A program made the translations under genes and the position numbers. A DNA stretch of 64,000 bases. Source: Glycine soja. Lineage: Eukaryota > Streptophyta > Magnoliopsida > Fabales > Fabaceae. Shown here in pieces: positions 1-64,000 of the stretch (its first letter is position 1; each line of letters starts with the position of its first letter). The notes under the pieces were generated by a model that was not told the origin of the DNA, ran no database searches, and saw nothing but the letters and a program-made list of their open reading frames with translations. The DNA is taken from the NCBI RefSeq assembly GCF_004193775.1, contig NC_041005.1, forward strand, positions 11,224,501 to 11,288,500. Direction: 5' to 3'.

Positions 1-3000
1 CCCAAAGACACTTTCTGAATATCTCTTATCTTCCCTTCCATGAGCAAAAGCCCCTTATGCCATTTATGCTGTAAATTTTGAAATAATTTGTCCCGATCTG
101 TACCAGTAGGTTCTTTGTGAGGTAATGCTAAGCTCAACTTAGAACTTTTAAGTTGCTCAAACTCATCTCTAAACTTTGAACACTCTGATTTTAGTACTGC
201 AACCTCCTTTACTAACTCTTCTCCTGATGAAATCTCAGCAGCAAGTTGCTCAGAAAACTTGTGTGTTTCAACACCTATTTCATCAGCATGGTTTTGCAAA
301 GAACTTACCTTCAGTTTTAGATCAAGAATAGACGACTCAACTGCATCCAAATTTCCCATAAGTCTGTTACTGCTCCTATCTTCAGAAGCAGCAGCCAAAC
401 TATTGGCAGCTGAATAGTCTATGCTCCAATCATGAACCCGCTCACTACCCTGTGCTGGAAACTGATTATCAGGTGCCTCTCCTTTCTCTGGCTGAGGACT
501 TTGACTGAGGGATAGTCCACCTAAATCACCAGAGATTGTGCTTTTAAGACTGTCCACTTCATGTGTACTGGAGATATCATGCTTCTCTGTATATATGCTT
601 TCAGAAGTACTAGACGAGCCATCAAAGCCAGCAGCTGAGTCAGCATAATCTTCATTTACCCCTGATTCTCCTTCAAGTGAAGAAATACGGGGGAGATCTT
701 TAGATTCTCTTTTCAATTTCACTCTTGAATGAACCTGATTTCATGAAATATATAAGGGGGTTGTGTCAAGCAAATGAGAAAAAAAAAAGCTTAATTTTTA
801 GGAAGTAAACCAAGCCTACATACATGATTCTCCATTTGCATACTAGATGTTACATCTTTTTTTATAAAAAAAAAATATATTTCATCACCAAGAACACATA
901 ATTGCTAATTAGTTTTCATTAAGATTAAAAAGGAATGTATGTGTATATTCTGTCTGGAATTTTTATTTTTATAGAATGCCTTATGCCCTAAACCAAGCAG
1001 AGGAGAGAAGGTATATAAGAGTAATGCTTGTAAAGGAGAGTAGGTATGAAACCTTATTCATATGATTATTGGCATTCTGGTCAGGTGATGACTCTTTGCT
1101 ATCAGCAGATTCATCATGAGTTCCTTGGTCAGAGGTTGTCTGTAGACCCCTCTCTCTGAGTTCCCTCTGCTGCTCAAATTCTCTGAAAGAGATAATAACA
1201 TCAAATAAATATATTGTTTTAAGAAGAAGCACATCCTTAAATGTCATAACACATTTATGATACCTGAAACCAGTTTTGGAAGTGAGAAGCTGCACTGTAA
1301 CCTGGCTTCAAACAAGAAAGAGAAAAGAACATTAAATCCAATGATGTCATTAGCAACTGAAGAACTCGAAAATAAAATAATTGCAAGAGCTGTATATGTC
1401 AATGCCAGGTATACGGAAATGCATAAACCATTAGATTGTACTGCCACACAACCATGTAAGTGTTATAACCAACGAATTAATAAACTTGAGAAAGTTACAT
1501 CAGAGATAGATGAAGCCAGAGATCCTCACATGTAGTGCGACTCCAGGTTCACTTCCATTAAGAGGCAAAGCAACAGCTGTTGGCTTCAAGGCATCAACAA
1601 AATCAGCTAGATTGATGTTGGCCTCGCCAAGGATGCTAGATCTTGACGAACCCTAAAGTGGTTAGGCCAAAAATAAAGTCAGTATAGTTCTAAGTTCTAA
1701 CACAACTAATGGCCACAATCATCTATGTCATTAAAAAACACAGACAATATTTAGGTATTTTTTATGGCAGCAGGCAACACTGGAGAGGATAGCTTGGCAT
1801 AAAAATAATGGATTGGTTGTGTTCTTTAAATGAGTCAGAGTGTTCACTAGATTTTATTCCCAACATTAAGATCCATTCAAAATCTGAATCTGATAATTTT
1901 GAATAAGAAACTTTTTAAATTTAAAAACAACAATTCAAAAGTATCTCTGGCCATTGCATCACACTGACAGTCAAAGAATATAATCAAGATCACAGAACAC
2001 CAATTAGGTCAACAAAGCAAAAATAGGCTCATAAAATATACACCATTAGTGTGAGTGATACAATGAAGGTTTTTGCATTAAGCCATAAAAGATATGATTG
2101 ATTTCATCTCATAGGGTTTCTGCCTTTCACATGTGAGAATTCTATAAATGCTACGGCATAATAATTTGTATTCATTTAAAAGTCATGAAAGAACATTACC
2201 ATCGCCACAACAAATTTATAAAACTTTTCCTCATATTGTCTAGTTTTAATGTCTTGGAGGAGTCTTGTAGTTTCGTAGATTGGATCTGCCCACTTGCAGG
2301 TTCCATTTCTCACATTTGCTTTGGTTGTCTTTGATGTAGCCTTCCCAGAGTCAGCAGGAATGAAAGAGATGAACAGTTTATCCCATCCTGACTGTGGAAT
2401 CTAGACCAAACAGAAACAAAAATTGTCCTTAGTAATTGCATAAAGAAATATAACTATAACTATGGAATCAACAGCAATAACAATAACTCTGTCACAAAAC
2501 AAAGCTGATTTAATGCAGATTCCCTCCAAAATTTTCAACTAACCATGGAAACTGCCTAAATATAAATTCTCTAAAAGATATCATCCGACCATGATGACAA
2601 CTTAAGGGCCATGTAACTCTACCAGATAAAGAACTTGAAGTAGCTTCTTTCATATTCCATTCTCAAAATGGAATTTTAAAATACCAAATAGTCAAGATAG
2701 AGGTAGAAATAATTTGAAACAACTAGTATAAATGAGTTCAAGAGAACTGAGTTGATAAAGAAGTAAATACTTGCATTAAGGGACCTCAGGTTTCTAGAGC
2801 TTGATTAACTTTTTAGTAACATGTGGATGTAAAACTTAATCACTGCTGCAGTCTGCTAAACTTGATCAAGAATTTAAATCCCCTTTAACAATGGCATAAA
2901 CCTAAAGAGTTAATTCCTTACAAAAAAGATAGTAGACCATTTTAGTATTAATTATTTCACAGGTGAACAGTCCTTAACCCAATAAAAGTTCAGAACCACT

Positions 3001-3713
3001 GTCAAACAGATATTTGAGCCATCACATAAAAAATATAGGATATTCCTGATATGAGGACCATTTATTTTAGTTAAAGCCATAGGATCTAACTAATTATACC
3101 TCTAATAAAAGATTTGAGCTTAGACCACCTCTAATCTAATTAAAGAGTAAGTACAAAGTGACTACTCAAGCCTTTTATATGGATCTAACTAATTATTACC
3201 TCTAATAATACCAAAGAAAAAGAAGTTTACAAATTGGTTGGAACATAAAATCTGTAAAGCAATATCATATTTGCATGTTTGAAATAAATTTGACTGAGAA
3301 GATAGAATCATGAGACAAGATAAACAATTATAAACACTCACCGAAACACATGAATACCAGACAGAAATTAGTATGACAAATGAGAGACCAACCATCATAC
3401 CAACATACTAACAGGCATGCAACATATAACATAATGCCAACTAAACTTTGAATAAATTCTGAGAACTGTAGGTTTAAATGACAACTCAGACCAAATGTGC
3501 AATGCACTAAGATCATCTTTCAGTGACAGTTTGGAATTCTCTAAGTTACATGGATTACTTTCCCTTCCAACAACCTAAAACATGAAATTTTCAACCCAAA
3601 GAATGGAGAAAAAGTTGCATAGATGGGAAACTTACATGTGTAGCATGAAATTGGAGCCGGAAAACAACCTTTACTTTTGTCTTCTCAATCTTCCACTTAG
3701 TAACCCTCGACAT
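1..3713 (-). CDS. NT-C2 domain / coiled-coil protein, At1g22060-like (partial, continues past left edge)
   Basis: Six coding exons are readable on the minus strand: 3713-3636, 2400-2200, 1652-1530, 1301-1264, 1182-1053 and 734-1, all with GT..AG introns and consistent phase. The first 190 or so residues form an N-terminal C2 (NT-C2) domain: it opens MSRVTKWKIEKTK, continues with FRLQFHATH and GWDKLFISFIPADSGK, then WADPIYETTRLLQD, and ends with VQLLTSKTGFREFEQQREL. The last exon is a Ser/Asp-rich linker containing VDSLKSTISGDLGGLS, then heptad-like charged sequence that starts a coiled coil and runs off the window. Plant family members are long myosin-like proteins; the NT-C2 is thought to bind membranes or organelles, but the exact role here is unknown. 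The start is the first ATG of the conserved domain. No damage is visible in the part seen. Confidence 0.88.
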
Positions 3714-4780
3714 TGTTCAGAAAATTAATCACGCCTTACATGCATTACTGCATAACTTAAAGGCTCGGTTTTCATTCCCAGCTCCTACACAGGGTTAATT
3801 GTATACTAAGATAGCCACCAATGCAGTACCTGAATGCAAAAGAAGCAAAGAATCCACATTCACAAGTATCCTTTTCTTAGCGACAAACTTAAGCAATCAT
3901 ACTGCCACGATTCATGCTCCATTAAGCAAACTCTAAAAGCAACTCGGCTATTAAACAGAACCCTCAAGCCAATTTATGACCCATTGATCAAGAATAACAA
4001 ACACTATGTCAGATATAGAAATTGCTTATTATATCTTAGATGAATTAAACGATTTTCTTTAGTGAGCAAACATGCAGAGCTAAAAGGGCTCAGCCAGTAC
4101 ACATTTTGGAACCCTAGAGATAGGGAGAGAGATCCAAATTGAGCAATGCATCAGTCTTTTCTAAAGCACTTCACAACAGCAATGAACCAGTAAAATTTCG
4201 GGCAGAAAGAGATCCAGTAACATAATTACGAAGGCTATCTTCACATTACTGTAATATGTAATTATTAAACAAAATCATAAGTTCTGCAGCAAGAGACACT
4301 AAGAACCAACAAGTTTGAACAAACTCATAATTTCCAACTTCAAGTTAGTCAAATATAACCCAAAATAATGGAACAAAAATGCTAGATCTCCAAAATAAAA
4401 CATCAGACAACAAGTTTGTTTCCTAAGTCAAACACATTTTTCAATCAGACAAGAGTCCTTCCAACGGAACTGAAACACTTCTCTTCCTGAACTCGCATGA
4501 CTAAACATCTTTCACCAAATGGAACAACTAAATCCAGCATTCTCCTCCATTTTCAGAACAAAATGAAATAGAGAGAGAAAAAAATGATGGGAGCAGAACC
4601 CGATTGAAAAATAATTTTTTAAAAAAAAAAACTTTTTACTGTGACATACCTTGGTGAGAGACGAAAGGTTGAAAATTTAACCGGGAAAATCCACGGATCA
4701 AGCAGAAAGAATTCGAATTTAAGCAGAGGTGGATGTGGAAGATGGGAAAAGGAGGAGGACCCAGAAAGATGCTGATTTTA
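3714..4780 (-). other. 5' leader with a leader intron of the NT-C2 gene
   Basis: Upstream of the start codon the minus strand has a strong acceptor (TTTGCATTCAG, exon resuming near 3829) and a matching donor (CAAG/GTATGTC, exon ending at 4650). This suggests a non-coding first exon above 4650 and a leader intron of roughly 820 bp. The transcript start is not visible but probably lies between about 4700 and 4860. This is inferred from splice signals only. Confidence 0.5.
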
Positions 4781-5547
4781 GACAATGGCGCAACTAAATA
4801 CTGAACCCCAAAAAAGACTCAGAACCCAAGGACTGACAAAAGCATAGAGTAAAAGAGAATCCTAAAAAACCGAATGCTTACACAAAGCTAGTAAAATAAT
4901 GTAGCTAAAAATAGCACTATTTTTTTGTATTTTCCTCCTTGTAGAGTTATAGATATTGTTAACACTTACATAATTCAAACCGAAACATTAACAACGAGAA
5001 TTACCATAGGGACAAAACAAAAACAATCACCTCAATGCCACTTAAAGCCTGACACCTAAGATTCGTCAAAGTTACTAGCTGCAACTAAGTTACTTACTAT
5101 TATTTTTTTAATATATTAAATTAAATAGTGTTGTTGTGGCCTTGTGGGGTGGCATAAGAATAAAATTTGAGGCTACAAAGCAACTTGGGTATATTGGGTT
5201 AGGTACCCTTGCCCCAGATCTGTGGCTGCTTAAGAAGCAAGAAAGATTGAGACTTTCGAGACAAGTATCAAGATTGAACTAAGACCCACAAGGGAAAAGG
5301 GGAGAGAGATTTGATTTGAAGCGTAGTGTTGTGTTATGTGGGTTTTGTTTTGTCAAGTTTTTTCAAAGAAACAACATAAGGGGCTAGCGTGGCGTAAATT
5401 AGCAGAAAATATAACAAGTTATAGACATTAATGAAGTAAGGTAAAATGGCGCTGTGAAGGAAGGATTAGATGTTCTATCAACTTCACAAACCCACTAACA
5501 CTATGCCTCTAATGGGTGATTATCTCTGTCTAATTGTCTCACGAATT

Positions 5548-5570
5548 GGGTGGGGGAGGGGGGAGGGGGG
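5548..5570 (+). other. G-rich tract with G-quadruplex potential
   Basis: Four runs of three or more G separated by single T or A bases (GGG-T-GGGGG-A-GGGGGG-A-GGGGGG) satisfy the usual G-quadruplex pattern. It lies about 0.8 kb upstream of the presumed start region of the NT-C2 gene and is isolated in AT-rich DNA. Confidence 0.6.
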
Positions 5571-7357
5571 TGTTATTAGAATATTAAATTAGCATTCTTA
5601 AAATTATCTTGCAAGAGCAGTTTTCTGAGTTTCCCGTGTCGCAGTGGTTCTGACTAAATTGGGACATGATGAAGACAAAGTAGGCTTATCCCTCCTTGAT
5701 TTATGGCTGGTTTTAGGGGGTAGGAGGCTTCTTGTCATTTTGGTGCTGTTTTTAGACTCTATAAAAATGCTTACTAATCAAGAAAAACGAGCCATTTTAA
5801 GTTGTCATATTTTTTTTGCCAAAAAAAGATTCATCAGAAAAAAGTTACCCAAAATTATGTTTCCCTACTTGAAAGTAAATTATTAGCAACTTCAATCCTT
5901 AAGCCGCCATCTACTATTTATCCAAATCTAGATTTTCATTGTACCGAAGGGTGTTTAATTGTTTTAACTTATTAGTCTTTTGCTAGAGAATAGTGTGACC
6001 TTAATTTTTCTTTTAAAAAAATTGTGTGACCATAATTTTGGCCGGAGCAAATATTAAGAAATAAGTAAATAGTATACCAATTTATGTTGTAAAATATCAT
6101 CAACAAATTTGTTAACTTCTATAATACTTATTATGAAGATTATACTAATAATGATTTTTTGCGCTAATCAACAAGTTTGTTATATTGGTTCGTTACCTTT
6201 CACTAACGTTTTGAGAAGAAACCCAAGTGTTACTTATACAATGAAATGCACCTGAATTCACATTGCGGTAATTTGAACGGAAAAACAAACAGCTTAAGAA
6301 AATTTGTGATGCATGTAAGGTTACAATAAATGATGACTTATTACTCCTTCTAATCCTTTTTATAAAAATTAAATTATAGGTTTTGGTTGATGTTTTTATA
6401 AAAATCAATCTAATGTCTATTGCATTATTTTTGTTACAAAATCCTTTCAATTATGAATCATTTCTCTTAATTGAATGAATATTTAGGTGAAATATATTAA
6501 TATCTTAGGTTCTTTCCGTCTACCTCAAACGTGTGGATTAATTAGTGTAAAATTCTTTCAATTTAATATAAGGTTTGAATTCTAAGTATTAAATATTTGG
6601 AAGGATTGGAGTGACTAATTTTCATCTTATGATTTTGAATTGCAAAATGTGTGAATGTTAGAAAAAGTAAAAGCAAGGAATCAAAATTCATAAATCTAAA
6701 TTGCTTGCAATCAACATTTAGACGCATTCACACAATTAACAATTCAGAACCGTGGATCAAACGGTTTTCATATTTAACACAGTAAATCAAATTTACAATA
6801 CATATTTAAGATCTTAGTCATCCCATTTTCATTCAACTGTATACGAAAGCGTGAATGCATATAATTTCCTACTGCCGGAATCCATTTTCATTAGCCAACC
6901 TCAAAATATCTGATGTCAACCTTTCCTATTGGTACTTGGAAGTCTGAAACTAGAATTGCAAAGTGTGCAGGAGTGAAGTCAATTCGGAATCAGAAATTAT
7001 GAGACACAAAATCAAGTAGTCCAGAAACTAATCGAATTTCTTCAGTTTAGAAAATCTAAAATAAATCAACACACAAAACAAAAAAATTCCATACAAGAGT
7101 ACATTGTTGAAGACATGCTGCCAAGAGGATTCAGCCAAAGATAATAATAAGGAGCTCCAATTGTTGATGTTGCTTCATCGATCATGTGTACGTAGCGAAC
7201 TATGCTCACCATATAATAATATATAATTAATGGGAATGGTGGGGTTCATTTTTAGTGGTCTCCATGCACATGGCTTTGTTTTGATGGAGCCTCTATTTCA
7301 ACTCAAAATAAATACTCATAGTATTGATCATGCCACACAGCTAAGGCAATACCCTTT

Positions 7358-7380
7358 ATCACGTGCATCATGCACGTGAT
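7358..7380. promoter_or_regulatory. Perfect inverted repeat containing two G-boxes (CACGTG)
   Basis: ATCACGTGCA and TGCACGTGAT are exact inverted repeats separated by TCA, putting two CACGTG G-boxes 13 bp apart. Another ACGTG core follows about 10 bp later (AAACGTGTCAC). G-boxes bind plant bHLH and bZIP factors (family knowledge). No gene start is recognisable close by, so the site may be a remnant or a distal element. Confidence 0.5.
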
Positions 7381-7972
7381 CACTTCAAACGTGTCACGCA
7401 ATTGCTATTGGGGTAAAGTGGTGGTACTCTCTCTTTGTATTGTTTTGTGGGGGTTTTATATTCAGATTTTCTTTTTGGAGGATTGAACTTAATGCGGCAA
7501 GATAGTAAACATTTAATGCAAAGGTATAAAAAAGGGTTTAGTTGAATGAAGAAGATCGTCGAAAAGAACGATAAAATTATCTGCGTAAGAGACCCTTTAC
7601 TTAAGGGTGATATTAAATGTTAGATATGATATTAATTATCTTATGGGACCCTGCCATTGATCACAAGCAACATCTTAGTATCTCCACAAGTCAATTTCAT
7701 TTAACGAGACCATTGACACTTTAATTCTACGGAGTAGTCTCTCTCTCTGTTCTATTTTTAATTATCGATTTTTTTGAGAAAAAAAATATTTATTTGTCAT
7801 TTTTAAAGTTTAAGGTTACATTCATTATCTGTAAATAAAAACAGGTTACATTAATTATTTTTTAATAACTGTTAGCAAATAAATTTTGTCTACATTTTAA
7901 TTAATTAAATTATTTTTTTAATATATTTCTTAATTAAATATGTTAGATTTAAATTACAATTGGACCAAAATT

Positions 7973-7991
7973 TATATATATATATATATAT
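7973..7991. repeat. (TA)n run at the left edge of the endogenous pararetrovirus
   Basis: About nine TA dinucleotides directly precede the viral-like sequence. A second, longer AT run lies just beyond the other viral edge. Confidence 0.8.
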
Positions 7992-8052
7992 TATTTGAGG
8001 AAGAGGAGTAAGAGAACATCTCTACAAATGATAGAAACCACTGAAAAACAAT

Positions 8053-8940
8053 TTGTTTTTGTTAAACTCTACTCTTTCCTTACCTAGAAATATATCGAAA
8101 AGCCTTTCAGAAAAAATAGAAAATCTTGTGGAATATTCATATATTCCAGAAGGCGTCCAGATATCTCAGTCCTTAAACCCCTTGTTAAGCCCATATAATA
8201 TATTCAAAAGACATCGTTACTCGTTAAGATCTATCACCAGTTTGATAACTACTAGAAGACCCCAAATGAAAGAATATGTCCAGTCTTCAAGAATGGACCA
8301 ATGCTCCTTAATTGCTACTTCTGAGGAGTAATATGTCAATATCGAGATCCCCGAACAACTCATCAGAGGATGGCAACAACAGGGATACACTCATCTTCAT
8401 TATGGAGCCATTAGACTAGTGTTATCCTTACATGGTAGAAGAGGGCTTCCCGTGACTACCAGAGTCTTTCTTCTAGACTCCAGTTATATCCACTATGAAA
8501 ATGTTGTGATCGGAACTGTTCTAACTACCCTTCATGCTGGAAGCGTGGTTCTCACCATCTTTCCAAATTACAACGTCAGCTTGAGAGATCCCACTCCCTC
8601 ACAAAGAATGAAAGTCCAAATCCAAATCACTGGAGCAAAACAAGTATCTGAAGCTCATTCAGCTACCTTGCACCATCAGATTATATATAGATTGCAGAAT
8701 CATGCTGTAAATCTATCTTTGCCTACTAGCCATGACAGTGCTCTATTTGTTCTGGCTAATAACCAAGAAGAAACTCCATCCATTGTCCAGATCCCCAGAA
8801 ACATTTCTAGGAAAGAATTGCAGGAGCTGATCCCTCTTCAATGGGTGACTGGTTACGAGAAGCTCAGAGAAAATACTAAAATATTAGTACTTCTCAGGCT
8901 ACTTTTAGAAGATCAGTAGATGGGCTTGTGACCACAACCT
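8053..8940 (+). pseudogene. Endogenous pararetrovirus movement-protein region
   Basis: This is the 30K-superfamily movement protein at the head of the polyprotein. Diagnostic stretches are YTHLHYGAIRLVLSLHGRRG, VFLLDSSYIHYENVVIGTV and LTTLHAGSVVLTIFPNYN, followed by VQIQITGAKQVSEAHSATLH and WVTGYEKL. In family members it gates plasmodesmata for cell-to-cell spread. The frame has a TAA at 8329-8331. Near 8880 it changes frame: the other frame carries FRRSVDGLVTTTFKKPD, which looks like the continuation of the movement protein. The true N-terminus is uncertain because no clean start precedes 8053. Confidence 0.82.
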
Positions 8941-9834
8941 TCAAGAAACCTGATAAAGCCAGTAGTAGCAACTCTTCAGAAGTTTTTCATTCTTTAATGA
9001 TAAAACCTAAAGTTAAAGAAGACAGCAGAATGCTTATATTTGCTGTCAAAGCTGATGGAAGTGTGATATATTCAGATAAAGTAAATGGACACTTTATCTG
9101 GGATGTTGCTCCAGAAATGTGTGATCCAGATTGTTCCTGTGATGAACATAATGGAGACACAGATGAAGAGGAAGATGATGATGAGGAAGATGAATGGCTA
9201 GATCCAAAGCCTTGCAAACCGCCTCCACCACCACAAAGAAGAAGCGACCCCGAGAATGGACCATGGACGGGGATAAAGAAGAAATTCCCGAAGGATCCTT
9301 TTTGGAAAGAAAAAAAGGATGGCAGAAATCCTAGGTTGGAGTCATCCATCTCTAAAGATTTCAGCAACACCTATACCTTGCATGATGTTTTCCTCCACAT
9401 CCTATGATCAAGAGTTTCCATCTCTTGAAAAGAAGACAGATCCAGTGACAAAAGTTTCAACCAAGCCCTACATAATCCCGACAGAAGTAGGGCCAGAAGG
9501 AAAGCTCAAAAGCCCTAGTCAGGCCGAAGAAGTCTTAAACTGGTAGACAGATAATGCCAGAGCTCAAAATCATCTCTTGAAAAAGATAGATGAGAAGATT
9601 GACAAGATATGTACCCAAGTGAGCACAAATGATGAGAAGCTACAGTATCTGTCTGATAGGATGAAAAATCAATACCATCAACTTTCCAAAGAAATTGTTC
9701 GCCTTGAAGAAGAATGGAGAAAGACTACTTTTGGGGCAGCATCTGATGCCAAAGAAAGACAAATAAGGAGGCTTAAAGATCAAGTCCAGGATCTAGATCG
9801 ATACATAGAGTCAAAAATGACAGAAAAACAATAG
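8941..9834 (+). pseudogene. Pararetroviral linker, acidic segment and coiled-coil region
   Basis: After the movement protein comes an acidic stretch (about 9160-9200, Asp/Glu runs with GDTDEEEDDDEEDEW) and a proline/basic stretch. The frame then returns to the main one near 9320-9400 and reads YDQEFPSLEKK. From 9577 a helical, heptad-like segment (LLKKIDEKIDKICTQ, then LSKEIVRLEEEWRKT and IRRLKDQVQDLDRYIESK) looks like the virion-associated coiled coil found between movement protein and capsid in related viruses. TAG stops at 9544-9546 and 9832-9834 interrupt the frame. Confidence 0.65.
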
Positions 9835-9840
9835 TCTGTC

Positions 9841-11367
9841 TTGGATCCGTATTCCTTTTTAACCCCTCCTTCTCCCACTTTCTATTCTCCATTTCCAAAC
9901 CCTTCAGACTATTTCTTTCCCAAAGCTAGCCAATCTTGGTCTTTGCCCACAGCTTCTGCTTATAAGAAAAAACCAGAACCTCCAAAGAAAGAATCTACAA
10001 GATTAAATATCTCTTCCCAAGAGTCAATTGGATCTCCTACAAGAATGGGAGAAACCCAAAACAATGACCCTCATAACTTTCAAGATTCCCAAGATCCATA
10101 TTCCCAGTTTTCGATTCAACAAAAGCAAAAAGTCTCAGAAGAAACTGATGAAACTGAAACAGAATATGAAAGATCTTCGTCAGAAACTGAAAGATCTTAC
10201 TCTGATGAAGAAGAAGAGACTGGATACATGGACATCTCAAATATATTGATGGTTCGCTCCACAGAAGAACCATTCTATGATTCACCTGTAGAAGAGGAAC
10301 CAGTGATTTCTAAGAGTTCATCTTCCAAGCCAAATGCAGGACCCTGGATTACCCTTGATGATACTCCCCCAAGGGAGTGGAGAAAAAAACTCATTGAGAT
10401 GGGAGCATGGCTGAACACAAAATTCATGAAAGATGCTGATCCTTACAAAGTGATTGAAGAATTTTGTTGTCGAATGACGGGAACACTGAAGGAATGGTAC
10501 CACAATCTAGGAGTTGTGCGTCAAAATCAGTTCCATGAACTGGGATCTACCGCAGCCGTTCTGGGAACTCTCCATCAAGAATTTATCGGAGAAGGGAAAA
10601 TCATTGAAAGAAAGATGAGGCAAGAATTCTTTGAGATGAGGTGTTGTTCTTTAAAAATAAAAGATTTAGACAGACACTTCCAAAGAATGAACCAGAGATT
10701 TTATCTTCTCAATGGCCATAATGATCCAAGCCTAAAGAATACATATGTGGCATCATTACCAGAAAAGATACAACTAGAGTTAAACAAGATGGTAGCAGCC
10801 GCCCAAATGGATTTTTCGACCATGTCTATGGGACAAATCCACCAATTTAATCTGGAGGTCGTTGACAAATTATGCAGGCAACACCAGTATTTCTCTAACA
10901 TCATGAACAGAAAAGCCAAATATACCAGAGCTTGCAGAAAACCTTACTTGGAGATCAAATGCAGAGAGAAAGCTTGTCACTGCTCACTAAAGAAAAAGAA
11001 AGCTATACAAACCCAAACAAAGGAGAAAAGGAGGCCACTAAAGTTCTTCAGGAGAAGCCAAAGGAGAGGAAAATCCAGAGGACAAAGATGTTTCATATGC
11101 AACCAGACAGGACATTTTGCAAAAAATTGTCCAAAAAAGTCACAAAAAGCCATAATAAGACTAATCTCTCATCTCCAAATTGGTGAATATGAAGATATAG
11201 AATCTCTGTATTTTGAACAAAGCGAGCCAGATGAGGAGACTGAATTTGCCTTGAACCAGACAGATTCTTCTGATGAAGAATCCTCTACACCTCCAATTCC
11301 CATCTTCTCCATACAAGAAGAACAATCGATCAAGCCTGCAATTCCTCAACCATGCGTTGAAATTTAG
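9841..11367 (+). pseudogene. Pararetroviral capsid protein region with CCHC zinc knuckle
   Basis: This is the longest uninterrupted segment, 508 codons. It starts Pro/Ser-rich, passes an acidic Ser/Glu cluster (about 10140-10230), then the structured capsid core (REWRKKLIEMGAWLNTKFM; RFYLLNGHNDPS; YVASLPEKIQLELNK). A basic tail leads to the zinc knuckle C-FI-C-NQTGHFAKN-C at 11089-11130. Such knuckles bind the viral RNA during packaging (family knowledge). An acidic C-terminal tail follows, and a TAG at 11365 separates it from the protease in the same frame. Confidence 0.82.
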
Positions 11368-11370
11368 GTA

Positions 11371-12800
11371 TTGGCAAAGAAGTTTGAAAAACCGATTAAG
11401 GTTATTGCCTTTATTGATACTGGAGCTCAAAGGACGATGATGGATCCAGATATCCTTCCACAAGAATGTTGGAAAAATGAAGTGGCCTACTTTGTAGCAG
11501 CCGATGGAAAGGTTTTCAGAACTGGCCTAGTGACACATGCTCCTATAGGTATCAAGTTTTTTCCTGATTGTATCATCTGGACCAAGGTGATTGGAAGCAA
11601 ATTGCCTGATAGAGATCTCCTCATAGGAATGGATGTGTATACTGCTGCCAACAGACTCCAAATACATTCTACTGGGATCAAGTTCAAAAGAGAATTCAAG
11701 CCTTTCTCAGAAACTACCAGGCTCTTCTCTTTAGTGGAAGCCCCTCTAGAAGTTGGAGAATTTAAACAAAAAATTTCTTCCCTGTGTGCAGACAGTCATG
11801 AAGAATTCAATCATCCATATCCTTTATGGAAAAATGAAGAATACTTTGTTGACTTGCCATTTAAGCTAAATGAAGATATCAATCCCACAAAAGCAACTCA
11901 TCCAGGGATGACACCATCAAATCTTCAAGCAGCCAGAAAAGAATGCCATGATCTACTAAGGCAAGGATTGATTGAGCCAACTCAGTCAAACTGGGCATGC
12001 CAAACTTTCTATGTAGAAAAAAGGGCTGAAAAATTAAGGGGAAAGAAAAGGTTAGTCATTGACTATAAGCCTCTTAATCATTTTCTTATAGATGATAAGT
12101 TCCCTATCCCAAAGGCTTCATCTCTCCCCACCTTGACCAGAGAATCAAACTTATTTTCAAAGTTTGATTTAAAATCAGGTTTTTGGCAACTTGACCTAAA
12201 ACCAGAAGATCGATACAAAACAGCATTCTGTATTCCAAATGCTTAGTATCAGTGGATAGTCTTACCTTTCGGTTTAAAAGTAGCACCTTCTCTCTTCCAG
12301 AAAGCCATGACCAAAATCTTTGAACCCATTTTGGAAAACACTCTTGTCTACATAGATGACATTCTCCTTTTTTTCAAAAGACATTGCCTCTCATAAAAAA
12401 TTGTTGAACCAATTCTTTGAAATAGCAGATCAACATGGGATCATGCTTTCAGAAAAAAAGATCCAGCTTGCCCAATCCCAAATTGATTTCTTAGGGATGC
12501 ATTTTTCCCAGGGTACCTACCAGCCTCAGCCTCATATAGCTCAAGAGCTATTAAACTTTCCTGATGAAAATCTCACGGTTAAACAAATCCAACAATTCTT
12601 AGGAATTGTAAATTATATCCGAGATTTTATCCCTAGAGCAGCCCAATATACCAGTTCTTTATCCAGACTTTTGAAGAAAAACTCTTCTCCATGGTCAGAA
12701 GAACAGACAATAGCTATCAAAGAACTCAAAAAGATTGCTCAAAATCCCCCAGCGTTGAAGATCCCTGGAACAGGCCAGAGGATATTACAAACTGATGCAA
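11371..12800 (+). pseudogene. Pararetroviral aspartic protease and reverse transcriptase region
   Basis: The protease part begins with IAFIDTGAQRTMMDP; the DTGA catalytic loop is at 11416-11427. Reverse transcriptase follows: KKRLVIDYKPLN, FSKFDLKSGFWQLDL, LPFGLKVAPSLFQKAM and the active site YIDD at 12349-12360. Next come the connection region (QIDFLGMHF, QQFLGIVNYIRDFI) and the start of RNase H (LQTDAS). In the family these polymerise DNA from the pregenomic RNA. Damage: TAG at 12244 inside RT, and a frame change in the T-run at 12366-12374 immediately after YIDD. Catalytic residues are still present in both proteins. Confidence 0.88.
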
Positions 12801-13160
12801 GTGAGCTATCATGATAGAACAAGAAGGAGAGAAGAATTATTATTGTGGCCATGCCAGTGGACAATTCAAGGAAGCAGAAAAGCACTATCACACCACATTC
12901 AAAGAAGCCTTGGGGATAAAAAATGGAATAAAAAAATTTGATTTTCATTTAAGGGGACACCAGTTTCAGGTTCATATGGATAATTCATCATTTCCAAAAA
13001 TCTTGGAGTTCAAAAACAAGATGCCGCCAGATCCTCAAATCTTAAGGCTCAAGGATTGGTTCTCTAGATATGATTTTTGTGTGAAACACATCAAAGGGAA
13101 GAATAATCTGATTCCTGATTTCCTATCCAGACCAACCCACAAAATTGTTAAGGTAATAAC
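12780..13160 (+). pseudogene. Pararetroviral RNase H region
   Basis: RNase H removes the RNA strand during reverse transcription. Its acidic residues can be picked out: Asp in QTDAS, Glu in YHTTFKEALGIKNGI, Asp in VHMDNSSF and Asp in NLIPDFLSR. A TGA at 12812-12814 and a frame change break the domain just after the first Asp, with probable local loss of sequence between about 12793 and 12830. Confidence 0.78.
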
Positions 13161-14118
13161 CTCCACTCACTCCTTCCCACTGATATTCATGGCAAAACCA
13201 TTATCTGAGACAGCCAAGACTGTCAAGATGTTCCCTCCAGGACTAGTCACCCCTACTCCTGCACAAATCCTTGAATATGCCAAGTCCCATTATTTCCATT
13301 TTCTACATGAGACCATGAGGTTCAAACATACCCCAACACAAATATTTAACCCTGAAATACCCTTTGGAAGTATATTTGAATTGTTCTGTGATGTTGGGTG
13401 GGATCTGTGTGAACCAACCATCTGGGCCATCTGGTGCAACACAGTGCAGTATTCAATTCCCATCGCCATAAAACCTTTGATAACATACAACATGTTGACA
13501 GATCCATACAAAGATGAATATCTTTTATGGACGATGTTAGAATGGTTTTCTCCTTTGGCATGATGGCGTATGAAGTTAAAGCAAATTCTGGATATTGAAA
13601 GACAAAGAGGGATTTTAGAAGATCACATAGAGAATTTAGTTTCTATTGTGATTATTCATCGTCCTTATTTCATGGAACGGGGACAACTCTGGTCTAGAAA
13701 TGAAGCTCAAGTCTGGGGAACTTTTGAAGCATATCCCTTGGAAGAAAGTTATCGTCATTAGCTAGCAAGGCATCTCTGTGAGATCAATAATTACTCATAC
13801 AAGACTGTAGATCCAAATCTGCCAACTTCATCTCAAAGGCCAAAAGAAAGTTATCCTACTGATAGGATAATACCCCAGAATACTAATGATGGACAAATCA
13901 GAACAGAGTTTTATGTTCCAGAACCAGTGTTTCAAAAGGCAGAAAATTTAGCTGATGATTATTCTTCATTAGACAGAGATTGGGAAGACTATAATGCTCA
14001 ATTAATGGAGGATTTATTGCACAAGAAAAAGTATCGTTATCATCACCCAATATATGGAAGTCTCACAAGATCAGAAGTGCAAAATTACAACTTGTCATTA
14101 TCCACCAGGTCAGACTAA
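13161..14118 (+). pseudogene. Unrecognised C-terminal extension of the pararetroviral polyprotein
   Basis: After RNase H the same frame continues for about 315 codons with no domain I recognise. It is rich in aromatic residues (YFHFLHETMRFKHTP; ELFCDVGWDLCEPTIWAIWC; WTMLEWF) and then becomes charged (EDYNAQLMEDLLHKKKYRYH). Stops TGA at 13561 and TAG at 13759 interrupt it. The final TAA at 14116 is probably the natural end, because a promoter region follows. It may be a domain specific to this viral clade, or a former separate ORF. Confidence 0.5.
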
Positions 14119-14204
14119 TGTCGGATGGAAAACAGCTGTGCTGCAGCTGTACAGAGGTGTGTTGGAAGACAACTGTACAGGGGTGTGCTGTAGAGAGAGT
14201 AATC

Positions 14205-14390
14205 TTCAGGATAAGGATAACCCTTATCTTATCCTAGTTGTGTGCCACATGTCAGTAGTTTAAAGGTTGTCTTATCTTGTGACTATGCAACCTTATCTTA
14301 TCTGTAATAAAGTAGATTCTATGTTGTAATAATCTTATCTTTCCACGGATAAGATTTTGATGTTAGTTTCGAATCCTCTCCTATATAAAG
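14205..14390 (+). promoter_or_regulatory. Pararetroviral promoter: GATA-motif cluster and TATA box
   Basis: TATATAAAG at 14382-14390 is a strong plant TATA box in the viral intergenic region. Upstream, between about 14205 and 14360, GATAAG/CTTATC and related GATA motifs occur some eight times on both strands. Pararetroviral promoters drive the pregenomic RNA, and GATA elements are known activators in several of them. An AATAAA-type signal lies at about 14304 upstream of the TATA box. Activity of this fossil is untested. Confidence 0.65.
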
Positions 14391-14733
14391 AGGATGAGTC
14401 TGTATGTTAAGGCACACTAAATCAAATAATACTCTCTTCTTACTAAAATGTCTTTCTTCTAAAAGTTCTCACTTCTCTGAAACTTTGATTCATATAATGG
14501 TTATCATTTGAAACTCTCAACAGCTAGTATGCTCTACACTCGCCTCTTAGGAGGATCTTGTGTATCAGAACGCCAAATATTGGTATCAATTGGTGGGTTA
14601 TCTCTTTAGTTTATAGATATCTTGCATCAAAGTTATCCTAGACTGCTTAATGCCTTGAGTATGGCTCAACAGCATATTGGATATACTGAGATAATGGATA
14701 TTTGTAATGCTTCAAAGAGACAATCCATTTGTT

Positions 14734-14750
14734 TGGTATCAGAGCCAGGT
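14734..14750 (+). other. Met-tRNA primer-binding site of the pararetrovirus
   Basis: TGGTATCAGAGCCAGGT matches the complement of the initiator Met-tRNA 3' end used by Caulimoviridae to prime minus-strand DNA. It lies about 350 bp after the TATA box, where the leader should carry it. Viral homology stops almost exactly here, so the site marks the right-hand junction. Confidence 0.82.
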
Positions 14751-14861
14751 ATACATATTTTTTAAAATAAAAGAATCAAAAGAAAAAAAAAACTAAAATT
14801 GCGGATAAAAAAATAAAGAGAACCAAAATTATAATTTGGCCAAAAAATATATATTAAAATA

Positions 14862-14863
<2 letters not shown>

Positions 14864-14893
<30 letters not shown>
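14864..14893. repeat. (AT)n run beyond the right edge of the pararetrovirus
   Basis: A run of about 15 AT dinucleotides lies about 115 bp after the primer-binding site. Together with the TA run on the left it frames the integrated virus. Confidence 0.85.
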
Positions 14894-14896
<3 letters not shown>

Positions 14897-14999
14897 TTAA
14901 TGTTTCTATTAATTAAAATAATCTTTAAGTCAATTTGGAGAAAGCAACTTATATACTCACCAAAAAGTATTACTTCAGGATTTAAGCAAAGAAAGATGG

Positions 15000-15197
15000 G
15001 CTTATATTTCCAAGACCCGGCTGAGTTGGACAAACCGGGTTTTCGAGTGTGTCGTCGGGTCTTAGCCGCCATTTACTTTCACTCAACCGCCGACGATGAT
15101 GTTCACTTCCGGATTGTCTCCATCTCTCATGTTCCCGTATTTCATCACAAACTTTAATCGATTTTCTTCTCTATTCACAACCCCCGCTGTTAACTGG
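15000..15197 (+). other. Putative first exon / 5' leader of the TRM9-like gene
   Basis: A donor AACTG/GTAAGC at 15196-15197 ends a plausible first exon. From an ATG at 15098 it reads as a hydrophobic, Ser/Phe/Thr-rich segment resembling an organellar presequence. Joined to the strong acceptor at 15405 it is out of frame with the methyltransferase and would be a leader. Joined to a weaker acceptor at 15460 it is in frame. Confidence 0.4.
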
Positions 15198-15431
15198 TAA
15201 GCAATTATTTCCTTCTAACTTGGGAATTTGATGATTCTGACCTAAATTTTCTCACATAATCCCATTTGGTCATTTCATTACAAGTTTGCATATCTTGGTT
15301 TTGGATTTTTATATTTGTATATGAGTATGAATGAATCACTATTTGGGTTGTAGATTTTAGGCACAAATGAGAGACATCGTTTGCAAAAAATTTCTTTTTC
15401 TGTAGGTGCACTCTGGAAAACTGGCTGGTTA

Positions 15432-17189
15432 ATGATTCACAGTGTTCTAAAAGCAAGTAGGTTCCTCAATCCACGTAGAGAAACCCTTGGTTTGACTATT
15501 GCCGTTAGTGATTGTGTTTATCGTTTTGCATTTAGTTCAATGAAAGAAATCAATTGTAAAGTGGATTCTAGTTCATGTACTCTTGCCCCCAATAGGGAAC
15601 CCTGCATTACAGATTCCTTATCAGTCAGCGGGAATTGCACTACTTCATCTACGAGTGTAAAATCCACCCCTGAAATTGAAAAGAAGTATGTTCATCATGT
15701 ATATGATGCTATTGCGCCGCATTTCAGTGCCACCCGGTTCGCCAAGTGGCCGAAGGTTGCAGCATTTTTGTCATCTTTGCCTTTGGGATCTATTGTCTTT
15801 GATGCGGGATGTGGAAATGGGAAATACTTAGGTTTGAATCAGGATTGTTTTTTCATAGGATGTGATATAAGTCCTTCCTTGATTAAGATCTGCTCGGATA
15901 GAGAGCATGAAGTTCTGGTTGCGGATGCTGTGAATCTCCCTTACAGGACTGGTTTCGGCGATGTGGCAATATCTATAGCTGTGTTACATCATTTAAGCAC
16001 TGAAAATAGAAGGAGAAAGGCAATAGAAGAATTGGTCAGAGTTGTTAAAAAGGGTGGCCTTGTTCTGATTACAGTTTGGGCTGTAGAGCAAGAGGATAGT
16101 AAGCTGATTACCAAATGGACACCACTGAATGAGAAGTATGTTGATGAGTGGGTAGGACCAGGAAGTCCTCGTACTCGGGCGCCTTCATCCTCATCATTGG
16201 AAAGTATCCCCGAAAGTGAGGTGAGTCGCTCTGGTGAGCACATGGAAGTTTGCAATGAGCCACATGTATCAAGAGATTTGGAGGAAGAAAAAAATATAAA
16301 GAATCAACAGGAATACTTTGTTCCCTGGCATTTACCTTATCATCGTGCTGAAATCAGTGGTGCTTCTGCTGAAGCTCTTGCTGCTGGTCTGGCAACGAAA
16401 GATGACAACAAAGGTGCTGTGGTGTATAATCGATATTATCATGTTTTTAGTGAAGGCGAGCTTGAAAGGTAACATTCCATGGCTTAGATCTCTTTCTTTA
16501 ATTTGTCCCCATGTAGTAATTTGCTAAAGTTACTAATCAGGATTCACGTTTGGCAAGCTTGATCTTGAATGTCAATTGTGCTATGTTAGCATACTTTATA
16601 TCTGAATCTAGAAATATGGATCATGTAAAGCAGAGTTGGATAAGATGGAGACATTAGATTTGTAAAAGCTGTTCAAGGTTCAACTTAAAACTTCAAATTT
16701 GCTGCTTGAGTGTTAGTTTGTTGTCAAATGGTAATTTGTTTTCCACCCTATCAAAGAGATTGAGTTGCTACTCATTAGGGGAAAAGTTAAGGTAGAAGTT
16801 ATGATATTTTTGAAAATACAAGCTATGGTCTTTAAAAGTAACAAAGAAGGGATTGAAGTGGGCGTTGTCATGCCATCATGTGTCTTCCTTACCACTTTAT
16901 TCAATCAACTGGATCTGTAGTTGCATGACAAATTTATTATGACCTTCTTATTTATTGGTCCCCTGTTACTCTCTGTTTCAAAATAAACATTTCAAATTTG
17001 AATAGAAGAATAATTAAGAACTACGTTTTAGGTGACGTTTTATGCTTATATGCATGATGCACGAGTTCTGATTTCTAACTTATTTTTGTATCTTTTTGCA
17101 GTTTGACAACTGGAATAAACAATGCCAGAATTGTTGATCAGTTTTTTGATAAATCCAACTGGTGTATTATTCTTGAGAAGACAGTGTGA
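15432..17189 (+). CDS. TRM9: tRNA wobble-uridine (mcm5U) methyltransferase, TRM9/ALKBH8 type
   Basis: Coding exons are 15432-16468 and 17102-17189, giving 374 residues and a TGA stop. The class I SAM-dependent fold is clear: motif I VFDAGCGNGKYL, motif II FIGCDIS, then VADAVNLPYR, AISIAVLHHLST and VVKKGGLVLITVWA. The C-terminal part (WHLPYHRAEI; YNRYYHVFSEGELE; ARIVDQFFDKSNWCIILEKT) is typical of the TRM9 branch. With TRM112 this enzyme adds the last methyl of mcm5U at position 34 of certain tRNAs (family knowledge). The chosen start is the first ATG after a good acceptor at 15405. An upstream exon with its own ATG (15098-15196) could extend the N-terminus if spliced to 15461, and a later in-frame ATG at 15540 is also possible. 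Confidence 0.87.
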
Positions 17190-19359
17190 CCAAGAAAACC
17201 TTGAGGGAGTATAGCAGGCCAGAGTGTAGTATAACAACTTTTACAACATTTATCTTGCAAGTTAACTTTGTTTGGCATCTAATTTACTATCGATAAAAAA
17301 AATGGGCAGCTGCAGAACTTGGACAGAATGATTATCTGGCCATTTCATCATCCAGACCAGGTTGCATTCTTCTGGAAATCCTGATGTATTGTTTTTTTTG
17401 GGTTCTTTTTTAATTTTTTGCAAAGCCCAATTTTGGTTGTAACAATAGGGCACGAAGGATGCCACTGTTCTGCAGTGTTGGTTTTATAGCTGGGCACACT
17501 GTCTGCCCAAACAATGCTGAATATCTTTTGGCCACCTACAGGAGCATTTTTACGTCATGTATTGGACAATTCATTTGATGGTTGGATTGCACTTTTTTTT
17601 GTCGTGATCTTCGCTTTCTCTATCAGCTTCAAAGGAATTCAAACTCTTGCTGGGTTAGCTTCTAGCTCCTTTTTAAAATCCCTTTTGTGATTATGGATGG
17701 GATCAGCAGACTAGTGAGGAAGATCTTAGGATTGGTTCCCTAGTAACATAGGGTGCGTATCATTGTTGGATCCCTCCATCTAAGAACATTATGTTAGCAA
17801 TTTAAAACATGAACTTGTATTTACATGTTGAATGTGGTAACCGCAGCTTAATGTTGCCTAGACAGCAGCCATTGTTATTAGTCATGAACGTTGGATTCTG
17901 TAATTCCTTTGCTGCAGTGGCTTCTGCTAGCCAAATATCTAAGAAGCTAAACTTGACTATTGTAAACGGTCTGCACCGTTTTGGAAATTGTTTTCCCCTG
18001 CGTTTGTGCTTTAAGGTACTCGATCAGTCAATCTCAGTTGCTCTGTAGATAATGTATTTCTGTGAGCGACTTTGAATGGGAGAGATTTTCCCCACCTTTG
18101 CATGTTACACATTTTGACGTTGATGAAGGGAGAGTGCCCACCTTTGCATGTTTTCACACTAATTTTCACTTATAACTAACGACAATAAATTCATTGTTTG
18201 AGTTCTTCATTCCACTTTTAAGATAAGGAGTGAAAGGGGAATAAATTTGTTATTGTTTTAAAGATAAGGAGAAAGAACTCTGATCTGTTACTTTTGTTCT
18301 TGGTTAGTTGTTGCATGTTTTCAGTCTTTTTTTCAATAGACCCCCTTAGAATTTCACTCCTTTGAAACCCTTAAGCCTTTGTTTGCTGAAGGAGAAATAA
18401 CATGTAGAGGAAAGAAATAAGTTACAAATAAAACAAGTATGTTTAGTAGAAGAGAAATGAGGGAGTAGAGAAATAAAAATGGGACACATACTAGTTATTT
18501 CCACTTAAATCTAATATCTTTATTTACACTATATTTCTCGCTTATTTCTTTCTTTTCTTAAATATAAAAAAGGCTATAAATGAATAATAAAGTTAAGATG
18601 AGACATTTTTCTCAAATCTAACACAATTAACTCATAAGGCCATCTCCTACCCAACAATTCATTTTTTCCCCAGTTTTTGGAGTTCATGAATAGGTCTTAT
18701 TATTACACGAGATCCATGTCAAAAATTTTAAGGACCAATGCTTATAACCTGCTCTTTGAGGAGTGCTTAATAAGCACCACCACCGATAAGTTTTTAATAA
18801 GGCATGGTGTTTAATAAGAAAAGGTGAAGTCAGCACCCTCGATGAAGATGTTTTTACTATATTCTACCGTACAAGTAAATCCATTTAGAAAGATGATTTT
18901 TGAACACCTAAAATTTAAAAGCCTATTGGACACTTAACAAGTAATAAAAGAGAGAAAAATATAAGTATAATAGGTAATATAATGAGATGAGAGAGAGATG
19001 AGCATTACTTTAGTGTTTGGAAAAATGAAAATCCAAAAATCATTGCTCATCCATTTAAGTTCAACCATTAAAAAAAAAAAGAACAAGGCCACCTAAGAAT
19101 GGCATTACAAGTTCAAGCTCTTCACGTAGAGTAGAGTACATATAATGGACTGATAATTATGAAATTTGAGTTTAATTGATAGTTAATTTTGGTTAAGAAT
19201 GATTAGAATTTTTTTCACTTTACTGTTGTTTTTAATGAAATAATGAAGAAATTAATATCATTGTAAATTTTGACTAGCAGAATTCAAAAGAAGAAAATTT
19301 TAAGTGTTTTGGAGGAAAATTGAAGCAAAAATTAGAAGAAAAAACCTTAAAGAAAAGTT
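17190..19359. other. 3' region of the TRM9-like gene and intergenic DNA
   Basis: This holds the 3' UTR and AT-rich sequence. The 79-codon frame at 17809-18048 has no recognisable motif or splice context. No RNA gene or clear transposon end was recognised. Confidence 0.5.
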
Positions 19360-20019
19360 AGAGATTTGGACAGCTCGCTTAGTGCACAAGACATGTCTAG
19401 TGCATCTCCTCGCTTAACAGTTAGCTCACGCTTAGCGCGAAGAAGGCCCATGAGAAAGCCTAAAGACATGTTTAACGAGGATTCTATGCTAAGCGCGTGA
19501 TCACTGTCATTCTCGCAAAGTCCAGGCATTGCCACACTGAGCGCGTGATTACATTGCCATTCCCGTTAAGCCCATGAGTGCGCACTCAACGCGAGGTCTG
19601 CGTGGATTTTAAGCTACCTTATCTCTATAAAGGGAGTAAGAAACTGAATGGAAAGACACAACGAGTCTCAAAGCTCTCTATTGAATATATCCAAAGCTTG
19701 AACATCTCTAATAGGGGAAACCCTCCTTCTCTAGCCATTCTTCCATTCCCTTCTTTTAGCCATCCAATCCCTTCTTCTATTCACATTAGCCCTTAAAGTG
19801 TAAAGCCTCTCATGGCAATGAGAGACTAAACCTCCATTGTTGGGAGCCCGGCAAACCAACTGTTGTAATGTAACTCTTTCTTATTATCTATTTAATGTAA
19901 TCTTGTTTCTATTGCTCTTTTATGTGCCTATTTGTTTATTATGGTTTGATCATCCATATAGTGTTTAGGGGATAATGCATTGAAAAATGATTGTTTTCTA
20001 AAGAACTAGGAAAGGGCAT
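19360..20019. mobile_element. Degenerate LTR-like fragment with GCTTAGCGCG motifs
   Basis: Repeated CGCTTA / GCTTAGCGCG / GCGCGTGAT motifs, a CTATAAAGGG TATA box near 19625 and a non-coding downstream part resemble the LTR end of a soybean Ty3-type family. No coding part or second LTR is present. The Athila-like element begins at its right side. Assignment is from general resemblance. Confidence 0.35.
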
Positions 20020-21111
20020 TGATTGAGGCCGTACCCGAATCAAATAAACATTAAAAATGCAGTATCTAGGAAGTGATCCTAGGTCGTCTCCCAACAAGCA
20101 ATGATCAACCAAACGTTCATAATAGATAGTAATAAAACAGTAACCAATTGGGGGGGGGTTGTTTGTTTTTGTAAATTAAACAGCAAGCAAATTTGAATTA
20201 GAAAATAACATAATTAAAACATGTTGTTTCCCCTTGATTCACAAGCAAGTCTCTTATCCTAGGTTATGAGAATTTATCCTTAATCAATTCAATCACTTAA
20301 TCCAACCCTAAATTAAATTACTAAGCGAAAATTAACATAAGGCTGTCATTATGTGATTAAGCAACACATACACCAATTAATCATGAACGAAACTGATCAT
20401 TAAGCATGAACATAAATTAAGTGCAGAGACAATTAATCAAGCACTAAGCATGCATGGATTAATAGCAACAAATACAAAGTAATTGGTGAAGAGGAAAAAC
20501 TGATCAGAATTCAATAGTAATAACAAAACCTCAAAGAGAGTTATGCTTGATCCTCAAGAGAAGACAACACTGGAGACTTAGCCTTCCATTAATCAGCAGA
20601 AAACAAATTTTATTGCTAGGTGAATAATGCACATGAACAGTAAAAACTGAAATTGCAAAATCCTAGAATTATTCTCCTCTCCAAACGAAAAAACTCCTTA
20701 AACTAAAACCTTGGTGTTGTTATATAGGTTCTCAGCCCCAAAGCTTACAAATCTGTTTTAAGTCCAAGCCCATAAATAAAATAAAATATGGACAAGATAA
20801 GATAAGATAAGATTGGATGAAATAAAATCTAGATGAAATAAAATCCAGATGAAATAAAATCCAGATAAGATAAGATAAGATTGGATGAAATAAAATCTAG
20901 ATAAGATAAGATTTGATAAACTAAAATTGTCTGCTCTCTTCAAGTCCAAGCCCAATTGCTTATAATTCTCTTGAAATTAAATTAAAAACACAAAATTTGT
21001 CAGGTAGGCCCAAATGATAAAACTGCATAATTAATTTGACAATTAAGGTTAATCAGTAATTAAAATGGTGACAAAAAGGGTTAAGAAATAGAAGAAAATA
21101 ATGACACATCA
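20020..21111 (-). repeat. 3' LTR of the Athila-like element
   Basis: The plus-strand reading begins TGATTGAGGC and ends GACACATCA, giving TG..CA ends on the element strand as well. It contains a G-run at 20150 and a GATAAGATAAGAT minisatellite at about 20795-20920. It carries about 36 bp (near 20718-20755) absent from the other LTR. Confidence 0.8.
20785..20925. repeat. GATAAGAT / GGATGAAATAAAATC minisatellite inside the LTR
   Basis: Short units AGATAAGATAAGATTGGATG and GAAATAAAATCYAGAT alternate. The corresponding block in the right LTR (about 27412-27495) has fewer units, showing copy-number change since insertion. Confidence 0.7.
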
Positions 21112-21130
21112 AATTCCCCCACACTTAGCC
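21112..21130 (-). other. Polypurine tract of the Athila-like element
   Basis: On the element strand GGCTAAGTGTGGGGGAATT runs straight into the LTR start TGATGTG. This is the expected place for plus-strand DNA priming. The same motif recurs at 27714. Confidence 0.75.
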
Positions 21131-22640
21131 TTTTGCACTCCTAGGCAAAATTAAAAAAACAAAGCAAGGAACAAATTTAGAGACATTAAAGAGAAACAAA
21201 TAAACACAAAAACAATTACATATTTCTTAATGAATCTCAAGGAATGAAAGGAATGGGCAACATCCAACATGTAGAGAGTTAAAGAATCAAGACAGTCATG
21301 AAAATCATCCAAGCATCTCAAACATGACAAGATAGTCAATCAGCTCAAGAATGAAAAGTGATAAAGCCTCACAAGATATGCACTCTATCTCTCAAGTGTC
21401 TAGGCTACTGTTTACTCTCAGAGCACCCATGAAAACAAATACCACATAGACTTGGCAAGACTCTAAAATTGACAACCACATCACAAACAGATGCACATGA
21501 GGATCAAAAGGTCTTTTAAGGTTGTAATGGGACCAAGGACAAGGTAGAGCAAAGTATGGGATAGTAGCTAAAATCCAAAGGAATAGAGGAGCAATGGGAA
21601 ATAAGTGGGAAGTAAGAAAAAGTAGTAAACCCCAAAACCAAAATTAAAAATCAAGCATAAAAAGTAAACCCAAAACAAAATCAACCAAGTCCTCAAACCG
21701 ATCCAAGTCTTCAAACCAAGACCTCATTTATTCAACTTCATTCTTTCTTTTTTTTGGTATTTTTTTCATTTTTTTTTGTATTTTTTTTAACATGAACAGT
21801 AGCAATTGAAAGCATTTGAAAAATAAAGCAACAATTAGGCAATATATGTATATACATCAAGCATGGCCAAAATACATCATCAAGCATGGCCAACAAAAAC
21901 ATATCATCCAATGAAACATACCCCCCCCCCCACACACACACACTTATTCCCAAAACAATTCCCCAAAGATCCAAAATTCCTTAAGAGTATGGTGAAATCA
22001 TAATTTTTCACTTAAGGCTTGTAATGAGCTTCAAAACAAAGAAAGGGGAACATAGGCTCAAAGGGACTATCAAAGGAATTAATTCAAGGTAGGCTCATTT
22101 GGCTAGAGGCTTATAAGAAAAAAATGCCTAAATCATCTCCCAACATGCATGTGAAGCAAGAAGTATCAACAAGAGTCAAGCCAAGGCTATTGTGCAAGCA
22201 ATCAATGGGACAAAACACACCGAATAAAATAGATGATGATGGCTCAAATTCTCACCAAGGGTAAATCTATCACTTTCAATTTGAACTTTCAAAACTAACT
22301 TGACATATAGAGAAAAACAAGGATTTCAATTCACAAAATGCCAAGAAACTCCTATTTCAAAAACAATTACCCATTACCTATACATAACCCAAAATTCAAA
22401 GAGAAACATGCAATGTTGTACACAAAACATAAAACCAAAATAACAAAATTAATCTAGAAAAACCTAATAAAATTAAACTAGAATACCCAACAAAATTAAA
22501 GAACAATCTCCCCCGCCCCCCACACTTAAACAACACATTGTCATCAATGTAGCACAATCATAAGATCAATAACAATCAAAATAATCAATAAATTTGGACA
22601 AGTGCAATAAAAGTAAAGAAGGAGACAGAAAAGGAAAACT
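21131..22640. other. Non-coding 3' internal region of the Athila-like element
   Basis: About 1.5 kb between integrase remnant and polypurine tract has no protein-like frame. It includes a C-run plus (CA)n at 21921-21944 and a second C-rich tract near 22510. Athila elements normally have a long spacer or envelope-like ORF here; no envelope-like protein was recognised. Confidence 0.55.
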
Positions 22641-22642
22641 CC

Positions 22643-23030
22643 CTAAGTCCTGGCGGATGAGAAGTAGGGTGAAGTAAGGAGGTCTCCTCCACCACTACAT
22701 CCACTAAGGAGGGATTTGTGAGGAATGGTTTCAGCAGGTGTCCACCAAATATAATGCTTAGCATTGCTCTTAATTTTATCAGTTTGAGCTTTAGATGCTA
22801 AGGGAGGAAAAACAGAAGCAACCAAATAATTCACAATATTAGCAAACCAAGGAGTAGGGAAGGAATCAGAAATACTATACAGAATATACAAATGGTCATT
22901 TGGAAAATCATCCCGAATGGGTGAGTCCTCAGACACATGCTTAATCCTACTTAGGTGGCAGCCACGAGGTACTGCGCATCGCTCCGATCACGGATCTCCA
23001 AATCAAACTCTTGGAGCCAAAGCATCTACC
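22643..23030 (-). pseudogene. Ty3 integrase N-terminal remnant
   Basis: The segment SEDSPIRDDFPNDHLYIL followed by PWFANIVNYLVASVFPP resembles the linker between RNase H and the integrase zinc finger in Ty3 elements. The HHCC finger and catalytic core are missing, so integration function is lost. Confidence 0.65.
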
Positions 23031-23346
23031 TGATCAATCTAGGCTTTGATTCAGCCTTCTTCAACAGGTACTTCAGAGCTGCATGGTCAGTATAAACAAC
23101 AACACGAGTACCAAGTAAATATGAATGAAATTTATCAAGAGCAAAAACTATCGCTAATAGCTCTTTCTCTGTGGTAAGGTAATTTGCTTGAGCAACATCC
23201 AAAGTTCTGGAAGCATAGTAGATCACCCGAGGCAGCTTATCAATCTTTTGAGCAAGGACAGCCCCCAATGCGTAATTGGATGCATCGCACATTAGCTCAA
23301 ATGGGATTGTCCAATTAGGTGCCTGAATGATAGGGGTGGTAGTCAC
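23026..23346 (-). pseudogene. Ty3 RNase H
   Basis: Motifs include [18 protein letters not shown] (first catalytic Asp), [28 protein letters not shown] (catalytic Glu) and [13 protein letters not shown] (Asp). The frame is open across the domain but detached from RT by stops. Confidence 0.85.
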
Positions 23347-23502
23347 CGCACGCTTGAGGCAATCAAAAGCCTCTTAGCACTGGTCATCAAAATCAAACTC
23401 CACCTCCTTTTGCAGCAGATTGGATAGTGGAAGGGCTATTTTGCTAAAATCCTTGATAAAGCGCCTATAAAACCCTGCATGACTAAGAAAAGAATGAACC
23501 TC

Positions 23503-23960
23503 TCACACGCAAGAAGGGTAAGGTAATTGTGAAATAACATCTATTTTTGCAGGGTCTACCTCTATGCCCCTATTCAAAATGATATGCCTTAAAACTATAC
23601 CTTGTTGACATTTTTCAAAATTCAGCACAAGATTAGTTTCAATGCATCTATTAAGAACTCTATTCATACTATCCAAACATGCATCAAAAGAGGATCCATA
23701 AACAGTAAAATCATCCATAAACACCTCTATGCAAGTCTCTAAAAAATCACTGAAAATACTAAGCATACGCCGCTGGAAGGTACCAGGGGTGTTGCATAGG
23801 CCAAAGGGCATCCTCCTATAGGCAAAAATGCCAAAGGGACATGTGAATGTGGTCTTTTCTTGATTCTCAGGAGCAATATGAATTTGTAAATAACCAGAAA
23901 AACCATTAAGAAAGTACCTGGGTCCTTACATTTCTCAGGAATGTGAGGAATAGATTTACC
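23503..23960 (-). pseudogene. Ty3 reverse transcriptase, C-terminal half
   Basis: MPFGLCNTPGTFQRRM and the active-site stretch EVFMDDFTVYG identify RT of the Athila type. Upstream, another frame reads the preceding palm region (YKFILLL, in place of the usual GYxQI area). The N-terminal RT and the protease are absent: a deletion joins gag-side sequence (KCKDPGTF) to RT near 23925. Confidence 0.82.
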
Positions 23961-24134
23961 TATCAATGCTGACACGTTTCTGCCCATGCTAATCCTTTCA
24001 TTGCCCTTGAGCTTCCTTTTGTGGGTGCACAACTCCTTTAGAAACTTGGCATATCTTGGAATCTGCTTGATAGCATCTAGCAGAGGTATGTTCACCTCTA
24101 CTTTCCTGAAGGTCTCCAAGATCTCCTTTTCCGC

Positions 24135-25907
24135 TTATTCCATCTTTTTGTTTGGAATTGCTCTCTGTGGGAATGTAAGAGGGATAGGAGGCTGTTGTAA
24201 GTCAGAATTACTAGAAGAACGTCCAACTACATGAAAATTTTTGTTAGGAAGCTTTCTCTTTTGTGCAACTATCTCATCCTATTTTTCAGGTGTAGAATGA
24301 AGCTTGACAGGTTCAGGTGTAGGTGCTGCTACTGGTGGAGGCACTTGATTTTGGTTGCCAGACCTCAAGGTGATGTCACTCACATTTTTCGGATTCTGCA
24401 TAGTTTGTGAAGGCAATTTGTCAGAATTTTGGGACTGAGCTTGGTTCAACTGAGTAGCCATCTGCCCCATCTGATTTATTAGACTCTGAATGGAGGCTCT
24501 TGTCTCTTGCTGAAATTGCATATTCTGGATGGTCATTTGCCTCACTAACTCTTCTAAGGAAGGTTGAGGGGGAGCCTCAGTTGCTGGTTGTCTTTGTTGT
24601 GACTGCTACTGTTGTTGTTGCATTGGAGGAGGAACATATGGCTTGCTTGGACCAGCAACATTATGAAAATGAGGGACAAGCTGTTGTTGTTGTAGAGGAC
24701 TTGTCCATCTCAGATTTGGATGATTCCTCCAACATGGATTGTATCTATTGCTTGAAAGGTCATAATTATTCTGTTGTTGTTGGTTTTGCTGCTGAGGAGG
24801 TCTATTATAAATGTTTGCAGCATAAGCTTCAGGTTGCTCATTGACTCCAGATTGCTGCAAAGAAGGACAAAGATCTGTATGGTAATCTGTAGAAGAAGAT
24901 AGACCACAAAGTCTTACAACAGGTGTAGATTTCTGATTCATGGCAAGCTGAGTTACTAGGTTGGCCAAGGAATCAATTTTTCCTTCAAGCTTTTTATTTT
25001 CAGTAGATGAAGATGAATCCGTGGCCACCTCATGGACTCCTCTAAGAACAATAGCATCATTTCTTGCACTGAATTGGTGGAAGTTGGAAGCCATCTTCTC
25101 AATCAAATTCCTAGCCTCAGCAGGGGTCATATCACCAAGAGCTCCACCACTGGCAGCATCAATCATACTCTTCTCCATGTTGCTAAGTCCCTCATAGAAA
25201 TATTGAAGAAGGAGTTGCTCAGAAATCTGGTGGTGAGGACAACTTGCACACAATTTCTTGAATCTATTCCAGTACTCATACAAGCTTTCTCCACTAAGTT
25301 GCTTGATGCCTGAAATGTCTTTTCTGATGGTAGTGGTCCTAGATGCAGGGAAGAATTTCTCCAAGAACACCCTCTTAAGGTCATCCCAGCTGACAATGGA
25401 CCTGGGAGCAAGGTAGTATAACCAATCTTTTGCCACTCCCTCAAGAGAATGAGGAAAAGCCTTTAGAAAAATATGATCTTCTTGGACATCGGGGGGCTTC
25501 ATGGTGGAACAAACAATATGGAACTCCTTAAGATGCTTATGAGGATCTTCACCTGCAAGACCATGAAACTTGGGCAGCAAATGTATTAGTCCAGTCTTGA
25601 GAACATATGGAACACCCTCATCAGGATATTGAATGCACAAGCTTTCATAAGTGAAATCAGGTGCAACTATCTCCCTAAGAGTCCTCTCACGAGGTTGAGG
25701 TTGAGTCATGTTCTCAGTATGAAAATTAGTAGTGGAATATTCAAAATCAGAATATTCAGAATCACCAGCAACAAAATACTCAGAATGCTCAAAATGCTCA
25801 AAATGCATAGAATGATCAGGATGCACACTATGCCTAACTAATCTATGAAAGGTTCTATCTATTTTAGGATCAAAGGGTTGTAAATCACCTGGATTGCCCC
25901 TAGTCAT
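24135..25907 (-). pseudogene. Athila-like gag, 433 codons then broken by stops
   Basis: The frame starts MTRGNPGDLQPFDPKIDR and contains the retrotransposon gag core (LPKFHGLAGEDPHKHLKEF; AFPHSLEGVAKDWLYYL; KRVFLEKFFPASRT). A glutamine-rich, low-complexity tail follows. Stops at 24603-24605, 24276-24278 and about 24136 divide the downstream part, which still reads QMTIQNMQFQQETRASIQSL and ITLRSGNQNQ. Gag forms the virus-like particle (family knowledge). Confidence 0.82.
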
Positions 25908-26628
25908 GCACTATATGCAACAAATAATGTGTTTCTCAACAAGCACCTAACAAGGGGGTAAAACTATAGCTATACTTAAACGATATCCAAATGAGCTGAA
26001 ATTTTGTGAGGAACACCTTAAAATCACGAAAAGATAGCACAAAAAATTTCAAACAAAAATTCAAATTATAACTATGAAAACTACTTAAGCAAAGTTTAGA
26101 AAAATAGGACAATAATACTTGAAAAATAAAAAAAAAACTTAGTAAACGGCTGATTTTTGGAGTTTGGGAGACCCCAACCGGCTAAACCAAGTGATCATAG
26201 TAAGGGAAATTTTTTTCTACCCCAAATGCATATATAATAATAGTCATTCTGATACCCGGAGCAAAAGTTATGGCCGTTTTAAGTTTTGCTTAAAACAAGT
26301 TCCCAAAATTTTTGTCTCCCTCAAATACTGTCACACCAAGTACTCCTGGTATTTTTCACACAAAATATGGATCAAAAGAAGCTATCACACAAAAAATCAG
26401 CCAAAAATAACAACTCTAACTATCAAAACAAACATCGCTAATTAAATTGCAAAATCAGTCGCTAATTCCCAGTTGCTAATCACTGTTCACAGTAAAACAC
26501 AAAGCTGAATCAGCCGCTAAAACAGTCGCTAAAAATAGTCGCTAAATAGGGGACGCAACTGAAATGCAAAACAGAACGCTACACAAAACAAGACAACTAA
26601 ACACTCTTATGAACCTTTGGCCCACTGC
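25908..26628. other. Untranslated leader of the Athila-like element
   Basis: This lies between primer site and gag start on the minus strand. No frame is protein-like. It contains scattered GCTAA(A/T) repeats near 26450-26560 (AATCGCTAA-type words) but nothing else recognised. Confidence 0.5.
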
Positions 26629-26648
26629 TCCTCGGCAACGGCGCAAAA
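26629..26648 (-). other. Primer-binding site, Asp-tRNA type, mutated
   Basis: On the element strand the DNA after the LTR reads TTTTGCGCCGTTGCCGAGGA. It resembles the TGGCGCCGTTGCCGGGGA-type site of Athila elements with a few substitutions. Confidence 0.65.
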
Positions 26649-26650
26649 TT

Positions 26651-27713
26651 TGATCGAGGTCGTACCCAAATCAAATAAACATTAAAAATGCAGTATCTAG
26701 GAAGTGAGCCTAGGTCATCTCCCAACGAACAATGGTCAACCAAATGTTCATAACAGATAGTAATAAAACAGAAACCAATTGGGGGGGGGGTTGTTTGTTT
26801 TTGTAAATTAAACAGCAAGCAAATTTGAATTAGAAAATAACAGAATTAAAACATGTTGTTTCCCCTTGATTCACAAGGAAGTCTCTTATCTTAAGTTACG
26901 AGAATTTATCCTTAAATAGTTCAACCACTTAATCCTACCCTAAATTAAATTACTAAGCGAAAATTAACATAAGGCTGTCATTATGTGATTAAGCAACACA
27001 TACACCAATTAATCATGAACGAAACTGATCATTAAGCATGAACGTAAATTAAGCGCAGAGACAATTAATCAAGCACTAACTATGCATGGATTAATAGCAA
27101 CAAATCCAGAGTAATTAGTGAAGAGGAAAAACTTATCAGAATTCAATAGTAATAACAAAACCTCAAAGAGAGTTGTGCTTGATCCTTAAGAGAAGACAAC
27201 ATTGGGGACTTAGCCTTCCATTAATCAGCAGAAAACAAAATTGCAGATTGAAGCAGAAAACGAATTTTATTGCTAGGTGAATAGTGCGCATGAACAGTAA
27301 AAACTGGAATTGCAAAATCCTAGAATTATTCTCCTCTCCAAACGAAAAAACTCCTTAAACTAAAACCTTGGTGTTGTTTTAAGTCCAAGCCCATAAATAA
27401 AATAAAATCTGGACAAGATAAGATAAGATTGGATGAAATAAAATTTGGATAAGATAAGATAAGATTGGATGAAATAAAATCTAGATGAGATAAGATTTGA
27501 TAAGCTAAAATTGTCTGTTATCTTCAAGTCCAAGCCCAATTCCAGATTCAAGCCCAATTGCTTATAATTCTCCTGAAATTAAATTAAAAACACAAAATTA
27601 GTCAAGTAGGCCCAAATGATAAAACTGCATAATTAATTTGACAATTAAGGCTAATCAGTAATTAAAATGATGACAAAAAGGGTTAAGAAATAGGAGAAAA
27701 TAATGACACATCA
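26651..27713 (-). repeat. 5' LTR of the Athila-like element
   Basis: It is homologous end to end with 20020-21111, beginning TGATCGAGGT and ending GACACATCA on the plus strand. It has a G-run at about 26780, a short insertion near 27240 and a shorter GATAAGAT block. Confidence 0.8.
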
Positions 27714-28010
27714 AATCCCCCCACACTTAGCCTTTTGCACTCCTAGGCAAAATTAAAAAAACAAAGCAAGGAACAAATTCAGAGACATTAAAGAGAAACA
27801 AATAAACACAAAAACAATTACATATTTCTTAATGAATCTCAAGGAATGAAAGGAATGGGCAACATCCAACATGTAGAGAGTTAAAGAATCAAGACAATCA
27901 TGAAAATCATCCAAGCATCTCAAACATGACAAGATAGTCAATCAGCTCAAGAATGAAAAGTGATAAAGTCCACAAGATATGCACTCTATCTCTCAAGTGT
28001 CTAGGCTACT
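27714..28010 (-). mobile_element. Second copy of the Athila-like 3' internal end, abutting the outer LTR
   Basis: Polypurine tract and following sequence match 21112-21413 nearly base for base, yet they lie outside the right LTR. This means a second element shared that LTR (tandem arrangement) and was truncated at 28010, where unrelated sequence starts. Confidence 0.8.
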
Positions 28011-28290
28011 GGTAAACGATTACAATATCAGGTAATCAATTACCAGTGCAAAAATATTTATTTTTGTACTAATAAAACATTTTTTAAAGCTTTATATAAA
28101 CATTTTGAAAATCAAGCTTTGAGGCCAAACCTTATTAACCAATGTGTGATTCTTTTAACAAATAAACTAAGACCTTATCTTTTTCTTGATCTTGTTTGCT
28201 TGATCTTGAATTAATCTTGAAGCAATCTCTGTTTGCTTAACCTTAAATGTTTCTTGAAGGAATCTTGTTTGCTTATACTTTGTCATCATC
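28011..28290 (-). mobile_element. SIRE-like LTR fragment, minus orientation
   Basis: It contains GTAAACGATTAC and GTAATCAATTACC variants of the GTAATCGATTAC palindrome. On the minus strand it has TGATGATGACAAAGTATAAG followed by runs of CAAGATC/TTCAAGA words, similar in style to the LTR at 30137-31594. It is truncated at its junction with the Athila copy. Confidence 0.4.
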
Positions 28291-28318
28291 AAAAACCTGT
28301 ATATATACATTAATATCA

Positions 28319-28596
28319 GTGTCTGATGGAAGAAGGCTTTGTTGTGAAAGGCCTTTTTGATCGTGTTGGTTGGACACCATTTTTGGAGAAGTTCAGCTGA
28401 TGGCACTATGGTACCTATGCCCTTTTTCTGAGGAACAGGAAGACAAGATGGAGTCAACATTCGAGGAGTCGTCAATGGAAGGGAGGTGATCATTTTGCCT
28501 AAGACCCTTGCTACTGTGATTGGGTATCCATAAAAGGGTTTGGTCTTTGATAAAGATTGGGAGAAAGATATAACTAGGAGACAGTGGGCATTATTA
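28319..28596 (+). pseudogene. Plant-transposon-type protein, N-terminal fragment
   Basis: Different frames read MEEGFVVKGLFDRVGWTPFL, then VNIRGVVNGREVIILPKTLA. This resembles the putative plant transposon protein domain seen in many legume retroelements. Stops and frame changes are present. It is cut by the gypsy LTR at about 28597. Confidence 0.4.
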
Positions 28597-28894
28597 TGAC
28601 ACCCTCTACCCTGACATACATATTTATATAGTATCATACATGAAAATACGGAATTAATTAAAATGATTTTATTCAATAAACATAAAGGAATTCACGTGGG
28701 TAAAAGGTTCACATTCACGTTAATCACCAAATTAAAAACTTATCAAATAAGGATATGAAAACATCTCTGGTCCAAAACAAGACCATCCAATTCTTTTACA
28801 AAAGGAAACAAGTTAAGCAGTTGAATAACATAAAGTAACATGTTCAGAATATTATGCAAATAATACTGAAACCCATGTCCCAATGTCACATCCT

Positions 28895-29025
28895 ATCAGA
28901 GCATTGTGTTCTAGCATCCTCTAGCATGAGGTTCTCCATAATTTTCCACTTAACCATTTGTTCCCACGAGGTTCTCCATAGCTTTGTGTTTTAGCATCCT
29001 CTAGCATGAGGTTCTCCATAGCTAT
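28895..29025. repeat. Direct repeats of CATCCTCTAGCATGAGGTTC
   Basis: The phrase recurs at about 28915 and 28995, with a partial copy (CGAGGTTCTCCATAGC) between them. This is a local duplication within the gypsy-type LTR. Confidence 0.6.
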
Positions 29026-30136
29026 CCACAAAACAACATAGATATACATATCATATAAATGAAATACAACTTACTTAAACACAGCTCACGTTATTGCACC
29101 ACTTATCGTGTGACATCACTTCTCAACACTACACGCCTCACATATTTTCACATCATTCACATACTCAAAAATCAAAACACGATATCACTCAACCGATCAA
29201 TATTGATCAATAAACAAGTGTTATGCAATAGATATACTAAGACTCAATCCTATATGCAATGTGGTACCATGTCAGTGAAAAACCTCATTGGGTGCCTAGG
29301 AGTACATGACAAGACAGACCACACACTAGTAAGTTAGGTCATTCTCACTAGGTAAAATCATAGGGAGACTAGTCAGGGTCACTTTGTTTTGTGATAATGC
29401 TCCAACTATATGGGGCTCAACATAGGCTTCAAGGAACATTCAAACTGAGTGTATTTACCCTCAAGGCATATACCCCGAAGAGTCCGACAGGGCCTCTCCC
29501 TCTTGATTTAGGTCTAATCCAGAAAATATTTTAGCATGCAGACTCTATTTATGAATTGTACAAAACACACGTCTCCTCAATTGTTATCAAAATAGTTTTA
29601 ACTTGTCGCGCCTCAAAGTGATTAAACTCGTCGGGTTCCCACAATGGATCCCATCACAATACTCGTGGCGCATTAACTCGTCACCCTTAAAGGGTCTTAC
29701 AGTCGTGTGATTGTACGATTCATAGCTCACAACTCAATGCATACAACATCTCAATACACATGTGTGATCTCACAATTTAACACATACTCAACTTGTCACT
29801 TCACATAGTTCATCACACTTCCATAATCCCAAGACAACACGTTATCATGTCTTATGCATTATATACATGTCACACAATAATAATATTAATATGTTATGTT
29901 CATATGATTAAACCCCTCAAACAATTTCACATAATCATATCAAAATGAAAGGAATAAAAAATATAGGTCAAAACATGAGAACACCAAGAGCACTCAATTT
30001 TATCAATCAATTCACATCAAGGCATCAATTGGCCCATCAAACACAACAATCTCATAATTATAATCATAAAGGAAGAATCACAATACAGTAAACATCCCAA
30101 AATAAATCTCAATTTGATCCTCTAAGGATCCATACA

Positions 30137-31594
30137 TGTAGAAGCAAGCTTCATGATGATGAACCAAGCAATTTTGATGATGCCAAAAGCCCAAGTGATT
30201 GATTCAAGACTTCAAGATCAAGCATCAAGAATCCAATCCAAGATTCAAGATTCAAAAGAAGAAATCAAGAAGCAACAAGTCAAGACTTCATATAGGATAA
30301 GTATTAAAAGAATTTTTCAAAAACCAAATAGCACAGTTTTGTTTTACAAAAGAATTTTCTCAAATTTTCTAAGTTACCAGAGTTATTACTCTCTGGTAAT
30401 CGATTACCAGTTGGTAGTAATCGATTACCAGTGACCAGATTGGTTTTCAAAATGTTTTCAAATGATTTGTAACGTTTCAAAATGTTTTTCAAATAGTGTA
30501 ATCGATTACACTATATTAGTAATCGATTACAAGTGAATCTGAACGTTGGAATTCAAATCCAATTGTGAAGAGTCATAACTTTTCATAAAATGCATTGTGT
30601 AATTGATTACACCTTTGTGGTAATCGATTACCAGTAAACAGTTTTGAAGAAAAAGTTAAGAGTAATAACTCTTAACATGGTTTTATCTAAAGTCACAACT
30701 CTTCCAATGGTTTTTTTGACCAGACATGAAGAGTCTATAAAAGTATGACTTTGGCACACATTCAATAGACATATATGATATTCTTCCAAACAATTCTTTT
30801 TCACAATCTTTCTCTAACCATTTCCCATTGTTTTTTTCTTTGCCAAAAAGCTTTCTAAACTTTATTTCAAAACTTTGTTTTTCTGCAAGTAGAAATTCTG
30901 CAGAAAACAAAAGGGTGCTATCTTTTCATTCCTTCTCCCTCTTGCCAAAAGATTCAAAGGACTAATCGCCTGAGAATTCTTTTGATTCTTCCCTTTCCCT
31001 TTAAACAAAAGATTTCAAAGGACTAACCGCCTGAGATATCATTTGTTTCCCCTTACAAAGATTCAAGGGACTAACCGCCTAAGAATTCTTTATCTTAACA
31101 CATTGGAGGGTACATCCTTTGTGGTACAAGTAGATGGTACATCTACTTGGGTTGTAATACTGAGAACAAGAGATGATACATCTCTTGTGGATCAGTTCAA
31201 GTGGAAGGTACATCCACTTGGTTGTTCAAAGAGAACAAGGAAGGGTGCATCCCTTGTGGATCTTTGCTTGTAAAGATTTTACAAGGTTATTGGAAATCTC
31301 AAGAACCGGTGGTTTCTTGGGGACTAGATATAGGCACGGGTTGTTGTCGGACTAGTATAAATCTTGTATTTGTCTTCTTTTTCCCTACACTCTTTAATTT
31401 CCGCTGTGTACTTTTTATTTCCGTTTTACTTTTGTCTAAGTTATTGTTTCTATTCTTTACTTTCTCATAACTTAGTAGTAAAGCCCAATTAAATCTAGTA
31501 ATATTAAGAAGGATAAATTTTTAATTAGTCAAGACACATTAATAATTAATTCAACCCCCATTTCTTAATTATTCCGAGGTCACTCGATCCAACA
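30137..31594 (+). mobile_element. SIRE-like solo LTR nested in the gypsy LTR
   Basis: The segment starts TGTAGAAGC and ends GATCCAACA, with flanks ATACA / TTACA as an imperfect 5-bp duplication. Removing it joins the gypsy LTR smoothly at CCATACA. It carries the GTAATCGATTAC palindromes and a leader-like block with GGCACGGGTTGTTGTCGGAC. Family name is by resemblance. Confidence 0.5.
30385..30640. repeat. Cluster of GTAATCGATTAC palindromes
   Basis: Six copies of GTAATCGATTAC(C) or the GTAATTGATTAC variant occur within about 250 bp, in three closely spaced pairs. Each is a perfect or near-perfect palindrome, able to form small hairpins or serve as symmetric protein sites. Confidence 0.75.
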
Positions 31595-31801
31595 TTACAC
31601 ATGTTCATTCTAACTCCAATTACGATAAACTCATCCCTTACCTCTAATCTAAGTGGGCTCATGTGTGTAGTCCGATAGTGATAGAGGCGTCTCTAGCGGT
31701 TCCCTAAGATTCCTCAAGTTTTTCCTCTGGTTGTTCTGCTAGGGTTTCCAAGCATTAGAGAGAAGGAGAAGGGATTAGAGCCTCAATTTCACTATCTCTA
31801 T

Positions 31802-32150
31802 GGGGATGTTTCTCTCACCATAGACATTATTTACAAAATCCCAACAGTGAGGATGTGGAAAAATGAGTTTCGAACCTAGTGTTTAAATTTTACGACGATC
31901 CAACGATTAACGAGTTTGAGATCGTAGTTTTACTGAGACAGATTTGGATGTATACAAGAAAAAGAGCTACGTGCGAGGGATATTTCTCTCACCATAGACA
32001 TTATTTCACAAATCTCAATGTTAGGGATGTGCAAAAATAGGTTATGAACCTGGTGTTCAAATTTCACGATGATCCAACAGTTAAAGAGTCCAAGATCATA
32101 ATTTTACTAAGACATATTTGGGTGTATGCGGGAAAAAGAGAGGATGTTGA
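31802..32150 (+). repeat. 174-bp tandem duplication in the gypsy LTR
   Basis: Two diverged units, starting GGATGTTTCTCTCACCATAG and GGATATTTCTCTCACCATAG, lie 174 bp apart and share ACGA(C/T)GATCCAAC(G/A)(A/G)TTAA(C/A)GAG. Confidence 0.75.
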
Positions 32151-32519
32151 TAGGAAGGGAAGGAAAAACGAATTTGAGAGATGAGAGAGTGTAAAGATGT
32201 ATTGTAAATGTAAAAGTTGATCTAATATGTCTCTATTTATAGCTAGGATACTCTTAGTCTATTGTTTACTCTATTTTTTTATTTTATAAAAAAGAATTAT
32301 ATTTTACTTTCTATCACACGAATAAATAAAACATCTTTTTTTATTTTCTAAGAATATATATTTATTTTATTTACCTTAAAACCATTATTTTAATTAATAA
32401 AAATATTTCTCCTTATTTATTTAATTACAAAAATCTCATTATTTTCCTAAAACTCTATTTATTTTTAAATAAAATCCTTTTTAATTTATTTTACGAAAAA
32501 TAGCCACATCTAGAATCGT

Positions 32520-32968
32520 TTGATAAGAAGGCTTTGGTCAGCTTCTTGAGAACTACAAACCTCACACACATGTGCAGACTTGTCCACTATTTTTTGCTCA
32601 ACACAATGATGCTTAGACTAGGATCAAGAGACCATGTACGCGACAAAGATAGATTATGCATGTATAAGGTGATGGTGGATGAAAAGGTTAATCTGAATGA
32701 AGTCATCTTTTTCTACTTGCTTCAAGCATTCAAGGACAGATTTCATGCCAAAGGCAAGAAGAACCTTGTTCCTTATAGGATATTGTTGACTAAGATCACA
32801 AGGAACAAGAGGGTAGATGTGTCTATGTTGGAACCATTTGTAGGTGCCACACAACTCAAAGGTGTGACCTTTGTCAAAATGGGAATAGTTGACAAATTCC
32901 TTGAATATGCTCAAAAGCATATCAAAAGAAAGGTCAAGAAGGAGCTAAGGAGGAACCATGATATGTGA
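32520..32968 (+). pseudogene. Plant-transposon-type protein, second fragment
   Basis: An open frame of about 145 codons carries LGSRDHVRDKDRLCMYKVMV, LNEVIFFYLLQAFKDRFHAK and LVPYRILLTKITRN, a hydrophobic/basic pattern found in non-autonomous plant retroelements. No catalytic residues can be assigned. It continues the protein cut off at 28596. Confidence 0.5.
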
Positions 32969-33399
32969 TTGGACAAACGAAAAGAGCTCAAGAGCAGCCA
33001 ATAGATCAAGAGTCTGGAGTAGCGTCTCAGTAAACTCAGGGGGAGTAAGCTTAAGCCAAGCCAAAACATTCTAAACCTAGCTAGCTTAGACTCAAACTTC
33101 CTACCAAAAGAAAAGATCCCATCCACCATCATTTGACCCTAAACCCTTAAACCAATCAAAGAAACCCAAGAAAGAACCATTATCTAACTTCAAACCTTCA
33201 GATCCTTAAATAACCTAAAAGAAGAAGGAACCAGACTCTATGTTTGAACCTAAATCATAGCCCCCACCAAAAAGACTAACCATAAAACTCTTTAGAGAAG
33301 GATGCTATACAGGAAGAAGTCTGCATCATTGCATATGTGGAAGTCATATCCATGGAAGAACATAAGAAGAAATTGGTTGAAGATGCAAACCTGAAGGCC

Positions 33400-35640
33400 T
33401 TGGCAGGAAAAGTTCTTTGAAGAAATTCAAGAAGATGTTATTTTGGAATCTCTAAAGATCCTATTTGTTGAGGAGGTGCAGATGAAAATAGTTGAAGAGG
33501 CAACCATGGTTGATATTGATGGTGAGCCATTGCCTGAGGAAGTAATTGTAGAGTCCAACCAGGCACAGTCTAAACTTAAAGCCAAGCAAGCTGAAATGGA
33601 AGGGCTTTAGAGGATTCAGTCTGTTGTTGAGCATGGAGCTAAATTATTCTTTGTAGATGTTGTTGTAAGACACACATGAGTTGAAGTGGCTTTCATCCCT
33701 AATGATTTGGACCTAACAAAAAAGGAAGCTCTTGAAGAAGTTATGGTCCAATCTATCATTGAAGTTTTTCTCTATGAGTCTGAGGACAACATCATTGAGA
33801 TAAACCCTGGTGTTGAACCTGTTAGATTAAGGCCAGTGTCTAAAGCTGATGAAAGACAAGTCGACGTTGATTTGTTTGGAATAATGGATTAAGACAGAAT
33901 CAAACATTTTGAAGCTATCTTTGGATCACCAACATCTGTTACTATCGCAGATGTACAGACTGGCTTGGAAAGAAGAAAAGTGTTGCAAGCCACTAAAGAA
34001 CCTATCAGATTGACAAATCTCTTTTCTAAACTTGATTATCCTCTAATGAGGAAAGATCAGTAGCGAACCATTGAGTGGCTTCTTCCTTCAAGGTCTCTGC
34101 CTCCACTAGCACTTTCATAGGATGTTCCTACTGAACCTTATATGAATGTCAGATTCTACCCTGGCTTCTAAGGACATAGAGTGTTGGAATGGCAAACCTG
34201 CAACAAAGTCTGGAAAGACAAAGTCAACATTAGGACTCATGCTCTTGATCTAGAGATGCAAAAGTTAGAGTTGGAAAGGCTCAATCTTCTTAAGCTCTAG
34301 ATGGAAGGGTTTTCCAGGTATTAATCCTTATTCTTATCAATATTGGGAAACACTACTTGAAGAAGAAGAGTATGCTCTTGGAGTCTATGGAGAAAAAGTC
34401 CACATCTTCAAGACGTTCTCGACAGGCTGTGGCGCCTAATCATAACAATCTAATCTTTCGGCATCTGCCTACAGACCACAAGATATACACCCATTGTGCT
34501 AGCGTCTAAAGAAGTAGAGAAGTTGAATATGATGACATGCCATTCTCTACTCCCCTAGATTTACAATAGCTGATGGGTCTTCTATGTAACTTCAATGTTG
34601 TTCTTCCATGGTATTGATTTAAGTCTGAAGTTACTTTCTAGAATAAAGAAATCTTATTGAAGGCTTCTAAAGAGAGTATGAACTTTCTAGACTATGAGCA
34701 ATCAAATTATGGCCCTGAGTTGAGAATGAAGCTATATTCTTACAAATAAGAGATTAGATCAAGGCAAGCTTCCTTTCGTAGAATCCAAAGGCTCAACACT
34801 CACATGCCTTTCATATTGGGGGTAAGAATTCTTTTTCCTAACTACTTCAAAGACTCACTTTCAAATAGCAATTGACAAGCCTGTTCTGTATCAAAAGGCC
34901 AATTGCTACAAAGGCAATGAGTTGCTAATTGAAGACAATGGAGATGTTGAACTTGTTAGATTTGTTAGAGCTTGACTTGACCATCTGCTCAAACATGAGC
35001 TTGAAACTCTCAAACACGAGTTTGAGATCACAAATCTGGATGTATATGCCATGGGAAGTTTCCACAGGCTACAAGAATGTTGTTCTGGTTTGGGAGGAAA
35101 AGCCAGCTGTAGATGCCTATCACCATGAAGTTGGGCAATATTATCAGACTCTGAACCACACTTGCTTTACTCAAGAAACTCCCTTCAACATGCTTTACAC
35201 ATGGAAGAGGGAATTTTATGGTGAGTCTAATTGCACCTTATTTTTTTGTGGCGTATTTGCCCTTTTGTAGATTCTTCTTCACATACCATGTGGATCCTAT
35301 CATTGAAGAAGTTGAATCTGGTGTTGAAGTTTCTTTTGACTCCATGGTTGTTCCAGTATATGATCCTCCACCCTTTCGTTCCTGTGTTTGTCTACTTGAA
35401 GTGGAACTAGTCAGAGCGAGGGAAGCCTTTGCTCAAGTCTTGAAGGATCGCGCTCATGTTGAGAAGGAAGTCCATAAATGGTCTTTGATTGGTGACTACT
35501 TCTACAAGAAAGCCATTGGATGGAAACCTCATTGTCCTCCAACACCACCTGGTAGCCCTATTCTTTCTTATGATAATGAGGACTCTGGTGATGAGTTTCT
35601 TAACGAAGAAGTTGCCAAACAAAAGGGGGCGAAAAAGTAA
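33400..35640 (+). pseudogene. Degenerate internal coding region of the retroelement, function unrecognised
   Basis: Open stretches at 33686-33892, 34929-35270 and 35218-35640 have protein-like composition separated by stops. The last ends in a charged helical and Pro-rich tail (ELVRAREAFAQVLKDRAHVE; CPPTPPGSP). I cannot name them. Their position just before the polypurine tract suggests the 3' end of the element's ORF. Confidence 0.4.
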
Positions 35641-35975
35641 AAGATTGAATCTCGACATCATTTGAGGGGGAGTGACAAAGTCTAAAGAAAACATTAATTC
35701 AGGGGGAGTTCTTGTGGTTATTTCTGCCTTGAAATTTTATTTCGTACTTAGATCATATCTTCTTGATGTGAAATTCTTGATATAAATAAAATAAGATGCT
35801 TTTTGGTAATTATTTAAACTTTATCCCAAAGTCTTATGAAGTTGTGTGATCTGTTTATCTTATTTATCCTCTACATTTGATAAGATTGTCTAATGCTTTA
35901 ATGATATATCTTATAATTTCTGCCTTTATCATTTTTAAATTTGTGTTTGTTTGACATCATAAAATAGGGGGAGAT

Positions 35976-38815
35976 TGTTAAGTCAAAAAGACATTCTGTC
36001 TTAAAGACGAATCAAAACCCTTAATTATTTTGATTTGGTGTAAATAAATACAAAGGTTAAAAGTTGCATCTTATGCAAAATCAGCATTTGATATTTGTAT
36101 TTGATGATTTATCGAAACATGTCTGAGATGTCTGCGTCTAATGTTTCAAACGATAGGAAAATAGACTCATGATCTGATATGACATTTAAGATGACATTTA
36201 AGACTTCATTTAATACTGTGTGCTTGAAATTTCTTTTGCAGAAAAATTCTCCTAAGATCCATCAAATCCTATGAAGAATAAATGAAGTCAAGGTTTGAAA
36301 TTCCTCAATTGCCATCAAAAGAAGAGCTCTATTGTACCATACCTGCTTTGACATAAAGGAAGTGACTATCTATTGTAGTACTCAACACACAAACTTCGAA
36401 GAATGGACTCTCTGCATGAGGAAAGGGCATGCATTTAATGCCCCAACAGCCACATTCATTAGATGAAGATCAAGTGAAGAAATCTACCCTTTATGAGACA
36501 ACGAACAATTAAAGATAAGACTTATATAAACCAAAAGCTTTGAAGAATTAGTGTATCAACCTTGCACGAAAAAACATTCATTATTATTTTCGCAAAAAAC
36601 TTTCAGTATATTCTTGTAAAGTCAGGATACCTTGAACATATTGACATAAAAAGACAAAGTGTTAATTGTATATTTATCTATAAGACGATTCTAGATTTAG
36701 TCTCTGTGCAAACTCGAACTATAAATCTCTTCTGATTTGTTTAAAGCTAACAATAACTTGGTAGGACAAAGAATACTGGGTGTTAATCAAACTTGTGCAA
36801 AGCTTGATTTGTAGAGTCATAAGTGATTGTGAAGTCAAGATTTGAAATTCCTCAATTGCCATCAAAAGAAGAGCTCTATTGTACCAGACCTGCTTTGACA
36901 TAAAGGAAGTGACTATCTATTGTAGTACTCAACACACAAACTTCGAAGAATGGACTCTCTGCATGAGGAAAGGGCATGCATTTAATGCCCCAACAGCCAC
37001 ATTCATTAGATGAAGATCAAGTGAAGAAATCTACCCTTTATGAGACAACGAACAATTAAAGATAAGGCTTATATAAACCAAAAGCTTTGAAGAATTAGTG
37101 TATCAACCTTGCACGAAAAAACATTCATTATTGTTTTCGCAAAAAACTTTCAGTATATTCTTGTAAAGTCAGGATACCTTGAACATATTGACATAAAAAG
37201 ACAAAGTGTTAATTGTATATTTATCTATAAGACGATTCTAGATTTAGTCTCTGTGCAAACTCGAACTATAAATCTCTTCTGATTTGTTTAAAGCTAACAA
37301 TAACTTGGTAGGACAAAGAATACTGGGTGTTAATCAAACTTGTGCAAAGCTTGATTTGTAGAGTCATAAGTGATTGTGAAGTCAAGATTTGAAATTCCTC
37401 AATTGCCATCAAAAGAAGAGCTCTATTGTACCAGACCTGCTTTGACATAAAGGAAGTGACTATCTATTGTAGTACTCAACACACAAACTTCGAAGAATGG
37501 ACTCTCTGCATGAGGAAAGGGCATGCATTTAATGCCCCAACAGCCACATTCATTAGATGAAGATCAAGTGAAGAAATCTACCCTTTATGAGACAACGAAC
37601 AATTAAAGATAAGACTTATATAAACCAAAAGCTTTGAAGAATTAGTGTATCAACCTTGCACGAAAAAACATTCATTATTATTTTCGCAAAAAAACTTTCA
37701 GTATATTCTTGTAAAGTCAGGATACCTTGAACATATTGACATAAAAAGACAAAGTGTTAATTGTATATTTATCTATAAGACGATTCTAGATTTAGTCTCT
37801 GTGCAAACTCGAACTATAAATCTCTTCTGATTTGTTTAAAGCTAACAATAACTTGGTAGGACAAAGAATACTGGGTGTTAATCAAACTTGTGCAAAGCTT
37901 GATTTGTAGAGTCATAAGTGATTGTGAAGTCAAGATTTGAAATTCCTCAATTGCCATCAAAAGAAGAGCTCTATTGTACCAGACCTGCTTTGACATAAAG
38001 GAAGTGACTATCTATTGTAGTACTCAACACACAAACTTCGAAGAATGGACTCTCTGCATGAGGAAAGGGCATGCATTTAATGCCCCAACAGCCACATTCA
38101 TTAGATGAAGATCAAGTGAAGAAATCTACCCTTTATGAGACAACGAACAATTAAAGATAAGACTTATATAAACCAAAAGCTTTGAAGAATTAGTGTATCA
38201 ACCTTGCACGAAAAAACATTCATTATTATTTTCGCAAAAAAACTTTCAGTATATTCTTGTAAAGTCAGGATACCTTGAACATATTGACATAAAAAGACAA
38301 AGTGTTAATTGTATATTTATCTATAAGACGATTCTAGATTTAGTCTCTGTGCAAACTCGAACTATAAATCTCTTCTGATTTGTTTAAAGCTAACAATAAC
38401 TTGGTAGGACAAAGAATACTGGGTGTTAATCAAACTTGTGCAAAGCTTGATTTGTAGAGTCAGAAGTGGTCGTGACACAATACTTGTCACTTATGAGAAG
38501 TTAGTGGAATTTAATGTTTTGCCAAAAACTAAATGTAGTCTTAGTGGTAGAAATAAACCAATACAACTCTCTGAGTCTTATTTACTTTCCCTTTGCTTTC
38601 AATTGACCTAAGGTTTGAATTTGTTCTTAGTCTTTTGCAAACATCTTGTGCTTAACATGTTTGTTTTCCATCATTTGATTGTGTTTTTCAAAAGATCTAT
38701 TATCTGTTTTTGCAAAGTTTCTTCACTAGACAAAAACTTAGATTGATTGTGAAAATGCTTTAAAAATTTCTAAAATCAGAATTCAACCTCCCTTTTTGTG
38801 ATATTTACCTTTACA
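35976..38815 (+). repeat. 3' LTR enlarged by an internal tandem array
   Basis: It starts TGTTAAGTC after a GGGGGAGAT polypurine tract and ends CCTTTACA. Without the extra tandem copies it would be about 1.2 kb. It contains the TATA-bearing core promoter within the amplified unit. Confidence 0.65.
36284..38473 (+). repeat. Four tandem copies of a 547/548-bp unit containing the LTR promoter
   Basis: Units start at 36284, 36831, 37378 and 37926. They are almost identical: the differences I see are ATACC/AGACC, AAGACTT/AAGGCTT, ATTATTATTT/ATTATTGTTT and one extra A in the CGCAAAAAA run of the last two. Each unit holds ACTTATATAAACC (a TATA box, e.g. near 36511) and the downstream transcript-start region. 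The array ends where GTAGAGTCATAAGTGAT changes to GTAGAGTCAGAAGTGGT. Confidence 0.95.
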
Positions 38816-38999
38816 CTGTGAATTATAATTTATGGATTTAGCAAATTACTATTATTATTATTATTTTATTGTTGCAATTTTCTTGATTACGAAGGTTGAA
38901 TGGGAAATTCATAATGATTGTTCAACAACATGGTGTAAATACCTCTGGTTGGTTTGTTTTCTTTTGTTGTTCCAACCAACTCATTTTTTTTCTTTTGAA

Positions 39000-39331
39000 T
39001 AAATACCTATTTTGGTTCTTGAAAGTGTGAGATTGTGACAAATTGATCCCTAAAAGATGTAAAATTCAAATTTAGTCTCTTAATATGTAAAATGTGCAAC
39101 AAATTTGTCCTATAGTTAAATTTGTGAGATCATTTTGTGATTAACTTGCAATTAAGTTGTATCTTTTGAGGACCAATTTGATGTAAAGTTTAGGAATCAA
39201 TTTGTAATTAAATTATTCGTAGGACTGTTTTGTCGTACTTTTTGTATATTTGGGACTAAATTTGAATTTTACATTTTAAGGGACCAATTTATCATGGTCT
39301 CACACTTTTAGGAACCAAAATGAGTATTTAC
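39000..39331. mobile_element. MITE with terminal inverted repeats of about 80 bp
   Basis: The left end AAATACCTATTTTGGTTCTT reads on through TGTAAAATTCAAATTTAGTC. The right end is its reverse complement with about 15% mismatch, leaving a short middle. No transposase fits. Long TIRs suggest a Mutator-type or unclassified MITE. A target duplication is not clear. It lies about 370 bp upstream of the TIM44 start codon. Confidence 0.75.
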
Positions 39332-39492
39332 TGTTTCTTTCATTATTCCATTGCAAGGGAAAGGAAGGGGGTAAGCAAAAATTATTTCTAGAAAGTTATA
39401 AGAATATATTAGAAGGATATTTAAGAGAAATGAAAAGAAGAAAGAAATGGGAGGTATATTCATTAGATAGGGGAGGTATATTTATCATTTGC

Positions 39493-39500
39493 AACCCTAA
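39493..39500 (+). promoter_or_regulatory. telo-box (AACCCTAA) in the TIM44 promoter/leader
   Basis: AACCCTAA lies about 200 bp before the TIM44 ATG. Telo-boxes are common near the start of plant genes for translation and mitochondrial biogenesis (established knowledge); function here is inferred from position. Confidence 0.45.
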
Positions 39501-39700
39501 GCCCAGAGCGCAAGATACAAAGAGTAAGCAAGTACACTATTGATTCTCTTTCTTCTTGCAGCATAGCACAACACAGCAGTTACGCAAGGTCTTTATTTGT
39601 TCTTCCTCAAGCACCGGCAACGCAAACGGATGCATTACAAAAAATAAAATGAGATAAGAAATTAAAAGAAGACGACGTTCTCTCTTGGTTTTGATTCCCA

Positions 39701-42700
39701 ATGGCAACGCGAAAGCTGATTCGTGATTTGTTACTCTCCAAACGATCCCTTCTTCACCACCAGGTTCCTTTTATTTCATTTCCTTTTTAACAACAAATTT
39801 TATCTCTCTTTTTATATTTATTCATTTATTTACAGGGTTGGAGTAGGAGTAGAAGGTTACCTTTGGTTTGGGAAGATAGGCGTAGATACAGTGTCTTCAA
39901 TGAGTTCTCTAAGAACATTAAAGGCCAAGCTGTTAGGTATTCATTCCTCTCTCTCTCTCTAAGAAAATTTATTTGGAGATAACAAAATGAAAGAATAGAC
40001 CTAACCTTTTGTATTTGGAGATAACAAAGCTTGAGCTTCTAACTGTTTATGGATTTCATGGCCTTGTATATTTTGTCTTGTTGATTCTTTCTGAAGGGTG
40101 TTACGTTATGCCCTATTTGTTTCTTGTCTTTGATGGTTGCAGAAACCAAGAATTCCAACAGTCTGTCAAGGAGCTGAAAGAAAAAGCAGATGAACTTAAA
40201 GGGGTAAAAGAAGAGCTGAAAGAAAGGTAAGTGTGTTACTGATTAATAGGCTGAGACATACCATTATATGTCAAGGCTGGCTCAACACTTCAATGGAGGG
40301 CCTAAGATGGTTAAGTGGATAATGCAGAACAAAGCAAAAAACTGAGAAGCTGTACAAACAAGTGGATGAAGCGTGGACAGAAGCTGAAGCTGCTGCAAAG
40401 AAGGTATAATCGAAGGTCATCTTCAATTTCTACTCTGGATTAGTAATGGAAATTAGTTATGAGAAAAGGGGGTAAAAAAGAACCTCACTTCTGATGCTCT
40501 GTAGTCTTATTGGAAAATGCTATATAAACAACTCTAAGGTGTTCATCACTGCATACCTAGAGTACAAAGTCATTGGAGAGCATGTGTAATTGTGTAGAAG
40601 AGTCTAATGCGACCTTACACTCTAGGTACCCATTTAATGGTATAAAAATGTTTTTTTTTTGTTAGGTAAAGTGATGCATACCTTGGATTGCTATTTATCT
40701 TTTCATTCTTCCCTTGTTTGTTTGTGCAGCTAAATGCAATTGTTATTAAAGTTGTTGATGGGAACATGGGATCCATATATCTATTTTGAATAAGCTGACA
40801 TGCTTCCTGGAATTTAATTATACATTTTGCAGGTTTCTTACAATGTTAAAGAGAAGATTTCAGCTGCATCAGAGGAGGTCTGTTTATGATTTACAACTCT
40901 GTTGGTGAATATGATTGACCATTGATAGGTTATTGGCATTGCTCTTGTTAAATTAGGTGAAGGAAACTTTTGGGATAGGAAAGCAGGATTCTTCAGGATC
41001 AACTGATTCTTCAACAAAACAGGGTGCTGATGCAAATGGAGGAAATCAGACATCACGTGAGGAAGAGAAAAATCAGCAATCTGGGTCTAGTAAGGATGCT
41101 GATTCGTTGTTTGGCAAATTTAAATCAACTATTTCCTCTCCAAATGTTTCTGCTGCCTTCCAAAAATTAAAGGATGCAAAGTTAGTTGACATAACCAAAA
41201 AAGGTTATGACATAGTAAAAGAGGAGTTAAGTAGTACCCCGACTAAGAGAAAGCGAGTTCCTTTTGCATCAAGTGGTGAAACAAGTACAAGAACAGATCT
41301 TGTTGTTATGCCATCTAAACAATCTTGGTGGAGTAAGAAGTTTGATGAGTTCAGGGAGAAGGTAAACTTAGTTGCAGTTCTTTTTTAATTGGATTGTCGG
41401 GAAAAGCATTCCATTGAATTATCTTCTCTGCATTTTCATAAAGGTGAAAGGCCATCCAGTATCCAAGCGATTCCTTAAGTATAGTGACCCAGTGAAGACA
41501 AAGGGCCAGGAGGTATGTTCTACTCCCGACTCCACTCCTGAGGTTCTTTATTCTACTAAAATAATTATTCCTTTGACTGCACTTTGTTGTATAACAATAT
41601 GATATATTGTGCAGCTTGCCTCAATTGCATTCATAAATATTAGTGTCCTATGTGATAATTCATGATTGTGAATGGAGGGAATATGTTACATATTTAACTT
41701 CTGAGTCACCTTTTGTTTGCATGCTATTTTATATATATATTGGAATTGACAGATAGTAGAGGACTTGCGGGAAAGATATGAGACCAGTGACAGCCCCATT
41801 ATTCACAAAATACAGGAGTATGTCATTGAGTTTCTCTTTGCACTTATTCTTGTTCTTGGAAATTAGAACTACCAAATGATTGGTTACTGTTAATAGTTAC
41901 ACATGCTGCAATATTTGTCTGGTTATAGCATAGTTGTCAATACCGGCGTAACGGAGTGGAGTGGCCGACCCCAAAAGTGGGATAGCAGGATAGCGGATGG
42001 CGGGATGACCGCTTTTCTAATGTGTTTTTTTATACATGTTAAATAATTAATAATATGTATATATATAAGTTCAAAAACAGTAAAATAACTAAAAACATAG
42101 TTACTTAAACAAAAGTTACAAAACAAAAAGTTACATTCTCTTTCATGCACTCAATTATCACAAAAGTCCAAAAAAAAAAATCATTCATGATTGTATGATG
42201 ATAGAGAGCTCATTTTATCATCTAATGTAACCAATTAAATACAAAAAAAGCTCCTGTCATTTTATCATCTAACGTAACCAATTAAAATGTATAAAAATTG
42301 AAACCAACAAAAATTGAAAAATTAAACAAAAGTTCCTATATTCATCGGAACTAAGTACAAAAAGATTAAATGAACCACGTACCCTAGAATGGTAATGACA
42401 TACCCATTTCATCCCAGAAAACAAATAACACACCCATCGAAAAATAATAATAATAGTATAATACACAAATACTTCATTATTTTAAATGCTTCAACATTTC
42501 ATATTTCTTTTTATCTTTTTTTATCACATTCTGTTTAGGTATCAACTAGCACATTGGATATTCATATAACATTTTTTAAAAAAAATAATAAAATCACACG
42601 CATTAATACAGCTAGCACTTCTCACTTGGCATCATTTCATTCAATTTTCACTTCTCATATTGCACGCCTTCCTCACCATACAAAAATTGAAACCAACAGC

Positions 42701-45700
42701 TCATGGCACCCACAGTCCCACACTGAAAAAAAGGGCAATTAAATAATTAGGAAAACAAAAAATATAGGAAACCTCAAGCAAGGTGGCGGCGCAGCTCTAC
42801 AGTGTCACAGACTCGCGTGCTCCTGGGCGTGGAGGAGGTGGCGGCGCTCGCCGGTGTCGCAGCGTCACCGGCGTCGCAGCGTCGTTTGGGTCGCAGCCTC
42901 GCCGGGGTATCGCAGCAACGCTAGGTCTGGAGAGCAGCAAGGTTTTCGACTTCCAGCAACGCAAGCCCTGACCAGGTAATACCAAAACAAAAATATCAAA
43001 AATACCCTCACTTTCCCGCATTAAGTGAGGGCATTTTCGGAATTTCCATGGCTTCACTGTAGCGGCACAAAAATCTGGTCCAAATCCTGCGCCGCTCCGC
43101 CGCGATAGTGGCCGCTCCAACCGCGCCGCTATGTCTGTCCCCGTCGCGGATGGGTGCCGCGCCGCTCCGCTCTGCCGCGACGCCCACGATTGACAACATA
43201 GGGTTATAGTCTAAATAGTAGTAATGTAAGATGCAAATTTAAGTACTAATTTACCGCACTTCTTTTACAGTATCAATGACAGTATGTTTCAAGAGACAGA
43301 TGCTGCAATTTCTTACAAGGAAATACGTCAACGGGATCCGTAGGCTTTCATGCCTTTTGTTTTTCTATCTTGGTCTTAGCATTTTATTGTTACTTTAATT
43401 GCTAACATCTTTTTTCTTTTATTTTGATTACATGGACCAGTTATTTTTCATTACCAGAATTTGTTGGGGAAGTACAGGAGGCAATAAAACCAGTGCTTAA
43501 TGCTTACATCAAGGTATAATCATTCCATATTTGAATTTGGCATAAGTTTATAGCCATTAGCCAATACTTATTTAGTATCATGTTGTAACAAATGACACTT
43601 GTATCACTTATAATCGCTTTTACATCTCATTGTTAGTTAATCTGTTAGCACCTATCTTTCTTTTAGAACAAATCCTCAGCATCATCGCCAGTTGTAAGTT
43701 GTAACTGAAATGAATATTTTCATTCCAAGCCAAGTGTTTAATCTTTACCCTTCCAAAATAAGATAATAGGGTAAACTGGATGATGGTGATGTAAGGTTTG
43801 AGCAACAAATATGTATTACAGTTTGAGATCTAAGTTATAGATTATAGATAATTGGGCTATATATATTTTTAATTATAATGTTTGATTTGCTCAATTGATG
43901 ACAAATTGTAATCATTAGGCAAGAGCCTTTTTTTTAATAATCATTTTGAAAAGGAAAACCTTCAATTAGGTTAAACTATTGGATTTAATGCTATGTTTAG
44001 TGAGAATCATTTAGTGAAAAAGAAGGGAAGTGTTGTCATCAAATATTGCTTAAGAAAGAAAACGGTCTGCCTGGTTGGATGTGGGGGGTCCATTAGCATG
44101 AAATGGTGGTTTGAGGATTTGGACTTCGGAGATTTGAAGTGTGTAGTTGCAGTCATTAGTTAAAGCTGGAGAAGTTGGCTAATGAAGTGGAAGAAGTTGA
44201 CCAATTAAATTATAAGTTGTTAAAAAAATTGTTATGTGCATCACTTGTTAATACAAAACCTGATAGCAATGGACAAAGTACTATGTCTAAGATTTGCTCT
44301 AAATCTATTAGTTGGTTGAGCAGATGCATTTATGATTTATGAATCAGTTTTTAATTATATATACAGGGAGACGTTGAAACATTAAAGAAGTATTGTAGCC
44401 CTGAGCTGATTGAACGTTGTAAAGCAGAGCATAATGCTTACCAAAGTCATGGTATATTCTTTGATAACAAGGTGAGATTCACATTTTTTTGAATCTTTAT
44501 TGTTTCTTTCTGTTCAATTACATTTTGTTTTGAATGAGGTTGATAGTACCATACCATATTGAGCATGTTAAAGTGTTCCCAAAAAATGTGTTTTCATTTT
44601 AACTCAACTTCTTGAGTTCTTGATAGTATATTTGATACGGTTAAGTGAAGAAAAAAAATTCATAAAATGAAATAACCTTGTATCTTCTTTGCTTGAACCA
44701 AAATTCAATCCTGATCAACTTGATAAAATATAACATAGGTAACATGGGTTCCGTCTTCCATGTGCAAATGATATAATATAGTTAGCTAATAGCTGTAGCT
44801 CAAAATAGAGTGGGAATGTGGGAGTATGGAACAAATATTTTCTATTAATGAAGAGAAACAGGACTGCTCCAAGTGCCATTTAGACAAGTGTAAAACATGT
44901 GGTTGTACACTTGTAGTTGTACTACCATTTACTTGTGTATCATGTGTCAAACTTTCACAAGTTATAGACTTGTTATTTTCCAAATGTTTTCTCATTTATC
45001 TCCTCTAACATGTGAATGAAATATGAAAGAAAGATTTTCTAAGGTTGGATCATAGTTTTACTCATAAATGATGCAATTCCATTTTACTTTTTTTCTCTCC
45101 GAATTTATCTTGGTTAAGCCAGTCTGACATCCTCTTGTGAATCTTACCCAATTATTTATACAGAAAAATATGATTAAGGTGCTTGTACCTACTAGGACTA
45201 GGCTATATAGTGTTTTTTATGTATTTAAATATTTAACTCTGCAGATTCTGCATGTATCTGATCTGGAAATAAGAGAGACCAAGATGATGGGCTCATCTCC
45301 AGTAATTATTGTAATGGTATGTAAATTATTAGTTCCAGAAGTTCATTGCTAATTTAGAAAATTTATTCTTATGCGGTAGAAATGAAAACTTACATGAATG
45401 ATTTTGTTAAATGAATTTTCACAGTTTCAAACTCAGCAAATCTATTGTGTACGTGATAGGAATGGGGCAATTACAGAAGGAGGCAAGGTAAATGCTGCGT
45501 TTTTAATGGTTTATATTTTTTAATTGCTACAATGTGAAAATGTCATATCAGTAAAAATTTCATGTAGTTTTTAACGTCCTATTTGAGAGAGCGGGTGCCT
45601 CTTTATAGTGTTAACTTTCTAATTCCATTAGTTTGCAAATTTTGCCTTCCTTTCCCCTCAATAATCTCAATGTAATTTGTGCCCATTCGTTTCCATGTTG

Positions 45701-48700
45701 AGCTGTTGATGTTCTGTCACCAGCTCATGCATCTCCTATCTATTAGAAATTATGGAAGGCATGGATCAAGTAAAGATGAATGGTGTATGTATTTTTATTT
45801 TTCACATTTAAATAAATATATAGTTATATACTATGGAAATGTTAGAACTCACAGTCACAGTGGTATGAAAAGCAGAAATTCAATATAACAGTGTTATTTA
45901 ATATGAAAGATAGCAGAAAGCTAGTACAGGAATTTAGAATGACAACCTGAGTGTGTGACTCCTTTTCCAGAGAAATATTTTCCTAAACAACCACCATTCC
46001 CCCCTACTCCTTTTTTCTCTCTCCTCACCTCCTTACATACTCCACCCCCTAACAGAATTTGTTAGAATCTCCTATGCCACTTTATGTAACTAACTCGCAC
46101 TCCCTAATCCTATTTTCTTTCTCCTAGAATAAACTTTCCATATAATGGGCCTATGTGACTCCTCACCAATATGAATATCAGTATGAATATTAGTATTATT
46201 CACTGGTGTCCTATCATTACTCCCCCCTGAAGAAACAGCCTTGTCCTCAAGGCTAAGTGCTTGAAATTGACTTTTCAGCAATGCCTCATCTTCCCAGGTA
46301 GTATCCTCAGCTGCTCCGCCCTTCCATTTAACCAGCCACTATTTGACTGGCTGCTCTCCTTCAAATATCTCTCTTGAAGCCAACAACTCCTCAGGTTCTT
46401 CATTTTCCTCCAACTCCATCTCCAACCCTTCAGGTAAAGATGCCTCTGCAGAATAACTCCCAATTGCCTTCTTCAATTGAGATACATGAAAAACGGGGTG
46501 CACCCTAGCTTCGTCTGGCAGTTTCAGTTTATACGACAAGCCCCCACCCTCTCCAAAATTGGGAAAGGTTCAAAGAACCTCGGAGCCAATTTCTGGTTAA
46601 TCCTCCTAGCTACAGTCATTTGTCTGTGAGGTTGGAGTTTCAAAAACACCCACTCTCCTACCTCGAATGATAGGTATCTTCGTTTCTTGTTAGCGTATTT
46701 CCTCATCAACTCTTGAGCATGAGTCAGGTGATGTTTCAACTATTGCAGTGCCTCATCTCTATCCATCAATTCTACTTCCACTGCTTCCACCCTGGTTTCT
46801 CCTTGCAAAACTCGAACCAATGTAGGAGGTTTTCTCCCATACACAGACTCAAAAGGAGTCACTCCAGTAGACACATGGAAGGTAGTATAGTACCACAATT
46901 CTGCCCACAACACCCAGAATGACCAATTCTTGGGCTGTTCAGATGCAAAACATCGCAAATAAGACTCTAAACACCTATTTACTTCCTCTGTCTGTCCATC
47001 CGTCTCGGGATGATACGAAGAGCTCATTTTTAGGACAGTACCCTGCAGTCGAAACAACTTCCAAAACAGGCTGACAAATAGAGGGTCTCGATCACTCATT
47101 ATTCACTGCTTATCCCATGTAAACGCACTATTTCCTTTGTAAACACTTCAGCCACCTTTCTATCTGTATAGGGATGGCGCAAGGGTATGAAATGAGCATA
47201 TTTGGATAACCTGTCAACCACCACAAATACTGCTTCAAATCCTTTAGACTTAGGGAGTCCCATGACAAAGTCTAAAGATATATCCTCCCAAATTTGAGCT
47301 GGAATTGGGAGTGGCTGCAGCAGACAAGCCGGTGATGATGCTGAATACTTTTGTCCTTGGCAAACGTCACAACTCTTCACAAAGTCCTGAATGGTAGTTT
47401 TCTTGCCTACCCAATATAAATTTCCTGCAACAATATAGGAATACAAGAAGATTTGGAGGACAGCACCAACCTATTCTAGTAGAATAACACTCCTTGTTGC
47501 AAGCTAAACATCGGCTGTGAAGCTGGATTCTCATGCAAGTCAGCTATCACCTGTTTTAAGAAAGGGTCTCGAAGAACTTCATGCTGTACTTGCTGCTCTT
47601 GCATCCAAATTGGAAATGAAGTGATGCTTTTCAAATCACCTTCTTCATATATGCGAGATAATGAATCAGCTGCTTTATTGTCCGGCCCAGGTTTGTAAAT
47701 GACCTCAAATTGGTAACCCAAGAGTTTAGCTATCCAATTTTGTTGGTCAGCTGTAGTAATCCTTTGTTGCAACAAGTGTCGAAGGCTTTTTTTGATCTGA
47801 ATACACCACAAATTTTCTACCCTGCAGGGGTCACCAGTGCTGCACTGCCAACACCAACACCATCAATTCCTTCTCATATGCTGACTTGCTTAAATTATTC
47901 TCGGACAAGGCCTTGCTGAAATATGCTATTGGTTTCCTGTTTTGCATCAACACAGCTCCTACCCCTCTTCCGGAAGCATCGCATTCAATTTCAAATGGTT
48001 GATTAAAATCTGGAAGTGTCAACACAGGTGCTTGAGTCATCACCCCTTTTAGCTCCTCAAAAGCTTTTAATGCTTCTGTTCCTCAATTAAATCCTTCTTT
48101 CTTTTCCTTAATTCCGTGAGTGGCTTAGCCCGCATTCCATACCCTGTAATAAATTTTCTATGGTATCCCGTCAAACCCAAAAAAGCCCGTACACCTTGAC
48201 ATTATGAAGTACAAGCCAACTCACAATACTCCTTATTTTTTCTGGATCCACAGCCTCACCTTTTTCTGAAATTACATGATCCAAGTACTCCACTTGCCTT
48301 CTACCAAAGGCATTTTTTCTTATTAACCACTAATTTGTTTTCTTGAAGCGCCTTCAGAACTTGTGTTAGATGCTCCATATGTTCCTTCCATCCTTTGCTA
48401 AACACTAGAATATCATCAAAAAACACCAATGCAGTTTTCCTTAGGAAAGGTTTGAACACTTGGTTCATGGTAGATTGGAAGGTAGCTGGGGGGGCATTGG
48501 TCAACCCAAACGGCATAACCATAAATTCATAATGCCCTTCATGTGTGCGAAAGGCAGTTTTATGCATGTCCTCCTCCTTCACCCGGATTTGATGATACCT
48601 TGACTTCAAATCCAAATTAGGGAAATATGTAGCACCATGTAGTTCATCCAAAAGTTCCTCTACCACCGGAATGGGGTATTTGTCAGGTATCGTTACCTTA

Positions 48701-51083
48701 TTCAGCTCCCTATAGTCCACACGCATACGCCACAATGCATCTCTTTTTAACTAATATCATGGGACTAGAAAAAACACTGGAACTATGCCTAATAATTCCC
48801 TGCTCCAACATGTTCTGCACTTGTTTCTCAATCTCCCCTTTGTGATGGTAGGGATATCGGTATTGTCAAACCCAGTGCTGTTGCGACTTGAGGCGCGATG
48901 AAGTTGTGGCTTGCGCCACTGTCAGCCAACACCTAAACACAACACCCCTTACTTTTCCCTCCAATCACATTGTTGTGGGTCGTTTCATCGTCTTCATACC
49001 TTCGGTCAGCCCAAACACTCCCATAATATTACAATCTAGGGTTGCTTCATCTTCGTCGTCTCTTACTTCTATGGCTATCACCTCCCCTTCTGCGATAACC
49101 ACTTCGTTGTTCCCCAGGATAACTAAGTGAAACTGTTTCTCTGTGCATTGGTGCAGTGGGTGAAATCGCTCTCCACATTGAAAACACAAACCGCAAACCT
49201 TACCATCCATCAATTCCGAGTATGGTAAATGTTTAATATCTCTGTTTCGAGGGTTGTTGCCCCTTCCTCCTTCATCTCTTTCTTTTTGCACCGAATTGGA
49301 GCTTGAATTAGGGTTCACATTGGATCCAGATTGCATTGTCTGAGTTGGGTCACTACTTAAAGGCCCTGACCTGAAAGTTCCTTTATATGGGCCTGAGTTA
49401 TAATGTGACCCACTGTCGCTTCTTGCACCAGAAGGAAAATTTGACCTAACACCTCTTTTTCCACCCGATCCAGGATCCAATTCTCGACCTCCCCTCCATT
49501 GTATCACACTCCCACTGATATGTGGCATCAAAGAGCCACGCAACTTTGCCTCAACATCTTGCGCTATCCTCATCGCTTGAACACAATTTTTTGGGTTGAA
49601 AGTTCTCACTCGCAGTCAAATCTTTGACTTGAGGCCCCTCATGAAATACCTCAAATATTGTTCTGCGAGAAGATGACCCACCTGGGAGGAAACAAACTCA
49701 GTCTGTGATATACTTATCAACATCACCCACTTGCTGCAAATCCTTCAGTTCCTCTAATGGATTATCACTCTTCCTCCATATCGTTCAATCAACGACTTCT
49801 TCTGTTTAGACCATGTGAGTGCATCCTCAGTCTCACATAACAAGTTGAACCAGTGAATAGCCGAACCCTCCATACTGAGCTTCGCTAACCTCACTTTCAT
49901 CTCCTCCGATGAACCATGCACCTCAAAATAGGTCTCAGCATGGGTAATCCATCCCACCAGGTCCTCCTTGTCAAATGGTGGAAGCTCCACCTTCTTCGCC
50001 GGCATTTTGTATTCTAACACCGATTCTGTACTGAACGATGGTGAGCGGGTCTCATCATTGACACAACAGTCTTGCAATTTGGCGAACTCCGTCATCAAGG
50101 AGCGACAAAACTCTTCCATGGACTGCGTCAAGGAGTTCTCCAGCGAATTCATTCTTGCCTCCAACACGTCAACTCTCTCCGTCATTTTTGGTGGCATAGA
50201 ATCTCCTGAAGTATGCTAGTCGTGTCTCGTATGTATCCAGCAGGTCTCGTATGTATCCAGCAGGTCGGACCAATGTTAGAACTCACAATCAGCGGTATGA
50301 AAAGCAGAAATTCAATATAACAATGTTATTTAATATGAAAGATAGCAAAAAGCTAGTACATGAATTTAGAATGACAACCGGAGTCTGTGACTCCTTTTCC
50401 TGAGAAATATTCCCCTAAACAGCCACCATTCCCCCCACTATTTTTTTCTCTCTCCTCACCTCCTTACATACTCCACCCCCCAACAGAATTTGTTAGAATC
50501 TCCTATGCCACTTCATGTAACTAACTCGCACTCCCTAATCCTATTTTCTTTCTCCTAGAATAAACTTTCCATATAATGGGCCTATGTGACTCCTCACCAA
50601 TATGAATATCAGTATTATTCACCGGTGTCCTATCAGGAAATGCTCGGTTTCATAGATGCACTATATATAAAATGGTTTGTTCTGTAAAGAGAGACATGCA
50701 AATGGCTTAATAATTACACCCCTTCTGGTTCATATCATGTCTCTATGCTCCCTGCTCTCTTATCTGAGGCTTTAGCTTTGATTTTTGTTCATGTTTTTTG
50801 TTGTCCTAATTTGAGTAGTAAATTTATAGTGTTGTCAATATACAAGTTGACGTACAACATAATCTGAGACTTGTCTAATAATACCGTTTTCATGAAGTGA
50901 ATGCAACCTTGCTTGTCTGGTTTTAACAATGATTTTTTTTTTCTTTGCTAGGATACAATCCACACTGTATTCTATTTTTGGGCATTACAACAAATGGACC
51001 AAGAAGATCGTGGAGAAGATGGTATTTACCTAATGTGGAGACTCAGAGAGATGCAACAGCAAGGCATCCAAGCTCTCATCTAG
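39701..51083 (+). CDS. TIM44: Mitochondrial inner-membrane import protein TIM44
   Basis: Fourteen coding exons: 39701-39763, 39836-39936, 40143-40226, 40328-40403, 40833-40877, 40957-41361, 41444-41512, 41753-41817, 43271-43339, 43441-43513, 44367-44471, 45245-45316, 45425-45487 and 50952-51083. They sum to 1422 nt (473 codons plus TAG) in perfect phase. The N-terminus ([20 protein letters not shown]) is an Arg/Lys/Leu-rich presequence. A Lys/Glu-rich coiled region follows ([13 protein letters not shown]), and the C-terminal Tim44 domain begins near [19 protein letters not shown] and ends [23 protein letters not shown]44 tethers mtHsp70 to the TIM23 channel in the matrix (family knowledge). 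The gene looks functional despite transposons in introns 8 and 13. Confidence 0.95.
41929..43201. mobile_element. hAT-like non-autonomous element in TIM44 intron 8
   Basis: It is flanked by an exact 8-bp duplication GGTTATAG (41921-41928 and 43202-43209). The ends share GTTGTCAAT in inverted orientation: CATAGTTGTCAAT on the left, ATTGACAACATAG on the right. Subterminal regions are GC-rich with CCGCTCCGC/GCGG words, and the middle is AT-rich. There is no transposase. An 8-bp duplication and C-initial ends point to hAT. Confidence 0.8.
42783..42975 (+). other. GC-rich insert inside the hAT-like element, possible captured gene piece
   Basis: About 190 bp of high GC with GGCGGCG and GTCGCAGC repeats sits in AT-rich transposon sequence. 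One frame stays open through it, but composition rather than similarity is the only hint of coding origin. Confidence 0.3.
45840..46216 (-). repeat. 3' LTR of the chromovirus
   Basis: On the plus strand it runs TGTTAGAACTCAC to GTGTCCTATCA. It has a 12-bp duplication (ATGAATATCAGT/ATGAATATTAGT) that the other LTR lacks. Confidence 0.9.
46270..46540 (-). pseudogene. Chromovirus integrase tail and chromodomain
   Basis: [16 protein letters not shown] is the integrase C-terminal motif. A Glu-rich linker follows, then [17 protein letters not shown], the core of a chromodomain. Chromodomains steer integration to particular chromatin. A stop lies between linker and WLVKWKG. Confidence 0.75.
46524..47446 (-). 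pseudogene. Chromovirus integrase
   Basis: Reads [10 protein letters not shown] (second half of the zinc finger), [17 protein letters not shown] (first catalytic Asp), [19 protein letters not shown], then [15 protein letters not shown] (second Asp) and [19 protein letters not shown] (catalytic Glu). A break near 47099 separates the halves. Confidence 0.88.
47476..48060 (-). pseudogene. Chromovirus RNase H
   Basis: [18 protein letters not shown] and [10 protein letters not shown], then [18 protein letters not shown], are RNase H motifs. Downstream [17 protein letters not shown] and NKAADSLSR follow in another frame. A frame change occurs near 47815. Confidence 0.85.
48160..48760 (-). pseudogene. 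Chromovirus reverse transcriptase
   Basis: [47 protein letters not shown] and the active site [13 protein letters not shown] are all present in one 144-codon frame. Upstream RT and the protease region (48760-48960) are broken. Confidence 0.9.
48965..50197 (-). pseudogene. Chromovirus gag with zinc knuckle
   Basis: The frame starts [20 protein letters not shown] (coiled coil). It contains the capsid-like [20 protein letters not shown] and, after a break near 49610-49750, a Ser/Gly-rich region and the knuckle [14 protein letters not shown]. Confidence 0.85.
50224..50273 (-). repeat. Primer-site region with a 20-bp direct duplication
   Basis: GTCTCGTATGTATCCAGCAG occurs twice in a row (50224 and 50244). 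Next to it, TTGGTCCGACCTGCTGG abuts the 5' LTR on the element strand and is the likely primer-binding site; I could not assign the tRNA. Confidence 0.6.
50274..50635 (-). repeat. 5' LTR of the chromovirus
   Basis: It is homologous to 45840-46216 with small indels, begins TGTTAGAACTCAC and ends GTGTCCTATCA on the plus strand, and is followed by the target duplication GGAAA. Confidence 0.9.
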
Positions 51084-52162
51084 ATTTTGTCATGATTTTC
51101 AGGGATTTGTATAATTGAACCTTTATGTCATATACTACATTTACTGATTTCATTTCTTGGGGCAAAGTTGTATCCCGATGATACATCCTTTAATTTTTTT
51201 TATTACTAACTAGAAAAATAATTTGCACTTGAGTTCATTGATGTATGTTAGATGAGCTAGACAACGTTTTTATTCTGCTCTCAAGCCAGAAATGACAAAT
51301 TGTTAATATAGTCACAAGTTATTTATTTATAATAGTAATTACTAGTATCCTTCCCGTACGGTAAGCATTTTTCTTTGTTTACCAAAAGGTTTGGATATGC
51401 CGATTAATATGTGCAAACATGGGTGCTAAATATATAATTTGCATGTAAAAAATCTAATGGTCAATGATGTAAGGATGTCACAGAAAGAGCCTCTATTGAA
51501 CATCATCTATAATTGTATAATATTCGACTATTTGTATTTCAGTGGATTTTCCATTTTGATATCGTTTATCTGTAAACTACTGAAATATGCATTCAAAGAC
51601 GTAAGGATAAATTCTAGGACAGATTCGCAAGTTCCTATCCTACCTATTGCAATAATTTATCAGATTTAAAAATAAATATTATGGAAGTGTAAAGTTGTTA
51701 AGCTCTACTGTTTTTTAATTACAATTTTCAAACACTTCTACATTTTACAATAGTTAAAATTTATTTTAAAATTCTTTATACATTTTAATATTTTAACATG
51801 AGATAAAAACATGAATTAACTATGTTTTAGTTTTTATTACAGAAACTATATTTCGTGATTATGACATTTAAAGATCAAGATGGTCTTGTTTTGAGTTCGT
51901 GTCAACAGGGGAATTGAAAAAGAAAAGGATGTTATGTAGCGTAAATTCCCTAGCTTATAATTCGAAGATGGATTAAAAGAAATTCAACGGAAGTTAATTT
52001 CAAGGTTAAAAATTAGTTTTGCACACCAATTATACAATGGGAAATAACTGGGGAGAGCTAATATGTAAATCACGAAGTCGGAAGGTTAAAAATTAGTTAG
52101 TCATGGTCATATTTTTTTTAATCATATTATTGGTATGAAATATTTATTAACTTTTATTATAA
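51084..52162. other. TIM44 3' UTR and intergenic DNA
   Basis: AT-rich, with no supported gene. The TIM44 transcript probably ends within the first 150-250 bp. The 76-codon frame at 51439-51669 has no recognisable feature. Confidence 0.5.
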
Positions 52163-52220
52163 TCTATATACTACTATCTATTTATACAAATAAGGCCCTG
52201 ACTACCTTTTTCTCTATCCT

Positions 52221-52424
52221 GTTGACACCTGTCCATTGCCGGAGCTCTGTCATGTTGGCACCTGTCCAATTATAAACTTTCTTTTATGCTTCTTTGCTCA
52301 TTGCTGTGTGTTGTCACCTGTCCAATAATAAACCCTCTTTTATGCTTCTTTGCTCTTCAGTCCGTGTGTTGTCACCTGTCCAATAAAAAACCCTCTTTTA
52401 TGTTTCTTTGCTCATTGCCACGTG
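52221..52424 (+). repeat. Short tandem repeats near the Helitron 5' end (56-58 bp)
   Basis: Three units start at 52254, 52310 and 52368 (GTTG(G/T)CACCTGTCCAAT...TTTTATG(C/T)TTCTTTGCTC). A partial copy precedes them at 52221. Confidence 0.8.
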
Positions 52425-52872
52425 AAGGCTTCATCCTTTTCTAAAGGTTTGTGTTTTACAAGGCCCCTTTTCTCTTCTTTGTGCCGGCTGTTGCAATTCC
52501 TTATTTCCACAACCACAAGCCACATGTCACTTTCTAATTGCCGGATCTCACCTCTCCATTTAATTCTCTTTAATTCCAGAACTTTCTTCTCTCTCTTCCA
52601 TTTCTGTTGCGTCCATCCAGATTCTCTTCCCCCCTGTTTCTCTTCCTCAACTTCTTCTCTTTTCTTCTCTATCAATATTCAGTTTCCCCTTTTTTCTCTT
52701 CCTCAACTTCTCCTTTTTTCTTCTCCGTTTTTGTTTTTCCTCCTTTATTCTTTTGCATCCATCCCGTTTTTGTTTCTCCTCCTTTATTCTTTTGCGTCCG
52801 TCCATATTTTGTTTCACGTCAATATTCTATTTTTTTTCCTTTTTTGTCTAATTTTTTGTACTTTGATTTTTA

Positions 52873-53105
52873 GGACAGTCTAACGACGGTGCTGAAGGTT
52901 ACGAGGCTTTGCCCATGGAAGAGTTGGGATAGGCTACTAAAGAATAAAGGTATTGAAAAATAAAAGTTTCATTTTTATCTATTTTTTCTCATTTTTATGC
53001 CTAATATTTTGTGGTCTGATTTTTTGTGGTTTGATTTTTGGGACAGGCTAACGATGGTGTTGAAGGTTACGACGCTTTGCCCATGCAAGGGTTGCAACAA
53101 TAGGA
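52873..53105 (+). repeat. Duplicated exon-like module encoding NDG(A/V)EGY(E/D)ALPM
   Basis: Copies at 52873 and 53041 (168 bp apart) follow AG- or CAG-like ends and keep the same frame: NDGAEGYEALPMEELG and NDGVEGYDALPMQGLQQ. Most differences are synonymous or conservative. The host gene is not recognised. Confidence 0.55.
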
Positions 53106-53337
53106 CTTGAGGTTACTGTTCTTTTTCGTTTTTTTAAAAGAAAATTATTTCCTGTCATTTTTGCTACAAGAGTTGTTGCTGATTTCTTTTTGTTTCACTT
53201 CTAATTCTTTTTCGTTTTTTAAAATGCAGGTTCGTAGACACAAAAACTTAAATTTTTTGTGGTGTTCAGCCTTTATTTTGTTTTCTGACTTCTCCCAATA
53301 TAAAAGTTTAAATTTTTTTGTGTTCTTTTGGCATGTT

Positions 53338-54400
53338 GTATGCAGAGAAGGTGAAAAAACACATTAAAGTTGCGATTTTTATCTCAAAAACTTCATGGGT
53401 TCAGGTTCGTAAACACAAAGACTTTAATTTTTGGGGGTGTTCTGCCTTTATTTTGTTTTCTACATGAGTACAGGTTCTGTGTTGAAGAACAAATGTGTCA
53501 TTTTTTTCGTAATTTCCTTTTTTCAAAAAATTATCTTCTCCTATTTTTGCTATATTGCTGATTTCTTTTTGTTTCTCTTCTAATTCTTTTTTTTTAAATA
53601 TCTTCTGTCATTTTTGCTACAAAGAGTTGTTGCTGATTTTTTACATCCTCTCCATCTTCCATTTTCATTCCTCTCCATTCCTCTTCATATTCATATTCCA
53701 TTTTATTTCTATTTTTGTTTTGGTTCCATTTTCGTTTATCTCACTGTCTGTTCATTGTTTTTAATGAATTGCTATTGTATGCAGAGAAGGTGGAAGAAGA
53801 CACTGAAGCTGCCATTTTTTACTCCAAAAAGCTTCCATTTTTATCTGATTTTTATGTTAAAAGGTTTGTCTCCTTTGTTTCTCTGTCTACATGTTCATTT
53901 TCTTTGTTTCTTTGTTTCTCCATCTTCCTTTTTCGTTCCTCTCCATTCATCTTCCTTCATATTCTGTTTTCTTTGTTTCTTTGTTTCTCTAACTTCCATT
54001 TGCGTTCGTCTTCATTCCTCTTCATATTCCGTTTTACTCCTATTTTTGTTTTAGTTCCATTTTTGTTTATCTCGTTGCATGTTATTTGTTTTTTATGAAT
54101 CGTTATTGTATGTAGAGAAGGTGGAAGGAGACACTAAAACTGCCATTTTTAACTCCAAAAACCTTCGATTTTTATCTGATTTTTTATCTCAAACAGGATT
54201 CTTTTCTTTGTTTCTCTATCTACAAGTTCGTTTTCTTTATTTGTTTTCTTTATATTCCGTTTGACTTTTGTTTTCGTTTTGGTTCCATTTTTGTTTATGT
54301 CATTGCATGTTGATTGTTTTTCATGAATCAGTATTGTATGCAGACAAGGTTGAAAAAGACACTATACCTATCATTTTTACTTCAAATATTACACTAAGTA
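53338..54400 (+). repeat. Four diverged copies of an exon-like module (EKVEEDT...)
   Basis: TGCAGAGAAGGTGGAAGAAG-like units lie at 53341, 53780, 54111 and 54339, each preceded by pyrimidine-rich sequence ending TGTATGCAG, like an intron acceptor. Copies two to four keep a common frame (AEKVEEDTEAAIFYSKKL; VEKVEGDTKTAIFNSKNL; ADKVEKDTIPIIFTSN). The open pyrimidine-rich frames around them are low-complexity and not genes. Confidence 0.55.
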
Positions 54401-54499
54401 ACATAATATTATCATTATCTTCATATCCTAATGGAATAGTCTCATTAATTTGAAGATCATGACCATTTTCATACTCCAACAAAATATTTAAAATTGATT

Positions 54500-56440
54500 G
54501 GCAAAAATTAATTGGCAAGTACCTATTAATGGAAAGGGTTTTTTCAATTTTCCTAACGTTTTTGTTTCATTTTTAAATTGACAGTATAATATTTAAAGCT
54601 GATTGCAAGCTCCTTTTACTTCCAAAATCACGAATTTGCTATAAATTAAAATAGAGAAAGAACAAAATGTGATAAACAAAATACTCTTCACTATATCTGT
54701 CTTTCCTTCATAAATCGGGTTTATAATAGTGGAATCAATTTTCGTAACTTCATTATTATCAAAACAAAAAGATCATATCATACTTTTAATGAAAAAAAAT
54801 TCATACGAAAGTGAAATGAATAAAATTACTAATATTAAATAACTCAGTGTAACTAATATAAAAAATATGTTTTCAATTTACGTTTTTCAGCAAATTGTAA
54901 ACAATAAAATGCATTACCTGGAAATCATAATGATTAAATTACAACTTTAAACTGTCAAAACAAAGTAACATAAAATTTTTTCCATCAATCAAAATGGGGT
55001 CATCATCACTCTATTTTTATATCCGACAATTAGAAAGCGATACGTGTGGCTTGGTGGTACTAGAAAAAAAAACATCAGCATGTGAGAAAGGTGTAAGCAC
55101 TGAGCAAAATAAAAAAATAATAAATAAAATTACACGTGGATTGAAGTGAGAAAAGAAAGATTGGAGAATTTATTATTTTTTATTGGACAAAATTAATTGG
55201 CAAAAATTAATTGGCTAGTACCTATTAATGGAAAGATTTTTTCCAAATATTACACTATCAATTTTACCATATTATTCAAATCAACTTTAATTTTCTATTT
55301 ATTTTTAAATTGGCAGTATAATATTTAAAGCTGATTGCAAGCTCCTTTTACTTCCAAAATCACGAATTTTCTATAAATTAAAATAGAGAAAGAACAAAAT
55401 GTGATAAACAAAATACTCTTCACTATATGTGCCTTTCCTTCATAAATCGGGTTTATAATAGCGGAATCAATTTTCGTAACTTCGTTATTATCAAAATAAA
55501 AGGATCATATCATACTTTTAATGAAAGAAAAAAAATTTCATACGAAAGTGAAATGAATAAAATTACTAATATTAAATAACTCAGTGTAACTAATATAAAA
55601 AATGTGTTTTCAATTTACGTTTTTCAGCAAATTGTAAACAATAAAATGCATTACTTGTAAATCATAATGATTAAATTACAACTTTAAACTGTCAAAACAA
55701 AGTAACATAAAAATTTCTCCATCAATCAAAATGGGGTCATCATCACTCTATTTTTATATGCAACTTCTTTTCAGATATTACACTATCAATTATACCAAAT
55801 GGACAATATAATATTTAAAGCTGATTGATATGAAAATCTTGACGGAGGCAAAAGAGATGGAGGAGAGAGAATTCGTTATTATCAAAACAAAAAGATCATA
55901 TCATACTTTTAATGGAAAAACAAATTTCATACGAAAGTGAAATTAATAAAATTACTAATATTAAATAACTCAATGTAACTAATATAAAAAATATGTTTTC
56001 AATTTACGTTTTTCAGTAAATTGTAAACAATAAAATGCATTATCTGGAAATCATAATGATTAAATTACAACTTTAAACTGTCAAAACAAAGTAACATGAA
56101 AAATTTTCCATCAATCAAAATGGGGTCATCATCACTCTATTTTTATATCCGACAATTAGAAAGCGATACATGTGGCTTGGTGGTACTGGAAAAAAACATC
56201 AGCATGTGAGGAAGGTGTAAGCACTGAGCAAAATAAAAAAATAATAAATAAAATTACACGTGGATTAAAGTGAGAAAAGAAAGATTGGAGAGTTTATTAT
56301 TTTTTATTGGAAAAAATTAATTGGCAAAAATTAATTGGCAAGTACCTATTAATGGAAAAGTTTTTTTCCAAATATTACACTATCAATTTTACCATATTAT
56401 TCAAATCAGCTTTAATTTTCTATTTATTTTTGTCGTAATC
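54500..56440. repeat. AT-rich tandem array, three copies
   Basis: The block with AGTATAATATTTAAAGCTGA starts at about 54582, 55316 and 55800, and ATTGTAAACAATAAAATGCA recurs at about 54893, 55628 and 56021. The first two are about 735 bp apart; the third lacks several hundred bases. No coding frame. Confidence 0.85.
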
Positions 56441-57798
56441 ATTGTCAATTTATTAACATTAACATTTAATTATTAAAGGTTCCATTTTTATCTATTTTTT
56501 TCCCATTTCTTTCTGTCTAATTTTGATTTGTTTTTGTTGTCAATGTTTTCTTTGTTTCTTTATTTTTTACAGTGCAAAAGCTTAAATGTTTTTAGTTTGC
56601 CTCTATTGCATGCACATCTGGTAGAATAACACACTACAGGTGCAGTTTTTATCTGGAAACTCCACGAGTCCAGGTTTGATTTTTTGGTTCATGATTAAAA
56701 TTTCATATTCATCAAAAAGTTTTGGCTTTTGTCTTTTTTTGGGTTTTATGATTTTTCCCGCTTCAATCCAAGTGTTATGCCCGTGTTTGCTTTTATTTCT
56801 TTTCCTCTTCCCATTATTTTGCCCCTCCCTCCATGTGTCCTGCCCGGGTTTTCCCATCTCTTCTTTTCCCATTGCCATTCCATCCTCATTCTCACTTCGT
56901 TCACCCTTTTCCATTCCCATTCTCTTCTGATCCCTTTCTCTCACTCCTCATTTTTTCTAAAGAGAGAAAAGGTTGTAACAGACACAAAGAAAGAAGAGAA
57001 AGATCAGAAAAAAAAAGTGGTAACGTAATTTCATGAGAGAGATAAAGAGGAGACAAGGGAAAACGTAGTTGCAACACCTGGCACTGAGGAGGGATTTTTT
57101 TGGGAGATAAATGAATTATTAATTAATTACAAAAAGGAAATGCTGTTGGAGCTTCTACACCTTGCCTTGCATTTTCGGTTTGTATTTGTATCATAGGTTA
57201 ATTTTTAAAAAAATGGTTTTTTACAGCCCAGAATCTTGGGTTTGTCTTATACGCTTTTTAAACATCTAAGGTTGCGATTTTTAAAACCAAATCTATGATT
57301 TTTATGCCTGCTTCCACCATTACATTACATTATTATTTATTTGAATTAGTTGTTAAAAACCATCTAATTTGGTAAAAAATCTTTGTTTCATACCAAAAAA
57401 TTAGTCTTCTCAGATTATTTATTTATTTTATTATATATATAATATATAATATATAACATAATTACTTTGTTAACACCTGTCATATTAAATACATGCTGAT
57501 TATTTTTTGCTCATATATTTCTTTCACTGCATTTTTATAAATATCAATATTGGTTGTGGACATTCAGTAAACAAAAAAAATAAAATAAAATTAGTCACAA
57601 TGATTCAGATGACTCTCCACCTCCAATCTTGTCATACTCCATTGAATGCTCCACAATTCTCAAACCTCTCCGTATTCTGCCCCTTACACATTTTCACCAA
57701 CCACTGTGTCACTTCAACATTTATTCTTTACAGGCCACTTCTTCAGCAGATATTCAATGTTCATTCCTTGAACAAAAAATACTAAAACAGCTCAGAGA
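56441..57798. other. Helitron interior, no recognised gene
   Basis: Pyrimidine-rich then AT-rich sequence. Frames at 56640-57036 are Phe/Ser/Pro-rich products of the pyrimidine bias and have no motif. Confidence 0.5.
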
Positions 57799-59442
57799 AT
57801 GCCTTCAGAGTTATCGACTGACTCAACCAAGACAAGCACCAATTCTGATTCATCAACAGCTACAAGCAAGGTGCATGTGAAACCAATTACTCGCTTACTC
57901 TCTCAAAATATTTTGAACATTGCTTATTCTTTGTTTTCCTGGATTTTTTCCATTTCTGCTCCGTACACTCTTTCTCTCCTGCATTTTTTCCATTTCTTAT
58001 TCTCTTCTATTCCCGTTCTCACTCCATTCACTCTTTCACTCCATTCACATGAGTTTTTGTTTTGCTTCCTGCTGGCTTAGCTTTTTGTTTTGTATTTTAC
58101 TTCCTTTTCATTCTCGGCCCCTTGCATGTAATTGTTTTTTTTTTGTTATTTAAATTTTTTATTTGGTTTTTATGTATATTGCTTTCGACTGTTCAACCTG
58201 AAAAAATGCGTGACCTTTGTCATACCTACCTTTTCTTTGTCTCCTGTTATTCTGATCTAGCTATGGAACCAAGCCTTCTTTCTTCCTTTATGTTTTGAAT
58301 GCATGCACGGATATATTTTGACCCATTACTTTTGTCAACTGTTATAAAGATTGTTTTGTTTATTTTTTACCAACAGACAATGAATACACAATTTCCTTTG
58401 TTATTTGATTGTTAATCTACATTCCAGTCGAAAGATACTTTATGTCAGCATCCTGTTAAGTTTGGCATAAGTATCACCCTAAAAGTTTGATCCAAAAGAT
58501 TAAAGGCACATTTACAGCAGTAAGAATGCTGCAAAATGAAACCTTTATGTCACAAACAATGTACATACAACTTTTTTTCATTTTAATATGTTGTTGTCAT
58601 TCTCCACATATTTTAGACGTTCATATTTCAGTGCCATACTTGATTTTCATTTTTCCATTTCCTCTCACTGCAGATTGAATATCCAACTCACACTAATCCA
58701 TTAATCCTATAGTTCACTGTAGTATTCCACAATGATATGGTAATGTTACATACTAATTGTTTTTATTCTTCATGTTGTTTCATATTTGCTTTCTTGCTAT
58801 AATTATTTGCAGGGCATTATAGAAGTGCCCACTTTTTACCACCAACAATGGGCGCCAGAATACCCTGAGTTTGTCAACTTTAGATATGATGGAACAATAT
58901 ACCAAATTAGGCTAAGGCAACGTCGGGCAAAAGTCTACTTTGCGGAAGGGCTGAAAAATTCAGAAAAGATTTATCAATTTACGAATCTATGATCATTAAA
59001 TTCTTGGCATGCAACAACAAATCCATGTTTGATCTTTATTTTGTTCCCTCACTGGAATGCCAAACTTGCGGAAGGCCAGAAGTTATGTCAAGACAACATA
59101 TTTGGACACTTGAAATCACACAATCAATTCTTGGTGCACCAGGACCACTGGTAACAATGAAAACCTCTTCAATGTTGCTTATTAATTCATGCTTATATAT
59201 CATGCTATTTTTTTCCCATGCAGAGACTCCCCAATTGTGCCATGACACATGTAAATGCCTGCGATCAACACATGACCATTCTCAGGAGATTTGGACCTCC
59301 ATTACAGTGGAATGTTGTGGTGGTTGATGGTGGAGTTAGGTGCAGATATGTTGTCCAACCATGGTATCAATTCCTTGCTGATAATGATTTCTCCCATGGT
59401 GATGAAGTCTCCTTCTATTACAGGACCATTGATAAAATATAG
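57799..59442 (+). pseudogene. B3-domain protein gene, broken
   Basis: Exons are probably 57799-57870, 58813-59150 and 59224-59442. The start MPSELSTDSTKTSTNSDSST is followed by IEVPTFYHQQWAPEYPEFV, then two B3-like halves. The second has a clear B3 pattern: LQWNVVVVDGGVRCRYVV and WYQFLADNDFSHGDEVSFYY. Plant B3 domains bind DNA. A frame change near 58957 (run of A then TTC) and a TAG at 59440 in place of the expected C-terminal strand disable the reading frame. It lies inside the first Helitron-like element and is probably a captured or carried gene. Confidence 0.65.
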
Positions 59443-61206
59443 GAAATTGTCATCCACCGAAGAAAGAATTGGGAGTATTAGAGTTAGCTTATGCACTTTG
59501 ATTTTTCTATCTTTTTGTCTTTTATGAACATTTTGTCAATTACATGGTCTCTTTCTTATTTACTTATTTGACTTTGAACATCAGATATATTATAAATGTT
59601 TAATCTTTTTTATTTTGCATATTAGCTTAAATTTTATTTCTCTTTTACACATCAGTATTGGTTCATAAAAATATTTTTATTTTGTTTTCTGCTAGAGTTA
59701 AACGTCCTATGCATGGAGTATATTTCTGATGCAGTTGAGATGTATTCCACATAAATTTTGGCTTTCAAATTTTGTTTTGTCATATGACATTGCTAAGGAA
59801 TGTATCAGTGAGTTTTGAGTTTTCATGATTTGAATTTGAATGAAATGAGTCTGTTTTATTTAATTTGTTATATTAGTAATTTATAACTGTTGTACTATGA
59901 ATTTATTGTTTAGTAAACTGAACATTGTTGATGGAGGGATATTGTTGTCTACTCTGCTCATCTTACGCATTCCCTGCTATGCTCATCTTACACATTCCCT
60001 GCTATGCTCATCTCATATTTATTTGCTGCTTATTCCAGTGCTTATGTTTTACAGACCATGTAATATCCATGTTCTGTTTTCAGATTTACTTGATCAGAAA
60101 AAAAAACTTATCCCACCATGCTGTGACCTTTCAATATTTTTGCTTCTAATTATTGAACATTTTAGTTTTTTAAAGTTACGGGGAAAAGTTTTTTGTTTTT
60201 TCCTAACCTTTGTGTTTTGCATTTTCGTTTCCCACAAAATTACCCTTCTTCACTAAATAAGAAAGCCAATAGTAACATAAGCAATGGATTCTCTCATTCC
60301 CGTCCTGCATTTGGAAAACAACAACACAAAGTAAACAAAAAGAAATAAAATATACAAAAAATTAAAGATTAAACAAAAATTGTGGATTTTTAAAGATATA
60401 AAAACCAAATATTTATATTTTGCAATAAAGAGATCATAGTTGTGAATTTCTAAAAATAGAATAATCAAATGTTTTAATTATAAAATAAAGAGATCAAATT
60501 GTAGATTAAATAAAATTTAAAAAAAATTGCATTTAAGTTTACCAATTTTTAACTATTAAAATGCTATATGTTTAAATTAATTTAAGCTGCATATTTTTTT
60601 ACATTCAAATTGCTAGAATAGTTTTTTAACTTTAAATTACAAAGAGCATTAACTTTGCGTCCCGTAATCATATACATAACTAAAATTGTTCTAAAACATT
60701 ATTTTTTATAAATGATTATAATTTTTTTTTTGCTGAATTAGATTAAAATTTATTTAGGATAAGAAAAGGTTATTTTTAAATAATATTATTTATAGAGATT
60801 ACAAAATTATTTAACATAACAACAAATTATTTTTATAGATTGAAACATTTTTTAAAACAAAGACTAGAACATTATTTTTTTATAAGTGTAAATTATCTTT
60901 TATAATGAAAATATTACTTTCATATGCCCACTAAATTTTTTTTAAAACAAACACTACAAAATTATTTTACAAAAAATTATTTTTTTTAAGTTTCAATTAT
61001 CTTTTACAATGAAAATATTACTTTCATATGTCTATTAATTATGAAAATTTAGTCCCTCTTCACAATAAAATACATCTAAAATAAATTTTTTCCTGCAAAA
61101 CTACAATATTTTTTAATTTATTTCCTATGTTTCTTTTATATAATTTAAATCAATTTTAAAATGTTTTCAACACAATCAACTCTTGATACAAATTATCTTT
61201 ATGTTA
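59443..61206. other. AT-rich Helitron interior, nothing recognised
   Basis: Very AT-rich with poly-A/T runs. No frame has protein-like composition. Confidence 0.5.
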
Positions 61207-61352
61207 TATACAAACAGCACTCTGACAAATAGTATTTATGTCACTTACACTAAAATTATATAAACAACACTCTGACAAATATTATTTATGTCACTTACAG
61301 TCTAATGATACAAACAACACCCTGACAAATAGTATTTATTTCGCTTACAGTA
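61207..61352 (+). repeat. Three short tandem units before the Helitron 3' hairpin
   Basis: ACAAACA(G/A)CAC(T/C)CTGACAAATA(G)TATTTATGTCACTTACA recurs three times with period about 50-55 bp, directly upstream of the terminal hairpin. Confidence 0.75.
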
Positions 61353-61361
61353 AAATACCGA

Positions 61362-61389
61362 CCCGTGCATCGCACAGGCACTCCATTAG
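61362..61389 (+). other. Helitron 3' terminal hairpin and end
   Basis: CCCGTGC and GCACAGG pair around ATC with one mismatch. The end TTAG then T follows 11 bp later, close to the CTRR/T rule for Helitrons. Confidence 0.6.
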
Positions 61390-61920
61390 TTTAATAAAAG
61401 AGAAGTCCCTGGAAAAGCCTATTGTGCCCCTATCTAGAATTGCGACACATGTCACTTTTTTCGGTTTTTTGATCATTTTGCCCCTTTAATTTTTTTGCAC
61501 CTTTTTTTCTGTTGTCCCCGCCACGTGTCGCGTTGCATGTGCAGTTTCGAACATATGTCACTCTCTGATTGACAGATTTCAACTCCCCATTTAATTTCAC
61601 TTAATAATTGAAACTCTCTTCTCTCTCCCCGTTTCTCTTTCTCTTCTTCAATCTTCTCCACGTTACTCTCCCTTCCTCAATCTTCTCTTTCTCTTCCTCA
61701 ATCTTCTCCACGTTACTCTCTATTCCTCAATCTTCTCTTTCTCCGTCTTTCTCTTTCTCTTCCTCAATCTTCTCTCTTTTTCTTTTATCTTTTATCTTTC
61801 TATTTCTGAATCTTTTCCTTCAAATCTCTTTGAAGTTTTCGTGGTTCTCTGAATCATGGAGATGGAACAGTATCAATGATTATGCAGAATCTCTCTTTCA
61901 GGTTCATGATGCCTCTTCTC

Positions 61921-61981
<61 letters not shown>
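61921..61981. repeat. (ATT)n microsatellite at the edge of the APX fragment
   Basis: About 20 ATT units end one base before TCAGAGGCTTCATCGC of the APX exon. Confidence 0.95.
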
Positions 61982-62388
<407 letters not shown>

Positions 62389-62435
62389 TAATATCGCAAG
62401 TTTTTAGTTTTTATTTGATTTGATTATGCTTATTG

Positions 62436-62439
<4 letters not shown>

Positions 62440-62483
<44 letters not shown>
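62440..62483. repeat. (AAT)n microsatellite
   Basis: About 14 AAT units between the APX and MYB fragments. Confidence 0.95.
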
Positions 62484-63163
62484 TTGGAATTGTACTACTT
62501 TATCCATGTATCACAAGATTCAAAGTGATCTACAATTCATCACATGATACAAAATTGGTTTTTCCTATGTCTAAGTTGGTTTTGATATTGATATTCTCTG
62601 CTGCAGCCAACCCAAATAGGAAACCAACTCAACATAACAACAATGGGAGAAGTTACATGTTTCCTTTTTCAAATACTAGCACTTCGGAGGCTTAACAACA
62701 ACTATGCTCTCAACTTTGCAGTTGATAGATACACATGCAACATTTGTTAATGCAAATACCATTCAACTACCTGTGTATATGATCATACTTGATACTACAG
62801 AGAAATTATTTCTTTTGGATAGGCAATAATGGTTGTTATGACTACCATTAAGAGTATATTGTTGTCACTGTTATTTTTTTTGTTTGTTATTTTCATGCAA
62901 TTTAGGTGGAAATGGAACTTACCAAATAGTTTGGTCAGAAACAAATTAAGTATGTGAGAGTATGTACCATCAATATAGTCGCCAATGTGGCTTTCAATTT
63001 TTCTTCTTCTCTGTTTTCAAGGTTTGGTTTAACTTCTACATCAATATGTAGGAACCATATATTCAATGTTTAATTATACACATGCACAGATTATACCTAA
63101 ATCATATATGAATCCATTGTAATTGGTTTTACTTTGTTGTTGTTGTTGTTATTAATTTGTCAG

Positions 63164-63293
63164 GTCTTGCGAGATGTGGAAAGAGTTGCAGATTAAGGTG
63201 GCTGAATTACCTAAGGCCAAACCTCAAAAGAGGAAACTACACCAAGGAAGAGGAGGAAACTATTATCAAGCTGCACCGACATCTAGGTAACAG
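63164..63293 (+). pseudogene. R2R3-MYB exon 2 fragment
   Basis: Exactly 130 bp between CAG and GTGCG, the classic size of exon 2 in R2R3-MYB genes. It encodes the end of R2 and start of R3: [41 protein letters not shown]. The R2 recognition helix (CGKSCRLRW) is intact. No exon 1 or 3 is nearby. Confidence 0.88.
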
Positions 63294-63765
63294 GTGCGAA
63301 AATCTTTTCCCAGCTAGAATTACCGCTACACAAGCTTGAAAAGAGTTATGAAATTGTAAATCCTATTTTTTAATTTTAAGGGAGTTTAGTGGAAATTAAA
63401 TAAGAGGGAGAGAGGGAAATAAAAAAAGTGATAAATGTAATAAACAATGTGATACAAAGTAAAGAGAGAATGAGATTGAAAAAGAAAATCAAAGTATAAA
63501 TAAAATGAAAAAAAAAGTAAGTGCATATATATTTATAATAATTTTTGAGCTTGAAACCAACCAAATTGTTGTTAAAGAGTGAAAGCAGCAGGCTCAAATG
63601 CTCTTTCATAACTAAAACTACCAAACATATTTACTTAATTATAAGATAAAAAATAGTTGTGGTTGACCCTTCAGAACTTCCAAAGCAAACTTATCAAGGT
63701 TTAGCAATTCTTATCTACCAAACGAATTAGCAGTTTTTATATGTTTTGGCTATTCCTTTTATTAG
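63294..63765. other. Spacer between captured fragments
   Basis: AT-rich and purine-rich sequence. Possibly a small MITE around 63370-63720 (AACTACCAAAC words), but no clear inverted ends were found. Confidence 0.3.
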
Positions 63766-64000
63766 GTATGCAACGGAGCATAGATGTGGAGTAGTTGTTA
63801 AAGGACCAAATCTGAGTGGAAATATATCAGGAACAGAGCCATTGAAGGACAACCACATACTTTTGAAAGCAGAAGCTTTAGATGATTCCCATGAACCAAG
63901 TAACATTGTTGTTGTTGTTAATGAGTTGTCCAAGGAAATAACAAAAAATTTGGTTTCTCATCCTGTGAATGCTAAATGTACTGCAGAAGGGAAGAGCATA
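63766..64000 (+). pseudogene. Probable cofactor-independent phosphoglycerate mutase (archaeal-type, apgM-like) fragment
   Basis: After an acceptor TTATTAG the frame is open to the window edge: YATEHRCGVVVKGPNLSGN, GTEPLKDNHILLKAEALDD, VVNELSKEITKNLVSHPVNA. The HRC-VVV-GP-LSGNISGTEP and ELS..I...L..HPVNA patterns recall the non-catalytic part of archaeal-type, metal-dependent phosphoglycerate mutases found in plants. Recognised from memory only; the upstream exons are not present in the preceding 470 bp. Confidence 0.5.

Follow-up and report, generated by a model that had tools for sequence, protein, structure and literature searches.

How does a stretch of promoter sequence come to stand four times, head to tail, inside a single LTR, and is such an array a local event, a trait of a retrotransposon family or the beginning of a satellite? 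This question is raised by a locus in the window analyzed here, a stretch of 64,000 nucleotides (C4:11224501-11288500 of the source genome). The initial annotation described four near-identical tandem units of 547/548 bp, each with a TATATAA box, and both self-BLAST and alignment bear this out within 36284-38473: the six pairs of units differ by 4, 2, 5, 2, 5 and 3 substitutions, the self-BLAST identity among units is 98.9-99.4%, well above chance, and every unit contains exactly one TATATAA. The tandem-repeat run was limited to periods of at most 500, so that the array is absent from its output. The coordinates of the units are exact except for a TGA that can be assigned to either side of the junctions:

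36284-36830, + strand: unit 1, 547 bp; TATATAA at 36523; two private substitutions toward the left end
36831-37377, + strand: unit 2, 547 bp; TATATAA at 37070; two private substitutions
37378-37925, + strand: unit 3, 548 bp; TATATAA at 37617
37926-38473, + strand: unit 4, 548 bp; TATATAA at 38165; three private substitutions at the right end

The differences among the units are concentrated at the outer ends of the array. All seven substitutions are private to a single unit: unit 1 departs from the others at positions 10 and 57, unit 2 at positions 237 and 303, and unit 4 at positions 538, 544 and 546. Unit 3 has no private base but shows its own combination of states, and it does not differ from unit 4 in the first 537 positions. 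An A-run with one additional base in units 3 and 4 relative to units 1 and 2 is the sole two-against-two site, and a length change of this kind can recur. Read from unit 1 to unit 4, the states are G/A/A/A at position 10, T/G/G/G at 57, -/-/A/A at 311, T/T/T/G at 538, A/A/A/G at 544 and T/T/T/C at 546; each of these six sites switches once along the array, and only positions 237 and 303, where unit 2 stands alone, behave otherwise. The chance that three private sites all fall within 10 bases of one or the other unit end is, calculated post hoc, about 1.5e-5, and that of two private sites within the first or last 57 positions, likewise post hoc, is about 0.02.

To place the array among its relatives, the source genome (1,013,641,977 bases in 1119 contigs) was searched with unit 1, yielding 45 matches, a lower bound given that 40 of 737 candidates were scored. 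Four of these matches are the array itself, and the remaining 41 rows represent 39 places, which are dispersed LTRs with 71-82% identity to unit 1; two of them also match in a further short piece (76% and 85%). All 39 were retrieved with a flank of 2.5 kb on each side and, with these flanks included, none carries two unit matches of at least 450 positions; the array as a family trait is thus rejected. The distal U3, the unit and the U5 follow one another unbroken in 29 of the 39 relatives, the other ten being interrupted, truncated or too diverged on one side. Moreover, when up to 3 mismatches are allowed, the 31-base sequence across the junction occurs in 1.01 Gb exactly three times, each time within the array, and the reversed-pattern control gives no occurrence in the genome. 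We thus found no second array among the scored places and no junction elsewhere in the genome with 3 or fewer mismatches, and the suggestion that the locus is the seed of a satellite array finds no confirmation: a satellite would form long arrays or occupy several places, and here there are four units in one place. Small duplications of their own are present in two of the relatives, one of 141 bp (96%) at 2999-3279 of L019 and one of 72 bp (89%) at 2643-2796 of L038, and LTRs related to the host of the array may be prone to local duplication.

The same relatives help to define the LTR that hosts the array. The features of this LTR and of the element to which it belongs are:

35976-38815, + strand: 3' LTR, 2840 bp, beginning with TGTTAAG and ending with TTTACA; ends compared with the relatives
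35976-36283, + strand: distal U3, single copy, 308 bp; contiguous with the unit in 35 of 39 relatives
38474-38815, + strand: rest of R plus U5, single copy; AATAAA at 38552; unbroken after the unit in 33 of 39 relatives
35966-35975, + strand: terminal PPT AGGGGGAG plus AT, abutting the TG of the LTR
33038-33045, + strand: upstream PPT octamer AGGGGGAG, identical copy
35665-35672, + strand: upstream PPT octamer AGGGGGAG, identical copy
35701-35708, + strand: upstream PPT octamer AGGGGGAG, identical copy
32504-35640, + strand: broken linker/envelope-like region, Sirevirus-like, upstream of the LTR

Among the 30 relatives whose match reaches the respective end, the TG that starts the LTR is at the same place in 27 and the CA that ends it in 22. 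A PBS follows the LTR in some relatives: GGTATCAGAGCT stands after the LTR end in two of them (L030 and L042) and is degenerate in two others (L014 and L026), and a further relative (L024) has a second, diverged LTR downstream. Together with the PPT and the position of the TATA box, these shared ends uphold the earlier view that the host of the array is an LTR. When only one unit is counted, its length is 1198 bp, and the TATA box lies near the middle, at base 548, a position characteristic of Sireviruses.

Further features were compared with those of Sireviruses. The octamer AGGGGGAG is located exactly 10 bp 5' of the 3' LTR and is followed by AT/TG (35966-35977), which is the arrangement of PPT and attachment site described for Sireviruses in PMC2829016, and there are several identical upstream octamers, most of which lie no more than 0.5 kb from the 3' LTR. 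Another copy of the octamer is present at 24567 on the + strand, beyond the element, and none was found on the - strand. An inverted repeat flanking the terminal PPT receives weak support, with a gapped score of 15 against a shuffled mean of 9.7 (sd 1.8), a score reached by 1.8% of 500 shuffles; its right arm begins about 50 bp within the LTR, the average given in PMC2829016 being 28 bp. CGG and CCG are absent from the distal U3, unit 1 and the U5, and a short C-rich stretch, a candidate for the integrase signal of Sireviruses, can be read by eye near the 3' end of the LTR. The abstract of PMC2829016 presents the CGG-CCG motif as a trait of the genus; its text speaks of 'RM-containing Sireviruses', a subset, and for this reason we do not count the absence of the motif as excluding a Sirevirus. 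Given this absence and the weak inverted repeat, we term the element only Sirevirus-like.

The element is truncated at the 5' side, and its left end is lost. We failed to detect, within the window, its 5' part including the coding region or a 5' LTR homologous to the 3' LTR, and there is no 5' LTR partner at high identity among the scored genome places; searches of viral contigs and of genome contigs likewise gave no relative. What persists is a remnant without the parts required for autonomous transposition. The linker region, called envelope-like from its position, has stops in every forward frame (35, 74 and 75), and its ORF 32504-32965 has a weak match to PF20167 (E 4.7e-6, 27 bits against a curated cut-off of 45) and 14 homologues, of which three are named, all of them from Glycine. 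A PBS-like motif, TGGTATCAGAGC at 14734, was weighed as a candidate for the element's 5' junction and dropped, as no LTR-homologous stretch adjoins it and it follows, downstream, a set of pararetrovirus-like genes on the + strand (8332-13563; zinc knuckle, reverse transcriptase and RNase H pieces) that is probably an endogenous caulimovirid. Other elements in the window include a methyltransferase ORF (15354-16469), for which the two top matches have 96% and 92% identity, the best named match among the best 120 of 452 is to Vigna radiata (83%) and no name among these 120 is Glycine; a terminal repeat pair of 88% identity at 20019-28011 that encloses a gypsy-type gag and, as read by eye, a reverse-transcriptase-like ORF, both on the - strand; and a second set of direct repeats at 54490-56431, AT-rich blocks of about 0.3-0.6 kb with 90-96% identity, for which self-BLAST shows no similarity to the LTR array.

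With respect to the age of the array, the K2P distances between units are 0.0037-0.0092 (mean 0.0064), and that from the array to its nearest relative is 0.178. Because the units differ by 0.4-0.9%, as against 18% to the nearest relative, the array appears to be recent or homogenised, as had been proposed. At a substitution rate of 1.3e-8 per site and year, these distances would correspond to approximately 0.14-0.35 million years for the units and 6.8 million years for the nearest relative, with the proviso that homogenisation can lower the apparent age of an array below the true one. It is plausible that the array is far younger than the decayed interior of the element. Within the scored places, no two of the retrieved relatives are closer to each other than 0.151, a distance that argues against recent transposition in this branch of LTRs. 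A query with 39400-41400 matched only itself and ten short pieces, and accordingly no intact duplicate of the neighboring gene region was detected.

The junctions offer hints on how the array was built. All three are identical (...TTGT|GAAG), and the breakpoints on the left (...AAAT|GAAG) and on the right (...CGT|GACA) have TGA in common, a 3-base microhomology that is, by itself, weak evidence for the mechanism of duplication. In the 39 relatives, position 538 is G in 26, A in 9, T in 3 and a gap in 1, and given its rarity the T at this position of the junctions is probably derived. At positions 544 (G 23/A 12) and 546 (C 25/T 11) both states are common, leaving their polarity ambiguous, and L009, which is the nearest relative, carries A, A and T at 538, 544 and 546, so that two of the junction's three bases may predate the array. 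As for the remaining sites, position 57 is G in 29, A in 8, T in 1 and a gap in 1, the T of unit 1 being rare; position 303 is C in 29, A in 6 and T in 4, the G of unit 2 occurring in none; and positions 10 and 237, like 544 and 546, show mixed states.

From these observations we infer the order of events, the mechanism of exchange and the age of the array. The best explanation, which we regard as fairly probable, is a single duplication in an old LTR followed by growth through unequal exchange. The starting point would have been a Sirevirus-like LTR, probably old already and devoid of a 5' partner, in which one tandem duplication of a 547-bp stretch, comprising the proximal U3, the TATA box, the transcript start and part of R, was joined via the TGA microhomology. 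The resulting dimer would then have grown to four units by unequal homologous exchange between the copies, either crossing-over or gene conversion, a process that would copy one junction threefold and keep the units alike while the outer ends retain their differences. In the simplest history, one duplication would be followed by two unequal exchanges that copy the junction. The single switch per site along the array is as predicted for unequal exchange starting from a diverged dimer.

The main rival, which we judge unlikely, is a one-step origin, in which a small circle, formed by excision or copying of the stretch, underwent rolling-circle amplification and was recombined homologously into the same LTR. 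Such a process would likewise make the junctions identical and leave the outer ends in their original state. Moreover, that all seven substitutions are private to single units is also compatible with a one-step fourfold amplification and later mutation; taken by themselves, the substitutions are consistent with either history. It is the two-against-two difference in the A-run that the rolling circle does not predict, and it requires more special steps. Quite improbable, in our view, is the alternative that template switching during reverse transcription made the array, which was then inserted as such. The unit spans the border of U3 and R, which would be a site of strand transfer, and abnormal strand transfer has been hypothesised for the 3' UTR repeats of Ogre (PMC7004042); however, the units are less than 1% apart as opposed to the 18% that separates them from the nearest copy of the family, no second array-bearing LTR is present among the scored places, and the junction is confined to the array in the genome. 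More doubtful still is an assembly artefact concealing a real chromosome with fewer units, an explanation for which the identity of units 3 and 4 over their first 537 positions could be adduced but which is at odds with the bases found in only one of units 1, 2 and 4 and with a window that contains no N.

The array presents four TATA boxes in one orientation, and the initial annotation took them for equal promoters. This equality does not hold, because only unit 1 has the whole U3 5' of its TATA box: promoter 1 alone retains the distal 308 bp and hence the full U3, and promoters 2-4 have about 240 bp of U3, preceded by R-side sequence of the previous unit. There is no AATAAA within the unit, the next one downstream being that at 38552, so that transcripts from the first three promoters would read through the later units. 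A likely outcome of the proposed duplication and exchange is a promoter with several start sites, either silenced or of low activity, in which further exchange could alter the number of copies. Downstream of the LTR lies a gene:

39701-45520, + strand: TIM44-like gene; 39701 is a putative ATG read by eye, and 45520 is the end of the last piece tested

The putative ATG is about 0.9 kb past the LTR end and in the same orientation. Tim44 Pfam matches were obtained for three of the seven pieces tested, all below the curated cut-off (44355-44489, E 3.8e-6; 45398-45520, E 0.017; 45128-45349, E 0.28). Between the LTR and the gene there is a MITE-like inverted repeat (39000-39330) with 56-nt arms that are 82% complementary. 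Right after the TIM44-like exons, a terminal repeat pair of 92% identity with a reverse transcriptase on the - strand (45838-50635) may occupy an intron of the gene. At C9:217068-217247, two TIM44-like pieces that are 138 bases apart in the window adjoin each other, as in a processed pseudogene. It is conceivable, if highly improbable, that the array is a natural switch resembling that of FWA, with a copy number that varies between accessions and sets the expression level of the TIM44-like gene, which resembles genes for mitochondrial import; such a switch would act via RNA-directed methylation or read-out transcripts.

The significance of the locus lies in a tandem array caught at an early stage: there are four units and a single founding junction, and the order of changes can be read in part. 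Because it is a single locus accompanied by dozens of single-copy outgroup relatives, the transition of a dispersed LTR into a tandem repeat can be tested in a pangenome, and, should the copy number vary, so can the proposition that promoter repeats near a gene attract silencing. Transgenic tandem repeats of regulatory elements are reported to be prone to RNA-directed methylation (PMC11500991). The titles and abstract openings listed in literature searches yielded no description of a promoter array of several units in a Sirevirus LTR, and one may already be in print.

Several known systems offer parallels. Among them are the tandem repeats CRM4TR and CRM1TR of maize, which stem from centromeric retrotransposons (PMC3648361) and the monomers of which were likewise taken from the LTR region. 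CRM4TR, like the array, has a TATA box, and its three full-length cDNAs start 18, 40 and 43 nt past that box (PMC3648361). For the CRM repeats, too, a start by illegitimate recombination, with trinucleotide matches in the model for CRM1TR, and growth by gene conversion have been proposed (PMC3648361). However, they belong to Ty3/gypsy elements, combine LTR with UTR, number tens of monomers and reside in the centromere or pericentromere, and the CRM4TR monomer measures about 1.4 kb (PMC3648361), whereas the present array is Sirevirus-like (copia) and gene-adjacent, with a monomer wholly internal to the LTR and four copies. The FWA promoter of Arabidopsis (PMC3431836) shares with it tandem repeats around the transcript start in a promoter derived from a transposable element, but there a SINE is involved and the repeats have been shown to be methylated and silenced. 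Expandable tandem repeats within legume LTR retrotransposons are also present in Ogre and Gmr9 (PMC7004042, PMC3305785); these, in contrast, lie between the coding region and the 3' LTR in many copies, some of them now satellites, rather than inside the LTR at a single place. Furthermore, the tandem LTR-retrotransposon structures described in PMC11899658, which are reported to be highly polymorphic, also arise by tandem repetition of retrotransposon sequence, but in them whole LTRs alternate with internal regions, whereas here part of one LTR is repeated. Thus, this kind of structure is already known from CRM4TR and FWA, and what is new is the locus: four units, joined by one and the same junction, within a Sirevirus-like LTR.
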